Below, piece after piece: positions 1 to 64,000 of a stretch of 64,000 bases of DNA. Source of the DNA: Tricholoma matsutake (lineage: Eukaryota; Basidiomycota; Agaricomycetes; Agaricales; Tricholomataceae). The number at the start of each line of letters is the position of its first letter. Position 1 is the first letter of the stretch. The DNA is taken from contig AP026541.1 in NCBI GenBank assembly GCA_026075535.2, positions 10,106,001-10,170,000 on the forward strand, read 5' to 3'. The notes beneath the pieces are model-generated. The model saw only the letters and a list, made by a program, of their open reading frames with translations, was not told the DNA's origin and ran no database searches. Both the position numbers and the translations under genes were made by a program.

Positions 1-205
1 CCCGCACTTTCCCACTCCTACCTCCAAACCTTCGACTTGAAATTAGGACACCAGACGAGGTGAAGGGCACAGCTTCTTACAAGCTGAAGCCAAGTCCTCT
101 CCGTTTCCCCTCCCACAGAATCCGCATCGACCCGACAAACTCCTGCTATTATCACCTGCAGTGTCTGATCAGATTCTGATGTGTCTTCTAGGATCAGTTC
201 TTAAC
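1..205 (+). repeat. Element A 5' LTR, 3' portion
   Basis: The sequence ends in TCTTAACA and aligns with 11769-11983 of the complete 3' LTR with scattered single-base differences, many of them C/T or G/A. The 5' part of this LTR lies outside the window. Confidence 0.92.
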
Positions 206-207
206 AG

Positions 208-218
208 TATATACAAAC
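208..218 (+). promoter_or_regulatory. Element A self-priming primer-binding site
   Basis: Two bases after the LTR end, 11 nt (ATATACAAACT) are exactly complementary to AGTTTGTATAT at 11604-11614 in the LTR. This is the arrangement of Tf1-type self-primed Ty3/gypsy elements, where the RNA 5' end folds back as the primer. It is not a match to a tRNA 3' end ending in TGG. The pairing is seen directly; its role is inferred. Confidence 0.75.
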
Positions 219-246
219 TCACACTTCACTCATCCCATTCCTCTCT

Positions 247-1641
247 ATGACCCCTACTGAGACCCGCCAGTGCACAACAAGAAATTCCCAATGCACTGGT
301 ACTATCCCAGGGATCTCTGCAATCCAGTGATCCACCCTTTCCGACCCTCGACCCACCACTACTTTTGGAGTGTCTTCCAGACCCTCAAACATATTCCAAC
401 AAATCGGCTCAGGAGCCCCTTCAATCAGTGCCAATCTCATGTCCACCCATGCCCCACACCCTTCTGCCAACCCAGAAGGTTTTCGATTGAGAACTCCCCT
501 TGAGTATGTAGGGGGCATCAACCAGCCTGAACCCTTTGGGTTGGAAGATCCTGGTCTAGAGGATGGACCCCCCAGCGGACCCGATGACCCTAGTGGTCTT
601 GACGGCCCTGGGGGTGACCCCGATCCCAATGATCCAGGGATCAACCTCCCACAGGGGAAAACCCTGACCCAGGGGATAGGTTCATAGATGTCATTTACAA
701 CCTCTCGGAGAGTATCCACACCCTTTGTCAAAAAAATCCACACACCCAAGACCAAGAAGATCAAAGTTTGCGACCCTGACACTTTCAACAGCGCCAATCC
801 AAAGAAACTTAGAGACTTCCTAGTCTCCTCCAATCTTCATTTCTGCGACCATCTGCACATATTTTCCTCTGATGAGAAAAAGATCATATTTATCCTTTCT
901 TATCTTAAAGGATCAGCTCTCAGTTGGTTTGAGCCTGGTCTTAATGACCCGACAGATTCCGCACACTGGATGTGGGACTACGAAGCTTTCCTCGCTGAGC
1001 TGGAAAGTAACTTCGGCCCATACGACCCAGTCGGAGATGTGGAAAAAGCTCTCTCTGACTTAACAATGAAGAAAGGTGGTCGTATCACGAAATATAATGT
1101 TGACTTCTGGGAATTAGCTTCTAGGGTCAACTGGAACGAAGCAGCCCTTCATGACCGCTATTTCTGCGGTCTTCTGCTCCGGCTTTGCATAGAAGATCTC
1201 TGGGGTGGTAAACCCAATACTCTTGCAGAACTGCACTTGAAAGCGCAGGACAGCGACAACATCTACTGGATGCAAGAAGATGAATTCCATTTTGAAACAA
1301 AGAATTCCAGTAACGTCACTAACTCTAGTTGGAAGGACTCTTCCAAAAGTCCTTCCCCGTCGACAAACCAAGCCTCTTCAAACTCTGCCTGTGGTAACAC
1401 CTCCAACCAGCAGTCTTCCACAACAAAGAACACTCCCCAGGACAAGCCCAAGTCGTCCATCTCTGATAAGTTGGGAAAGAATGGCAAGCTTACTGGGGAG
1501 GAACAAGAACATCACATGAGAGAACAACTTTGTCTCTACTGTGGTGAGGAAGGGCACGTAGCAGGAAACTGCCTGAAATCCACAGCCGCAAAAGCCTGTG
1601 CATCCATTGTTGTTCCTGACACTACGGACTTGGAAAAATAG
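247..1641 (+). pseudogene. gag: Element A gag (decayed)
   Basis: Capsid/nucleocapsid precursor. I start it at the ATG at 247. The N-terminal part is proline, glycine and aspartate rich. A capsid region follows from about 760 (KKLRDFLVSS, SYLKGSALSWFEPGL) and a CX2CX4HX4C zinc knuckle (CLYCGEEGHVAGNC) at about 1530-1573. Lesions: TGA at 328-330 where CGA is likely, and two compensating frameshifts near 670 and 757, between which another frame reads as gag-like sequence. The ORF closes with TAG at 1639-1641. Pol lies in the -1 frame, and the run GGAAAAA just before the stop is a possible slip site. Confidence 0.85.
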
Positions 1642-4600
1642 TCTGCAACCCTCAGGAAACAGCCATTGGGGCTGGGGGTTGCATTGACCTTACCCATTTG
1701 GCTGCCTATGTTCGTCTCAACATGTCCACTCTTTCCGACCCTGACTCCCTAACCATTCTTTTAACCTTTCCCAACTCTTCTGCCCCTTTCCAAGCCCTTA
1801 TCAACTCTGGCTCCTCCCACTGCTTCCTTGACTCCTCTTTTGTGTTGGATAACCAACTCAGCACAGAATCCATTAACCCAATTGGTTTACAACTCTTTGA
1901 TGGATCTTGCAACTCCACCATAACTCAGGTCGTCAAACTTCCAGTCACCTTCCCTGCTGGTGAAGTGTTCAATTTGTCATTCTATGTAACCTCGCTTGAC
2001 TCTTCCTGTTCCACCATACTCAGTCATAACTGGCTGAAGCAATACAATCCGTTGATTGACTGGTCTTCAAGCCAACTCGCTTTCTGCTCTGCAGATCATA
2101 GAGGTCCAGCACCCCTGATGTCACCTTTGCCCCTGAACCTTCCAGTAGAAATCCTCGACTCCTCCGCACTTTCCGAACCCACCATTTCTCCTAAGTTTAC
2201 ACCTCCCAACATCTCTTTCATCAATGCTGCTGCTTATGCACGTGCTAGCAAACTTCCTGGGGCAGTAGCTTTTCAGATGACCTTCGCTCCAGAAGGGTTA
2301 TCTGCCCACTCTGCTAACTCATCCGACCTTTCCGATATTCCACCCAAGTATCACAAATTTGCTGATGTCTTTAATAAGACTAAAGTGGATACCCTTCCTC
2401 CACATCGATCTTACGACCTCAAGATAGAGACAGAAGACAATACTCCTCCACCTCCGGGCTGCATGTATTCTCTCTCCCCCTCTGAATTAGAAGCCTTACG
2501 AGTCTTTATTGATGAAAATGTCTGCTCAGGTTTCATCCACCCATCCAAGTCCCCACATGGCACCCCGATTCTCTTCGTCAAGAAGAAGGATGGTAGTCTC
2601 CAACTATGTGTCGACTACTGAGGACTTAACTGTCTTACAAAGAAGGACTGCTACCCACTTCCACTCATTTCCAACCTCCTTGACTCTCCCTGCAAAGCCT
2701 GATTATTCACCAAGATAGACTTGCAGCATGCTTATCACCTAGTCCGCATCACTGATGGTGATGAGTGGAAAACCACTTTCCGCACCCGCTATGGATCCTT
2801 CGAGTGGTTGGTGGTTCCCTTTGGACTCACTAATGCACCTGCAGCTTTCCAGCAATTTATGAATGACATCTTCAGCAACATGCTGGATGTTTGTGTCATT
2901 GTGTACCTTGACGACATCCTGATCTATTCAGATGACAAGTCCCAGCACAGGGCTCACGTTAAAGAAGTCCTCCGCCGTCTCCGGAAAAATGGACTTTACA
3001 CCTCTCCACAGAAATGTGAGTTCCACAAAGACACCGTTGAATATTTATGTTTCATCCTTTCACCGGATGGACTGTGGATGTCCGAGGATAAAGTCAAAAC
3101 CATGCTCGACTGGCCCAAGCCTAGGAAAGTTAAGGATATACAATCCTTCTTAGGCTTTTTCAACTTTTACCGCCGCTTCATTAATGGCTACTCAGACATT
3201 GTCATTCCACTCACCCACTTGATGTGGAAATCTGCACCCTGGGACTTCAACAAAAAGTGTCGCAATGCTTTTGAAAAGCTCAAACAAGAATTCACTCATG
3301 CCCCCATCTTAACTCAATGGGTACCCGACTCACAGATGGTACTCAAAACCGATGCTTCTGACTATGCCCTAGCGGCTATCCTTTTGGTTTACACTACAGA
3401 TGGAGAAATCCATCCAGTCGCTTTTCATTCCCGCTCCTTTAATCCCGCTGAACTAAATTACAACACCCATGACAAGGAACTCTTGGCCATCTTTGAAGCC
3501 TTCAAACACTGGCAGCAGTATTTGGAGGGTTCCACAAACCCGGTTGATGTGGTCACTGACCACAAAAATCTTGATTCAATCTCGTCATCCGCTTCCGCCC
3601 TGGAAAATCAGGGGCCAAGCCAGACGCACTCACTAGATGTTGGGATGTCTACCGCAAAGGGGGAAATAGCGACTTCACCTCTGTAAACCCAACCAACTTC
3701 CGACCTGTATTCACACAGGAACAGCTCACCTCTTCCCTTCACGCCACCTATTTTGCCACACCCATCCTTCGACAAGCAGTAATCATGGATGTTGAGAAAC
3801 TTCACCATGACATCCACACCTCCCTACCCCTTGACCCCTTATCATCCGCACATCTTCCAACACCTGTCGACCCCAACTGGACCATAGATAAGGCAGGTCT
3901 TCTCCGCCACTTCGACCGGATTTATGTTCCAGACATCGCGGACCTCCACCTCAAGGTCCTTCAATACAAACATGATCATATCCTCTCTGGCCACTTTGGA
4001 CAAAACAAAACCCAGCAGCTTGTCCACTGGGAATATGTCTGGCCAAACCTTTGCACCTTCGTGCAGGAATTCTGCAATTCCTGCACCACTTGCAAATGAT
4101 CCAAATCGCCTCGACACAAACCCTATGGGTTCCTGAAGCAACTTCTGGTCCTGGAACGACCTTGGAACTCAATATCCATGGATTTCATCAAACAACTACC
4201 CGACTCCGATGGCCATACAGCTATCCTGGTCATCGTTGACTGCCTGAGCAAGCAAGGCATCTTCATCCCAACTGTCAACAAAATCATGGCACAAGAGTTA
4301 GCCAACCTGTTCATCCTCCATGTCTTCTCCAAGCATGGCATCCCATTGCACATCACTTGCAACCGGGGATCTGAGTTTGTCTCCCATTTCTTCCACTCCC
4401 TCAGAAAAGCGCTCGACATGTGGATCCACTTCACTTCCAGTTATCACCCGCAAGGTGACGGTCAGACAGAACAACTTAACCAGACCTTGGAGCAGTACCT
4501 CTGGATCTTCTGCAACTATCAGCAAGACAACTGGTCTCACCTCTTACCCTTGGGCAAATTTGCCTACAACAATGCTCCCTCTGCCTCTACAGGCATATCC

Positions 4601-5223
4601 CCTTTCTTTGCCAACAAAGGCTATCATCCAAACATTTCCATCTTCCCAGAACGCGACTTAGCCTCACAACGTGCCCGCGAGTTCATCGTCGATTTAGACG
4701 ACCTTCATCAGGAACTTTGGAAACAACTTGCGGCTGCTCAAGAATGTTATCAAGGTCCTGCAGACAAACATTGGGCACCCGCACCCAACTTCAACATTGG
4801 TGATTTTGCCTACATCACTGCGGAAAATATCCGCACCACCTGTCCCTCCAAGAAACTCTCCGAAAAGAACCACAGTCCTTTTGAAATCATCGCCTGCCTG
4901 GGTACTCACTCAGTCACCCTGTGGCTCCCAGACCACATGCAGGCCATCCACCCTGTCTTCCATGTCTCTCAACTAGAAAAACACTTCCCGAACACAATTC
5001 CAAATCAAGCACAACCTCCACCTCCTCCGATCACCATCGATGACAAGCTCGAATATGAGATCGCCAAAGTCCTCGACTCCAAGGTCAACAACTGATGTTG
5101 CTGCAAGATTCTCTACCTCATCCAATGGGAAGGTTACCAGGGAACCGATGAAGAGACCTCCTGGCTACCTGTTACGGAACTTGACCACGCCCAAGAACTC
5201 CTTGCGGATTTTCACACCCGCTA
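1641..5223 (+). pseudogene. pol: Element A pol: protease, RT, RNase H, integrase, start of chromodomain (decayed)
   Basis: Order: aspartic protease region at about 1780-2040 (ALINSGSSHCF, with asparagine where the catalytic aspartate is expected); RT with YLDDILIYSDD near 2905; RNase H with DASDYALAAI near 3350; the zinc-binding H2C2 domain of integrase at 3970-4096; the DDE core with YHPQGDGQTEQ near 4440; and a chromodomain start (YEIAKVLDSKV) near 5055. In-frame TGA codons at 2619, 2700, 4097 and 5093 stand where arginine (CGA) is expected. Near 3570-3590 a deletion removes the tail of RNase H and shifts the frame. The chromodomain continues as LIQWEGYQ until it is cut at 5223 by element B; the last codons are at 10771-10801. 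Confidence 0.92.
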
Positions 5224-5606
5224 TGTTAAGACTATTGGTCTCAACTCAGCCTTGGCTTCATGTGTCACAGTTGGAGGCTTTCCAACTGTCTCTGTATTGC
5301 ACTAGGAGACTTTCCTAGTGTATCGGGCTTCTGCCTTTGCTTGGGTACTTCCTCAAGTTGTTATGGCTATCCGTACTCAGAGGCTTTCTGAGTAGACCAT
5401 TGGTTCGTGTGTCACAGTTGGAGGCTTTCCAACTGTCGAGTTCGAGTTATCACAACTCAGAGGCTTTCTGAGTTGTCGAGTTGTTCAGATGAGTTTAAGA
5501 CCATTGTTTGAATTAGGTCAAGCTGAGTACTACACAGAGTATAACTACAGCTTATATACGGTTCTAGGACTACCTATCGTCCAATCGGAAAGAGAGATCC
5601 TTGTCA
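5224..5606 (-). repeat. Element B 3' LTR, truncated
   Basis: It matches 10076-10458 closely. About 307 bp of the LTR (10459-10765 in the other copy) are missing because the deletion fuses integrase to the LTR interior at about 5606. It holds five hairpins with loop GGCTT (GACTT in one) at 5267-5289, 5300-5320, 5374-5394, 5414-5436 and 5452-5476. Confidence 0.9.
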
Positions 5607-8600
5607 AGTTGCATCCACAGTTTTCCTGCAAGGGATAAAAATTACCCCCTTTGTAAGCCCATGGTCTACCATGACCATGAGTGCATCATAACCCTCGGAC
5701 TCCGGTAGGTCGGTTATGAAATCTGCCGTCACCATCGTGAATGGTCTTGTCACTTCAGATTTGATTGGTTGTAGCGGGGGGGTCGTCGGGTGCATGTTGA
5801 CCTTCATTTGCTGGCATATTGCGCATCCAGCAACGTAGTTCTTGATGTATGTCATCATCCCCGGCCACCAGTAGTCTCTCCTGATCATTTTGGTTGTTTG
5901 CCATTGTCCTGGGTGTCCGCTGGTCACTCCTTCATGGTACTTTTGCACCAGCTTCTTTCGTAGATCTCCATTGTCGGGGACATAGCACCTGTCTCAGAAG
6001 AATAGAAGGCCATCTTCTATCTTCCAGTCTTCCAATGCTGATCTTATCAGCGGTGTTCCTTTGGTCTTTAGCGCCTCGATTGTGCTTTTCACCAGGTCAT
6101 CTTTCATGATGCTCCCTGCGAGCAAGTCATGCATTTCTGTGTCAATGAATTTCACAAATACTGTTTCTGGCAGCATCGTGATGTCTTCATTATTGTTGTC
6201 TTCTGCTGGTATGTGGTCTGCTCTTTGTGATAACGCATCGCTCTGTACCATCTGGGATCTGGGTATGTGGACAAGTTGCAAGTCGAATTCCGATAGGAAT
6301 AAGCTCCACCTTGCCTGTCATCTGTTCAGTTTCTGCACCATTCGGAAGTACGTCAGGTTCTTGTGGTCCAACAGGATTACCACTGGGTATCCTGAACCCA
6401 GTAGGTAGTGTCTCCAGGTTTCTAGCAATCATACGATCACTAGTAGTTCCCTGTCATATATCTCGTAGTTCCGTTCCATCAGTGTTAGCGCATGCGATAT
6501 GTATCCACATGGATGCCAATCCCCATTTGTGTCCCTTTGTCTCAGCACTCCTCCTGTAGCATGTTTCGAGGCGTCTGATTCGATCGTGAATGGTTTCGTC
6601 AGGTCTGGCATCAGCAGTACCGGTGCTTCTGTGAATTTCCTTTTCAGCGTCTGTAAGGCCTGTTTGCATTCCGTTGTCCAGTCGAACATTTTGTTCTTCT
6701 TCGTCAGTTCAATAAGCAGTCTGCTTGTCTCCACAAAATGTCTGATAAACTTCCTGTAGAAGTTCCCAAATCCCAGGAAGGATCTGACTGCCTTTACGTT
6801 TGTCGGGGTTGGCCAATCCTGTATACCTGCCAGTTTCATGTTGTCCATGGCAATTTTGTTGGGTCGGATGATCAGACCCAAGAATTCCACTTTGTGGACG
6901 TTGAATTTGCATTTCTCTGGTTTCAAGTATAAGTCATTTTCTGCCAGTCTTTGCAGTACCCTCTTTGTCCTTTCCTGGTGTTCGTTCTGATCCTTGGAGA
7001 ATATCAGGATGTCATCCATGTAAATCACAAGCCATCCCTCTCCGATCATATCATGGAATATCTCGTTCATCATTGCCTGGAAGGTCGCCGGTGAGTTACA
7101 TAGTCCGAAGAACATCACCGTTGGTTTGAACAGCCCTCGGTTTGTCTTGAAGGCTGCCTTCCATTGATCTCCATCCTTGATCCTGACATTGTGATATCCC
7201 CATCGGATGTCCAATTTCATAAACCATTTTGCCCCTCTCAGTTTGTCCAACAGGTCTCCTACCAGCGGCAGCAGGTAGGTGTTCTTGATTGTTCCATTAT
7301 TCAAGTACCTGTAGTCCTGACATGGTCTCAAGGCATCCAAGTCCTTCTTCACAACGAAGAAGAATGGTGATGCCATGGGTGATTTTGATGGTCAGATGTA
7401 TCCTTTCTCTAGGCTTTCGTCGAGAAACTCATCGAGTTTATTCTGTTCCACCGGCGATAATGGGTAAACCCTGCAGTCCTTTGTTATAAAATCTGGTTTA
7501 AGTTCGATCGCATGATCCCAGGGTCTTGATTCTGGGAATCGTTCCGATGCTTCCTTTTCAAATATCCATCAGTACTCCTTGTATTTTTCAGGGAGTAGTT
7601 CATCCAGGGTCTTTTGTTTGGGGTCTCCTTCCTTCTTGTGTGTCAGGTGCTGTGAGACCGATGTTTTTGCCCTAATCCAGATATTCTGTCCATATGCATA
7701 TCGTGGTGATCCTTTTGCCTTCACAATCCGAGAGATAGTCTTCGTCATCTGAGAATATGAGTACCTTGGTTTGTTGTACTCCTCTGTCAGTGGCATTTGA
7801 GCTGGTTCAAATATTCCAATGATGGGTTCTCCTCGGATGTAGGCGATCAGTAGTTCATCGTCTGTGATTTCTTGTTCAGGTGTCCCTTCCGTTTGTTCCG
7901 TTGCCTGTTCCATTGCCTGTTTGTGGTTTGCCAGCACTGGGTTTTCCTTCCCAGTGTCTTCTTCGTCTTGTGGCCCTATGGGCTACACATCTTGAAGAGT
8001 CATGATTGCAATCTCTTTGTCGTCAATTTCTTCGATCATCGCTTTTCTTGTCTCGACGGGCATCTTGCTTCTTCTTGGTTCTTTGTGGAGGACTCCTCCC
8101 ATCAGTTTTGCCTTGGCGACAACTCTTCGGCATTGCTCTCAGTGTTCTTCTTTTGCCAGTTCTTCTTTCTTGCTTTTCAGGGCTATCTTTTCCCTTGCTT
8201 TTGCGACTATCTGGGCCACTGCCAGTCATCCTTCTTCTTTCTTGGCAGCCAGCTTCTCCAGTCTTCTGGTGGCCACCTTTCTCCATTGTGCCTGTTCTTC
8301 CTCAGCAGCTTTCTTCTTGAGGGCGAGCTTCTCTTGGTCTCTAGCAATGATGCCTCAGCACCATGCCTGTCATTCTTTTTTTGTCATGTCTAGGGGGTTC
8401 TTCTTCTTTTTGGTTTCCCTCTGGCACCATGACAAGTGTTTGTCATTGGTTTTCTTGGTCTGTACCCTACCGATAAGGGTTCTTCCTCTTCCATATGAGA
8501 ATTCAGGATGGGTCTTGTCATTCATCCTGAATTGAAAGGTTCCAATTCTCCAGTCGATTACTGGATTGATTCTTCTGAGCCATGGCAGGCCCAAGATGAC

Positions 8601-8932
8601 CGATTCCTTTCCCAATCCTGCAATGAGGAAGGTTGTTAGGAAAGTTCTTCTGTTGATCATCAAGAGTCCCCTGGTGTAGTGGGAAATCTCCCCCTTCTTG
8701 TTTGGGGTTCCGTCCACATTTTTGACCTTTCCAGGGGGTGCAGCTCGAATCCACTGCTCTCTGCAAATTCATGACTCATGAATATCCCTCCCACTCCAGA
8801 GTCAAGTAGGGCTTCGGTTTCAATGGCTTTTCCTCTGCCTGTCCCTACCACTTTGACATCTAAACACATAGATTGATTTTTCAAAGTGGCTAGTAGTACA
8901 GAGCAGATGGAAAGTTCCATGGTACCTGGCAT
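5607..8932 (-). pseudogene. pol: Element B pol remnant (protease to partial integrase)
   Basis: On the minus strand: protease with LLDSGVGGIFMS near 8800; a lysine-rich linker with many indels at 8000-8600; an RT to RNase H block at 7376-6429 ([24 protein letters not shown]); the rest of RNase H to 6000; and the integrase zinc region with YWWPGMMTYIKNYVAGC at 5900-5800. It ends after VDHGLTKGVIFIP, the first strand of the DDE core. Several frame changes and stops separate these blocks. The residues are those of the chromovirus pol family. The start of pol is not certain. Confidence 0.88.
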
Positions 8933-8989
8933 CGAGGCAGGCCACCCCTTTAAAAACCCTCATCCCCGATGGCAGCGACAGCTGTCACC

Positions 8990-10000
8990 TTCTCTTCTCT
9001 ATTGAGTTCATTCAAGATCGCTCAGATCTTCAAGTAGGCTTCTCTGCCTTTGTTCTTTGGGAAAGGCCGGTCCTCGGTCCTCGTTTCCCCTTTCTTGTGT
9101 TCAGTTGCTCTGTGTCCAGGTTGGTGGCACACAAAGCACAATCCCTTTTTTATGTGTTTGATCCTCTCCTGGTAGGAGAGGCGGTTGATCTCAAGTGGGG
9201 TTTATTTTGCCTTAGAGGCAGGGAGCTTCTCCATAAAAGTCTCTTGTAGCCTCCCTGCTATGGCCTTTGCTCTTCTCCACTGTCCGTCGTACTTGGAGGT
9301 GGCGTTGACCATTCCTTCCAAGGTCGTAGGGATTGTTCTCATATTGAATACTCTTTTGAGGAGCTTGGGGTTCAACCCATCCATAAAGAGTTCAATGAGG
9401 GTGGTGTCGTCATTGATTCCCACCTTTTCTCACAGGATTCGGAACTGTGCAATGTAGTCCTCCAGGTCCTGTCCCTGCTTTAATGTTTTCATCTCTGTTC
9501 TGGCTCTGCCAGCTTTGTCAATCGGTGTGAACGCTGTCTTGAGCGCCATGACCAGGTCCCCAGGTCTTCCCTTTCTGCCCATGTCTGTGCCCAGGGTGCA
9601 GCAGTTCCTCCATTCATGAATGACAATGTGAAGATGATCTTCTTCTCGTCGGTGTCATAAATTCCATGGTTCACTCTCAGATAGAGTTTTACTTCTTGTA
9701 GGAATTTTGCAGTTCTGGTTTGGTCCCCTGTGAAGTCAGAGGGGGTTCGTATTCTGATCTCTTTGGTCGATGTGGTGGGTTTGGTAGACATGTTGGTGTT
9801 GTCATTGAATAGGGAGAATGGATCTTGTTCTGGGGTTTCTTCTTTATCGAAAGATCTGAAATCCTCTTCGTCAAGGTATCGGGGTTCTTCATCACTGGTT
9901 CTCCTTGAGAACCACTTCTGTGCTGGTTCCGAGTATCGTACTAGTCAACCCTGGTATCTATACCATGGGGTTCTTCCTGATGATGATGCTCCAGTTGGAG
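8990..10000 (-). pseudogene. gag: Element B gag remnant
   Basis: The minus strand encodes an acidic N-terminus (about 9990-9800), a capsid-like block (IRIRTPSDFTGD, KIIFTLSFMNGG) at 9791-9570, a second capsid block at 9423-9202 (LIELFMDGLNPKLL), and a knuckle-like CFVCHQPGHRATEH near 9160-9110 in which the last cysteine is replaced by histidine. Frameshifts and stops break it into at least three pieces. The limits are approximate. Confidence 0.75.
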
Positions 10001-10061
10001 GTCTGTCTGGGCTTTGTCTGAAAGACATTGTGTCTGCACCTAGGTAGGTGGACTGCATAGA

Positions 10062-10073
10062 TCAGCTTGACCT
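10062..10073 (-). promoter_or_regulatory. Element B self-priming primer-binding site
   Basis: Read on the minus strand, AGGTCAAGCTGA lies 2 nt inside the 5' LTR. It is exactly complementary over 12 nt to the minus-strand LTR segment at 10378-10367. Same arrangement as in elements A, D and F, with a different sequence. Confidence 0.75.
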
Positions 10074-10075
10074 TT

Positions 10076-10765
10076 TGTTAAGACTATTGGTCTCAACTCA
10101 GCCTTGGCTTCGTGTGTCACAGTTGGAGGCTTTCCAACTGTCTCTGTATCACACTAGGAGGCTTTCCTAGTGTATTGGGCTTCTGCCTTTGCTTGGGTAC
10201 TTCCTCAAGTTGTTATGGCTATCTGTACTCAGAGGCTTTCTGAGTAGACCGTTGGTTCATGTGTCACAGTTGGAGGCTTTCCAACTGTCAAGTTCGAGTT
10301 ATCACAACTCAGAGGCTTTCTGAGTTGTCGAGTTGTTCAGATGAGTTTAAGACCATTGTTTGAATTAGGTCAAGCTGAGTACTACACAGAGTATAACTAC
10401 AGCTTATATACGGTTCTAGGACTACCTATCATCCAATCAGAAAGAGAGATCCTTGTCAAGTAATAATAGAGAGAACAATAGAACAATAAGCCTTATGCCT
10501 AGCATGAGGTGTCCGATGTCACGGAGTGCTGTGGCGCAGCATGTCAAAGAACAATAGCAAATAAGCCTCATGCCAAGCATGAGGTATCCGATGTCAAGGG
10601 TCCGATGTCAAGGGGTGCTGCGGTGCAGCATGTCAAATGGTGGGAGTCAGGTGTCAAAGCATCTCCCATCAGAATGAGTCAAGTCAAATGCAAAGGAAAA
10701 ATAAAGTACCCGGTCTTGCTGGTATACGTCTGGTCATCTTGGGTTACGATAACAAAATTGTAACA
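10076..10765 (-). repeat. Element B 5' LTR, complete, 690 bp
   Basis: It is flanked on the right by CGCTA (10766-10770), and its outer ends read TGTTA...TAACA. It contains five hairpins at 10119-10141, 10151-10173, 10226-10246, 10266-10288 and 10304-10328, all with loop GGCTT on the plus strand. The far part (10459-10765) contains imperfect direct copies of a unit with GTCCGATGTCA and GCAGCATGTCAAA. Confidence 0.9.
10367..10411 (-). promoter_or_regulatory. Element B LTR promoter: TATA-like box and predicted RNA start
   Basis: On the minus strand GTATATAAG (10411-10403) lies about 25-35 nt upstream of the 12-nt segment (10378-10367) that pairs with the primer-binding site. In self-primed elements that segment is the very 5' end of the RNA, so the spacing fits a TATA-driven start near 10378. 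The start site is inferred. Confidence 0.55.
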
Positions 10766-10770
10766 CGCTA

Positions 10771-10801
10771 CCCACAGAAACCCGGACCATTACCTGCTTA
10801 A
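10771..10801 (+). pseudogene. pol: Element A chromodomain C-terminus, separated by element B
   Basis: Directly after the CGCTA duplication the plus strand reads on in the frame of A's chromodomain: the split tyrosine codon is completed, then PQKPGPLPA and TAA at 10799-10801. This shows where pol of A ended before B landed. Confidence 0.88.
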
Positions 10802-10888
10802 AGTCTATTCACATTGCTTATTCACTCAGTCTGAACTCAGAAACAAACTTTATTGAAAAAAGAGTTTTTTTTGGATCCGACCGGATCC

Positions 10889-11242
10889 CTACACTACCTC
10901 TGCTTCTCCCTCTCTGTCTTCATCACCCTCTCCCCCAACTTTGCCCTCTTCTCTGCCCTTGTCCTTCTCTCCACCCTCCTCATCTCCACTCTTGCTCTCC
11001 TCCTCGTCATCCGCCCACCTTTTCTCCAGATATCTCTGGAAGGCCGCCCAGTCATCTCCAGACTTGCAGATCCTGCATCTTTCCCACTGGGACTCTTGCA
11101 CCGCCCACTCCACCTCTTTGTCACCCTCATCGCTCTCCTCCCCGGCACTTTCTTCCTCCACCCACTCTGGGTCCAAAGCGTCCCAGATCTCCCCTAATGA
11201 CTCCCACACTGCAGTTGCCACCTCAGCAAACCACTTCCTCAT
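10889..11242 (-). CDS. Antisense acidic ORF between pol and 3' LTR of element A (117 aa, unknown)
   Basis: An uninterrupted minus-strand ORF lies opposite to gag-pol, starting at ATG 11242 and ending at TAG 10889. The N-terminal third is rich in tryptophan (WFAEVATAVWESLGEIWDAL), the middle has CRICKSGDDWAAFQRYLEKR, and the C-terminal third is a run of charged residues, mainly Glu, Gly, Asp and Lys. It has no stop although the rest of element A is decayed. I recognise no domain and assign no function. The mirror plus-strand frame is low-complexity Ser/Pro/Leu and looks like its shadow. A CT-rich strand alone could give an open acidic frame by composition, so coding status is uncertain. Confidence 0.4.
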   Translation of the reverse strand: MRKWFAEVATAVWESLGEIWDALDPEWVEEESAGEESDEGDKEVEWAVQESQWERCRICKSGDDWAAFQRYLEKRWADDEEESKSGDEEGGEKDKGREEGKVGGEGDEDREGEAEVV

Positions 11243-11294
11243 TTGGACTCAAACCCTCACGTGCCTCATAGGCTCAGCACTAAGGGGGAAATAC

Positions 11295-11983
11295 TGTCAA
11301 GAACCGTTCCTCGCCCAATTGGAACCCACATCTGTCCGACCCTTTTCCACACATCGAACCCGACATTTGTCTACTCCTCCCAATTTCGTTCCCAGCCACC
11401 TTGCACTGCCCACCTTGTACAGCATCCACGGCTGCCTTCCCAAGGCTGCCGTCTGTATTTGCAAATTTGACTACGGATTCCTGTGCGGCTCCCACTAGAT
11501 AATTTATCTACGCAGTCGAGACACTGCCGCAGTCTTTGTTCCTGTTCCACATTTATTCTGGACTACAGTATTTAAGCTTAGTTAGTTTCGCCTTGTATTC
11601 CTCAGTTTGTATATCGACATAGACTCGACTTTATCCTGTCAATCTAAACCTCCTTCTACTCCAACCTCAGTTCTCTAAGAGTCTGAACTCCATTTGACTC
11701 GACCTCTAGTCTCCCTCTGAAGTTCTAAACCTTACCTGAACTTAACCTAAGTCCCTCCATACTCCTCCCCGCATTTACCTGCACTTTCCCACTCCTACCT
11801 CCAAACCTTCAACTTGAAATTAGGACACCAGACGAGGTGAAGGGCGCAGCTTCTTACAAGCTGAAGCCAAGTCCTTTCCATTTCCCCTCCCGCAGAATCC
11901 GCATTGACCCGACAAACTCCCGCTATTATCACCTGCAGTGTCCAATCAGATTCCAATGCGTCTTCTAGGATCAGTTCTTAACA
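11295..11983 (+). repeat. Element A 3' LTR, complete, 689 bp
   Basis: Starts TGTCAAGAACC after the purine tract AAGGGGGAAATAC and ends GTTCTTAACA; the ends are imperfect inverted repeats. Its last 215 bp match the partial LTR at 1-205. It is followed at once by integrase codons of element C on the minus strand. Confidence 0.92.
11569..11614 (+). promoter_or_regulatory. Element A LTR promoter: TATA-like box and predicted RNA start
   Basis: TATTTAA at 11569-11575 lies about 30 nt upstream of AGTTTGTATAT (11604-11614), the segment complementary to the primer-binding site at 208-218. By analogy with Tf1 this segment would be the RNA 5' end. Confidence 0.55.
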
Positions 11984-12767
11984 TTCCTGAACATCAAGGT
12001 GGACATGTGTGATGATGTCATGTGCAGTGATCTGCTCACCGGTGGCATTTTTGGCGAGGGGCACAATAGGTGGGATGATGCATGGAGATCAGCCAGTTTT
12101 GAGTTGGAAACCAGAGAAGCTGGTGGCTGCATTCATGGTGTTCATGATGGTGAACTGTACATGGGGGAGTTTAGCTAGCCAGCCCTTCTGGTTGTTGTCA
12201 ACATGGTACCGAATGGCTTGGTTCATGGTTTTGTTTGTCTGTTCACTGCTGCCATCAGTTTCGAGGTGATAGGATGTGGACATTTTTAGTTTAACACCAG
12301 TGAGCTTGTGGAGTGCAGTCCAAAGGTCAGCAGTGAAATGTGCATCTCTGTCAGAGATGAGGTGTAGCATGAGGCCATTTTCACAGTACCATTTGTCAAA
12401 GAGCACAATGGTGACCTGGGCAGCAGTGTATGAGGAGTGAATGCTGGCGATGTGTATGTCAGCACCGAGGAGGTCTGTCATGGTCAGGATGGTGTCCTTT
12501 CCATTCTCCTCTGGTAGTGGGCCAATGAAATCCAGGGTGATGGTGTTGAAGCAGTCATCAGGTACTGGTAGTGGGTGCAAGGGACCAGTGGGTTTCATGG
12601 TCCAGTTTTTGTTTCACTGGCACTTGGTGCATGATGGGATGTAGGAATTTTCCAAGTCCCAGCACATGTTTGGCCAGTAATAAGAGCTGTGGAGGGATTC
12701 GTAGCTTTGTCAAAGCTGAAATGGCCCAAGGTATCATGTGCCAGGTTGTAGAGTAGTTTGCTGATGA
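11984..12767 (-). pseudogene. pol: Element C integrase (partial)
   Basis: Minus strand: zinc-binding part (LLYNLAHDTLGHFSFDKSYE) from about 12760 with a frame change near 12600; the DDE core with LDFIGPLPEENGKD at about 12550, LISDRDAHF at about 12360 and TDGSSEQTNKTMNQ near 12260; and downstream FQLKTG, then PPIVPLAKNATGEQITAHDI up to 11984. There element A's LTR begins in mid-frame. The C-terminal remainder should lie beyond the left end of the window. Confidence 0.85.
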
Positions 12768-13120
12768 TACTCAACTAGTGTTGCCATGGCTCAGCTGATG
12801 TTTTTTCAGAAAATGGCTATAGTGTTCCAAATAAAATTGAGTACATTACACTCCTCCACCTATTCTGGTCAGATTCTGGTTGGAATGCCCATTCTGATCG
12901 GAATTTCCAGAATTCTGGAGAATTCCATTTACATATATTTTTCTCACAATTCATAATTACGATTAGACTGGAGGGTCAATTTTACCTCTGGAATCCCTGG
13001 AATCTACCCAGACTCATTTTTACCTGGAACAGTCAGATCAACCGGATGCACAGCAACTAGCATAACCAGAATAATTGGAATAACTGGACTGCATGTGCTT
13101 TCCCAGATAAAATTTTGACA

Positions 13121-13197
13121 TACAACAAGAATCAAACACTCGACCTTGGGTCTGCACACATAACAGCATGCTTAACCACTGAGCTACCAAGCAATTA
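13121..13197 (-). other. tRNA-like (SINE-like) sequence with A and B boxes
   Basis: On the minus strand TAGCTCAGTGG (13186-13176) fits the pol III A box. GTTTGATTC (13137-13129) fits the B box GWTCRANNC except for T in place of C. The spacing of about 40 nt is tRNA-like. The cloverleaf is imperfect (the anticodon loop is not standard), so I read it as tRNA-derived rather than a working tRNA gene. Confidence 0.4.
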
Positions 13198-13315
13198 TTC
13201 TTCTACATACATTTAATACTTTTATTACCCAACCAAGGTATGTAGTTAATCACAGCCATTAATGGAATAATTAATAAGTATGCATATGCATGACACGTGA
13301 CATGTGACTGCCAGC

Positions 13316-13440
13316 TCACAACCACCACCACCACTGTCGCCAATGCCGCCTCCTCCTCCTCTCCACTCTACCACCACCACTGCATGCACACCCACCACCA
13401 CCATTCCCATGCCCACTGCCACCATCACCACCACCTTCAA
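13316..13440 (+). repeat. CCA/CAC-rich low-complexity tract
   Basis: Imperfect CCA/CAC trinucleotide repeats with CTCCTC interruptions. They produce His/Pro/Ser-rich open frames on one strand and Gly/Val-rich ones on the other, which are not genes. Confidence 0.85.
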
Positions 13441-13855
13441 ATGAGCCGACTGGACGGAATGCGGGCCCAAACAACGGCAATTGTCGTTTGGGCCATAGAT
13501 AAGTTTTTTTCCTTTTTCTTTTTCTTTTTATCAATCAACTAATTGTTATTTATTGCTTTTTAGGCTATATACTACTGGGGACAACCTGTTGCAACAAAAA
13601 ACATGCAACACATGCCCACAGCCACCCAATCCCCTCCTCCCCTTTCAAATGGGATGTGAGGCTGTTGACACATGCTAGGTGGGTGCAGAGGAATGCCAGG
13701 AGACCCCAGAAGGGGGATACCTGCCTAGTAAGCACCCACCAACCCCCATACACACGCCACATTGCACTGACATGCCCAAACCCCTCCCCCCCCCCCCCAA
13801 AAAAAAAAAAGAGAGAAATCCAAATGGGGGACGATGGCAACAAACAATGACAAGC

Positions 13856-14286
13856 CACCCACCCCCAGCCTCACAAGCAACTGCTTGTGGGGTGGAACAT
13901 GGGCGGAATGATGCCTAGGCACCCAGATAGGAGATGACGACACACCACCCGCCCCTAGCCTCACGAGCAACTGCTCGTGGGGTGGATCGCAGGTGGAACG
14001 ACAGACAACAGCGGGGTCGCGTCCCCTCCCCCTCCCCCGCACTTTGTGTGGGGAGGGATTTTTTTTGTACTTTTAATTGTTTATTAGTATTGTGCCCCCC
14101 CTCCCCCGTTTTGCATGGGGGAGGGATTTTTTTCTTCATGTTTTTACCTCCCCCCTCGCGTTCGGCGCGAGGGGTTAGCTTTTTATGTATATAAATAAAA
14201 CTCCCTCTCGTATCTTGTGAGAGGGAGGATTTTTGTTTATGTATATAATCACAATCATGCCCACTCCCTCACATTCAATGTGAGGG
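13856..14286. repeat. Row of seven GC-rich hairpins, several followed by T-runs
   Basis: Hairpins: 13872-13889 (CACAAGC loop AACT GCTTGTG), 13962-13979 (CACGAGC loop AACT GCTCGTG), 14030-14057, 14099-14125 (CCCTCCCCC/GGGGGAGGG), 14152-14174 (CCCCTCGCG/CGCGAGGGG), 14201-14227 (CTCCCTCTC/GAGAGGGAG), 14266-14286 (CCCTCACAT/ATGTGAGGG). The third, fourth and sixth are directly followed by GGATTTTT-type tails and the fifth by TTAGCTTTTT. The stems differ in sequence but stay complementary. No function is known to me. Confidence 0.75.
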
Positions 14287-14371
14287 ATGTGGTTAATTAA
14301 AAAAATTTGATCTTAACTACTTCAAAAAAAATTAGAGTGTCATGAATAAACATTATATTACTAACTAATAA

Positions 14372-14460
14372 TTCTCCTGTGGCTCAACTGGTTAAGCACA
14401 CATGTTTGGTTTGTCATGTGATCACTCTAATCAAGATGTCTTGAGTTCAATCCTTACTCT
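14372..14460 (+). other. tRNA-like (SINE-like) sequence with A and B boxes
   Basis: TGGCTCAACTGG (14380-14391) fits the A box and GTTCAATCC (14445-14453) fits the B box exactly. The A-B spacing of about 54 nt suits a tRNA with a long variable arm or an intron. No clean cloverleaf closes, so this is tRNA-derived, oriented opposite to the copy at 13121-13197. Confidence 0.4.
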
Positions 14461-14991
14461 GCACAAATATATTTTGTAGGCACTTTGACAACTTAAGACT
14501 TGACTATCCATTAGGGTATATACTCTAAGTTGAGCATCTGGAGTAACCAGAATCTGGTCAGAATAACCGGAATCCACTGGAGTCCACTGGAATCCACTGG
14601 AATCCAATGGAATCCAATGGAATCCGGTGAGTCTGATTGGAATAGGTGGAGGAGTGTAAATTACTGATAAAATTTCTAAAATTCTGGAAATATTTGATGA
14701 CATAGAGGAGTTCAAAAGCCAAGGGGCATGTTTCAGCACTAAGAAATTGGGCCAACCCTTCCTGGGCTATTAATTCAGCTTTGATTTCAAGCCAAGCTGC
14801 AAGCCAAATCAAAGCCACATTAATAACTCAGGAAGGGCTGGCCCGATTTCTTAGAACCAAAATATGACCCCTCGGCTTTTGAGCTCTTCTATCTTGTCAA
14901 ATATTCCCAAAAATTTAGAAATTTTATTTGGAACACCATAGTCATTTGTTGAAAAAATGTCAGCTTGAGCCATGGCAACACTATACTCAAC

Positions 14992-15975
14992 CCAGAAACC
15001 CAAACAAAACACCTAAAAGGGTCCTATTTGGTATAACACAAGTCAGAGGAAGGTTGCGATTTGTTCTAAACTTTCACCAATCTCCAATAATAACAAACTA
15101 GATGATCCAAACAAAGTTCAGGATGTGCAAAGTAGTTTTGAGGTGTTGCAATATTTTTAGGGATTGCAAAATGGACTGCAAAGATATTGGTGAGTGATGG
15201 AAAGGTTGATAAATGATGCGAGAGGTGAGCAACAATGAATATGAGAGGATGACAATAATATTGAGAGGCAAAATGAGGATGAATGAGTTTCAATGAAATC
15301 CAAAGAATTCTCAGACTAAAACTTGTGACTCAAACAATGAGAAGAGAGTTATTAGCTCTCCACTACTAACACTATACTTGGGGGATGCTTCCCTTGTTAT
15401 TCATCATGGATAATACAAGGTTTTGTAGGTTAAAAAGAGATAGTACCAAAAAGGCAATAGTGGGCATGTGGAGAACACGAGGCAAAAGAAAACATATGGA
15501 CTTCAGGGATGAAGTGATAACTGATATGGAACAATAACCACAAGTCTAGGGAGTGTGGGAGACAATAAATCGAAATATAGACTGTCCTTTTGTTCTAGAA
15601 TTGGCTAAATATTGCAAATATCACAAAAATATTGCAAAACATTGTGATGCGCCTCGAGGTGATGTGTGCTGCATGAATATAGCTGAAATGTGGTTCGTCA
15701 AAGTCAATTATGTGAAGGGGAAGTGATGGGAAGCATGTGAAGTGTTGGGGTCCATGCTGAAGTGTGCAAAGTAGAAACTAAAAATGCGAAATCTTCAAAA
15801 TGTCTGAAATTTGATCATAAGCTTGCAAAATAGTCAAAAAAGGTTCAAAAGATGCCAAAAATGGATGCGAAATGATTGAGGGGTGATCGTGAATGTTTGT
15901 GGCTGTGCGTTGACTATCTGTGAATCCGCAAAATCGATTTCAGAGCTTGTACTGGCTGGTGGACCTATCATCATG
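14992..15975. other. About 1 kb of unassigned non-coding DNA inside element C
   Basis: It lies between the hAT foldback and the RNase H end of element C and interrupts pol: codons for VIPQDLKV end near 15976 and integrase resumes near 12765. AT-rich, no ORF of note. The outer ends TGATGATA (12762-12769) and TATCATCA (15968-15975) are inverted copies, which might be the ends of an older insertion that later received the hAT element. No target duplication was found. Confidence 0.4.
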
Positions 15976-18170
15976 TACCTTGAGATCTTGTGGGATCACA
16001 AGTCAGCAGCTGACATAGAGGAGTCGATCAGTGAGGGTTGCCCCTTCGATGCTCCTCATGTTGATATCCTTCATAAGTTGTTTGGCAAAGGAATCAGTCT
16101 CATAGCCAGTGATGATGGCATTGAGAAGTGACTGGTCTGCGGTGATGTTTAGTATGCCAGTGGTGTGTGTAGCTGGTGCATTGCATGTGTATGTGATCAT
16201 GCAGGCAGCGAGGCATGCATCTGGTGTGGCATCAGGCATGCAGGAAAGTGCATCTGCAGTGGTGTTTTCTTTGCCATGAATATAGGTAATGTTGTAGTCA
16301 AAATTGGCCATGTACATTGACCATCTCATTTGTCATCTTGACATCTCCTTCTGTGATTGGAAGTATTTGAGTGTTTGGTGGTCGGTGAAGACCTCAAAAT
16401 GGGCACTGAGGAGGTAGGATCTCCATTTCCTAAATACCTTGACAATGGCAAGGAGTTCCTTCTCATGAACAGGGTAATTCTTTTTGGCGTCATTGAGTTA
16501 ATAGGAGTCATAGGTGACTGGTCTCACAGTTTCCCAAGTTGCACTGAAACTCAACATGACGCCGGTGCAGCGGTCACTGGCATCAGTGGTGACATAGATG
16601 TTTGATGCCTTGTCTTTGTAATTAATTATGGTGAGACAGTTGGTGCCAAGAACCAGGTCTTTGATGTGTTCAAAGGCAGCCTGGTGTTCTGCAGTCCATG
16701 GGGGGAATTCCCAGTCACATTCCTTGGTGGTGAGCAGTGTGAGTACACTTGAATATTCAGTGAGTGCCGGAAGGAAGGTGGCAATGTATCTGGTGAGTCC
16801 CAGGAATCCCCTGACATTGGTGGCAGTTGTTGGTTGTGGCCAAGATGCAATTCAGTCAGTTTTGTGGGGGTCAGGTTTGATACCTGTCCCCAAGATGATA
16901 TGACCAAGGAAACATAATTTGGTGGTGAAGAGGTTGGATTTCACCTGATTGCAGTAGATACTGGCTTTTTGGAGGGCTTCAAGAATGGCGGCGCAGTTTC
17001 GTTCATGTTCCTCCAGAGTTTGTGACCATATGATGATATCATCAAGGTACACATGGCAAATCTTGCCAATGAGTTCTTGTAGTCCATCAGTCATTTGGTG
17101 CTGATGTGTGGCCGGAGCATTGCATCCACCCTGTGGCATGACAGTCCACTCATAAAGTCCCCACAGCATTCTTACAGCGGTGAGGTGAATGTTGTCAGGG
17201 TGTACTCATGTCTGGAAGAAGGAGTTTGTCATGTCCATCTTGCCAAATATTTTTCCCTTCCCACAGTCGGCGAGTATCTCGTCTATGCGGGGTAGGGGGA
17301 AGTTGTCTCATACAGTGTTACTGTTGAGTGCTCGGTAGTCGTTCACCCACTAAGGGTCAACTGTTAAGTCAGGTACCCCAGCGATGTATTTTGGCATGCA
17401 GAATGCTAGTGAGGCAAATTCTGAGCAGGATGGCTGAATGCAGCCAGCCTTGAGGTGGTCATCCAGCAGTCTCTTCCAAGGTTCTTGGTATTTCTTGGGA
17501 GCTGCATATCCTTTGCCATTGTTGACCTTGGTGGGGTCTTTGAGTCAGATGCAGTGGAACATGTGGCCAGGGATATCTTCAGTGCTATCAGGGAGACAAA
17601 GTGGGAAGTGGTTGGCAAATTTGAGTTTCATTTTCACATCTTTCTCTTTGAGGAGTTCTTGGAATGCTAGGCCTTCAATGCGGTCTCGCATGGCAGCCAT
17701 GATTGGGTCCAGGGAGAAGGCATCCAGCAAGTGCTGGTGCTCCAGAGTTTTCCAGTGTAGGTGGTTTTGGAGTCCGAATTTTCTTCAGTGTTGGTGGAGG
17801 TGTAACCCATTGTTTGCCCTGGGGCCAGGGTGTTCGAGAGGGTGGATTTAGGAGGTCAAAACTGGAGCATTTGTCAATGGCGGTTCACTCATGGGTATCA
17901 ATCATGATCTGTTCTGATGAAAGAAATGGCATTCCTAATATAATGGGGAATGATAATCCCTTATTTACTTTCATCTTGTGGACTCCCAATTTCCATATCC
18001 CCTGGTCTGATTGCAGCTCTAATTTGACATACTCCTCACAGTTGATTTTCTGCTGGGTCAACGACGACATGTTATTTTCCTTTTTAGGGAGAGGATAATG
18101 TTGGAGGCTGAGACACTTGCAGAGTTCAAGGCTAATCACTGTGCAGGAGCAACCAATGTCCATCAGTGAA
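15976..18170 (-). pseudogene. pol: Element C pol remnant: protease, RT, RNase H
   Basis: Minus strand: protease-like region with MDIGCSCTVISLELCK at 18163 and GMPFLSSEQIMID near 17905; an RT fragment at 17169-16852 (MPQGGCNAPATHQ, VYLDDIIIWSQ); an RNase H to connection fragment at about 16600-16003 (NFDYNITYIHGKENTTADALS). Frame changes and stops lie between the blocks. The MPQGGCNAP motif, in place of FGLTNAP, marks a lineage different from elements A, B, D and F. Confidence 0.85.
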
Positions 18171-19180
18171 TAGATTTTAACGGGGAATTTGGTGATGAGG
18201 GGGCCAGTGGCATAGAGGGTAGGAAATAGGTGTGATACAGTAAAGGGGACATCAGCAGGAGGAGGGACATATGATTGTCCTCCACTGGCGCTGTGAGTAT
18301 GACGTATGTCTTGGCATCAGGCCAGGTGTTGTCTGCCTTCATGGGACAGTCAGGGTTCTTGTGGCTGGTGTACAATTTCTGGCATCATGTGCAGCTGGCA
18401 TGTTTTTCAAGGATTGCCCATTCTTCAAGTATGAGGGCAGGGAGGCGCTTCTTCTCAACCTGTTTTGTTTTTCTGGGGCCGGCAGTGGGAGAGTTTCCCT
18501 TTGCCAGTGGGTTAGCAAGTCAAGAAAGTAGGTCTTTCTTCTCGCCGTGGCATGTGGCATGTGCAGCGGTGGAGGTGTCAATGAGTTTTTGGGTGCGTGC
18601 ATCTTCTGCACACATGTGGTCATCATGTTCCTTTACCTTGAGGGCCCAGGGGGCAAGTTCAGTGGCCAGGACAGGCTCAAGACTGATGTTGAGTCTCAAG
18701 TCAGGGTGGAGGTTGGATTGGAGTTGGTTTTTGAGTTTGGCCTTGGTCAGGGCCTTGGCCAGTGCAGAGGTGGCAAGGATGGCATTCAGGTTCTCAATCT
18801 CAATTCTCCAGTCAATGAAGACCTGGTTGCCTTGCAATGAGGAGAGGATGGTTTCAAGGATGTCGTGGGCCCAGTTCTCCTCCAGTATGAGTTGGGAGAG
18901 CTCACCAAGGTATCCATCCAGGGAGAGGGCATCAATCTGAGTTTGGTCAGCTTGTTACCATGCCACAAGGTGAGGTTCAAACATGCCCTCAGCAATGTAG
19001 CTGATGATTTCATCATCTGTCTTCCCACCATGCTTCTTGTAGTGTTTGCATGCAAGGGTCTACAGTTGCATGATGAGAGGGGTGATTTTGCTGGCGGTGA
19101 GCATTGGGCATTCCTTCATCTTCATGACCTTCACTTCAGTGAGGGGTTGTGTGGAGGGCAACATTTGGTTTGAGCAGCAG
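18170..19180 (-). pseudogene. gag: Element C gag remnant
   Basis: Minus strand: about 19170-18840 encodes KKHGGKTDDEIISYIAEGMF and ILEENWAHDILETILSSLQG; 18837-18520 encodes a helical block ending HGEKKDLLS; 18440-18290 encodes a cysteine/histidine region CQKLYTSHKNPDCP. At least three stops (TAG, TAA, TGA) and frame changes break it. This gag type recurs in Ty3 elements of agaric fungi. Confidence 0.75.
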
Positions 19181-20317
19181 GTGGTGCAGCCTGGTAGTTG
19201 GGATGGTTAATTGTGATGGTTGGTGTACTTTCATCAGTGGACAAGTCAGTATCAGTGTTTGGTGGTGACAGTGGCAGTGATCGGTGGATGTGCTGGCACT
19301 TTCATCATGTGGTTGGTAGTGTCTCTAATTTGGCTGGTTGGCCAGAATCCTGTAAACTTCTTCTCATGCTCCTGGTGAGGAGTGGGATGAGGGTGGAAGG
19401 TTGCTGAGACAGGGTTGGTTTGGTAGGTGAAGAAAGTTGTCGGTGTCAAAAAAAAAGTGGAAGGATGCCAAGTTTGGCAGCCTACACTAGACTTAGGTTT
19501 ACTAAAAGACAGGATCAAATCATCTTCGTTGCATGGAAGTAGGAACCATAAGCCACTACAAAAAATAAGGGGATAAGGGATTACTATACCTTTGTTGCAT
19601 GGAAGTAGGAATAAAGGTAAGGAAATAAAGATGTAAGTAATATATGTGAAAAGATCGACCATGTAAGTAAAAGGCTGCATCAGGCATCATGTGTGATTTA
19701 GGAAGGCCACATCAGGCATAGTCACATATTGGGAAGGTACCGCATCAATGGGGTAATGTTGGCACTGCTGGATGTGTATAGAAGGGTAATAAGAATGTAT
19801 GGTGCCGTTGCCAGGATGTATGTTGCTGGTGTGTTGTTGTCATATTTGCTGGTGGCTGTGCCGGTGGCGAGGGTGATTGTGTCAGCAATGTGTGTGGCTG
19901 TGCCGGCGCCATGGGAGTGTGTTGGCGGCATAGAGTGGCTGTAACTCACTGTAACACAGACATTGGTATATCTGGTGTTGGTGAGTTGTTTATGCACCAT
20001 AGGTGGCTGTGCCAGCAGCGAGGGTGATTGTGTTGGCGATGTGTGTGGTGTGCTGGTGCCATGGAAGTGTGTAACAGCGGCATAGGTAAATTAACTTGTC
20101 GTAATGTCGTGAGTCTGTGGGGCCAGACTTACAGCATCCCAGACTATCTTGATGCCTCACCTTACATAAAAAGCAGTTCATTAGAAGCCAATAGTCTGTT
20201 GGAAAGCACTTGACATGTCTTGCAATGGGGTTATCATTATAGCCTAGAGAAAATGGATAAAAGCTGGTTACCACAAACAAATAAGAACATGCATCATACC
20301 ATTTTTTGTTAGATGAC
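19181..20317. other. Non-coding stretch with an approximately 90-bp direct repeat
   Basis: No gene seen. GGTGGCTGTGCC-containing units at about 19851-19946 and 20002-20086 are imperfect direct repeats about 150 bp apart. CTTTGTTGCATGGAAGTAGG also occurs twice (about 19526-19550 and 19591-19612). It could contain the 5' LTR of element C, but no matching partner is in the window. Confidence 0.5.
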
Positions 20318-20719
20318 TGTTAGGGCGACACGCACTATCTGCTAGCTAAGACCGTGCAGGTTCTCTCTACAAGAAGGGGGCAGGATCCGTGCTCATGATG
20401 GGGGAACTGATGGTTTTGATGTGAGGGGTTATTAATAGGTGAGTTTGTTGAGATAGGCCTTTCACACCGAAAACATAGGTGGAATACCTAAGAGAACACA
20501 ACTGGGGTCCCCTAGGCATATATTTAGGGTTTATATACTATGTTACACATATTGTACATTGTTGTTACCGACGCACTCATACATGCGCATACATTTTGAT
20601 GCGTGCAAAATAAAATTCTCATGCTATCAAAGTGTAGCATCATTTGGCGTCATGTAGCATAATTCGACATAATAAAATAAAAATGAAATTTTATTAGGTA
20701 ATGGGGTGGTTTCCTAACA
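20318..20719 (-). repeat. Element D 3' LTR, 402 bp
   Basis: TGTTAGGG...CCTAACA ends, and a near-identical partner at 26126-26516. It has an 11-nt extra block (TGGGGTCCCCT, 20503-20513) absent from the other LTR; the block is itself palindromic. Confidence 0.93.
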
Positions 20720-20730
20720 TTACCCCCCTT

Positions 20731-23700
20731 TTATGCCTCGACTTCCAGGTGAGAAAATATTGTGTCTGTCCCCTCTGTGAAATTTTGGTAAGGCCGGAAT
20801 CTCATCCCCTCATACACCATTCTCGCAATGCAATGCAGAGCATTCAGATTACATTTAAAGAATTGGGCAATTGCATTACATGCTCACTTACAATTCTCTT
20901 CGGGTTCCCACAAATTATTTTTGTTGGTATAGTTTTTCCACTTTATTAAGAACTCCAATTTGTTCTGTCGAAGACGTGAGTCTAGAATTTCTTCAACTAT
21001 GTATTCTGGAGCACCTTCTACTATTATTGGAGGTTGCGGAGTAGTTTGTTGGCCAGGAATAGTGGGCAGACAGTAAGGGCATAGGCGGGATACGTTAATC
21101 TCGGGATCAATCTTGAATGATCAGGGTAATTTTAGCACTACCACATTAGGCGAGATCACTTTAGAGATTGCATATGGGCCAACTTGTTTCTCTGTAAGTT
21201 TCCTCAAAGGTCGTGAAATATTCAGGTCCTTGGTACTTAGCCATACCAAGTCACCAACTTTGTACTCTGGAGCACATGCTCGAGTACGATCCACATGTCG
21301 CATCATGTCATCACGTGCTTTCTTCAATGCCACCTCTGCTTCCTCTTGTACCTTTTGCATCTTAGATATAAAGTCTTCTACCGACTGTACTTTGACTTCC
21401 CTTCTGGGTTCTACTCCCATGCGAGGATGGTATCCATAATTTGTGAAAAAGGGTGACATATGAGTAGCCAAATGGAATTTGTTATTGTGGGAAAATTCGG
21501 CAATTGCCAACCATTCGGGCCAGTCAATTTGTTGGTAGTTGACAAACATACGTAGGTACTGCTCCAACTCCTGATTCATTCTCTCTGTCTGCCCATCAGT
21601 CTGCAGGTGATATGCTGTAGATAATTTAGTTTGAATTCCCAATATGTTGTTTAGTTCTCACATAAACGCGGAAGCAAATTGTGGTCCGCGATCAGAGATA
21701 ACGGTATCAGGTAACCCATGTAACCACCATACCTGATTTAGATAGAGGTGCGCCAAGCCCAATGATGAGGTTTCTGTAGTAGTAGGAATAATATGGACCT
21801 CCTTTGTAAAGCGGTCGCATACTACGAATATTGCATTGTACCCTTGAGCCTCGGGTAATCCGGTAATAAAATCCACAGATATATCTTGCCACAGCGCTTT
21901 AGGTATAGGGTTCAGCATTAATTTTCCCACAGGTTTCTCTGGAAATTTCTTCCCCCTCATGCACATATCACATCCATCCACATACCCCAACACATACTTC
22001 AAAATTCCGGGCCACTAATAATTTCTCATTACTAATTCCAACGTCTTCCATCTTCCTGGGTGTCTGGCAATCGGTGTATTGTGATGTAACTGGACGATCT
22101 CCCTTTGCAAATCCTGATCCTTCGGTACATACACTTTTCCTCAAAACAACACCAACCCTTGTTCCTCAGCCCATTCATCTCCTTTGATATTACCTTTCTT
22201 CTCTCCCTTCAGAGCTTTCACGGCTTCCACTACTTCATCGTCCATTTCCAAACATTGTCTAATTTTAGACAACATTTCCGTTTCCGAGCTATCTATTAAT
22301 AGATGCCCTTGATGCATAGCGCAAATGTGAAAGTATTCAGGTTTGAGTAAGGTAACATTTTTATTGTCCTCCTCCACCCCCCTTTTATGATCGATACATC
22401 TGGATAATGCATCTGCTTTCCTCATTAAGCTTCCCGCTTTGTGGACCAAGTGAAAATTGAAATGCGATAGGAATAGTGCCCAATGTGCTTGCTGGCGATT
22501 AAGCTTTTTAGCGGACATGAAGTATTGCAGATTTTGATGATCGTTCCAGATCTCAATCTGATGTGTACATCCCTCCAAATAATGCCTCCACGCCTCCAAT
22601 GCTCGTATTATCCCCAACATCTCTTTGTCATGCACATCATAATTCCTCTCCACATCATTCAACCCTTTTGACAAGTATGCACAAGGATCCCATTTGTCAT
22701 CTTTGCACAGCATTGATAATACTGCTCCAGTAGCAAAATCGGATGCATCGGATTCCACTCGCAAAGGGCATGTGAAATCTACTGGGGCTAATATTGGTCC
22801 CTCCACAAACTTCCTCTTCAACTTCTCAAACACTGTCTGCTGCTGCTCTCCCCACCTCCATACTACTCCCTTTCGCATAAGGTTATGTAAGGGTGTGGCA
22901 ATTTTAGAAAAATTGTGCACAAAGCGACAATAATAATTTGTGAGTCCCAAGAAGGCTTGAACCTCCTTGACATGGGTGGATGCAGGCCAATCTGTGATCG
23001 CCTGTACCTTGATCGGATCCATTTTGATCCCGTCAGGGCCAATCAATAATCCTAGGAACTCAATCTCACTTGCCCCAAACACACACTTCTCTGGTTTCAA
23101 AAATAGATCATTCTCCACCAACCTCTGTAACACCTCCTGCACTATTGCCTCATGATTCTCTTCATCCTCCGTGAATATCAGAATGTCATCAATAAATATT
23201 ATTACCACGCCTTTGTCTATTATGTCCTTGAAAATGTCGTTCATCATATTTTGAAAGGTCGGGGGACTATTAGTCATCCCAAAAAACATGACAAGCGGCT
23301 CGAAGGATCCTCGATGTGTGGCAAATGCAGCCTTCCACTCATCTCCTTTCTTTATTTGTACATTGTTGTATCCCCATCATAAATCCAATTTTGTAAAGAC
23401 CTTGGCTTTTCCCACCTTGTCAATTATTTCTGAGATCAATGGCAGGGGGTACGTGTTCTTCACTGTCCACTCATTCAGATACCTATAATCTGTACACATC
23501 CTCTTCCTTTGGTCTTTCTTTGGCACAAAGAATATTGGTCCCATCTGCAGTGATTTCGAAGGTCATATGTATCCTTTGCACAATTTCTCCTTCAGGAATG
23601 CATCCACTTCTTCTTGTTCCATCGGAGATAACGGATATACCTTCGACTTCTTTGGCACAAACTCTGGCTTCATCTCAATCGCATGATCCCATGGCTTCCG

Positions 23701-24614
23701 CATCGGCATTCGCTCAGACTCCTTCTTCTGGAATACTGACAGATGTTCATGATACACTTTTGGCACCCATTCCTCCACTGGCTTCTCCACCTTCACAATA
23801 TTCTTGTCCCATGACTGTCCTCCATGAATTGTTCTAAAGGTTTGCTTCTGCTCTCCTTTCTCGATCATGATCAGAACTTCCTCATTTGGCATTTCCTCAT
23901 CCTCCACTTCCTCCATCGTAACAGAATACTTCCTCGGATGTTCTTTCTCTTTCTTTTTCCTTTTTTCCTTCTTCATCTTCCTCCCATACACATTACATTC
24001 CTTAGGACAATGAGTCATTTGTACTTTCCCAGTTTTCCAATCAATTTCGGGATTATGCTTCCATAACCATGGACATCTTATTATTAGATTGGTTTTCCCA
24101 AGATTGCACACTTCAAATATGGCTCGCTCCTGATGCTCCTGATACTTTAGTACCATAGTCACCTCCTCCTTGATAGTTCCTCCACGATTGACTGTTCTGT
24201 CAATATTGTACACCATTATAGGTTGCACCAGCTTGCGTGTGTTAATACCATTTCCAGTAATTAAGGATCGATTAATAAATAATCCTGTAGCACCACTATC
24301 AAGCAACACTTCCACATCAATAGCTGCATGCGTGTCCACTGTCTTCAGTCCCACAGTCAAGGTGATTTCGGGTTCTATTCGTGCAGAGCGAATAAAGAAT
24401 TTAGGGGTTTTCGGAAATGACACATGAAAATTGTCACGTGATTCAAAATGGTTATACTCCTCCTCAATTTCCTTTTCTGATTTGCTCTGGATTTCCTCGG
24501 ATACTAATACATTGTAACAATTCTGGGTCACCAATGGGGAAACCTTCACTGGGACTCTTCCACAAAATTCTTCTGCTTGCCTTCCTCCAGCTTCACTTCC
24601 TCGATTGTAGCTTC
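20731..24614 (-). pseudogene. pol: Element D pol: protease, RT, RNase H, integrase, chromodomain; only nonsense lesions
   Basis: Minus strand, one frame from about 24614 to TAA at 20731-20733. Domains: protease LLDSGATGLFIN near 24310; RT with FIDDILIF near 23190; RNase H DASDFATGAVL near 22740; integrase zinc domain near 22110-21960; DDE core with HLQTDGQTERMNQ near 21600; chromodomain EYIVEEILDSRLRQ near 21010. Stops: TGA at 23563, 23377, 22141, 21658, 21121 and 20884 (low ends), plus TAG at 22015 in what should be a YWWPG motif (TGG to TAG). At the TGA positions arginine is expected, which fits CGA to TGA. Confidence 0.93.
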
Positions 24615-25641
24615 CCTAATCTTTCTTTTCTGCCTACAATTCCTAGAAATGTGTCCTAACTGCCCACAGTTAAAACATTTAAGTGGCTCGTCTCCCTGCT
24701 TGATCAACCTCCATTGCCTCTGCTGGTGCTGCTGACTCCGTAACTATAGGTGTCACTGCCATGGCCGGTGGCTGTGCCCTCGGAGCTTGCACCTGAGGTG
24801 CCTTTCCTTTCTCAGACTTTCCTCCTGATGACTTTCCAAATTTACTACTTCCATACATCAACTTTGACTCCGCCTGTTCCTGCCGATATTGCTGGTCAAG
24901 GCGCATTGCCCAATTATACCACTCGTCCAACTTCTCTGGCATAGAAGGTAGTCGGTAGATAGACTTGAATAAGGAGGGATTTAATCCTGCTTTCAAAAAC
25001 TCTACCAATGTGGCTTCTCCCATGTCTGTTTGCGAAGCTTCTGCTTTGAACTGCAAAATAAATTCATCCGCCGTTAAAGAACCTTGGCGCATGGTTTTTA
25101 ATTTAGCATTGGCTGTCACCTTTGGATTAGGGTCTCCAAACTGTGCCTCCAATCTCTCCAGAAATTCCTTGAAGGTTGCAAATGGTTTATTTCCTGCAGC
25201 AATTTGATTAATGGCCTCATTTCTCCAGAACTGTGCTTTCCCCCCCTGAATGTATGAGAGAGCAAACATAATCCTAGACTCAGCTGTATGAAACTCTGGC
25301 TTCCTCCCATGGATGTACAATACTATAGAGCTGATGAAGGATTTTGTATTCTCCATGGTACCGTCAAAGATTTGCAGGGGCACATACTTAGGTAAGCATG
25401 CTTTTCCATTTCCAGATTTCTCCACCATCTCATCCTCCTGCGATATCCACTCCACCATCTCCTCCATCTCATCATCTCTTTCTCCTATCGTCTCTGGCTG
25501 TATTTCTGCTTGCCTGGGCTGTGATGCTGCCAACACTGACACTAATTGCAACATTTGCACTGTAAGCGCATCAATTTTCGCCTCTAGTGCTGGTATGGGA
25601 ACAGGATTAGGACCGGGATTAGAAGTTGAAGGTTTGGACAT
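24546..25641 (-). pseudogene. gag: Element D gag
   Basis: Starts at ATG 25641 with a short N-terminal helix region (LEAKIDALTVQML), then a capsid domain (YVPLQIFDGTMEN, FALSYIQGGKAQFW, FLERLEAQFGDPN). After MEVDQAG (about 24700) a one-base shift leads into the zinc knuckle CFNCGQLGHISRNC (24668-24627) and the stop at 24546. Pol runs in the -1 frame relative to the knuckle frame, the same relation as in elements A and F. Confidence 0.85.
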
Positions 25642-26113
25642 AATTGTAGAATCTGTGATGAATCACTTCTTCGACAAATTCAAGATTTTTTTTGAGACCT
25701 CTCCAAATGTTTATGGGTCACGTGATGGTTTGTCAATTGTTCGTCAATTGTTCATCGTTCATCAGGCGCCTATTTTGACACTTCGGATCAATAACCCTTC
25801 CAACAGTGCCTGATCTCAGAGATAACACTGAATTTGGCTTGTAACTAAAATAGTCGTCTGAATAGAGTGATGTAAATCATAACTAAACCAGATCCAATCG
25901 GTTGTCTGGTTGCAGCTGTCCTAATGACGAGCGCTGCCTCTCGATCACTGGCGGTCGCAATGTAAGGCGAGGCCTGGCATCGGCTTATGAAAGAAAAGGT
26001 AGATTATGTATATACAAGTACTTCCGGCTCATGCCAAAAGGATGAGTAATCGGATGTGGCGCAGTGAAACAATGATGTATGCGCAAGTAAGAGAAGGTGC
26101 ACTGATATGGGAA

Positions 26114-26123
26114 GTTGTGTTCT
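26114..26123 (-). promoter_or_regulatory. Element D self-priming primer-binding site
   Basis: On the minus strand AGAACACAAC lies 2 nt inside the 5' LTR and is exactly complementary over 10 nt to GTTGTGTTCT of the LTR (26310-26301, minus strand). Confidence 0.7.
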
Positions 26124-26125
26124 TC

Positions 26126-26516
26126 TGTTAGGGCGACACCCACTATCTGCTAGCTAAGACTGTGCAGGTTCTCTCTACAAGAAGGGGGCGGGATCCATGC
26201 TCATGATGGGGGAATTGATGGTTTTGATGTGAGGGGTTATTAATAGGTGAGTTTGTTGAGATAGGCCTTTCACACCAAAAATGTAGGTGGAATACCTAAG
26301 AGAACACAACAGGCATATATTTAGGGTTTATATACTATGTTACACATATTGTACATTGTTGTTACCGACGCACTCATACATGCACATACATTTTGATGCG
26401 TGCAAAATAAAATTCTCACACTATCAAAGTGTAGCATCATTTGGCGTCATGTAGCGTAATTCGACATAATAAAATAAAAATGAAATTTTATTAGGTAATG
26501 GGGTGGTTTCCTAACA
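26126..26516 (-). repeat. Element D 5' LTR, 391 bp
   Basis: Partner of 20318-20719 and followed by ATGAC. It contains the predicted promoter and the segment complementary to the primer-binding site. Confidence 0.93.
26301..26334 (-). promoter_or_regulatory. Element D LTR promoter: TATA box and predicted RNA start
   Basis: Minus-strand TATATAAA (26334-26327) lies about 20 nt upstream of GTTGTGTTCT (26310-26301), which pairs with the primer-binding site. The start site is inferred from the self-priming model. Confidence 0.5.
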
Positions 26517-26631
26517 ATGACCACCACAGGTACATTTGAAATAGTCAGGTGCACCAGGCAGAAAGGGAGGAAGCCAGACAAAAATATCTTGAGCACAGAG
26601 ATGATCAGGTTGTAGCCCCTTCAAAGCAGCA

Positions 26632-27354
26632 TCATGGAGTATGAAGATGGTGTGTTTGGTTCAGTGAAGAAGTCACCTCGTCAGTAGCAATCTGGTTAGT
26701 CATGTAAGTCAATTTGTTTCTTGATATCTTGAAGTGCAGCATGGAGGTGTTGGTGGATAGCTGACTCAGTTCGAACCTCAGATGATTCTGTCTCCACCTC
26801 GGCTGCAGCTGCAGCATCCTCCATCGAGTCCAAAATCTCATCAGAAAGCTATCATCAATGAAATGTGTGCCAGTTGCAATATCAGCATGTTTGTCAGGAT
26901 CACATATAAAGGAGAGCTCGTCTTGAAGCTGCATGCAGGCTGTCGCTGACAGGCAAACTCCATTTTGTTCATGCAACATACCATGTTCCCCATGTGAGCT
27001 ACCATGTGGATTACTCGTTCCTCCCACTTCTCCTTGTGATGCACTACCCAAAGGTGTTAGATTGGTGTTGTTAGATTGCCCCATTGGCACAGCTGGCTGT
27101 CCGAGATGCATTCTGAGTCAAGGTGCAAAGAAGCCCACTGTTGGGACCCTTGATGGCTCAGCAGCCACAGATGGCAGAGCTGATGGCCCAGCAGGGCCTA
27201 TGGGATTGACATGGGACACACTGATGACTACTGATGCAGCCTGACTCAGATATGGTGTTGGCAGTTTCTTCTTTTTGCGGCCTGCATTTGCACATGAACC
27301 ACCCCAATTGGTGCTTCGTGGACGTTGACCAGATTTGGTCAATGATGTGTTCAA
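26632..27354 (-). pseudogene. Decayed ORF of unknown function, probably transposon-related
   Basis: One minus-strand frame, 27354 to 26632, is open except for a TGA at about 27118. It begins MNTSLTKSGQRPRS, then NWGGSCANAGRKKKK (a basic, glycine-rich motif of the kind seen in nuclear proteins of fungal transposons), a Pro/Ser/Gly-rich middle, and a C-terminal part with DELSFICDPDKHADIATG. No domain recognised. It lies against element D and outside the gene island. Confidence 0.4.
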
Positions 27355-28283
27355 CGCTCCCTGAGAAGCTACGTGTAACAGGCAGTTTGATGAGGAACGA
27401 CTATGGCGGCAATCCGTTCATCACACTCTCATGGTTTCTCCGAGTGACTGTGTCCTGACTCCAAATCGGGAGTCAGGCAACCACGGGACTGTGACATGAG
27501 CCCAATATCGAGCCGAGTTTTTCGTCACGGATCGTCATGCTGACTCATGCAGCCGATTGTATCTCCGCTGCTTACGTGAGAATCGCACGCGACGTTAGAT
27601 TGGCGGACTTTAAAATCTAATAGGGGTGTCACCGCAAATTCAATCCTTTCTTCTGTATCTTCCCTCTCGTTGTCCTGAATGCTCTACAATTTTAGACGAG
27701 GCTTTAATGGCATACGTAGATGATATTTTGAAAGTTTTACAGTTTTCTGCTCAGTGATGCTTAGAGCCGGGACTGTTTAATCAGATTTTGAGTACTCCCT
27801 TGTGATATCGGCAACATCACAAAGCAACTTGAAGCACAATAGAACTTCTTAATTTTTTTTGTGATCTATAATGGAGTAGTATATAGGTGATATATCCTAG
27901 CAAAGGTCAGCTGTTTTTCTGTGGCAATCCCTTCAAACTGCATTTTGAAACTCTCTGGTATTTTGAAACCCATAATTCATGATAGTAGGATTGTGCCAAG
28001 GACAAACACCGCCATAGCCTTAATTTAAAAGGAACATTCCATATCACCTTGATTTCAGCGAAAGAACTACTATCAACACCCCCATGTTTCCCGTTCACAA
28101 GGTGGACAGGTTATGTTTCCAAATTCATTAGGGCTTACCTCAATGTTCAGAAACTGACGTTCACAGGCATCAAGTAGAGATTGTTTATACACTCCTCTAA
28201 ATCTACATCATTAATCAGTCTAAGCCCTGCAAAATTCAGTCAGTCTTACAGATCACAACAATAAAAACAGAGATTCTATTCAC
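27355..28283. other. Intergenic region between transposon block and gene island
   Basis: No gene supported. About 27460-27475 carries a short inverted repeat (CTGACTCC ... GGAGTCAG, 8-bp arms). Otherwise mixed-composition sequence downstream of the MTU1 stop, holding its 3' untranslated region. Confidence 0.5.
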
Positions 28284-29899
28284 TCACCACCACTGCCAAT
28301 CTTTCACCACCTCGTCCATTGGCTTCTCCTTTCTTTCCATAGCCTCTGGCACCGACGTTGCTTGGTCAATTACCCCACACCCTAGACACCACTCCGCGTC
28401 CCCGGCTCCATTTTCATCCCACAGCGCAGCGACCTGCCCCGGCGCCACAGCTTTCTGCGGCTGGTCAAAATAGATGGAGAGGCCTTTTGGGGATGTCGAT
28501 GACCTAGGTGAAGGTTTTAAGATGAGCAGACAGGAAAAGAAGGGCATACTTACTTTCTGACTGTACACGGCACACTCTTCATCCGATGCCTGAACTTTAT
28601 GTGTGCGCGGAAGCCATCAGGATGAGTGAGGTCTGCCGGAGGCGCATCGGCCCATATCCAAGAGAAATCTTGTACATGGAGGCCATTGAAGAATAGGGCT
28701 TCATGATTCCTAGTTTCGTAGTCCGTGTTAGATTCTTTTGACAGGCAGACGACGACAAATGATATTGGAAGTATACGTACGAGCCAGGTACAACATAAAT
28801 GATATTCTTGCGCATATCCTTCTTTGCAACGAACATCTTCATGAGCATCCCTCCGATCTTGGCTCTTTCTCCGATTGTGTATGTCCAGAGCCCAGCGTGC
28901 TTTCCAATTTCCTTGTTAGTTGTGAGGTCCATGATCGGGCCAGGATTGGATGGAAGGTATGATGCTGTGTAACAAAGGAAACGTAACAGTTAGCATGATA
29001 CAACAAATAACATGGGCAAGGAGGGATACACAGGAAGTGATCAAATTGTGCCTTCTCCCCAACGAAACAAAGTCCCATGCTCTCGGCCCTGTCCGCAGTA
29101 GGTAGACGGTATTTCTTTGCTAATTCCCGGACCTGTGGTTTGTTCAGATTTTGTAAGGGGAAGAGTGCGTCTCGAAGGGCTTTTTCTGATATAGAGGAGA
29201 GGTAATAAGATTGGTCCTTGTTGTGGTCGGCTGCGCTAAGAAGTTTAGGGCGCGGAGGTTTGTCGGGGGATGTAGGTGAGGACCATGATTTGCGAGCATA
29301 ATGGCCTAGGGACAGAACATGTCTAGTCAGTGTAGAGGAAGCCAACTGAAAGGTAAGCATTACCTGTTGCGAACCAGGTGTTATTGGGTGTTTGCGTGAA
29401 TATCGATAGACGTTCCAGCAGGGCACCGAACTTGATTTCTCTTAAGGATCAATCAGTTGATGAGAGATAGTCAACGCTTGCTGATTTTACCTGTTGCACC
29501 AAACATCGGGGTTGGGTGTGACGCCCAATTCCCAAGCCTTGAGTGATGGCTCGAAAACTCTATGCCAGTACTCCCGTGATAGATCGATCTGGCGTTGAAT
29601 GAGATATAGTAAATGAGGATTTCGAAGACGGACAAACCATTTCGCAGGGTATATCAAGAACTTTACATACTCGTTGGACGTCTTCCCAGTCTTTTTCCCA
29701 CTCGCAACCTTTGTCTGTCCCGGATTCGTCTCGGGTATCCCAATTTCGCATGAACACTGCAGATAAGTCGCAGTCCTAAGAATTCCAGAATAGTTAAAGA
29801 TCTATTGTGGTGCACTACCTGACTCACCTGGTCGGCTAACAATTTTGCTGCCACTGAGGAATCGACACCCCCAGACATACCAACCACCACTAAATCCAT
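28284..29899 (-). CDS. MTU1: Mitochondrial tRNA-specific 2-thiouridylase
   Basis: Adds sulfur to U34 of mitochondrial tRNAs for Lys, Glu and Gln (MnmA/TrmU family; yeast SLM3). Eight exons on the minus strand: 29899-29828, 29775-29638, 29588-29491, 29440-29364, 29305-29030, 28964-28781, 28709-28554, 28503-28284. All seven introns are GT-AG, and the join gives 406 aa, close to the family's usual 400-420. Seen: the ATP pyrophosphatase loop GMSGGVDSS at residues 7-15, PNPDVWCNREIKF with the first catalytic cysteine, TGHYAR, DQSYYLSS, and GLCFVGEK with the second catalytic cysteine. The first ATG leaves no obvious mitochondrial targeting peptide, and the frame upstream is closed by a stop, so a further 5' exon or an alternative start is possible. 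Divergent from the CENP-C gene. Confidence 0.93.
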
Positions 29900-30130
29900 G
29901 CATAATCAACATCCTAGCAAAGATCAAGAAACAGATTTACCCTTGTCGCCTCTTTTAGGTGCATTATACCCAGGAAGGGTAGAATATCTGCGGGTTGAGT
30001 ATTGTCGAAAGTATCGACGGAGTGAAGAGCGAAGACAGGTGGTGGCCATAAAAGGAAAGGCTGCCAAACACGACCAAGCCGCCAGAGCGCGTCCCCGTTT
30101 ACATTCTCACGCACCCAAAAGATCACCCCC
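29900..30130. promoter_or_regulatory. Shared divergent promoter region of MTU1 and MIF2
   Basis: Only 231 bp separate the start codons of the two divergent genes, so both promoters must overlap here or extend into coding sequence. No TATA box is obvious. Confidence 0.55.
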
Positions 30131-32319
30131 ATGCCCACCTCCACCCGCAAGAGCAGTCTAGGCGCTGCCAGACGAGGCCCCCAGAAAGCCCATATTCCGT
30201 ATCGAGGAGATAACCCGGAGGTTGGTAAGAAGACAGGTATAGCGGTGCGGCATGTCGAGCGCAAGTCTGATGGGTTCGAGCCGTTCGAGGAGATCATGGA
30301 GCAGGCGGATAAACGCACACCGCCGAAACCTAAGGGCAGGAATAGAAAGTCGTCTGTGCCTATTCAGGAGGATGAGTCCGACGAAGATGGGGAAATGTCA
30401 ATGGAGTTGGACGATGGTGAGTTACTACTTGGTAATTTCGCAGAACGCGTTCAGATCGTCTGTCTAAGCCCCAATGCAATACTTCGCAAATACCCAGCAG
30501 CCTTCAACTCCCAGGCGAACAAGCTCATCATCGCGACCTGTCACACGAACGTCTGATATCGATTTCGACCAAGTCCCTTCACCCCGACCGCGTGGATCGT
30601 CACGCAAGTCAGTGTCCGGCCCAGGCCCCTCCAATCTCTCCAAATCGTACCATGCTCGAGATCTGCAACGAGACCAAGACTCCGACCCGCCAGACAATGA
30701 CGCCCAAGATCATGGTGGCATGGACGACAATGATGCTTTTGAGGATCATGGGCAGCCCAATGGTGGCCCGCCCCCCCAAGATTCGCCACAACATCAGACC
30801 AGTTTCACGCAGATGGATCAGGATGACAATGAAAATGAGGGTGAAGGCGGTCAAGGGGATGGTGGTCACGAACAGGAGGAGGAAGAGGAGGAAGAGCACC
30901 AGACACCACTTCCACCTTTGCGACGAAACAAAGGCAAGGAAAGAGCGGTGCTCCCCGACGTGCCTGAGGAGGAGGAGGAAGGTCTGGAAGACGAGATCGC
31001 ACGGGGAATGCAGGATGTCGAGCAGCAGCGTTATGACGATGATGATGGCGGTGAGGAGGATGATCATGCACCACCTGAGCCAAGGCAAAGCAAGAAGGCA
31101 AAAGTAACAAATGAAGATACCAAGAAACCTGGACGGCCTCGTGCAAAGTCAAAGAAGGAAAATCGCGGTAAATTCCTACTTCTACGTAGTACATCAACTC
31201 TAACACAGCGAAAATTCTAGATGTTCGCGAAGGCGTGCGGAAAAGCACGCGCGAGCACTACAAGCCTCTCGAGTGGTGGCGTGGCGAAAAACTTGTGTAC
31301 GGGCGGCCTCGTGGCCATTCATCCAATAGTGGGCTCGTGCTTGTCCCTCCTATCCGGGAGATCATTCGCATACCGAAGGAAGAGCCGGAGCCGCTGGGGA
31401 GTAAGCGAAAGCGCAATGGGGGAAGGGGACGGAGTAAGAGCAAGGCGACAGAGGAGGTGCAAGTGAAGATGGTGCCAGTGGACAATCCGGAAGAGGGCTG
31501 GGACGATGAGACGGATCCGTATTGCACAGTACTTGATTATCCTACGAGGGAAGAGGTTCGGAGACGTGCGTGCATTTTCGGCACTTTTCTGGTCCGCATT
31601 GAATCTGACATGTTAACGCTTTTTTGACTATTCTATTAGGTGTGGCCTTCCCTTCTGGAATGCTGAACCCGCGACCGACCGCGAATGGCGATTGGTCGTT
31701 CGAGAAAGTGTTTGGTGATGGGGATTTCATCGCTGCTGGTGTGCTCATCATCCCGCCCAAGGGCCGGAAACCGAGTAAAGTTACAAAAGACAATACTTAT
31801 GTGCGTCCTTTCTTTAACCCGCAAGAGACGTTTGATTAACATGTGGTAAACGTTGTTATCCTCTGTGTAGATATTCTACGTCGTGGAAGGCGCGGTAAAT
31901 CTGAAAGTCCACGAGACAAGCCTAATTCTCGCCACAGGCGCAATATTCCTAGTTCCACGAGGTAGTCCTCTTTCTGCTTATGCACGCATTCGCCTTACCA
32001 ATTCTCTTCATCAGGCAATACCTATTTTATTGAAAACATCTCTCAGCGGGACGCCAAACTATTCTTTACTCAGGCTCGGAAGATCGCGCCAAGCGTAGAG
32101 GAGCTTGAAGCAGCCGATGCTGCTGTTGTTCATCGCCTTTCGTCGGGGGCGACAGTGGCTAGGACTACATCTACAGCAGTAGGTGTTGATGGTGGTACTA
32201 GACAATCATCTGGGCCTCGGCCATCTACTGTGGCGCCTACGACACAAGTGGATGGAGTTGTGGGTAGAGTTATGTCGAAGGTGCCTGCAGGGAAGAGGGC
32301 TATGTCGACGAGGACTTGA
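30131..32319 (+). CDS. MIF2: Inner-kinetochore protein CENP-C/Mif2
   Basis: Binds CENP-A nucleosomes and links them to the outer kinetochore. Six exons: 30131-30416, 30469-31167, 31221-31565, 31640-31800, 31871-31961, 32015-32319, with GT-AG introns of 52-74 nt. The join gives 628 aa. The N-terminus (TRKSSLGAARRGPQKAHIPY) resembles the Mif2 N-terminal block. Residues about 195-280 are very acidic. The CENP-C signature RKSTREHYKPLEWWRGEK lies at about 335-352, and the C-terminal cupin dimerisation domain at about 443-553 (FYVVEGAVNL, LVPRGNTYFIEN). A Ser/Thr-rich tail follows. A real gene in a normal gene island; it says nothing about a centromere nearby. Confidence 0.95.
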
Positions 32320-32739
32320 GTCTATCTTACTTAGTTTGAAACTATCTGTGCATGCACAACCTTTGTTATATCGCCTCCTTGTTCGAATCCGATCAATCAT
32401 TGATAAATAGATCAGACTGGTACTGGTTGTCTTGTTGGACTTGTCAAACCTCCGTGCGCTTCATGCCCGATGACTCGGCAGAACTTGCGTCAACCATAAT
32501 TCGTATTGCCAAACGGTGGTGTTGTCGCAGAAGGTGAGTCATGACTTGCCGGATCACACGGACTCGGAGATCCATTCATCCATTCATAATTCCTGCCTGA
32601 CAGTTCCACCTACTTCCACTGCTTTAGATACTCATCAGTCAAATTGCTTATTATGTATAAAGACTCAAATTCATCTCTGCTTCTTTAGAAGACACCAATA
32701 TCTTGTTTCTGACTCGAACGTGCGCACTGCGCCATCATC

Positions 32740-33791
32740 ATGCAAGCACACTCAAGCTCAGAGCACAGCTTCCCCGAGGATAAAGGCGCTATCGCTGTCT
32801 ACTGTGCATCTTCCACCGGTAGAAAAGAAGCTTATTCTAAAGCTGCCATATGTACGTTCTTCGTGCAATCATCCTTTTGACGTGGAGGTTGATATTTTCC
32901 TTACCCTCCCATTTTGTTATTGAATAGCTCTGGGTCATGCCCTCGCGAGGGACAACCGTCCGCTAGTGTATGGTGGAGGGTTCCTCGGCATTATGGGTAT
33001 TGTATCAGGGGCTGTGCTGGAGAATGGCGGTAGTGTCACAGGGATTGTACCATACGCTATTCATAATGGGGGTGGGGAGAGGGAGAAGTCAGCAGCCACA
33101 CCTGATACTGTTGGATCGAGGCCAGTGGCTGGGCATGAGCGGGTGAGTTTCTTTTTCATGTCCTTTCTGCACCGCAATAACAATTTCACCGCGTGTAGAT
33201 GGAAACCGTATGTCATGAAACCGAAGTACCGGACTGCAATGTATAACAATGCTTCTTCTCCTAGATTGTGGTAAACACCATGCACGAACGCAAACTTGAG
33301 ATGGCGAAGCGTTCTTCCGGGTTTATCGGCTTATCTGGTGGATTTGGGACATTTGAAGAGGTGAATTCGGGACGCATCCCAATATTTGTGACCTTAACGG
33401 CTTTATTTCAGATCCTTGAAGTCACCACATGGACACAACTAGGCATTCACAAAAAACGTTCGTTCGTTCAAAGAACATAATTGTCCGCTCGAAGGGATAC
33501 TCAAATGCACCTGCAGCTGTTGTACTCCTGAATGTCCTTTCATTCTTCGACCCCCTTCGCCAATTGATTCAAAATGGCATTTCGGAGGGATTCGTCAATT
33601 CTTCAAATGCAAATCTGATAGTTTTTGTAGATGGACCCACCTCGCACGAGGAGCATGAGAGTTTTGATTGGGGTACGGCCGCGCTTCAGGCTTTCCAGTC
33701 ATGGAATGGGGATAACATCGAACCGATGTTCGATTGGACGAAAGGCAAGGATGGGCGTCGCTTTGACGAAGGAAGTCTGGGCGTAGTGTGA
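32740..33791 (+). CDS. LOG-family protein (cytokinin riboside 5'-monophosphate phosphoribohydrolase-like)
   Basis: Family enzymes cleave ribose 5-phosphate from nucleoside monophosphates. Five exons: 32740-32851, 32928-33142, 33265-33360, 33412-33457, 33517-33791. The join gives 247 aa, matching the usual 190-250. Seen: [16 protein letters not shown] near the start, [20 protein letters not shown], then [19 protein letters not shown] followed by SGGFGTFEE, the family's PGGxGTxxE motif with Ser in place of Pro. The last intron has an unusual donor, GTTCGT, but both flanking exons fit only with it. It converges on the WRS1 gene with about 150 bp between stops. Whether it acts on cytokinin precursors or other nucleotides cannot be told from sequence. 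Confidence 0.9.
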
Positions 33792-33940
33792 AAAGTTTCG
33801 TCCTGGTTTATCGGACGACAAATTTGGATGGAGGATACAATGTGGGCTTTCGGTAATCTAAGCATACTATACCCCCGGAATATCAATTACACCCTTGTCG
33901 ACGGCGACGTCACGAATCTTCTATCGGCTCTACCTTCCCA

Positions 33941-35474
33941 TTACGTCGAGGAAGACGCATTGGAGACTAAGCACTGTCCCATAGTTGGACTGATCTTGCG
34001 ATTGGGATCCATGAAAGTCTTGATGTCATCAGCCGTCACTTTGGCTTTACGCTGAACAAAGTCGTTAGCGCGAGTGTATGAAGAGTTAGTGGAACAATCC
34101 CACCTGTTGGAAATCGGCCACGAAACGTTGTAGAAGATCTATACATTTTGCCTTGAGCTGCCCTGTCAGCAGTTTACCCGACCGATAATCCTATCATACT
34201 AACATGAAACTGTCGGTGCACATATTTGATGGCAACGACACACCTTGCCAATTTGCTCTAGCTCTTCGTCGTCCTCCAAAAAGAAGGATAGATACTGATA
34301 GCTTACATCCACATCAGTATCGCCACCCAGCCGCCTATGCTCTTCCTCTGTCTCCTGTCCACCCGAGAACCCATGCCTGCTGATTTTATTCTTGATCTGC
34401 GCCGGGGTATCGCTCATGAAAACGCTGCTGTTGGGGTCGCTGGCGCTCATCTTGGTCTGTGGACCCTGTAAGGCAGGAAAGAATTTCGAATGGATAAGGG
34501 TGGGTTTAGGATACTTCAGTTTCTGGGCGACGTCGCGGGTCAGACGGAAATACGGATCTTGGTCTATCGCGCAGGGGATCAAGCAAGGGATATTGGACAC
34601 GGTACCGAAGATCTGGGGAAAGGAGTTTGAAAAGGACGGTGCCGCCTGGATCGATGCGAAGTGAATCTTGCCAATGTTATCTCTGGAGATGATAAGATGC
34701 AGGATGATGGATGTTAAGATTCACATACGAATCATTAAATCCGAATGTGGCCTTGGCTTGACTGTATGTTATCTGTCGGGAGATTTTCACGACATTGTGA
34801 TAGAAAGGGCCCCCTACGTAGTCAAAATTGCTGAATACGAAGGTTTTTTCGAGGTTGAACCCAACAGCGATGATATCGCGCGCATTCTGTCTTGCGAATG
34901 CCATGGTCTGTTCGGCTTTAAGCTCATGCTTGAACAAGAATTTTTCGTCGTCTGGACAGCTTTTGTTTAACGGAGCGACTACATTGTAGACAATACTCAC
35001 CTGTGAGCTGGACAACCAAGGGAACATCGAACACTTCTTGCAACCATCTTTGTGATCCCAAGTTTGTGAGGACCTCCAACATTCATGTAAACACTTACTT
35101 CGTGAATACAAAGGGGATCATATGGCCAAGATGCATGCTATCGCTACTAGGTCCACGTCCGGTATACAGAAAAAAAGGTTTGCCTTGCTCATATCGATCT
35201 AGAATCTTATCAAACTCTCTAGAGGCTCTGATATTAACTACTAAACTGAATCGAACAAATCACATTACCTATGCGAAAAGAACATGCCTCGACGAAGAAG
35301 TACGTGGGGTCGTCTCCCGGTTAGCTTTTCAAATCGAGCTAGCAGAGCATCGTCTATCCTGCGAGTTCCAAACTGGTCTATAAGTTTATCATAGTTGATT
35401 GCTTGTTGCTTTCCATCCACAGATACAGAGCCTTGGACGTCCCAGGGAGTAACGACTTGGTCTTGTTCAGTCAT
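33941..35474 (-). CDS. WRS1: Tryptophanyl-tRNA synthetase, cytosolic
   Basis: Charges tRNA-Trp. Class I synthetase of the eukaryotic type. Seven exons on the minus strand: 35474-35269, 35218-35099, 35047-35001, 34951-34729, 34682-34244, 34190-34104, 34051-33941. Introns are 46-53 nt, all GT-AG. The join gives 410 aa; the family is usually 400-470. Seen: [11 protein letters not shown] in the N-terminal region, [12 protein letters not shown], the HIGH-type motif HLGH, the KMSAS loop preceded by GPQT, and [13 protein letters not shown] near the C-terminus. No targeting peptide, so cytosolic. Confidence 0.95.
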
Positions 35475-36032
35475 AATTGCCGATCAATGGATGATCGAGT
35501 CATGATCATATCAGCAGTATGCACACTCCCACGGTTCATTAACTGTTATGCATGCTTAGAAAGTAATTTACGGAGTCTGCCCACTGCAGAACCAATTATT
35601 TTGTGCCAAAAGCGATTTGTTTCTGACTGAGAGCGCGCGTATGTGTCTCATCCAACCGGACAATGATCCCAGGCACTCAAATATATTTTTAGCTTTATCT
35701 ACATATGGTAATATATATTTTAGATGTGCTATGGCCACTTGTTGAAACACTACTCCAGGTGACAGCCCACAGGCTTCAAGGAGAACGAGTAAGGTTGTAG
35801 TCGGTAGTCGAATAAACAACCGTAAGACTATGAAAAATAATAATTTAAATAGAAGAGTAGAATAAAAGAGAGCAACCGCAAGGACATGCACATCCCAGCA
35901 CTCGAGTATTTTGTAGGGCATAAACAGGAACGTACATGCAAATGGTGCACATCGGCAATGTGTTATGATGGTACAGAACGAAATTTGTATGGCCAATGAA
36001 AATGGCAGATGGGTATTATACATTTAGTCGTT
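35475..36032. other. Intergenic region between WRS1 and ILV2
   Basis: About 560 bp holding the WRS1 promoter and the ILV2 3' end, since both genes are on the minus strand. AT-rich in the middle; no ORF or element seen. Confidence 0.6.
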
Positions 36033-38367
36033 TTAAGCGTTCGTCTTGTTTGTCAGCATGGGATGCAGAAGCTGTTCATGCAGCGCTTTGCCTGCCGGGA
36101 CCTACAACACGAATCACAACATATGCATTAGCTCAATCCCCCGCCACAATTCACATGCAACGCAAAAACGGACAACTCACCATAGGGAACACGTGCTCGT
36201 TCTTCTCCACTATGCACTCCATCACTACGGGCTTCCTGTTATCGTACTCTAGGAACTCCTTCATCTTGGCGGGGAGCTCCTCAGCTGTTGGGCACCGGAT
36301 GGCGTGAACGCCCATCGCCTGTGCCAATTTTACAAAGTCCGGGTTCGTCATTTCCGTGTGCGAGTAGCGGTTTTCGTAGAACAGGTCTGTCGGGGCAGCA
36401 AGCAAGGGAATGTTTAGTCGAATAAATAAAGTAAATGCAAGACGATGCTGACCTTGCCATTGCACAACCATGCCCTGGTACTCGTTATTCAGAATGAGGA
36501 CCTTGACGCCAATGTTGAATTGAGAGGCAGTGGCGAGCTCCATTGCGGTCATGCTAAATGAGGCATCGCCGTCGATGTCAATGACGGTCTTCTGCGGCGC
36601 AGCCACCTTGGCGCCAATAGCCGCCGGCAGTCCGAAGCCCATTGTCTTTTTTTGAGAGAAAAAAGACAATATCAGTATATTGGCAACAAACAAACTGAAC
36701 GCGAATGCATACCCCCAGTCCACCAGAAGTGACCATCGACCCGGGATACCGCCATCTGAAGTGTTGCGCAGCCCACATCTGATGCTGGCCCACTCCAGTA
36801 GTAATCACAACATTCTCCTTGTTCGCCGCTGTCTGCCTATCAAGCTCCTCCACCACCTCCTGTGGCTTCATGCTTGCACCCTTCTTGCTCTTCACATACG
36901 TAAAGGGATAATCCTTCTTCCATCTGCCAATATCACTGAACCACTCCTCTCTATGCGCACTCTTGATCAGAGGCACCAGAGCCGCAAGGTTCGCCACGAC
37001 GTCACCCAGTACGGGAATTGATGCCTCCACAACCTTATTAACATTCTTCGGCATAATCTCGAAATGTATAATTCCCCCACGTCCCTGCAGTGCTGCAGCC
37101 TTTGCAGCAGGTGCGAATGTACTAATCTTCCCCGTGACACGGTCATCGAAACGTGCGCCCAGGGCAATGATCACATCTGCCTGTTGCATCGCGAGATTAG
37201 CGTACGCACTCCCGTGCATGCCGAGCATGTGCAGACTGCGCGGACTCGTCTCGTCGAATGCGCCGAGCCCCTGGAGAGTCGTGCATACGGGGATATTCCC
37301 ATTCTCTGCCAGCTGAGCGAGGAGCTTCGGCCCCATTGGTGAGGAGAGCACACCGTTGCCGGCGTAGACGATGGGTTTCTGCGCTTGGTTGATCAAAGCG
37401 GCGGCTTGGGCGAGCAACTGCGTGTCGATGGAGGTATCAGGGAGCTGTAGAGGGTTAGATGGCAGTGTGCGGGATCCGGGGGTCGTTGCTCGGTAAGGCA
37501 GGGGCGTGCGCAGGATAGCGGCGGTCACGTCCTTGGGAAGGTCGACAAGCACCGGTCCTGGGCGTCCTGAGGTGGCGATCTTGAATGCCTCGTTGATGCG
37601 TCGGGGGAGCTCAGCGATATCCTTCACCATGACGTTCCACTTGGTGCAGCTCCGCGAGATGCCGATGATGTCTGCCTCCTGAAAGGCGTCAGAACCGATA
37701 GCGGATGTAGCTACCTGCCCCGTGAACACGACGAGAGGTATCCCATCGCTCAACGCATCCTGCATAGGGGTGATGACGTTGGTTGCGCCTGGCCCTGATG
37801 TGACGAGGACGACACCAGGTTTACCGGAGATGCGAGCGTACCCTTCGGCCATATGGCCTGCACCTTGTTCGTGTCTAGGGAGAATGAACTCAAAGTGCTT
37901 TGACTGATATATGGCATCAAAGACGGGTAGGATGGCACCGCCTGGGTACCCAAAGACGTGCTTGACATCATGTCGGAGCATCATCTCATGGAAGATCTCT
38001 CCACCTGAAAGCCCAACAAAAGTATGATCCAGAGGTGCGTTTGGGAATGGACCCGGACCGGAGATGGGTGAAGGCAGAGTTACATTATTTGGAGTTGGTA
38101 TCTGCTGAAATCCAGGCGAAGGTGCAGGTCGTCTAGAAAGATGATCAGCTTTGATTCGAGGCAAAACTCGATATAATCATACACAGCAGGTGCGACGACG
38201 GCATTTTTTATTGTTGAACGACTGATGTGTCGTGCATGTTCTGTTACACGGGATTTTGCTTCAACCATGGAAATACCAGTTACTTTTGAAGAACGCCATC
38301 GAACGAATGAAGGAGAGATGGCATTCGGTGCGCTTTTTACACGCATCGTTGCAGCGGGGAAAGACAT
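36033..38367 (-). CDS. ILV2: Acetolactate synthase, catalytic subunit, mitochondrial
   Basis: First common step of valine, leucine and isoleucine synthesis: condenses pyruvate to acetolactate or acetohydroxybutyrate, using thiamine diphosphate, FAD and Mg. Five exons on the minus strand: 38367-38183, 38132-36713, 36645-36453, 36386-36181, 36101-36033. The introns are GT-AG and the join gives 690 aa (yeast Ilv2 is 687). The N-terminal about 60 residues are rich in Ser, Arg and Ala with few acidic residues, as a mitochondrial targeting sequence. Seen: GYPGGAILPVFDA; RHEQGAGHMAEGYAR with the catalytic glutamate; TGQVATSAIGSDAFQEAD; the GARFDDRVTG FAD region; and the thiamine diphosphate motif DGDASFSMTAMELATA. 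Confidence 0.97.
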
Positions 38368-40627
38368 TGGAAAGGACGAGGAGAAAGGTAAGAAGAAACG
38401 AAGATGATGGCCTCTTCAAATTTATGACTCGAATATTGTAACCGAAAACTTTCTAGCCTTCGGCCGACCAATGCCGATTACCAATTACAACTAATCACTT
38501 GACCGCGCAGAACATCTGTCGTCTCGACAAGTGAATGGCAGTGGGCACAATCAATTACAAGGTTCAATGCACACTGGGAAGATACCCTTTTTGCTGACTT
38601 TCATATACGTAACTCCAGGACCAGGGTATACAACCCTTCGCAGGTCCTTCTGAGACTCTTAAGTTGGCATAATGCAATCCGTACAGATCTTAGGAGGTGG
38701 CTGTTTCCCGATGCTGTACCAATTGTTTGAGACGCTCTTCCATCAGTGCAGCCAGCACAAGTGACTGGGTGTGCTCCCAAGGGGGTGTCGGGACGAGAAT
38801 CCCGAACCAGATGTAGGTCCTGCTGGAGGCTGATTTTTTTTGACCATGGTGAAAATGACGCCAAGAGGCATTGTTGAGCGCTGGTTGTCATGGTAAGGGC
38901 CCATTACCCATTAGTCTAGCTAGTAAGTACCTGAAAGTAACATGTAGTGGAATGTTGAGAATTACACCGTGAGCGCACGCGAACACCGTATTGCGTTTTG
39001 ATGCGTGCTGCACTATATTTATTTTAGGGCCCGTTCGGGTCCCCGGTATTTGCTCGGCTCCCCTGCCAAAATTGAAGACGTCCGCCCTGAAAACCAAACC
39101 GCTGGTCTTGGACATGTAAAAGTTAAGTACGTTCACTTCGTCACGGTCAAAGTGACTCGGATTATTGACACGATTTTTTATTCAATAATCGCACAATTAA
39201 TCGTGCAATAATCGCCTACATTGACCAATGTCAGACTCGAACTGTCTCCAAATCAACTGCAGATTACGTGTACATCGTAACCCTTGTTTGTGCTCGTATC
39301 CCTTGTTATGTTGATTTGGTCAGACTGACGCCACCGACTGTACGTAAACCTGCGTCACTATTTCAAAAGCATACCGCTGCATCCTTCGCACCACTTGGCA
39401 CGTCGACGTTAGCATCGCAAACATTGTTTGCTGTAAGAGTTCAATCGCAATCAGATATACAATTTCAGGAGTGGCAAACTTACAACCAATCGTAGCGGCT
39501 GTTAATTGCAAGATCATGACAGTAAGGGTGAGTGTAAATTTCATGACGACGATGTTAGCTGAGGATTTGTTAGTTGGTTTCCGATTCTACTTGGGTCTTT
39601 TATATGCGCTATGCACCATCTTCAATGAAAATATGCGAGAATACTGGAACATCTTGTGATGTTATTGTGACTCCATCGAAACCCGCCGTGAAGCAAGGAA
39701 CAGCCAGGCAGGATCCGAAGAAGTCGAACAATAGGCATGTGGTCCCCGTCAGTGTGCCATGCCCCATCGGATGGTACACCCTGCAACTCAGCAGGCGTTT
39801 TGTTTCTCCACTTAGGCCTCGGGACGCTCTACAAATGGAAGGAAGAAATCCCAGCATCAGACGTAACTTACGATACTAGTACGTATACATCAGTAAGATT
39901 GTTTTAAGTTCCAGGTGATGGTCACCGCGTTTACAATCTATCACTCAAAAGCCATTGTTGAACTTGCGGAGTAAAGTGAACTCCACGTCAAGTTCAACTT
40001 GAACGCTGCCAGGTTAATTACGAGACGCGGGCATAACACTTTTACTTGCTCTTTGGAGTTTGGCTATTTTCAGTGCCCCCAAACCCTTTGAGCCAAACCA
40101 CTGATGGTGTGAATTGTAGTGAAATAACCCCTTTCAAGGTGCGGGAGTACGGTGTTTATTTTTAAGCCGGTGCTGGTCGATGGTATGAGAACAATGTTCT
40201 AAATGTCAATGGACAGGCTGACTTGCTTGAAGTTCTTCTAAATGGTGATACATAAGACTCCAGTTCAGGTCAATCTCCTTCCAGCTGTGACGTGTTGGAT
40301 GATTCATGCATTGTTTGGGTCACTGAATCCTCGCCGCTGAATCTCGAATCAGATGTTTTACAGCTAACGAAAAAAGTGTAGACCGGCGAGGAAAAAAGAG
40401 AATGTCCTCGATATGGCCTCAATTCTCTTACGGGGTGTTGGATTGGTTACAGTAGCATCAGTGGCATGCTCATCACTAACTCAACATTAATGTTCCTTGC
40501 TGTGTACACTTGCCAGAGATGAGCAGTGCTGTATCAGAGCTACACTTACCCAATGATACAATTGAAAATGCATTTTACAAGGCTTGTACTAGTTAGTGTA
40601 TTGCTATAGACCAGTATACGTAGACTA
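38368..40627. other. 2.3-kb stretch without a supported gene
   Basis: It contains the ILV2 promoter next to 38368 and the 3' flank of the next gene. Short open frames in all directions have no recognisable motif. A near-palindromic patch around 39191-39206 (GCACAATTAATCGTGC) and a GGGCCCGTTCGGG string at 39029 are noted, but no element could be delimited. Confidence 0.5.
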
Positions 40628-41617
40628 CTACAAGGTGGTAGGCTGATTTGATGTACTGATGCTGCCCTGCGTTTTGGTCAACAAATTGGCGTGCTGAGTT
40701 AGAAATACCGCTGCAAAATAGCAGTTAGTTTAAATGAAAGACAGCCTGAGCCATAATTTACCTAAATAAGGTTCTTTCATATCCTGTTGAAACTGGAGGT
40801 GACATTTAGGTGTCGCGCAGGATAATTCGAAGTTCTGTAGAGACCTGGACGGACAGTGAAATTCAGGACTTTCAAAGGTGTTTTGGCCCGGAGAAATAGA
40901 CATGGTCGTCAGGAGTGTATCTCTGGGCGGACGGTTAATCCATGAAAGAGACTTCCGGTCGATATCCCCCGATGCCTTAAGACGCCAGATATTGAGTGAG
41001 GTAGCCGGGAGATATGTCACTGTTTTGTTACTTCTAGCCTCCTGCAATGCGGACGACGATGGCACCATCAATGAGAGCACGCAACGCTCCATGCCAAAGT
41101 CCAGAGTCCGGAATTGAGCAACTGTCGAGATCTAAAAAATATTATCAGCATCGATTGAATACATATCCGAGTTAGATAATCTGGCCTGGGACGATACGAG
41201 GAACTGTCTGTCGTTAGGATAAATCATCCCAAAGCCAGACGCCCAGTGATGCAGGTCCAAGTATACTGAGGAAGGATCCGAAATATTGATTAAGGCGAGA
41301 ACTCGGGGAAAGTTATAGATGGGCGGAAGAAGTGATGGATCATGTAAATGTGCATTTTCCAGTCCAACATAAGGATCTGGATACTCCAGGCTGGTTTTTG
41401 TTGGCAGGGACTCGAGTCGAGCAACAGAAATGAGCGAATTGAGAGCGGTAACATTCACAATTGTGGTGATAACACACACAATGCATGCGAGAATCATCAT
41501 ACAATGCGGCATGCGAAGCTCTAAACTGCCATAACGATTATGATTTAAATGCTCTTTAATGGTCCCACTGCCAGAATGGGCAGACAAAACCACTGGCCTT
41601 TTATTTCTGCCACCCAT
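40628..41617 (-). CDS. Predicted membrane protein of unknown function (294 aa, provisional model)
   Basis: Three exons on the minus strand: 41617-41186, 41131-40762, 40710-40628. The join gives 294 aa. After a polar start (GGRNKRPVVLSAHSGSG) there is one hydrophobic segment at about residues 36-57 (CMMILACIVCVITTIVNVTA), then a soluble part with YPDPYVGLENAHLHDPSLLP and LDLHHWASGFGMIYPNDRQF. This looks like a type II membrane protein with an extracytoplasmic domain; I know no function for it. Intron 1 would use a GC donor (CAG/GCCAGA); intron 2 is GT-AG. A frame one base off upstream (from about 41700, MPLRPPSPNSGEH) also looks coding, so the start may be lost by frameshift. Confidence 0.6.
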
Positions 41618-42572
41618 GGTGAAACCGACGTCGGCGACTGATAATTAACATCGTCATTGTGTTCCCCGCTGTTTGGACTGGGCGGACGGAGAGGCATGTA
41701 TGTGGTCATTCTATAGATGTGAGTGCGTGGTTCTAGCGTCGAGTCAAGGCAAAGAATGATACCCCAATTACAGGTTAAAGACCCTCCTGTTGAAATATTG
41801 CACCAGCAAATCCGGAGCCCGCGATGCTGGCAGGACCATATAGCATGGTTCTCTGGGCCTATAATTGATGGGTTGGATGATCTGAGCACTTACTGGAGTC
41901 CCCGTTTCGTTAACAATCCAGATCTGGGTGCCGCACCACAAGGTCATCAACGGTTGTCCCTGAAACACTACTAACAGATTAAATCGTAAGATTCTTTGTA
42001 CAGCTTTTGATTCTTCACTGAAATACTAATACGGGAGCCATCTGTTCCTGGACGGGACCGCGATGGTAAACCTATCCTATCCTATCCTAGTAATAAACAC
42101 AAGATTAACTTGAAACATGCCGATTCAACTTGTTGAATCGCCGAGATCTTTGAATCTTTGAATCGCCGGTTTGGGCAGGCCATTGCTATTCGCATGGCAG
42201 AGCCGAGTTCTCCTGAGTCCAAGGGATTACGTGGATGGCACAAGAAATGCTATTTGGTCAAATCCTGAGAGGCAGGCACTTGTTCAGATTCCAGAATCAG
42301 CCTGAAGCATATTACACTCAAGTATAATTAAAATTAGATGTTTAAGTATGTTCTGAATGAAATATATATGAATACATGTACATGACTGCTGTGTGCGAAA
42401 GCGGCAACGTGTCATGGGTGTGAGTGTGGGCTTGTCTTTGGGGCTATCCCCAAGCCATCCCTTCAAGTTGTCTCCTAGGTGTTTGCGTGTGTGACATGTG
42501 TTACATAGGCTGGATGTACATGAGTACCAGACTTACTCAGGCCCAAATGATGGTACCTGTCAATGACAATGT
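41618..42572. other. Upstream region of the membrane-protein gene with a coding-like fragment
   Basis: Minus strand 41968-41768 is open and reads LWCGTQIWIVNETGTP and PREPCYMVLPAS, which could be an exon of the same or another gene; no splice model could be closed. A CCTAT pentanucleotide repeat lies at about 42067-42087. Otherwise nothing recognised. Confidence 0.35.
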
Positions 42573-42630
42573 TAGTGATGGCACGGCTCGGCTCGGCTCG
42601 CCCGCGGCGCAGCTCAGGCACTTCAGAGGA

Positions 42631-43623
42631 CCCCCCAAAATGCCTGATCCCAAAATTTTGTCCGGATAAAAAAAATTCGAGGCCGTTTCATGGCATTTTT
42701 CTCTGCATTTTGCCTCAGGCCTTCCGCAGGTCACATTTTAATCCACATATGGGATCAGGCATTGGAAAAAAATGCTAAAAATAGTCATTTTCTCCAAATT
42801 TCGCTCTAGATAGGTAATATTACTAGATAGGACATGTGTCAGTCATCATCACCATCCTCCTTGGCTGTATCTGCAGCATTTTTGCATCTAGACCTCAGCC
42901 CCTTCATAGCAATTAAGATTTTTGAAATCTGTTTCGTTAGGACATTGAACTGAATGTGGTCTGGTATGCCGATCCGAAGCCCAGTTTCTATGGCACTGTG
43001 TGGAGCAGTATCAAGAATGCAGAAAAATGCTGAGGAGGGTAGCAGTGTGAATTGCATGTCAAAGATGAGGGAAGTACCAATGAGTAACTTTCTTTTGGTA
43101 GTTTGAGAGTGAGAAAGTCTTTGACTGCAACCTCGCTATTGGGGAAAGTATATCTGTAAAAATCTTCTGGTATAAACAATTTGTTTTTGCAGTAACCTTC
43201 CAAGTCTGGAAAAGCAGAGGAATTAGAAATATCTTTTCCTGATCCACTGCTTCTCACCAAATGGCAGTGGATTCTTGTGTACCATCACATATTCAATGTC
43301 CATTTTGGGGATTTGATGTATGCACAAGAAAGATGTAGATAGACAACAAAGCTTGTTCAGGATATTTAGGATTAATTAGATAGCTATTGATAGTAAAAGC
43401 TAGACTAGTATAGGCTAGTACAGACTACAGTTCATTGTTTTTTTGCTCAACCCTGTATTTTTATCCAGACTGGATCAGGCCTATGGCCTGCAAGGCAATC
43501 CTTATCCAGACATATACCTCAGGGACTAACATAATTTTTGCCCATTTCCCATCCAGACAGCCTCAGGGATTCAAAAACATTTCTGCAATTCTTATCTGGA
43601 TAAGGATCAGGCAATTTGGGGGG
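42631..43623. mobile_element. 1-kb DNA element with inverted ends CCCCCCAAAATGCCTGATCC
   Basis: CCCCCCAAAATGCCTGATCC (42631-42650) is matched in inverse by GGATCAGGCAATTTGGGGGG (43604-43623), 19 of 20 positions. The inside has repeated ATCCAGAC copies near the right end (about 43458, 43506, 43551) and a short minus-strand open frame (43260-42839) without recognisable domain. No clear target duplication (TCAG on both sides at a few bases' distance is weak). Probably non-autonomous. Confidence 0.55.
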
Positions 43624-46415
43624 TTGTCAGGGGCAGCCAATCAAAATGATGCTGAGTCACACTTAGTGATGTGCACAGCTCGGCCCAAAGCTGCAAGCTG
43701 GCTGGGGCCAAGCCCAAAAAAGCCAAGCCTGGCTAGGCCATCACGATGGCCTAGGAGGGCCTGCAGCTCAGGCTCAGAGGTTCAAAAGCTGTAAGCTGTG
43801 GCCTGAGCTGTGGCTTTTTGGCAGCAGTTCTGACCTCAATTCACTGACAGATGCTGTGATCACAGACTCTTTTACAACAGTCAGATTGCGAGGAAAAACT
43901 ACAAATGTGAGTAAATCTGCAAACAACTACGAAATCAGACACTTAAGGTTTTAAACTATAGTGTTCAGGTGCAGTAATAATGCCTTTGATAGGGGTTGCC
44001 ATATGAGATGAGTAAACATGTAAGGAAAAGGGAGATGTAGGTACATACAGTGGTCATGAGAGCAATAAAGAATGGTCTGGGACAGTAAGGCAGGTGAGTG
44101 TCGAGCCTGTAAATCCAGCCTTTTCTGTTATACATAAGGCGAGTTCTTTTTTTTCAAACATAAAGTTACACTATGTCAACCGTGACCATGCAGGATAGGC
44201 ACCCATTGAATCCATCCAGCCACCTTACTGCCACTTCCAATGCTGCACAGCCAGCGCCATCTTCTCATCAGGAGAGCATTGCGCAAGCCCAGAGTGCTCA
44301 TGCTGCTGCAGAAGTGCAGAATAATCCACCTGTTACACCAAGTCTCTCCATGACAACTCTGGTCCTGATGCATGTCAATCTTGATGATCAACCAAGATCA
44401 AATGCTGGATCCCTACCAATCACACCAACCACATTGAGTATCCCACCTTCCACTGCCCCACCCTCCGAGAGTGAGAGCAACTCAGACATGCCATCTATGA
44501 CTGCAGCCAAGAAAGGAAAAAATAAACAAAAACAATGCAGAAACTCTTCAGGTGGGGTTTACCAAACCAATCTTTTGATATATCTCTGTTGATCTTGAAT
44601 TCAGGTGCAGATGACACTGCTCAGACTGACAAAAATGGAATGTATCAGGACATTAACGTTATGGATATTGATTCTGATTCAACCGATCCCAAAACAACAA
44701 AGAAGAATAAGAACACAAAAGGTGACATTGATCACTTTTTTGAGCCTGTCAGGCACATCAGGGGGATAAATGTGGATGGCAGCAGTGCAAATCTTGCATG
44801 TAAGTCATTCAGACATGTCAATCAACATGATTTGATCTTGTATTTCATAGGAATGGGGATGATGGCCATAACAAATCTGTTGTCGAGCTTGTGGACGAAC
44901 ATACCACTCTTCGATGGCACATGCCTTCAAAGCATAAGGTAACCAAAATTCTCTATTTCAGTGATTTACATCTGATTCTCGACTCTGGTAAAATCAGGGT
45001 CTCTATTGTCATTGGTGCAAGGCTTCCAAGTTTCTCTTGATGATATCCAAAGATGCAAAGGCAAGGCATGAAGAAGCTACTGCAAATGCTAAGGAGCAAA
45101 CTCAGGACAATAACCACTTCCACCAAGTGAATCCTAAAGACAAGCCTGTGCTGTATTCAGATGAACTTTTCAAGGAAGCTGCAATACAGTGGCTGATCAA
45201 AACCAATCAATTTCATTATATTTTACTTACACACCTCTGAGTCTGATCATTCATGCATACTACAGCCTGTTTCTGCTTTTGAACACCCATCCTTTCAGAA
45301 CATGATTCATGTTGCATCTCAAGCTACTCGTGGTGTCAAGATTCCAAATTGAAAGCAAACTCATGAAGAGATCATTTCACTTTTCAAGGCACAGATGAAT
45401 AATCTTGAGGACTGGCTTAATGTGGGTATTTTGTAATTTTTTGCATAGATCTTGTCACCGTCTGTAAATTCAGAGCAAGTATGTCTCAGGAAGAATCATC
45501 ATGTGTGACGCATGGCAAGCCTCAAACACAGATGGATACTTTGCAGTCACAGGGCACTGGATTGAAAAGCAATCTCCTGGACAGTGGAAACTTGAGCATG
45601 GTCTTTTTGGGTCTTCAAGGATGAGTATGGCACATAATGGCAAACAGTTGGGTCAAGCATTGTTCAAGATTTGTCTTTGTCTTGGTATTGTTCACAAAGT
45701 ATGTCCATCCACAATGTAACTGTGTTTTAAAATTCTTATTGCCATGTAGATTGGTCACATCACCTGTGATAATGCATCCAACAACAGCACTATGCTAGTG
45801 GAGTTTGTGTGATGTTATAAAGACAAAATGGGAGAGCATTTCGATGTACAAAAACAACATATTTGGTAAATCCAATTATTTCTGCAGATCATATTTTCTA
45901 ACGATAGCTTTTGCCCCAGGTGTCTCGCACATATCATCAATCTTGCAACTCAAGCCCTGATCTCAACTAGGTGCAAGGCAAAGTATTATAACCCACACAA
46001 CATTGATGAGCATGCTCCAGATGTTAATGCTGTAGAGCGAGATGAGTTGGGACTGGTATAATGTAATTTCTGTGAAGGTGCACTTTGTAACATCCTTGCA
46101 TGAATTACTCATAATCTATGATCAAGGAGCAATCATCTGCACAGTGCAAGGAGCTATTCCGATTCCTCCAAGCTTGTAAAGGTGTCAGGCTTCCAGTACA
46201 GTTATTGCTTGATATGAAGGTTCAATGGAGCTCAATGTATGTCATGTTGAATTGACCTGAGTCCCAAAAGAAGGTGAATAATGTCATATTGAGTAATGAT
46301 CTTTGTTTCTGATGCATATATGATAGTTTGTTGATGAATTTGTTTATGAGCTTGGGGTTCGCACCAACAGCATTGAGGCATGCAAAAAAATCGATGCTCT
46401 TGCACTGTTGGAGGC

Positions 46416-46841
46416 TGTAAGGGGACTAAGGGGGTGCCCTGTGTGTTTTTCCTATTTTTTATGTTCGTCCCATATTTTTCCCCACCTCATTTCCTTCTAT
46501 TCTTCATTTTCTATGATTTTTCCGGATTTTATTACTAATTTTCCCTTGCTATCATGTTTGTATATGTTGACACTTTTATATTTAGAGGCGGAGTACCCCT
46601 TCCGACACATACCCCTTGGTATGATGTCATTCGGCGGCCTTGATCCGCCTATCTCCGCCTTTTTCTATTTTTAGGTTATATTTGATTTTTGTCGTCTTCA
46701 CATATACTGGGCATCAGCAAGGGGATCCTTAGAGTTTTCTCTTCGGATTTCCCTTTGCTAGGTGCGCCCCCAATGCCTGTATTATGTAGTATAATTTTAA
46801 CTTCGGATTTCCCTTTGCTAGAGGCTTAGGTTGCCCTTATA
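46416..46841 (+). repeat. Element F 5' LTR
   Basis: Starts TGTAAGGGG and ends GCCCTTATA, so the outer ends are inverted TGTAAGGG/CCCTTATA, with TA in place of the usual terminal CA. A 21-bp segment occurs twice inside (46741-46761 and 46801-46821). Confidence 0.95.
46677..46741 (+). promoter_or_regulatory. Element F LTR promoter: TATA-like box and predicted RNA start
   Basis: TATATTT (46677-46683) lies about 50 nt upstream of AGAGTTTTCT (46731-46740), which is complementary to the primer-binding site and is therefore the likely RNA 5' end. Confidence 0.5.
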
Positions 46842-46843
46842 GT

Positions 46844-46853
46844 AGAAAACTCT
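46844..46853 (+). promoter_or_regulatory. Element F self-priming primer-binding site
   Basis: AGAAAACTCT starts 2 nt after the LTR and pairs over 10 nt with AGAGTTTTCT at 46731-46740. Confidence 0.72.
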
Positions 46854-47007
46854 CCCCTAAGGCCCGAAAATCGCGAACGCGCTGCCCAAAATAGGCAGGT
46901 ACGGACTGGACGACGCTTCCCAAAGCTCCACAGAGTCCCTACACACCGTTCCAGATACTCTCGCCTTTATTGCGCCGCCATTTTCGCCAAACGCGCTCCC
47001 TAGCGAC

Positions 47008-48126
47008 ATGGACGCATCAGAACGCTTCGACGCGCTTGAAAGCGACGTTTCCGGAATGCGCGCGCAAATCGACTCGCTTAAATCTACGATTGAAAACTTC
47101 GTTAGGACCCTCCAGGCTAACCCTACGACTAATAGTTCCCCCTTCACGACTCCAAGCGCACCCAACAACGATGTTTTGCCAAACGCGTCCACTAAGGAAC
47201 GTGCCCAGATCAAACCGTCCCCCCCCGCCGAATTTAATGGTGCACGTGCGCAGGGACGTGCATTCCTTAATTCCTGTGAGTTATACATTAGTCTCCAGTC
47301 GCATCAATTCGTCGATGAGGCTGCAAAAATTTATTGGGCCTTCACATACATGAAATCTGAACGCGCCTATCTCTATGTGGACCGTATCCTACGTCAAACT
47401 AAAGAACTCGGTTCTCTACCTTTCTCCACTTGGGGTGACTTTCGAGCTGAGTTCGTACGCCACTTCTGCCCCCTCAATGAACGCCACCGAGCAGTGACAC
47501 GACTTGAGTCATCCACTTACCACCAGGGACGTCGATCCGTGGACGACTATATCGATGAGTTCAAGGATTTGGTGGACATGGCAGGGTATGGGAGTGGGTT
47601 ACCAGTGGTGGTGAAGTTCCGACGGGGGCTCAACCGAGAAATTCAGGACCAGATTGCACAGATGTTGGAAGGGCGCCCAGCGGACGATGATATCCTTGCT
47701 TGGTATGAAGCTGCTTCACTCTGTGATGAGAACCGACTCACAAATGCGGCGTTTAATGCTGCATTCCGTGCTCCAACTACCACTCATACACCCTACACCT
47801 TCAATCGAAGCCTCCCCCGCCCTAACCCCATTCCTGCTCGTCAAACTCCCACACCAGCCGTCAATATCCCAGTACCAATGGATGTTGATGCAGCCCGCAG
47901 CCGTGCACGTAAGTTGGATCTCTGCTACCGTTGTGGGGAACCTGGACACAGGGCTGGAGCGTGTCCCCATCGTCAGGATATCCGCATGCTCACCCCCGAG
48001 GGACGAGACGAACTCCTGCAAGATCTGTTGGCACTTGTAGATGTTGAGGAAGCGAAGGATCAAGTTGCAGAGGAGGTTAAGCTGGAAGTTGTAGAGGAGC
48101 AGGATTTTCCTATTCGCAGCGAGTGA
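47008..48126 (+). CDS. gag: Element F Gag (372 aa)
   Basis: Capsid and nucleocapsid of element F. Residues 1-35 form a heptad-like helix (FDALESDVSGMRAQIDSLKS). The retrotransposon capsid domain runs about 65-240 (QGRAFLNSCELYI, FTYMKSERAYLYVDRIL, TRLESSTYHQGRRSVDDYI). The zinc knuckle CYRCGEPGHRAGAC is at about 310-323. The stop TGA at 48124-48126 overlaps the pol frame, which is -1 relative to gag and open from about 48080, an overlap of roughly 45 nt. No classic slippery heptamer was seen, so the way pol is expressed is open. Confidence 0.95.
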   Translation: MDASERFDALESDVSGMRAQIDSLKSTIENFVRTLQANPTTNSSPFTTPSAPNNDVLPNASTKERAQIKPSPPAEFNGARAQGRAFLNSCELYISLQSHQFVDEAAKIYWAFTYMKSERAYLYVDRILRQTKELGSLPFSTWGDFRAEFVRHFCPLNERHRAVTRLESSTYHQGRRSVDDYIDEFKDLVDMAGYGSGLPVVVKFRRGLNREIQDQIAQMLEGRPADDDILAWYEAASLCDENRLTNAAFNAAFRAPTTTHTPYTFNRSLPRPNPIPARQTPTPAVNIPVPMDVDAARSRARKLDLCYRCGEPGHRAGACPHRQDIRMLTPEGRDELLQDLLALVDVEEAKDQVAEEVKLEVVEEQDFPIRSE

Positions 48127-51100
48127 ATCGTACGCCCTCACTGCCTGTCCATAACCGCTTTGAAGTCTTGTCAGTTGAATCCCTGGAGAATGAATCCATT
48201 TCTGTGACTGCTCCCCTCTCTGACCCTTCGAAGTTGGCTAAAGACGTACCTGCTCTCCCCATCTCTCCTTCTACTCCACGTCCCAAAATTAAATCATGGG
48301 AGCGTAAACTACCACGCAAGTATATTGTGGCATCCACTCCCTCTGCACATTCCTTAAACCTAGCCATCGAACTGCAGACGACCGACACTGGACAGATACT
48401 CGGTGTTTCTGCGCTCCTGGACTCTGGTGCGACTGGTCTCTTCATCGATTCCCATCTGGTACAACAACATCGTCTAAATACTCGCTCACTCTCACGTCCG
48501 ATACCTGTATATAACGTGGATGGATCCCCAAATGAAGCTGGTGCCATCCGAGAGGTTGCAGACCTGGTTCTCCGTTACAAAGATCATAGTGAGCGTGCCC
48601 TTTTTGCTGTCACTCAATTAGGAAAGCAAAAGGCGATTTTGGGATATCCATGGCTTCGAGACCATAACCCAGAGGTCGACTGGCGCACCGGGGAGGTTAC
48701 CATGAGCCGATGTCCATCCCGCTGTCGGACGTGTTTCACAGAAGCCAGGCAAGAACGTCGTGGACAGAAGGCGGCAATACGACGAACTCAGAAGTGTCGT
48801 GCTGGACCCCTGCCTATACCTGAAGTGGAATTGGAAGGGGTTCCTGATCTAATACCGGACTCGGATGATGATGATGAGGACCCAGAGGAAGTGGAGGAGG
48901 GTGATCGGATCTTCTACACTGCGATTCGCTCGTCGCATGAGGTGTGTGCCACATCGAACATATCCCAACGCCTCGCCGAGGCCTTCCACAAAAACAACGC
49001 TGCTAAATCCTCTACTAACTCCTTACTCCCTCATCTCCATGAGTTTGAAGACGTGTTCTCCAAGGAGTCATTTGACTCTCTTCCTGCGCGTAAGCCATGG
49101 GATCACGCGATCGAACTCACCCCCGGCGCAACCCCTTCATCCTGCAAGGTCTATCCTCTCTCTCCGGAGGAACAACGGCAGCTTGACCAGTTCATCGACG
49201 AGCACCTGGCCTCTGGACGTATTCGACCATCGAAGTCACCCATGGCCTCTCCCTTTTTCTTTGTCAAGAAGAAGGATGGCTCACTTCGACCAGTTCAAGA
49301 CTACAGAAGACTCAACAACATCACGGTCAAAAATTGCTACCCACTACCCCTCATCTCCGAACTCGTAAACCAGCTCCGTGGAGCCCGATACTTCACCAAG
49401 CTCGATGTCCGTTGGGGCTATAATAATGTGAGGATAAAGGAGGGAGATGAGTGGAAGGCAGCCTTTCGTACCAACCGTGGTCTTTTTGAACCGCTTGTCA
49501 TGTTCTTTGGCCTTACTAATAGCCCTGCCACCTTTCAGACCATGATGAACGACATCTTCCATGACCTCATCCTCGAAGGCGTTGTCTGCATCTATCTCGA
49601 CGACATCCTCATCTTCACTCGCACAGTTGAAGAGCACCGTCGCATCACGCGCCTCGTCCTAGAGCGACTTCGACGGTACAAACTCTACCTTCGTCAGGAC
49701 AAATGCGAGTTCGAAAGGACCAAGATCGAGTACCTCGGCCTGATTATCTCGGAGGGTCAAGTGGAGATGGATCCTATCAAGGTAAATGGGGTCACAGCTT
49801 GGCCTACGCCCACGAACAAGAAGGAGGTGCAGTCTTTCCTGGGCTTCATCAATTTTTATCGGCGTTTTATCAAGGATTTCTCACATCATGCACGACCGCT
49901 GTTCGACTTGACAGGAAAGGAGGCATGGAGGTGGGATAATGCACAACAGGAGGCGTTCGAAAAGCTTAAGGAGATGGTCACTTCCGCTCCGATCCTTACC
50001 TTTGCTGACGATTCGCGTCCTTTTCGTGTAGAAGCCGACAGTTCTGACTTTGCGACGGGCGCTGTGTTGTCTCAGCAGTCTCCGGAGGACCAGAAGTGGC
50101 ATCCTGTTGCGTTCTACTCCAAAAGCCTTAGTGCTGTAGAGAGAAACTACGAGATCCATGACAAGGAGATGTTGGCGATAATGCGTGCGCTTGAGGAGTG
50201 GCGACACTTCCTCGAGGGTGCCCAACACAAGGTGGAAATTTGGACGGATCACAAGAACCTCGAGTACTTCATGACGGCCAAGAAATTGAACCGTCGTCAA
50301 GCTCGTTGGTCCCTGTATCTATCTAGATTCGACTTCTCCTTGCACCACCGTCCGGGTCGCAGCATGGGGAAGACCGATGCCCTATCCCGACGTGCAGACC
50401 ATGGGGATGGCAGCGGTGACAACCAAAACATTGTGCTGTTGCAGCCAAACCTGTTCACCATTCGGGCACTGGAAGGCATCGTACCCCAGGGCGAGGAGCG
50501 GGACATTCTACGTGACATTCGTCGCGCAAACCGTAGCGGTTTACATGAGGATGTTGTCGCCCGAGCTGTTAAAGAACTGAGGAAGGGATCGACCCTTTCC
50601 TTACGTGCGGCAGAGTGGGCTGAAAAGGAGGACTTGTTGTATTTCAGGGATCGCATCTATGTTCCCAATGACCCAGACCTTCGCCGGCGCATCATATCCC
50701 AACACCATGACTCACAGATTGCTGGCCACCCCGGACGCTGGAAGACCTTGGAGCTCACCTCACGGAACTATTGGTGGCCACAAATGTCACGGCTCATTGG
50801 TCAGTATTGTCGCACTTGTGACCTTTGCTTACGCACCAAGGTCCCTCGTCGCAAGCCTATTGGTGAGCTACACCCTCTTCCTGTTCCAGAGAGTCGTTGG
50901 GATGTCGTCAGCGTCGACTTTGTGGTGGAATTGCCAGAGTCAAACGGGTTTGATGCGGTGATGTGCACAGTTGACTCAGTGGGAAAACGCGCTCACTTCA
51001 TTCCCACTCACACCACTGTCAGTGCCCTAGGTGCCGCTCGACTCTACCTCCACCACGTGTGGAAGTTACATGGACTTCCTGGTGCCTTCCTCTCGGATCG

Positions 51101-52025
51101 TGGCCCTCAGTTCATGGCAGAGTTCACTCGTGAGCTGTACCGACTCCTGGGGATCAAACTCCTCGCTTCAACTGCTTATCACCCACAAACTGATGGCCAG
51201 ACGGAGCGAGTCAACCAGGAACTGGAGCAGTACATCCGCCTCTTTGTCAATGAACGCCAGGACGATTGGGATGATCTCCTTCCTTTGGCCGAGTTCGGAT
51301 ACAACAACCATGTCCATGCTTCCACTCAACAGACCCCTTTCCTCTTAGACACTGGACGACATCCACGCATGGGATTTGAACCTCGCCAAACTCCCTCACA
51401 CATCGAGACAGTGAATGAGTTCACAGAACGCATGAGGGATAGCTTGGAGGAGGCAAGGGCAGCCTTAGCAAAGGCGAAGGACGACATGGCGCGATTTTAC
51501 AACCAGCGCCACTCCCCAACCCCTCAGTACAAGGTTGGTGATCGAGTTTATCTTGACTCCAGTGACATCTCCACTACACGTCCATCCAAGAAACTCGCTC
51601 ATCGCTTCTTGGGACCTTTCCCCATTGTCAAGTGCGTTGGAACACATGCCTATCGTCTACGCCTCCCAGCCTCCATGTCCAGACTCCATCCCGTCTTCCA
51701 TGTCGTCAAATTGCTTCCAGCTCCCCCAGATCCGTTCCCGGGACGCCATTCACACCCACCACCACCACCTACAGTGATCGAGGGAGAACCCCAATATGAA
51801 GTCGAGTCAATCTTGGACAGCCGTTTGCGTCGAGGAAAACTCCAGTATTTGGTACATTGGAAGGGTTATGGGTATGAGGAGAACTCATGGGTCGAAGAGT
51901 CTGACGTAAATGCCCCTCGGTTAATCAAGGAATTCCACCGACGGCACACTGCTGCACCGCGTCGCATTCAAGTCACGGACTTTGGTCGTATACGATTTCG
52001 AATGCATCGGGGCGATGCATCTTAG
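48123..52025 (+). CDS. pol: Element F Pol: protease, RT, RNase H, integrase, chromodomain (about 1300 aa)
   Basis: A single open frame. Rough residue positions: aspartic protease LLDSGATGLFIDS at 98; RT from 330, with SPFFFVKKKDGSLRPVQDYR at about 375 and the catalytic YLDDILIF at about 490; RNase H EADSSDFATGAVLSQ at about 637; integrase zinc domain HHDSQIAGHPG...CRTCDLC at 860-900; DDE core VDFVVELPES at 928, LSDRGPQF at 989, TDGQTERVNQELEQ at 1022; chromodomain YEVESILDSRLRRGKLQYL at 1225 with LVHWKGYGYEENSW. All catalytic residues are present. GTG at 48123 marks where the frame leaves gag; real translation probably comes by frameshift or re-initiation. Confidence 0.96.
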   Translation: MNRTPSLPVHNRFEVLSVESLENESISVTAPLSDPSKLAKDVPALPISPSTPRPKIKSWERKLPRKYIVASTPSAHSLNLAIELQTTDTGQILGVSALLDSGATGLFIDSHLVQQHRLNTRSLSRPIPVYNVDGSPNEAGAIREVADLVLRYKDHSERALFAVTQLGKQKAILGYPWLRDHNPEVDWRTGEVTMSRCPSRCRTCFTEARQERRGQKAAIRRTQKCRAGPLPIPEVELEGVPDLIPDSDDDDEDPEEVEEGDRIFYTAIRSSHEVCATSNISQRLAEAFHKNNAAKSSTNSLLPHLHEFEDVFSKESFDSLPARKPWDHAIELTPGATPSSCKVYPLSPEEQRQLDQFIDEHLASGRIRPSKSPMASPFFFVKKKDGSLRPVQDYRRLNNITVKNCYPLPLISELVNQLRGARYFTKLDVRWGYNNVRIKEGDEWKAAFRTNRGLFEPLVMFFGLTNSPATFQTMMNDIFHDLILEGVVCIYLDDILIFTRTVEEHRRITRLVLERLRRYKLYLRQDKCEFERTKIEYLGLIISEGQVEMDPIKVNGVTAWPTPTNKKEVQSFLGFINFYRRFIKDFSHHARPLFDLTGKEAWRWDNAQQEAFEKLKEMVTSAPILTFADDSRPFRVEADSSDFATGAVLSQQSPEDQKWHPVAFYSKSLSAVERNYEIHDKEMLAIMRALEEWRHFLEGAQHKVEIWTDHKNLEYFMTAKKLNRRQARWSLYLSRFDFSLHHRPGRSMGKTDALSRRADHGDGSGDNQNIVLLQPNLFTIRALEGIVPQGEERDILRDIRRANRSGLHEDVVARAVKELRKGSTLSLRAAEWAEKEDLLYFRDRIYVPNDPDLRRRIISQHHDSQIAGHPGRWKTLELTSRNYWWPQMSRLIGQYCRTCDLCLRTKVPRRKPIGELHPLPVPESRWDVVSVDFVVELPESNGFDAVMCTVDSVGKRAHFIPTHTTVSALGAARLYLHHVWKLHGLPGAFLSDRGPQFMAEFTRELYRLLGIKLLASTAYHPQTDGQTERVNQELEQYIRLFVNERQDDWDDLLPLAEFGYNNHVHASTQQTPFLLDTGRHPRMGFEPRQTPSHIETVNEFTERMRDSLEEARAALAKAKDDMARFYNQRHSPTPQYKVGDRVYLDSSDISTTRPSKKLAHRFLGPFPIVKCVGTHAYRLRLPASMSRLHPVFHVVKLLPAPPDPFPGRHSHPPPPPTVIEGEPQYEVESILDSRLRRGKLQYLVHWKGYGYEENSWVEESDVNAPRLIKEFHRRHTAAPRRIQVTDFGRIRFRMHRGDAS

Positions 52026-52036
52026 AGAGGGGGTGA

Positions 52037-52462
52037 TGTAAGGGGACTAAGGGGGTGCCCTGTGTGTTTTTCCTATTTTTTATGTTCGTCCCATATTTTT
52101 CCCCACCTCATTTCCTTCTATTCTTCATTTTCTATGATTTTTCCGGATTTTATTACTAATTTTCCCTTGCTATCATGTTTGTATATGTTGACACTTTTAT
52201 ATTTAGAGGCGGAGTACCCCTTCCGACACATACCCCTTGGTATGATGTCATTCGGCGGCCTTGATCCGCCTATCTCCGCCTTTTTCTATTTTTAGGTTAT
52301 ATTTGATTTTTGTCGTCTTCACATATACTGGGCATCAGCAAGGGGATCCTTAGAGTTTTCTCTTCGGATTTCCCTTTGCTAGGTGCGCCCCCAATGCCTG
52401 TATTATGTAGTATAATTTTAACTTCGGATTTCCCTTTGCTAGAGGCTTAGGTTGCCCTTATA
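52037..52462 (+). repeat. Element F 3' LTR
   Basis: Read base by base it is the same as 46416-46841 and is followed by GAGGC. Identity of the LTRs indicates a recent insertion. Confidence 0.95.
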
Positions 52463-53798
52463 GAGGCTGAGTGGGATCATGTCGGAACATTCTGTAGTCT
52501 TCTCCGTGTGCATATCTTAGATCCATGGCATCACCTTCAGCTTACTGATACCTGCAACACTTAGCATGCTGACAAGGCTCAGCAAGCCTTCTCATCTGCT
52601 CAAACTTTTCAATGCCATCCCCACCATTGAAGCTCTTCATGGTGCTTGGTCTACCCAAATTGACAAACTCAAGTATCGTCCATTCAAGGAGGCACTTTAT
52701 GCTGCAACAGACAAACTCAATGAGTACTATGAGAAGACTGCAGAGTCTGATGCCCACATTCTCGCGATGTGTACATGTTCATTTTAACTAGGCTTTTTTT
52801 CAGCTGATAACCTAGTCTGTAGTGCTACACCCCAAACACAAAATGGCTCACTTCAAAAAACACTGGGACAAGAAATTACAGCAAGATGTCATAAAGCTGG
52901 GTCAGAAAGTAGTATGTCGTAATTACTCAGACTTGTGGATTAATACTCAAATGCTGCAACAAAGTTTAAAGAACGTTACTGAACATCTTCAGGCAGCTGC
53001 AGTGGCCTCTTTGACAGGCACCCCCCCATGGCCTACTAAAAAGCAGAAGACACATAACCCTCTTGCATGATCTTGATTCCAATGACTCTGATTCTGATGA
53101 TGCCAGTGACAATGAAGCATCAAGTATACCATGGCTAGTCGAATATGAGCGGTATATGAATACAAATGATATCATCCCTCCTGGAATGACTATTGTAGTG
53201 TGGTGGGGGGTGCATCAACTTTCTTGAGATTTGTTCCATGACAATGACTTGTTTCTTAGTTAAATATGCCTCGTTATCCTATCACTGCTTCACTTGCCCA
53301 GGACTATCTTGTAGTCATGGCATCATCAGTATCAAGTGAGCATGCATTTTCTTTGGCTGGCCTTACCCTCAGCAAGTGTCACAATCAATTGCAAGGAGAT
53401 GTTGTTGAAGCTTTACAGTGTTTGAAGTGTATGTATCACAATGACCTAATCTTTCAGGAAGTTGTTGTAGCTACAGAGGAGGAGGTAGACCTTGAAGGAA
53501 TGGATCTAGGATTGGCAGGGGATGCTAGTATGGTTGAAGAAGAGTTTACATAGGATCAGTTGCTTGCTGATGATGAGGATATGTAATACACTGATAGGTA
53601 GTGAACAGTCAGTTAAATTCTTCAATTTCTACACTGTTACAAGCAGGAAAGCCATGGCTTGGGCCTGAGCTGAGCCTAAGCCAGCCTAGAGCCATCTTCA
53701 CATCTCAGGCCTGAGATTTCAAAAGCCTGAGCCCCTCAAAGCTGAGCCAAAGCTATGGCTTTCAGGCTGAGCTGAGCCATCACAACACTAGTCACGCT

Positions 53799-54452
53799 GA
53801 GCAGCACTGAGCCAGCTAAGCTGATTGAGATTGCCCAAAGTTGTGGGTTTGCCATCCTAGTTGTATTTATGCTTCAGTTATACATTTTAACCATCAAATA
53901 GGTGGTGTAGACCATTATTACAAAAGAAACAAGTCATACTATCGAGTTTTGCACAGATCAGTATCTTTGATGAGATTATTTGGCTATGTTTATGTCCTTG
54001 TACCTATTACAAAACATGCTTGTGAGATGGCTCTGGAGAGTAGGGTATAACAATATACATTCAAAATAGCAGTAGGGACTCCTACAGAGTGTTTTATAGT
54101 GTTTTAAGAATGTTTAAAGCCATCCAGCTGCTCTGAATTTGAGGCAACTTAGGGCATGGCTTGAGTGGCTCTGGGTGGCTCTGAGCTGGGCCATTGGCAA
54201 CACTACCTGTCATTTAGGCATGTCACCATCCCCATCGCCCCCATTCATTGTCACCCATTGGTGTCCACACCACATCAGCAAACCCTGATTTTCCCACAGA
54301 GACTGATATGATCAGTAGAGAGCTGTAGAGCATTGTAGAGAGCTATAGGAAGCCCTGATCTGTGCAGTACCCCACAGCTGTGTGCATATCTGAGGTATTT
54401 GTCTAGTTCTATACAGTATAGTCTCCAATAAAGGAGTGCTACAGAGTGTATT
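53799..54452. other. Region between the hAT transposon and element E
   Basis: No gene. A hAT-like right end GGCCATTGGCAACACTA closes at 54205, with subterminal GGCTCTGAGC-type repeats before it, but no matching left end with a target duplication was found. AGAGCTGTAGAGCATTGTAG-type short repeats lie at about 54318-54345. Confidence 0.45.
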
Positions 54453-54646
54453 TGTAGTGAGTCGAGGGGGATCTCCTTATATCACATACCAAAAGAACAC
54501 GAATAACATATATATTTCGTGTAATGGTAGTGGTAAAAAAAAGATGCTTATCTAAATTGAGGACTGGTCCCTATATAGGGACCAGTCAGGCCAATAGCAA
54601 GTAATTATAATATGTACAAATGTGGGTCAAGCCCCAGGTCACCACA
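54453..54646 (-). repeat. Element E 3' LTR (proposed, 194 bp)
   Basis: On the minus strand it starts TGTGGTGACC right after the purine tract and would end ACTCACTACA at 54453; the two ends are imperfect inverted repeats. The partner LTR is outside the window, so the outer limit is a proposal. Confidence 0.55.
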
Positions 54647-54787
54647 CCCTCCCCCTTAGGCTTTGTCTAGGGGAGAAGCATAATGTTTTGAGTAAGAAAA
54701 TGACCTCGAAGAGTATCGTCAAATATATGGGTATTGTCAGGGTGTGACAAAGCAGTCAGATTGGTTTATAAAAAAAATGCAACGACC

Positions 54788-57091
54788 TCATTCGAGAGGG
54801 TCATCGGGGTTATGGGTCTCATTGAGATCCAATGAGGATATGTGGGACTCATCGTGGGTCGCCAAGGATTCAGGGATATTGAGATCCACCATCAGGAGGT
54901 GGACCTCAGGGGTGGTAACAGGTATCTTGCACTTGTGGTTGGGCACCAAGGAGAGAAGTTGGCTCTCGTGGTTGGAAACCGATAAGTGCAGTTGGGAGAT
55001 AGGTGTCTCTGGACAATTCCCCAGAGTGGTGTCAGTTATCTGCCCTTCATCAAAAGGGACCGAAGGAAAGTGTGTTTTCTCAATGGTGAGTGTTTCACCA
55101 TTGGAGTCGGAGACAGAGTCGGTGGTGTCACCGTTGTTGTCCAGGTCTCTAGTATTTTGTGGCTTGGTAGTCACGACAATGGGTTTGGATCTAAAGGGTA
55201 CCTTGGGCCTGTTAGGGGGTATTCCAGCAGCAATACACCATTCCCTCTTCAAGGCCTTCTTTTCGCCTTGAGTCACCTTCTTGATGAGGGGGACTTTGCC
55301 AAACCAACCCTGGTTGGGGTCATCCACATGAGGAAAGCTCGCATGCATGGAAGCGGAGAGTTCACTGGAGAATCCAGAGGACAGAGCAGTGGAAGTCAAG
55401 AATCCAGGGTGGGGTCGCCCTGAATGAGGAGGAGCTCTGCCCCTGGTGGGGATGGTAGCATCTCGTTTCCTTTTCCTTCGTGGCTCCCGAAGAGCCACAT
55501 TGTTAGTCCCAGCGATCCACCACTGGGGTTCAGTCATCAGAGGGACATCCTCTGAAAGAGAGTTGGGAAGTTGCCACAGATGTCACATGACATCTGCAGT
55601 GATAGTAGACTCTTCCAAACAGGAGGAGTTGGCAGTGGCCATTGCTGTAACCCAGCCAACGGTGTAGTGATATCCTTCTCAGACTTCCTCATCCGAGACT
55701 CCCATAGAGGCGAGGTGTCTTATGACATCCTCTAAGGAGACTTGATGGTTGGTAATTGGCATAGGTTGCCGACAGCGTACGGGGGGCAGAGCAAGGTGTT
55801 CCCACTCTTGAATCCGTCGGTACAAGCCCGGCATAGCAAGTACCTCGGCAATACAAAGCGACAAGAGGATTTTGACCTCAGGGGATAGCCCTGAAGGAAT
55901 CTGTTGATGAAGCAGGAGTTGCCCCCTGACATGAGGGAGCAAGACCCTCTGTTCGTCTAACATGGTACCAGGGTGGTGTCTCCACTGGTACAGATGTCAG
56001 TGCATGAACTGTGCCCACATTTCTGCAGAGTCCAGGAGCAAGGGTTGCTCCAGGCGATTTGGATCGTTGAGTCGGTGCAATCCATGCACTGACTGCATCT
56101 CAACGGGGAGCCAACTGGGTAATCTCCAGTGGGCAATGGCATAGCTCATCAGGGGCGTTCAAGCCCCTGCAGCAGTGTCGTTAATGAAGCGCATATACTC
56201 ACACATTCATTCTAGCATGGAATAATTCCTGGAGGTATGGGCCATTCAGGACCAAGTGTCAAATTCCTCAGTGTTCTGAGGAATGGAGGTCGGGACTAGG
56301 CCACGCGGCTTGGAAGCTGCTCACCAGTTCGCTGTCCAGGGAGTGTCAGGCATCAAGGAAATATATCTCGGTGGAGGAAGGTTGGGAAGAGGTGGGTAGA
56401 CCTTGTTCATGTTAACATCCTCGTTGGGAATGACAGGGCACAGAGCAGAAGGTGGAGCAGGCTGGGAAATGGCTTTTGCATAGGAGTTACCCTGAGGCCT
56501 CTCAGGGTAAGGGGATGGCTCACGAGTATGAGCTCGTTTGGAGGATCAGCCCTCAAGCTCCTCTTTCAGGTGCTCATTTTCACTCTCCAGGTTCCAGATG
56601 GTTTCCCAGAGGGCATCAATGTCTTTCTTGTATTCATCATATGCACGTTCGGCTCTGGCTAAGATGCCAGAGTTAATGTTGGCATCTCAACAATCCCTCA
56701 CGTTGAAATATTGTTTATCATGGTCATACACATGGTCATACATGTGTAAAGCATAGCTCTTGCACATATTGCAAGTGCCTCGGTGAAGGACAATGCCCTC
56801 ACCATTGATTCTCCAGCCTTCGTCGGTGGAGGAACTGGCACCAACACCATCTCATCAGTTTTGGTCTTTTCTAGCAGAATGTCTGCTAGAACAGATGACT
56901 TCTTCCATCTCGCCAGGGCTTGGCGAGCAGTGGATCTGAGTGATGTTACTGCTCGAGCCTGTAGGCTTGAGCACTCTCTGCTTCTCCTTCCCCCTTTGAG
57001 ACCAGCCACTTGGGTCAGTCTCATGCATATGGTGAGATTGATTGTTTTCATCCCCCATGGGGTCATCTTCATCTGGTGGTAAACTCGCCAT
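54788..57091 (-). pseudogene. Element E third ORF downstream of pol (about 768 codons, unknown function)
   Basis: One minus-strand frame from ATG 57091 (MASLPPDEDDPMGDE) to 54788 without any frameshift, broken by eleven stops that are all TGA. Seen in order: an acidic start, CNMCKSYALHMYDHVYDH (a CXXC-His region, about 56790-56735), a predicted coiled coil (ARAERAYDEYKKDIDALWE and following, about 56665-56560), a proline-rich stretch, EQRVLLPHVRGQLLLHQQIP near 55950, and a basic RREPRRKRKRD-type patch near 55470. No transmembrane segment or signal peptide. It stands where env sits in retroviruses, but nothing in it resembles an envelope protein. Function unknown. Confidence 0.7.
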
Positions 57092-57204
57092 GGTATAGAC
57101 CAAGCGATGAGGAAGGAAAAAAGAATTGGAATTCCGCTGTACCATACAGCAGCAGAGATTGAAAACATGTAGATGGCCGACGTCACTTGGAATTCACCCA
57201 AGCT

Positions 57205-60200
57205 TTAAGCATGTTGACATGCAGTGCCAGCTGCACATCTTGGCAGACCCTGCCAATCCTCGGCGCCCATAAGTGCCAAGTAAGCATCAAGAGCTGCAAG
57301 TTCATTGCAGTTCGCCAATGGTTCCCAAGTGGTATCACCTAGACTCCACTTAACCTCAAATTGGACATCACAGCCACACCACTTGTGGGCCATAATTTCT
57401 TCGACATACCATTTGGTGTCATCAGGTGCACTGAAGTCATACGCATCTGGGTAACGCCTGTTAGGAAACATGGTGTCGTCGTTGGGATGGTGGGTCTCAA
57501 TAGGCTGACATGGAAATGCTGGTGTAAATGCCAGTGTTTAAGTTCTTTCAGAAGGTCCAACTCATAGTTGGATGTCTCAGGATAGGCTTGTAGGACCTTG
57601 TATGGTCCTACGAATCTAGGCAATAGTTTACTTGTGCACCCTTTTGGTAGCGCTAGGTTTTTTGTGGACAAGTAGACAAAATCTCCTTGTTTGATATCAG
57701 GCTCTTTGCGCAGATGTTTATTAGCATAGTGCCACTGAAATACTCTTCCAGTAATGATGCTATCATGGGCCACTGCCATGTTTCGCAGGGCATTCATTGC
57801 AAACGTACGCACTCTGGGAGGAACACATTCTGTAGAAGGATATTCTTGCATCATACGAGGCAAGAATCCATAGTTGACTTCAAACAGGGCCATCCCCATT
57901 GCCCTGTTAATGGTAGAGTTTATGGCAAACTCTATGAGAGAGAGGAATTTTACCCAATCTTTTTGATTGGACACAACGAATGCTCAGAGAATCTGAGCGA
58001 TTGAACGATTTGCGTGTTCTGTTATTCCATCCATCTGAGGATGGAATGAAGTGGACATAAGTATCTTGATGTCCAAGATACAGTGGATTTCACACCACCA
58101 TTTTGACATGAATTTAGAGTCTCAATCACAAATGATTGAGCCAGGTAGTCCATGCAAATGGACAATCTCCTTCACGAAGATGGGAGATAGTTGTGATGCG
58201 GTCATCGTCATGTTCACCAGGACTAGGTGAACCATGGAAGACAGATGACAGATGATCACCCAAAGGTAGTCAAATCCCTCGGACTCTGGGAAGGATCTGA
58301 TAAAGTCCATTCCAATGGACTCCCATGGTCTCAAGAGAGTGGGGAGCGAGTGCAATTTGCCTCGCAGGGAACAGTATTCACCTTTCAAGTGTATACAACA
58401 CTCGCAAGAATCACAGTATTTCTCGACTTCACACTGAAGTTGAGGCCACCAATACCAACGTCGGATGTACTCCAAAGTTTTGACTGGCCTGAAATGTTCC
58501 ACAATACTGTGGGCCTGCTCAATTATACGACCATGCAGGGTCATACATTTGGAAGTGGAGGTGGGGATGCACAAGATGTCCTCACCACCTTGGTTCTTCC
58601 TCCAGATGAAACTGTTCCGGATGCTGAAATCTGGGTGGTCTCTTGGACTTTCAAGAACCTTCTTGAAAACTCAGTCCTTGATGTATCCTTTCTGGATGTC
58701 ATCATTCAGAGGATCCAACTCTGACATATGGACATGAAGATCAGGTCCCTTAACCAGAGATGCGTAAATCGAGGGGTTTTCCTCCGATTGTGGCTGTCCA
58801 GAAGAAGACGGATCCACACCTTCAGTATTCACAGTCATTCTGGCTGCAGCTACATCCCGCTCTTCAATAAGTTCCTGAAGAGCTCTAAGCTGTTCACCGA
58901 CTCGCTTCTGCTGAGCAGCAGCAGAGCAAGTCTCAATTACTTGATTCTTTAATTTGAGGTGTCGATCCCATGGGAGGTCCTCATGGTTAGGATCGAGTTG
59001 CACGTCTGCAAAGATGTAGTGTTGGACTAATGGGGCATTGTCCCAAGAGTCAAATTGGTAGTAGCAGGACAGAGCATCCACTACTTTGTTTAGTTTCCCT
59101 TTGACATATCTAATGTCAAAGTTGAAATGCAATAGGTACTCCATCCACCGTGTCTGCCCAGCAGAAAGTCTGTGCTGGGTCTGGAAGAATTCCAGCGCTT
59201 GGTGATCGGTGACAATGTGGATCTGTCTACTGATCAGTTTGTCTTCCCACTTGAGGAGGGCCTCAAGTATAGCAATGGTTTCATGCTCAAAGGTACGGTA
59301 GTTCCTTTGAGCATCTGAGAATTTCTTGGACAAGAAACCTGCTGGGCGGCAAGTTTGCCACTCAGGTCCTTGACCATACATCGCACCAGTCCCAAAGACT
59401 GAGGCATCACAGATCACCCAGATTGGCTCAGGTGACTTTGGGTCGATCAGCTTCAGCACCGGTGTTGTGCAACAGATGTCCTTAATCATCTGGAAGCAGT
59501 GATTGTGTAATGGCCGCCATAGAAACGAGGTGCCATTTTTAGTCATTGCAGAGAGTGGACTAGTATAAGCACTGATATCTGGCAAGAAATGAGCCAGATA
59601 TTGCACAAGTCCCAAGAATCTCTGGACTTTGTGATAGTTACGAGGTGTCTTCCACTCTCGTACATGGGCCATCTTGTTGCTGTCTGTGTGCAGCCCGTGC
59701 TCATCAACCATATGACCTAGGCACTCTACCTTTTCAGTGTAGAGCTCACACTTCTCTGCACGAAGGTACAGAGCATGCTCGCATAGTTTGTTGAATACTA
59801 GCTCCAGATGTTTCTGGTGTTTTTCAATTGAGTTACTAAACACGAAGATATCGTCCAAGTACGCATGGACAAATATTCCAATGTAATCTTGGAAGATTAA
59901 ATTCATCAACCTTTGAAAGGTTGATGGTGCATTGCAGTCGCCTTGTTGCATAACCAGGCTTTCATATATGCCTTGAACTGTCAAAAAGGCGGTTTTCCAG
60001 ACGTCATCTGGTTCCACTCGGACTTGCTTGTAAGCATCCGAGAGATCTATCTTTGAGCGATATGTAGCTCAAGCAACATCAAGATTCAAGACAATTCATG
60101 TCTTGATCAGGAAACGGTGTAACATCTTTCACCATATTTGCATTCCTCTTCACGGCGTTAATCACAGTGCGAATCACTCCTGATTTCTTTGGCACCACTA

Positions 60201-61632
60201 GCATTGGAGCAGCTTGCTCCGCTCGAGCAGGGTGCCACCACCCTGCTCTGCAGTATTTTGCTACCTTCTCAGAGAGGGGTTTCCTCATTGAGTCTGGACA
60301 CTTTGGAAGATAGTAATTGTACTTCTTCTTTTTGTCCAACAGTGGGATGTGATGGTTTATCTCCCTAAGGGGAGGTAGTTTGTTGATATCCTGACAAGAT
60401 TGTTTCCACTCTTCTCGAAGACATGGAAGGTCTTTCTTGGAGAGAGGACCTTTTGAGTAGGCCTTGGAGGCCAAGTCTTTGCATATTGCGAAGAGAACAT
60501 TGTTCAGGTCATCAACTTGTTCAGGCAGTAGCACCACAGGAATGGAAGGGTTGAACCCAAAATGTTCAAATTTAGGGCCCTCGGGAAATCAATCCCAAGT
60601 GAATTCTCAGACGAACTCTTCCAATTTGTCCTTGTTATCACTTTCAGGCTTCTTGTCAGGCCCCAGCAATATGGGGTCTGATACTCTCAAGCCTGAAGGA
60701 CGATGTTGAGCCTCAACATCATCCACTTCCTCAATTTCTGCCCTCCTCTGTTTCACAGAGGGAGGCTGGGCCTGTGTAGAACTCGGGACAATTTTGTCCG
60801 GGTCTCTTACTTTTTTAGCGGTCGGGTGCCCACTACAGAGTCACTCATCCTTTGGAGGTTGAGGCTGCATAGCATGCCATCTGGCTTGCATGAAGGTGTT
60901 AGGGCCCTCAATTACTGTATCAAGGCACTTTCCTTTAACGTGTACTTCATCAAGTTCAAAGTCTAGGACTATACCGTGCTTCCTCATAAACATGGTTCCC
61001 AGAATGGCATCATACCTATCAATGTTAACTACATTGAAATAGTGGGTATTTACCACTCCACCAATCTCAAAATTGGTGAAGAGTCCAAAGTTTATCTTCG
61101 AACGGCCACCCACAGTGCCTAATTGTAAAGGCACAGGTTCTTCCAATTCATGAGCCTTCAAGTTCGCTGACATAGTGAATTCTGGTGAGATGGAATTGGT
61201 TGTACAGCCAGAATCAAGCAGTATGTAGGCTTTGAGATTGTGAAGCATCATCTTCGCAACAAAGCATTTGTTATCCTCCTCAGTCTGAGGAGGACATTTA
61301 ATCTTCTTTGAGGATTTCCTCAAAGTAGTCACGCCCCTAAAGCGTGGCTTGTTCTTGAAAAGGCTGTCCATCATGATGCCAAGCTGTTCAGAGAATGATG
61401 GATGTTTATTCTCCATCTCACTCTCTGAGTCTTCCTCAGAGTCAGACACTGACTTGGGCAGACAGGCAGCTATCGGAGTCATACTCTGAGAGAATTTCTC
61501 TGATCGCACCAAAGTGTTCAGTTCCTGAATCATCACAGGGAATACACCCAGTGTCAGACTCGATGTTATACAGTTTGCCCTCAGAGCTGTACTGTGATCT
61601 GTAAGGGATCTCCTCAGATAAGGCTGAACCAT
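57205..61632 (-). pseudogene. pol: Element E pol: protease, RT, RNase H, integrase, chromodomain (decayed)
   Basis: Minus strand: protease LLDSGCTTNSIS near 61215; RT palm with WWHPARAEQAAPMLVVPKKS near 60225 and AYLDDIFVFSNS near 59850; RNase H CDASVFGTGAMYG near 59410 and DAQRNYRTFEHETIAI near 59300; integrase zinc domain and core at 58574-57900 (MDFIRSFPESEGFDYL); chromodomain WYVEEIMAHKW near 57410. Frameshifts near 60090 and 57480; TGA stops at 58671, 58122, about 57984 and others. The frame relation to gag also changes at about 61500. Perfect hairpins occur throughout. Confidence 0.88.
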
Positions 61633-63993
61633 ACTCTGAGGAAGAAATGCCTTTTGAGTCGCTGTGTGTGGCGGTGAATCTCTCTTTCATTGCTGATCGA
61701 GAGTCCAAGCTCTTTTTAGGGCTTGGACCATGCTCATCACATTCCTTGCTACTACTATGAGTAGCAGGTCGATCATTCGAGGAGGCTGATTCTTCTCTAG
61801 CGGTGTACATTTTTGCCATTGGTCTTTGTTGCCTGTACTTTGGGCACTTAGGATCTGTGGAGTAATAAGGGCCTCCACAGTTGTAGCAAGTGGGAGTCTT
61901 GCTTTCACCAGACTTCTTGTCTGGTTTGTTTCCATTAGACCTGGAAGGTTTGCTTCCAGGGAAATGATGTCATGTATCATGACGCTCCTTGTAACGGCGA
62001 TCTTGATCGCTGTAGCTTTGGTGGTCTTTGTCTGGATATTTTGAACCAGATGGTTTAGAGTTATCACAATAATTTTTATCGTGTTTATCATAATGTTCTT
62101 GCAACCATCCATTAGATCTTTCAGGAGAAGGATCCTTCATTTTGGGAGCTTTAGTCAAAGAGGATGTCTTTGACTTTGTGGATTCCATGATACGCTTCTT
62201 TTCATTGAAGCGTTTTCTCATTTTTCCAATTTCCTCCGCCTGACAGGCATAGTGCAAAATATCTCCCACTGAGCTAGTCTCAGTGGAGCATCCTTTGTCC
62301 AGTACAAAGGATATGATATTGTTGGGCAACCCAGTCACCAACTGGGTCTTGAAGGTGAAAGGATCTGGTGCCTGTATCATTCTGGTAGCATAGCACTCCA
62401 GTTTGTGGTAGTAACCCATAACACCTTCTTCAGCATTATAATCGATGTGCCAAAATCTGTCGGTCACATCATGAGTTGCATTCTCATGCATGAACCAGTT
62501 GTATAGGCCGGTTATGACCTCCTTGAAAGTCCAGGCAGCTCGTTGATGGTATGCACTGTCAACACTGTCCTCAAACCAAGTCAAGGTGGTGTTCTCAAGG
62601 AACATCGCCATATACTCAATACGGTCTGAGTCCAGATCTGGACCACATACTTTGTTCACCTTCAGCCAACGAAGGAGGGCGTTCAGCCATTGTTCAAAGC
62701 CTTTGGTGTCTGGTAATCCACCATACTTAGGCAGATTTGGGACATGCGGACCATTCTTACCACTAGTGGTAGGAACTTCAGTCAAGACAGAGACTTTGCT
62801 GTTGATCTGTCTGTAGATCTTTGTATGAATGTCCCTCAAGTATTTTGAGGGTCGAAGGGAACCTTTTCCTTGATAGGAATTGGGATGGGAAGATACAGAA
62901 TATCTACACAAGGATCAACTAGATGAATGCTGTGCCCAGCTACCTTGTCTGTGGTGAGACGAGGTCTTATTAGCAATCTCTTCCTCACTTGGGGAAGAGT
63001 GTTTGGTGTTTTCATTACTTGAGGTGCTATACAACAAGTCAGTGCTACTTTCATCTCCATCGTCACCAGAACCATCGCCATCTGGTGGCCCGTCCTTGCC
63101 TGCATGACTCTGTGCAGGCTTTTTGGACCCTCCTGGTGGGGCTTTCTCTCGCTTATCATTGTGAGAGTTCTTGCTGTTCTTATCCCAAGGATTACCATCC
63201 TTGTCGAAATGAATCCCTTGATCAGGAATCAATGTGGGTTGTCCATCCCGGATATTGCCATCGCGTATCCTCTGGAGGACTAACTTATTGTCAATGTAAT
63301 GTACCTTCTTCTTGGAAGGTACCTCGACCGGTGTTACCGGTGTGGTTGGACATGGGTTAACATGTTCCTGGGAAGGGGACAGTTGCTGCTCCACACGTTC
63401 GGCAGTAGGAGGAGTAGTAGGTCTGGATACAGACCTATGGGAACATTGTCTGGTGTAAGCAAACACCAGATCTTTAAGTTGGATTTCCAACTTAACAGGT
63501 TCAAAGTCCCGGGCATCCCTGGCACGGCCAAGGATATCGGTAGCGAGCTGAGCAAAATGCCAAGATCTGAACTCTTCATCTGACTCATCCTCTCTAGGCT
63601 TCTTGAGAGGTTTCTTCTCTTCACGCCAACATAGTCTTTCATGTTTGTCCATCGGCGTTGGCGGCACTGACAGGGCTAACTCTGCCCATTGGGCAGAGAA
63701 TAGTCTGGGTGTAGTGTAGTATACTCCAGACATTGTTGGGGAAGATCAATATAATTACCGGGGGTGACCCAGTTATTCAGGGACTCTGGAGTTAGTTCAT
63801 CCAGAGGTGAGAGTCCTTGTAACCCCGGATTAGGTCCAGGGGTTGAACGAGCGCTTTGTTGACTACTTTTCAATGAGTTAGATTTCTTTGAGTCGAGGTT
63901 GCTGTCATCCTCGACTGTCACCCGGGCTGTGCAAAGTCCGAGCACAGAGGAATCGATCATTCTTGTAGTGGATATATGTGCTTCAAGGTTCAC
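61442..63993 (-). pseudogene. gag: Element E gag (decayed)
   Basis: Minus strand: an N-terminal Ser/Pro/Thr-rich part (from 63993, frame change near 63730), then EELALSVPPTP-like and acidic segments; the capsid domain at about 62800-62200 (YGGLPDTKGFEQWLNALLRW, TTLTWFEDSVDSAYHQRAAW); a basic linker; and CYNCGGPYYSTDPKC near 61890. TGA codons at 62915 and 61970 interrupt it. The frame continues as a Ser-rich tail to 61442. It may begin beyond the window. Confidence 0.8.
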
Positions 63994-64000
63994 TGCCTGT

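Follow-up and report, generated by a model that had tools for sequence, protein, structure and literature searches.

Short perfect hairpins conserved along the coding DNA of a Ty3/Gypsy retrotransposon clade in Tricholoma matsutake

Results

Element E, a member of a large Ty3/Gypsy clade

The window, a 64-kb stretch of chromosome 4 of Tricholoma matsutake, contains a decayed Ty3/Gypsy copy, element E, which is one member of a large Ty3/Gypsy clade. When the window was joined to the adjacent 3.5 kb, E was found to be bounded by a 192-bp LTR pair of 97% identity, in agreement with Ty3/Gypsy membership. The partner LTR (locus L041) falls outside the window, at window-equivalent 64397-64588, and the internal part extends to window-equivalent 64396. 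The following features were assigned.

54455-54646, reverse strand: 3' LTR, aligned core of 192 bp
54647-64000, reverse strand: internal part within the window, Ty3/Gypsy by LTR positions and protein domains
54788-55582, reverse strand: third ORF, without a Pfam family
57339-57983, reverse strand: frame with a Tf2-1-like SH3 domain, downstream of integrase
58122-58670, reverse strand: integrase zinc-binding region
58671-60068, reverse strand: reverse transcriptase (RT, later part) and RNase H frame
60841-61686, reverse strand: aspartyl protease frame
61970-63745, reverse strand: gag region, two adjoining frames

The gag region of E itself gave no Pfam match; Retrotrans_gag was detected only via the copy L032, in which Pfam also identified the integrase core and in which the third ORF is an open frame of 433 aa. 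The order of gag, aspartyl protease, RT, RNase H and integrase is that of Ty3/Gypsy elements and is shared with fungal members that carry a Tf2-1-like SH3 domain. Unlike these, E has an extra third ORF and an array of hairpins. The RT relatives of E among fungal Ty3/Gypsy elements are named from Trametes, Pleurotus, Leucocoprinus and others, and the RT of E is 31-38% identical to three other Ty3/Gypsy frames of the window. No relatives were found in the viral contigs scanned.

An excess of short perfect hairpins

The preliminary description had listed 26 hairpins in E, and all 26 are exact in the sequence. The richness that it reported was nevertheless understated: a full scan for perfect stems of at least 8 bp with loops of 1-12 nt detected 74 across the window, 39 of them in 54788-63920. 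The hairpins of E are given below, with stem and loop lengths, the fractions of near and far copies in which the stem is perfect, and the number of exact sites in the genome.

54562-54587: stem 12, loop 2, in the LTR
55081-55103: stem 9, loop 5
55577-55596: stem 9, loop 2
56263-56284: stem 9, loop 4; near 4/4, far 8/8; 90 exact sites
56487-56510: stem 10, loop 4
56662-56687: stem 8, loop 10
56727-56748: stem 8, loop 6
56869-56891: stem 10, loop 3
57590-57611: stem 8, loop 6; near 8/17, far 9/9
57842-57867: stem 8, loop 10; near 0/17, far 1/10
57883-57908: stem 8, loop 10; near 1/18, far 0/10
57914-57934: stem 8, loop 5; near 18/18, far 9/10
58024-58047: stem 9, loop 6; near 11/18, far 0/10
58061-58081: stem 8, loop 5; near 12/18, far 0/10
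58121-58140: stem 8, loop 4; near 4/18, far 1/10
58304-58321: stem 8, loop 2; near 8/18, far 0/10
58649-58668: stem 9, loop 2; near 14/18, far 8/10
58859-58883: stem 8, loop 9; near 6/19, far 6/10
59099-59121: stem 9, loop 5; near 16/19, far 9/10; 132 exact sites
59249-59268: stem 8, loop 4; near 18/19, far 10/10; 99 exact sites
59283-59314: stem 11, loop 10; all 11 pairs in near 5/19, far 5/10
59575-59601: stem 9, loop 9; all 9 pairs in near 14/19, far 0/10
59904-59926: stem 11, loop 1; near 14/18, far 7/10; 45 exact sites
60086-60106: stem 8, loop 5
60225-60248: stem 10, loop 4; near 2/18, far 0/10
60702-60720: stem 9, loop 1
61274-61294: stem 10, loop 1; near 4/15, far 0/10
61306-61325: stem 9, loop 2; near 2/14, far 9/10
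61703-61728: stem 8, loop 10; near 3/3, far 0/3
61855-61880: stem 8, loop 10; near 3/3, far 9/9
61940-61960: stem 8, loop 5
62153-62175: stem 9, loop 5
62266-62286: stem 8, loop 5
62290-62312: stem 9, loop 5
63301-63322: stem 8, loop 6; far 9/9 (near n=0 here); 73 exact sites
63418-63437: stem 8, loop 4
63449-63470: stem 8, loop 6
63474-63495: stem 10, loop 2
63680-63698: stem 9, loop 1
63891-63916: stem 8, loop 10

Stems of at least 6, 7, 8, 9 and 10 bp numbered 111, 70, 39, 19 and 7 in E, whereas the means of 20 dinucleotide shuffles were 24.5, 5.7, 1.35, 0.3 and 0.1. Two elements whose pol genes were said to lack similar hairpins were indeed near chance for stems of 8 bp or more, with 3 vs 1.15 shuffled in the element taken as D (20317-26525) and 1 vs 0.9 in the one taken as F (46416-52336). 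The same count gave 4 vs 2.85 in 26526-46415, 2 vs 1.1 in 1-4000, 0 vs 0.6 in 16001-20300 and 1 vs 0.8 in 52337-54787. The region 4001-16000 contained 24 vs 1.95, and E is thus not the sole hairpin-rich stretch; ten of these 24 lie within the LTR pair (5267-5476 and 10119-10328) of a nested element and seven within a non-coding array (13872-14287).

The excess in E persisted against synonymous-codon shuffles (40 per frame, seven open frames), with 6 vs 0.25 in the RT-RNase H frame and 5 vs 0.32 in gag (62915-63745). In two of these frames, ORF3 (1 vs 0.22) and 60079-60588 (2 vs 0.25), the observed count was matched by a shuffle. In the gag-pol of L032, 27 hairpins were present vs 1.3 in such shuffles.

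The excess in E lies largely at stems of about 6-12 bp with loops of up to about 10 nt, and the longest perfect stem is 12 bp in E and 11 bp in L032. The 76 stems of at least 7 bp are distributed along the element at roughly one per 130 nt. Long-range pairing (stems of at least 7 bp, loops of 21-80 nt) was close to expectation in E (38 vs 35.3 expected) and slightly raised in L032 (36 vs 28.4 expected). The folding energy was below that of shuffles (MFED) by 21.4% in E (28 windows) and 27.7% in L032 (27 windows), and by 1.6-1.7% in F and D. Spacing was somewhat more even than uniform in L032 (CV 0.75, P 0.005) and not in E (0.86, P 0.11), but the null ignores hairpin length and nothing is inferred from it. 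The arms share no strong motif, the words TCAA/TTGA and CTCA/TGAG being increased about threefold at most, and the common property is therefore self-complementarity. A known structured RNA family was considered and dropped, since Rfam gave no match up to E = 1 across 54000-64000.

Stems are shared with distant relatives and conserved at silent sites

Copies with about 78% DNA identity to E are equally hairpin-rich and have many hairpins in common with it. Among 11 relatives whose protein identity is 66-75%, nine keep the exact 18-base stem at 59099, and this stem is present at 30 of 35 related RT places (contigs 1-4). The hairpin word was exact in 26/32 copies, and three neighbouring control words in 8/32, 0/31 and 21/32; the last overlaps another hairpin present in some copies. 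Genome-wide, the stem word occurs exactly at 132 sites vs 10 for one non-hairpin neighbour (that with 8/32 exact copies, the only one so counted), a rough contrast because the private changes of E depress such counts. Some hairpins turn over between groups: several hairpins of E are missing in most other copies, and 23 of 84 centres were found in only one of ten far copies.

In an initial contrast, third codon positions in stems were about half as diverged as elsewhere. Since this contrast is open to survivorship bias, surviving hairpins having been picked, we relied on a matched design in which third positions equal in two groups were scored for a difference in a third group. Only 2/63 positions differed in stems vs 286/1219 elsewhere. 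Repetition with single copies in six triples agreed more weakly (0.08-0.13 in stems vs 0.18-0.31), and the matched contrast at non-coding columns was weak (2/54 vs 54/827). Pooled third positions had changed at 221/2009 in stems, 95/464 in loops and 1430/6788 in the rest. Silent sites are thus conserved in stems and not in loops, indicating that the stems are under purifying selection.

The arms seldom change together

It had been proposed to examine whether the arms change together in other copies, and in most cases neither arm changes. Pairs with two Watson-Crick types numbered 20/639, a proportion similar to that of control pairs. When each copy was counted against E, covariation was in 2.7-fold excess, which CpG decay may partly explain. 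Among pairs joining two third codon positions in hairpins shared by the third group, 42/48 were unchanged and 1/48 had changed on both sides; in all hairpins, double changes at such pairs were 7/135 vs 98/1470 in controls. These comparisons are non-independent and derive from at most 39 distinct pairs.

Sense and antisense strands fold nearly alike

Wobble tolerance was not significant, with 14 G-U vs 13 A-C states outside CpG, and 2/17 conserved one-mismatch stems were G-T. This counts against sense RNA alone, which should favour G-U. Across nine copies, sense and antisense folding differed by between +0.09 and -0.37 z (SE 0.15-0.20); the sense and antisense z values were -2.16 and -2.12 in E and -2.87 and -2.47 in L032. 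In view of the lack of a clear G-U tolerance and the little difference between strands, the acting form could be RNA, cDNA or duplex DNA.

Discussion

E and its relatives carry an excess of size-limited stems that are conserved at silent sites, with free loops, sharing across distant families and some turnover. Our preferred reading, held with modest confidence, is that purifying selection keeps short, local, fully Watson-Crick stem-loops along the whole length of the clade, coding parts included, and that they shield long single-stranded intermediates. The hairpins would act jointly rather than singly and would keep the replication intermediates self-folded, compact and hard to anneal to; these intermediates would be genomic RNA and probably also cDNA or the antisense strand. 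Such a role would parallel genome-scale ordered RNA structure (GORS), which is thought to shield RNA-virus genomes. The turnover of hairpins, the unconserved pairings of GORS (PMC7642675), the weak contrast at non-coding columns, the lack of significant wobble tolerance, the near equality of the strands, covariation at about control level and the conservation of one neighbouring control word are points against it. A bolder proposal, which we regard as possible but rather doubtful, is that the entire coding genome of an LTR-retrotransposon clade is selected for Watson-Crick-only short perfect hairpins working on both strands (cDNA, antisense RNA, duplex DNA), a strand-symmetric folding layer over the protein code. 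If true, this layer might broadly protect against silencing that works by annealing, or against recognition of homology, in a repeat-crowded fungus.

That the hairpins originate from chance, from base composition or codon usage, or from amino-acid constraint has practically no probability left. This view is favoured only by the location of most stems in protein-coding DNA, and is ruled out by the dinucleotide and synonymous-codon shuffles, with the control word beside the hairpin and the matched codon-position test also against it. That the hairpins are individual functional sites, such as binding sites or frameshift or processing signals, and not part of a bulk property would account for individual stem sequences kept across copies and families; it is very unlikely in view of the lack of a strong common arm motif or an Rfam match, the spread of stems all along the element and the turnover of individual hairpins between groups. 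Of the two causes proposed in the preliminary description, selection for nucleic-acid structure is borne out by the silent-site conservation and by the exact stem in distant relatives, whereas palindrome-perfecting template switching fails as the force that maintains stems. As a neutral process, template switches in reverse transcription or in the replication of DNA would both create perfect palindromes and restore them, with most then frozen by the need to encode protein. Perfect stems do dominate, some hairpins are private, a similar idea of repeat conversion has been advanced for Nematomorpha mtDNA (PMC6649704), and where coding constrains one arm, third positions that pair with first or second positions would be frozen. 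Where both partners are third positions, however, co-change near the silent rate would be expected, and such pairs were mostly unchanged; D and F, in the same window, have little or no excess. We consider this account quite unlikely, but template switching may be a source of new hairpins.

It is also unlikely, though less so, that the hairpins are needed as DNA, that is, as minus-strand cDNA hairpins or small cruciforms in the integrated copy, in which case only full Watson-Crick pairing would count and both strands would be alike. The nearly strand-symmetric folding, the lack of a clear G-U preference, the mostly perfect stems of the excess (in L032, 48 perfect vs 1.6 expected and 18 with one mismatch vs 3.65) and the scarcity of bulged stems in E (2 vs 1.2) are consistent with this. 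Against it, some stems in L032 are bulged (6 vs 1.0), sense-strand loops are A-rich in three of four elements tested (the A minus T strand contrast passing only in L032, P 0.043), and each of the five g2 copies tested has a small folding advantage in sense, in no case beyond about two SE. Moreover, we know of no step requiring so many DNA hairpins.

Compared with GORS, the E clade likewise has many sequential unbranched stem-loops through its coding regions, with short duplexes, less variable paired sites and, in E and L032, folding energies well under those of shuffles; the energy excess is larger here, although method and windows differ. Unlike GORS, the carrier is an LTR retrotransposon and not an RNA virus, and its stems are perfect, without clear wobble use, nearly strand-symmetric and conserved, one being exact in distant families, whereas GORS pairings are poorly conserved. 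As to action in the sense genomic RNA, as in GORS, the observations point both ways, with nearly equal folding of the strands and no G-U preference on one side and the A-rich sense loops in three of four elements on the other. The report on Nematomorpha mitochondrial genes (PMC6649704) describes coding palindromes averaging 43 bp and reaching 142 bp, and its authors discuss a conversion process. The two cases share perfect inverted repeats in conserved coding DNA, few imperfect ones, and gains and losses; the arms are about 6-12 bp here and tens of bp there, and, unlike the conversion idea, the silent-site data here favour selection. In quasipalindrome template-switch mutation, the arms of imperfect inverted repeats are reported to become more alike (PMC7202029, PMC3820800). 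Such mutation alone would not predict slow silent change without paired changes, and arms seldom changed together at freely variable sites here. Yeast Ty1 is an LTR retrotransposon whose RNA structure has been studied, and the opening of the abstract of that report does not mention a whole-element array of perfect hairpins (PMC5408680). Among open-licence PMC titles and abstract openings, none described such hairpins in a fungal retrotransposon, which is no proof of absence.

Some RNA viruses are known to overlay their coding sequence with dense structure, in which the pairings drift; here such structure is in an LTR retrotransposon and stems are kept across distant families, so that the base pairs under selection can be recognised directly in genome sequences. 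Their purpose thereby becomes testable, with shielding from small RNAs, packaging, recombination and cDNA handling as candidates and RNA or DNA as the selected form. The conservation also gives a caution that silent sites of transposons are not always usable as neutral clocks.

Hairpin content of element E

The minus strand carries element E, a Ty3/Gypsy LTR retrotransposon in which a gag region, an aspartyl protease, RT-RNaseH, an integrase and a Tf2-1-like SH3 domain are followed by a third ORF. The element is decayed, its frames being separated by stops and frame shifts.

54455-54646, minus strand: LTR of element E, with its partner just beyond the window (192-bp aligned core, 97% identical)

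The third ORF (54788-55582; L032:8087-9385 in the copy L032) had no Pfam match, and a protein search with it found one homologue, 56% identical across 37% of the query, when the best 7993 candidates were scored.

The preliminary description had listed 26 perfect hairpins in E, all 26 of which are exact in the sequence. The excess is real and larger than that count, since a complete scan (perfect stem of at least 8 bp, loop of 1-12 nt) of 54788-63920 detected 39, against 1.35 (SD 0.8) in 20 dinucleotide shuffles; the entire element with both LTRs contains 41. Stems of about 6 to 12 bp were in excess, and those of 5 bp slightly so (109 versus 83). The excess in E extended to loops of about 10 nt (14 versus 0.8 at 9-10 nt; 1 versus 1.1 at 11-12 nt), and some was also seen in L032 at 13-15 nt (7 versus 1.1). 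As had been described for their pol genes, the LTR elements D and F, with bounds set from their LTR pairs, carry no similar load and are near chance (3 versus 1.15 and 1 versus 0.9 in shuffles). The excess persisted under codon-preserving shuffles in the open frames of E and in L032. With synonymous-codon shuffles, the gag-pol of L032 contained 27 hairpins versus 1.3 and its ORF3 8 versus 0.4, and the ORF3 of E by itself gave a weak signal (1 versus 0.22). Among the Ty3/Gypsy coding parts examined in the window, the array is confined to the clade of E, whose RT shares 31-38% identity with those of element A, the nested element and F.

Copies in the genome

The T. matsutake genome (161,040,721 bases, 13 contigs), in which the window spans 10106001-10170000 of contig 4, was searched with E. 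At least 47 matches were found at the DNA level (40 of 303 candidates scored) and at least 95 RT places with 66-100% identity at the protein level (94 of 8386 candidates scored). In-frame stops in the related RT places were by eye mostly TGA, as expected from the decay of CGA at methylated CpG. The copy L039 gave a second match to a stretch of E in inverted orientation, which suggests an inverted duplication within or adjoining the copy.

From 46 loci, 32 copies were compared with E and consisted of 19 near (g1), 3 intermediate (g3) and 10 far copies (g2; 76-78% identity, including the divergent L040). The g2 copies are as hairpin-rich as E, with 46 hairpin centres present in at least 4 of the 10 copies; out of a total of 84 centres, 23 were confined to one copy. 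Many hairpins are common to groups and others are group-specific, and several of those of E have few perfect counterparts, or none, in other copies.

Purifying selection on stems

The short perfect hairpins arrayed through the whole element are under purifying selection. Third codon positions in stems were about half as diverged as elsewhere. Because this raw contrast could reflect survivorship, a matched design was used, in which sites identical in two groups were scored for the rate of difference in the third. For stems perfect in g1 and g3 and scored in g2, differences were found at 2/63 third positions in stems versus 286/1219 elsewhere, at 0/60 versus 51/1634 second positions, at 0/57 versus 81/1549 first positions, and at 2/54 versus 54/827 non-coding columns. 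When all g1 stems were included, third positions gave 5/94 versus 283/1188, and in five other group combinations stems differed 2.8- to 9.7-fold less. Six single-copy triples, free of majority states, gave third-position rates of 0.08-0.13 in stems versus 0.18-0.31 elsewhere. Their first and second positions pointed in the same direction in most but not all triples, one triple showing 14/162 versus 134/1471 at first positions. Third positions pooled over all triples and hairpins of any group differed at 221/2009 in stems, 95/464 in loops, 489/2253 in flanks and 1430/6788 in the rest, which indicates that loops are free to change.

The stem word of 59099-59121, with the loop unconstrained, was exact at 132 places in the genome, whereas a single neighbouring non-hairpin word of equal length was exact at 10. 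When up to 3 mismatches were allowed, the count was 458 (control 61) versus 81 (control 211) and 88 (control 192) for the two strands. Among the compared copies the hairpin word was exact in 26/32 and three neighbour words in 8/32, 0/31 and 21/32; the first of these words is the one that served as the genome-wide control, and the last overlaps another hairpin present in some copies. On contigs 1-4, the exact stem was present in 30 of 35 related RT places (of at least 95 genome-wide), including 9 of 11 with 66-75% protein identity. The loop was variable among the matches listed with letters. Four more stems (59249-59268, 59904-59926, 63301-63322 and 56263-56284) were exact at 99, 45, 73 and 90 places, as raw counts alone.

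Nature of the constraint

The preliminary description had proposed checking whether arms change together in other copies. Pairs seldom changed in any way, and two Watson-Crick types occurred in 20/639 pairs, about as in control pairs. When each copy was compared with E, 127 of the 691 g2 pairs that had changed were double changes, versus 437 of 6537 in controls; part of this excess can arise from the decay of CpG on both arms. Of the two causes that had been proposed, selection is favoured and ongoing arm-to-arm copying by template switching is not, since double change is rare where both partners are third positions. Such pairs, whose two members can vary jointly without constraint, were unchanged in 42/48 comparisons and double-changed in 1/48 (control 0.432 and 0.067), or 96/135 and 7/135 with all hairpins, the comparisons being drawn from at most 39 distinct pairs.

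Selection might act on the hairpins as RNA, as cDNA or as duplex DNA. Folding of the sense and antisense strands was nearly equal. Between g1 and g2 outside CpG, stem pairs comprised 14 G-U, 13 A-C, 10 other, 2 double and 322 unchanged, versus 906, 1263, 1661, 160 and 11164 in control pairs, so that any greater tolerance of G-U is slight. Only 17 one-mismatch stems were kept in g2, 2 with G-T and 5 with A-C. Against a pure DNA basis, the sense-strand loops were A-rich in E (P 0.004), L032 (P 0.013) and L040 (P 0.019), though not in the copy L044 (P 0.49). The contrast of A minus T in loops was weaker (P 0.20, 0.04, 0.16 and 0.78 in E, L032, L040 and L044).

Predicted folding and known systems

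Predicted folding energy was below that of shuffles by 21% in E and 28% in L032, versus 1.6-1.7% in F and D and 0.4% in 27-46 kb. The excesses of 15% for SARS-CoV-2 and 7-9% for HCV in the abstract of PMC7642675 allow a loose comparison, as that source uses its own method. By analogy with genome-scale ordered RNA structure (GORS), which according to the same paper is thought to fold RNA-virus genomes in like manner, we infer that the array would fold the long single-stranded intermediates of E. The array differs from GORS, as presented there, in that its pairings are kept in the clade of E. Compared with the coding palindromes of Nematomorpha mtDNA, as outlined in part of PMC6649704, E has short arms and evidence for selection.

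Over 14 windows, the first part of element A (1-5223) showed a moderate gain in folding over shuffles, of 9.2%, and it has few perfect hairpins. The LTRs of the nested element (5224-5523 and 10076-10375) contain five hairpins each, with the loop GGCTT in 9/10 and GACTT in one; these are tandem hairpins, unlike the array of E. A non-coding array at 13872-14287 consists of seven hairpins, all perfect; in several of them a run of T follows a GC-rich stem.
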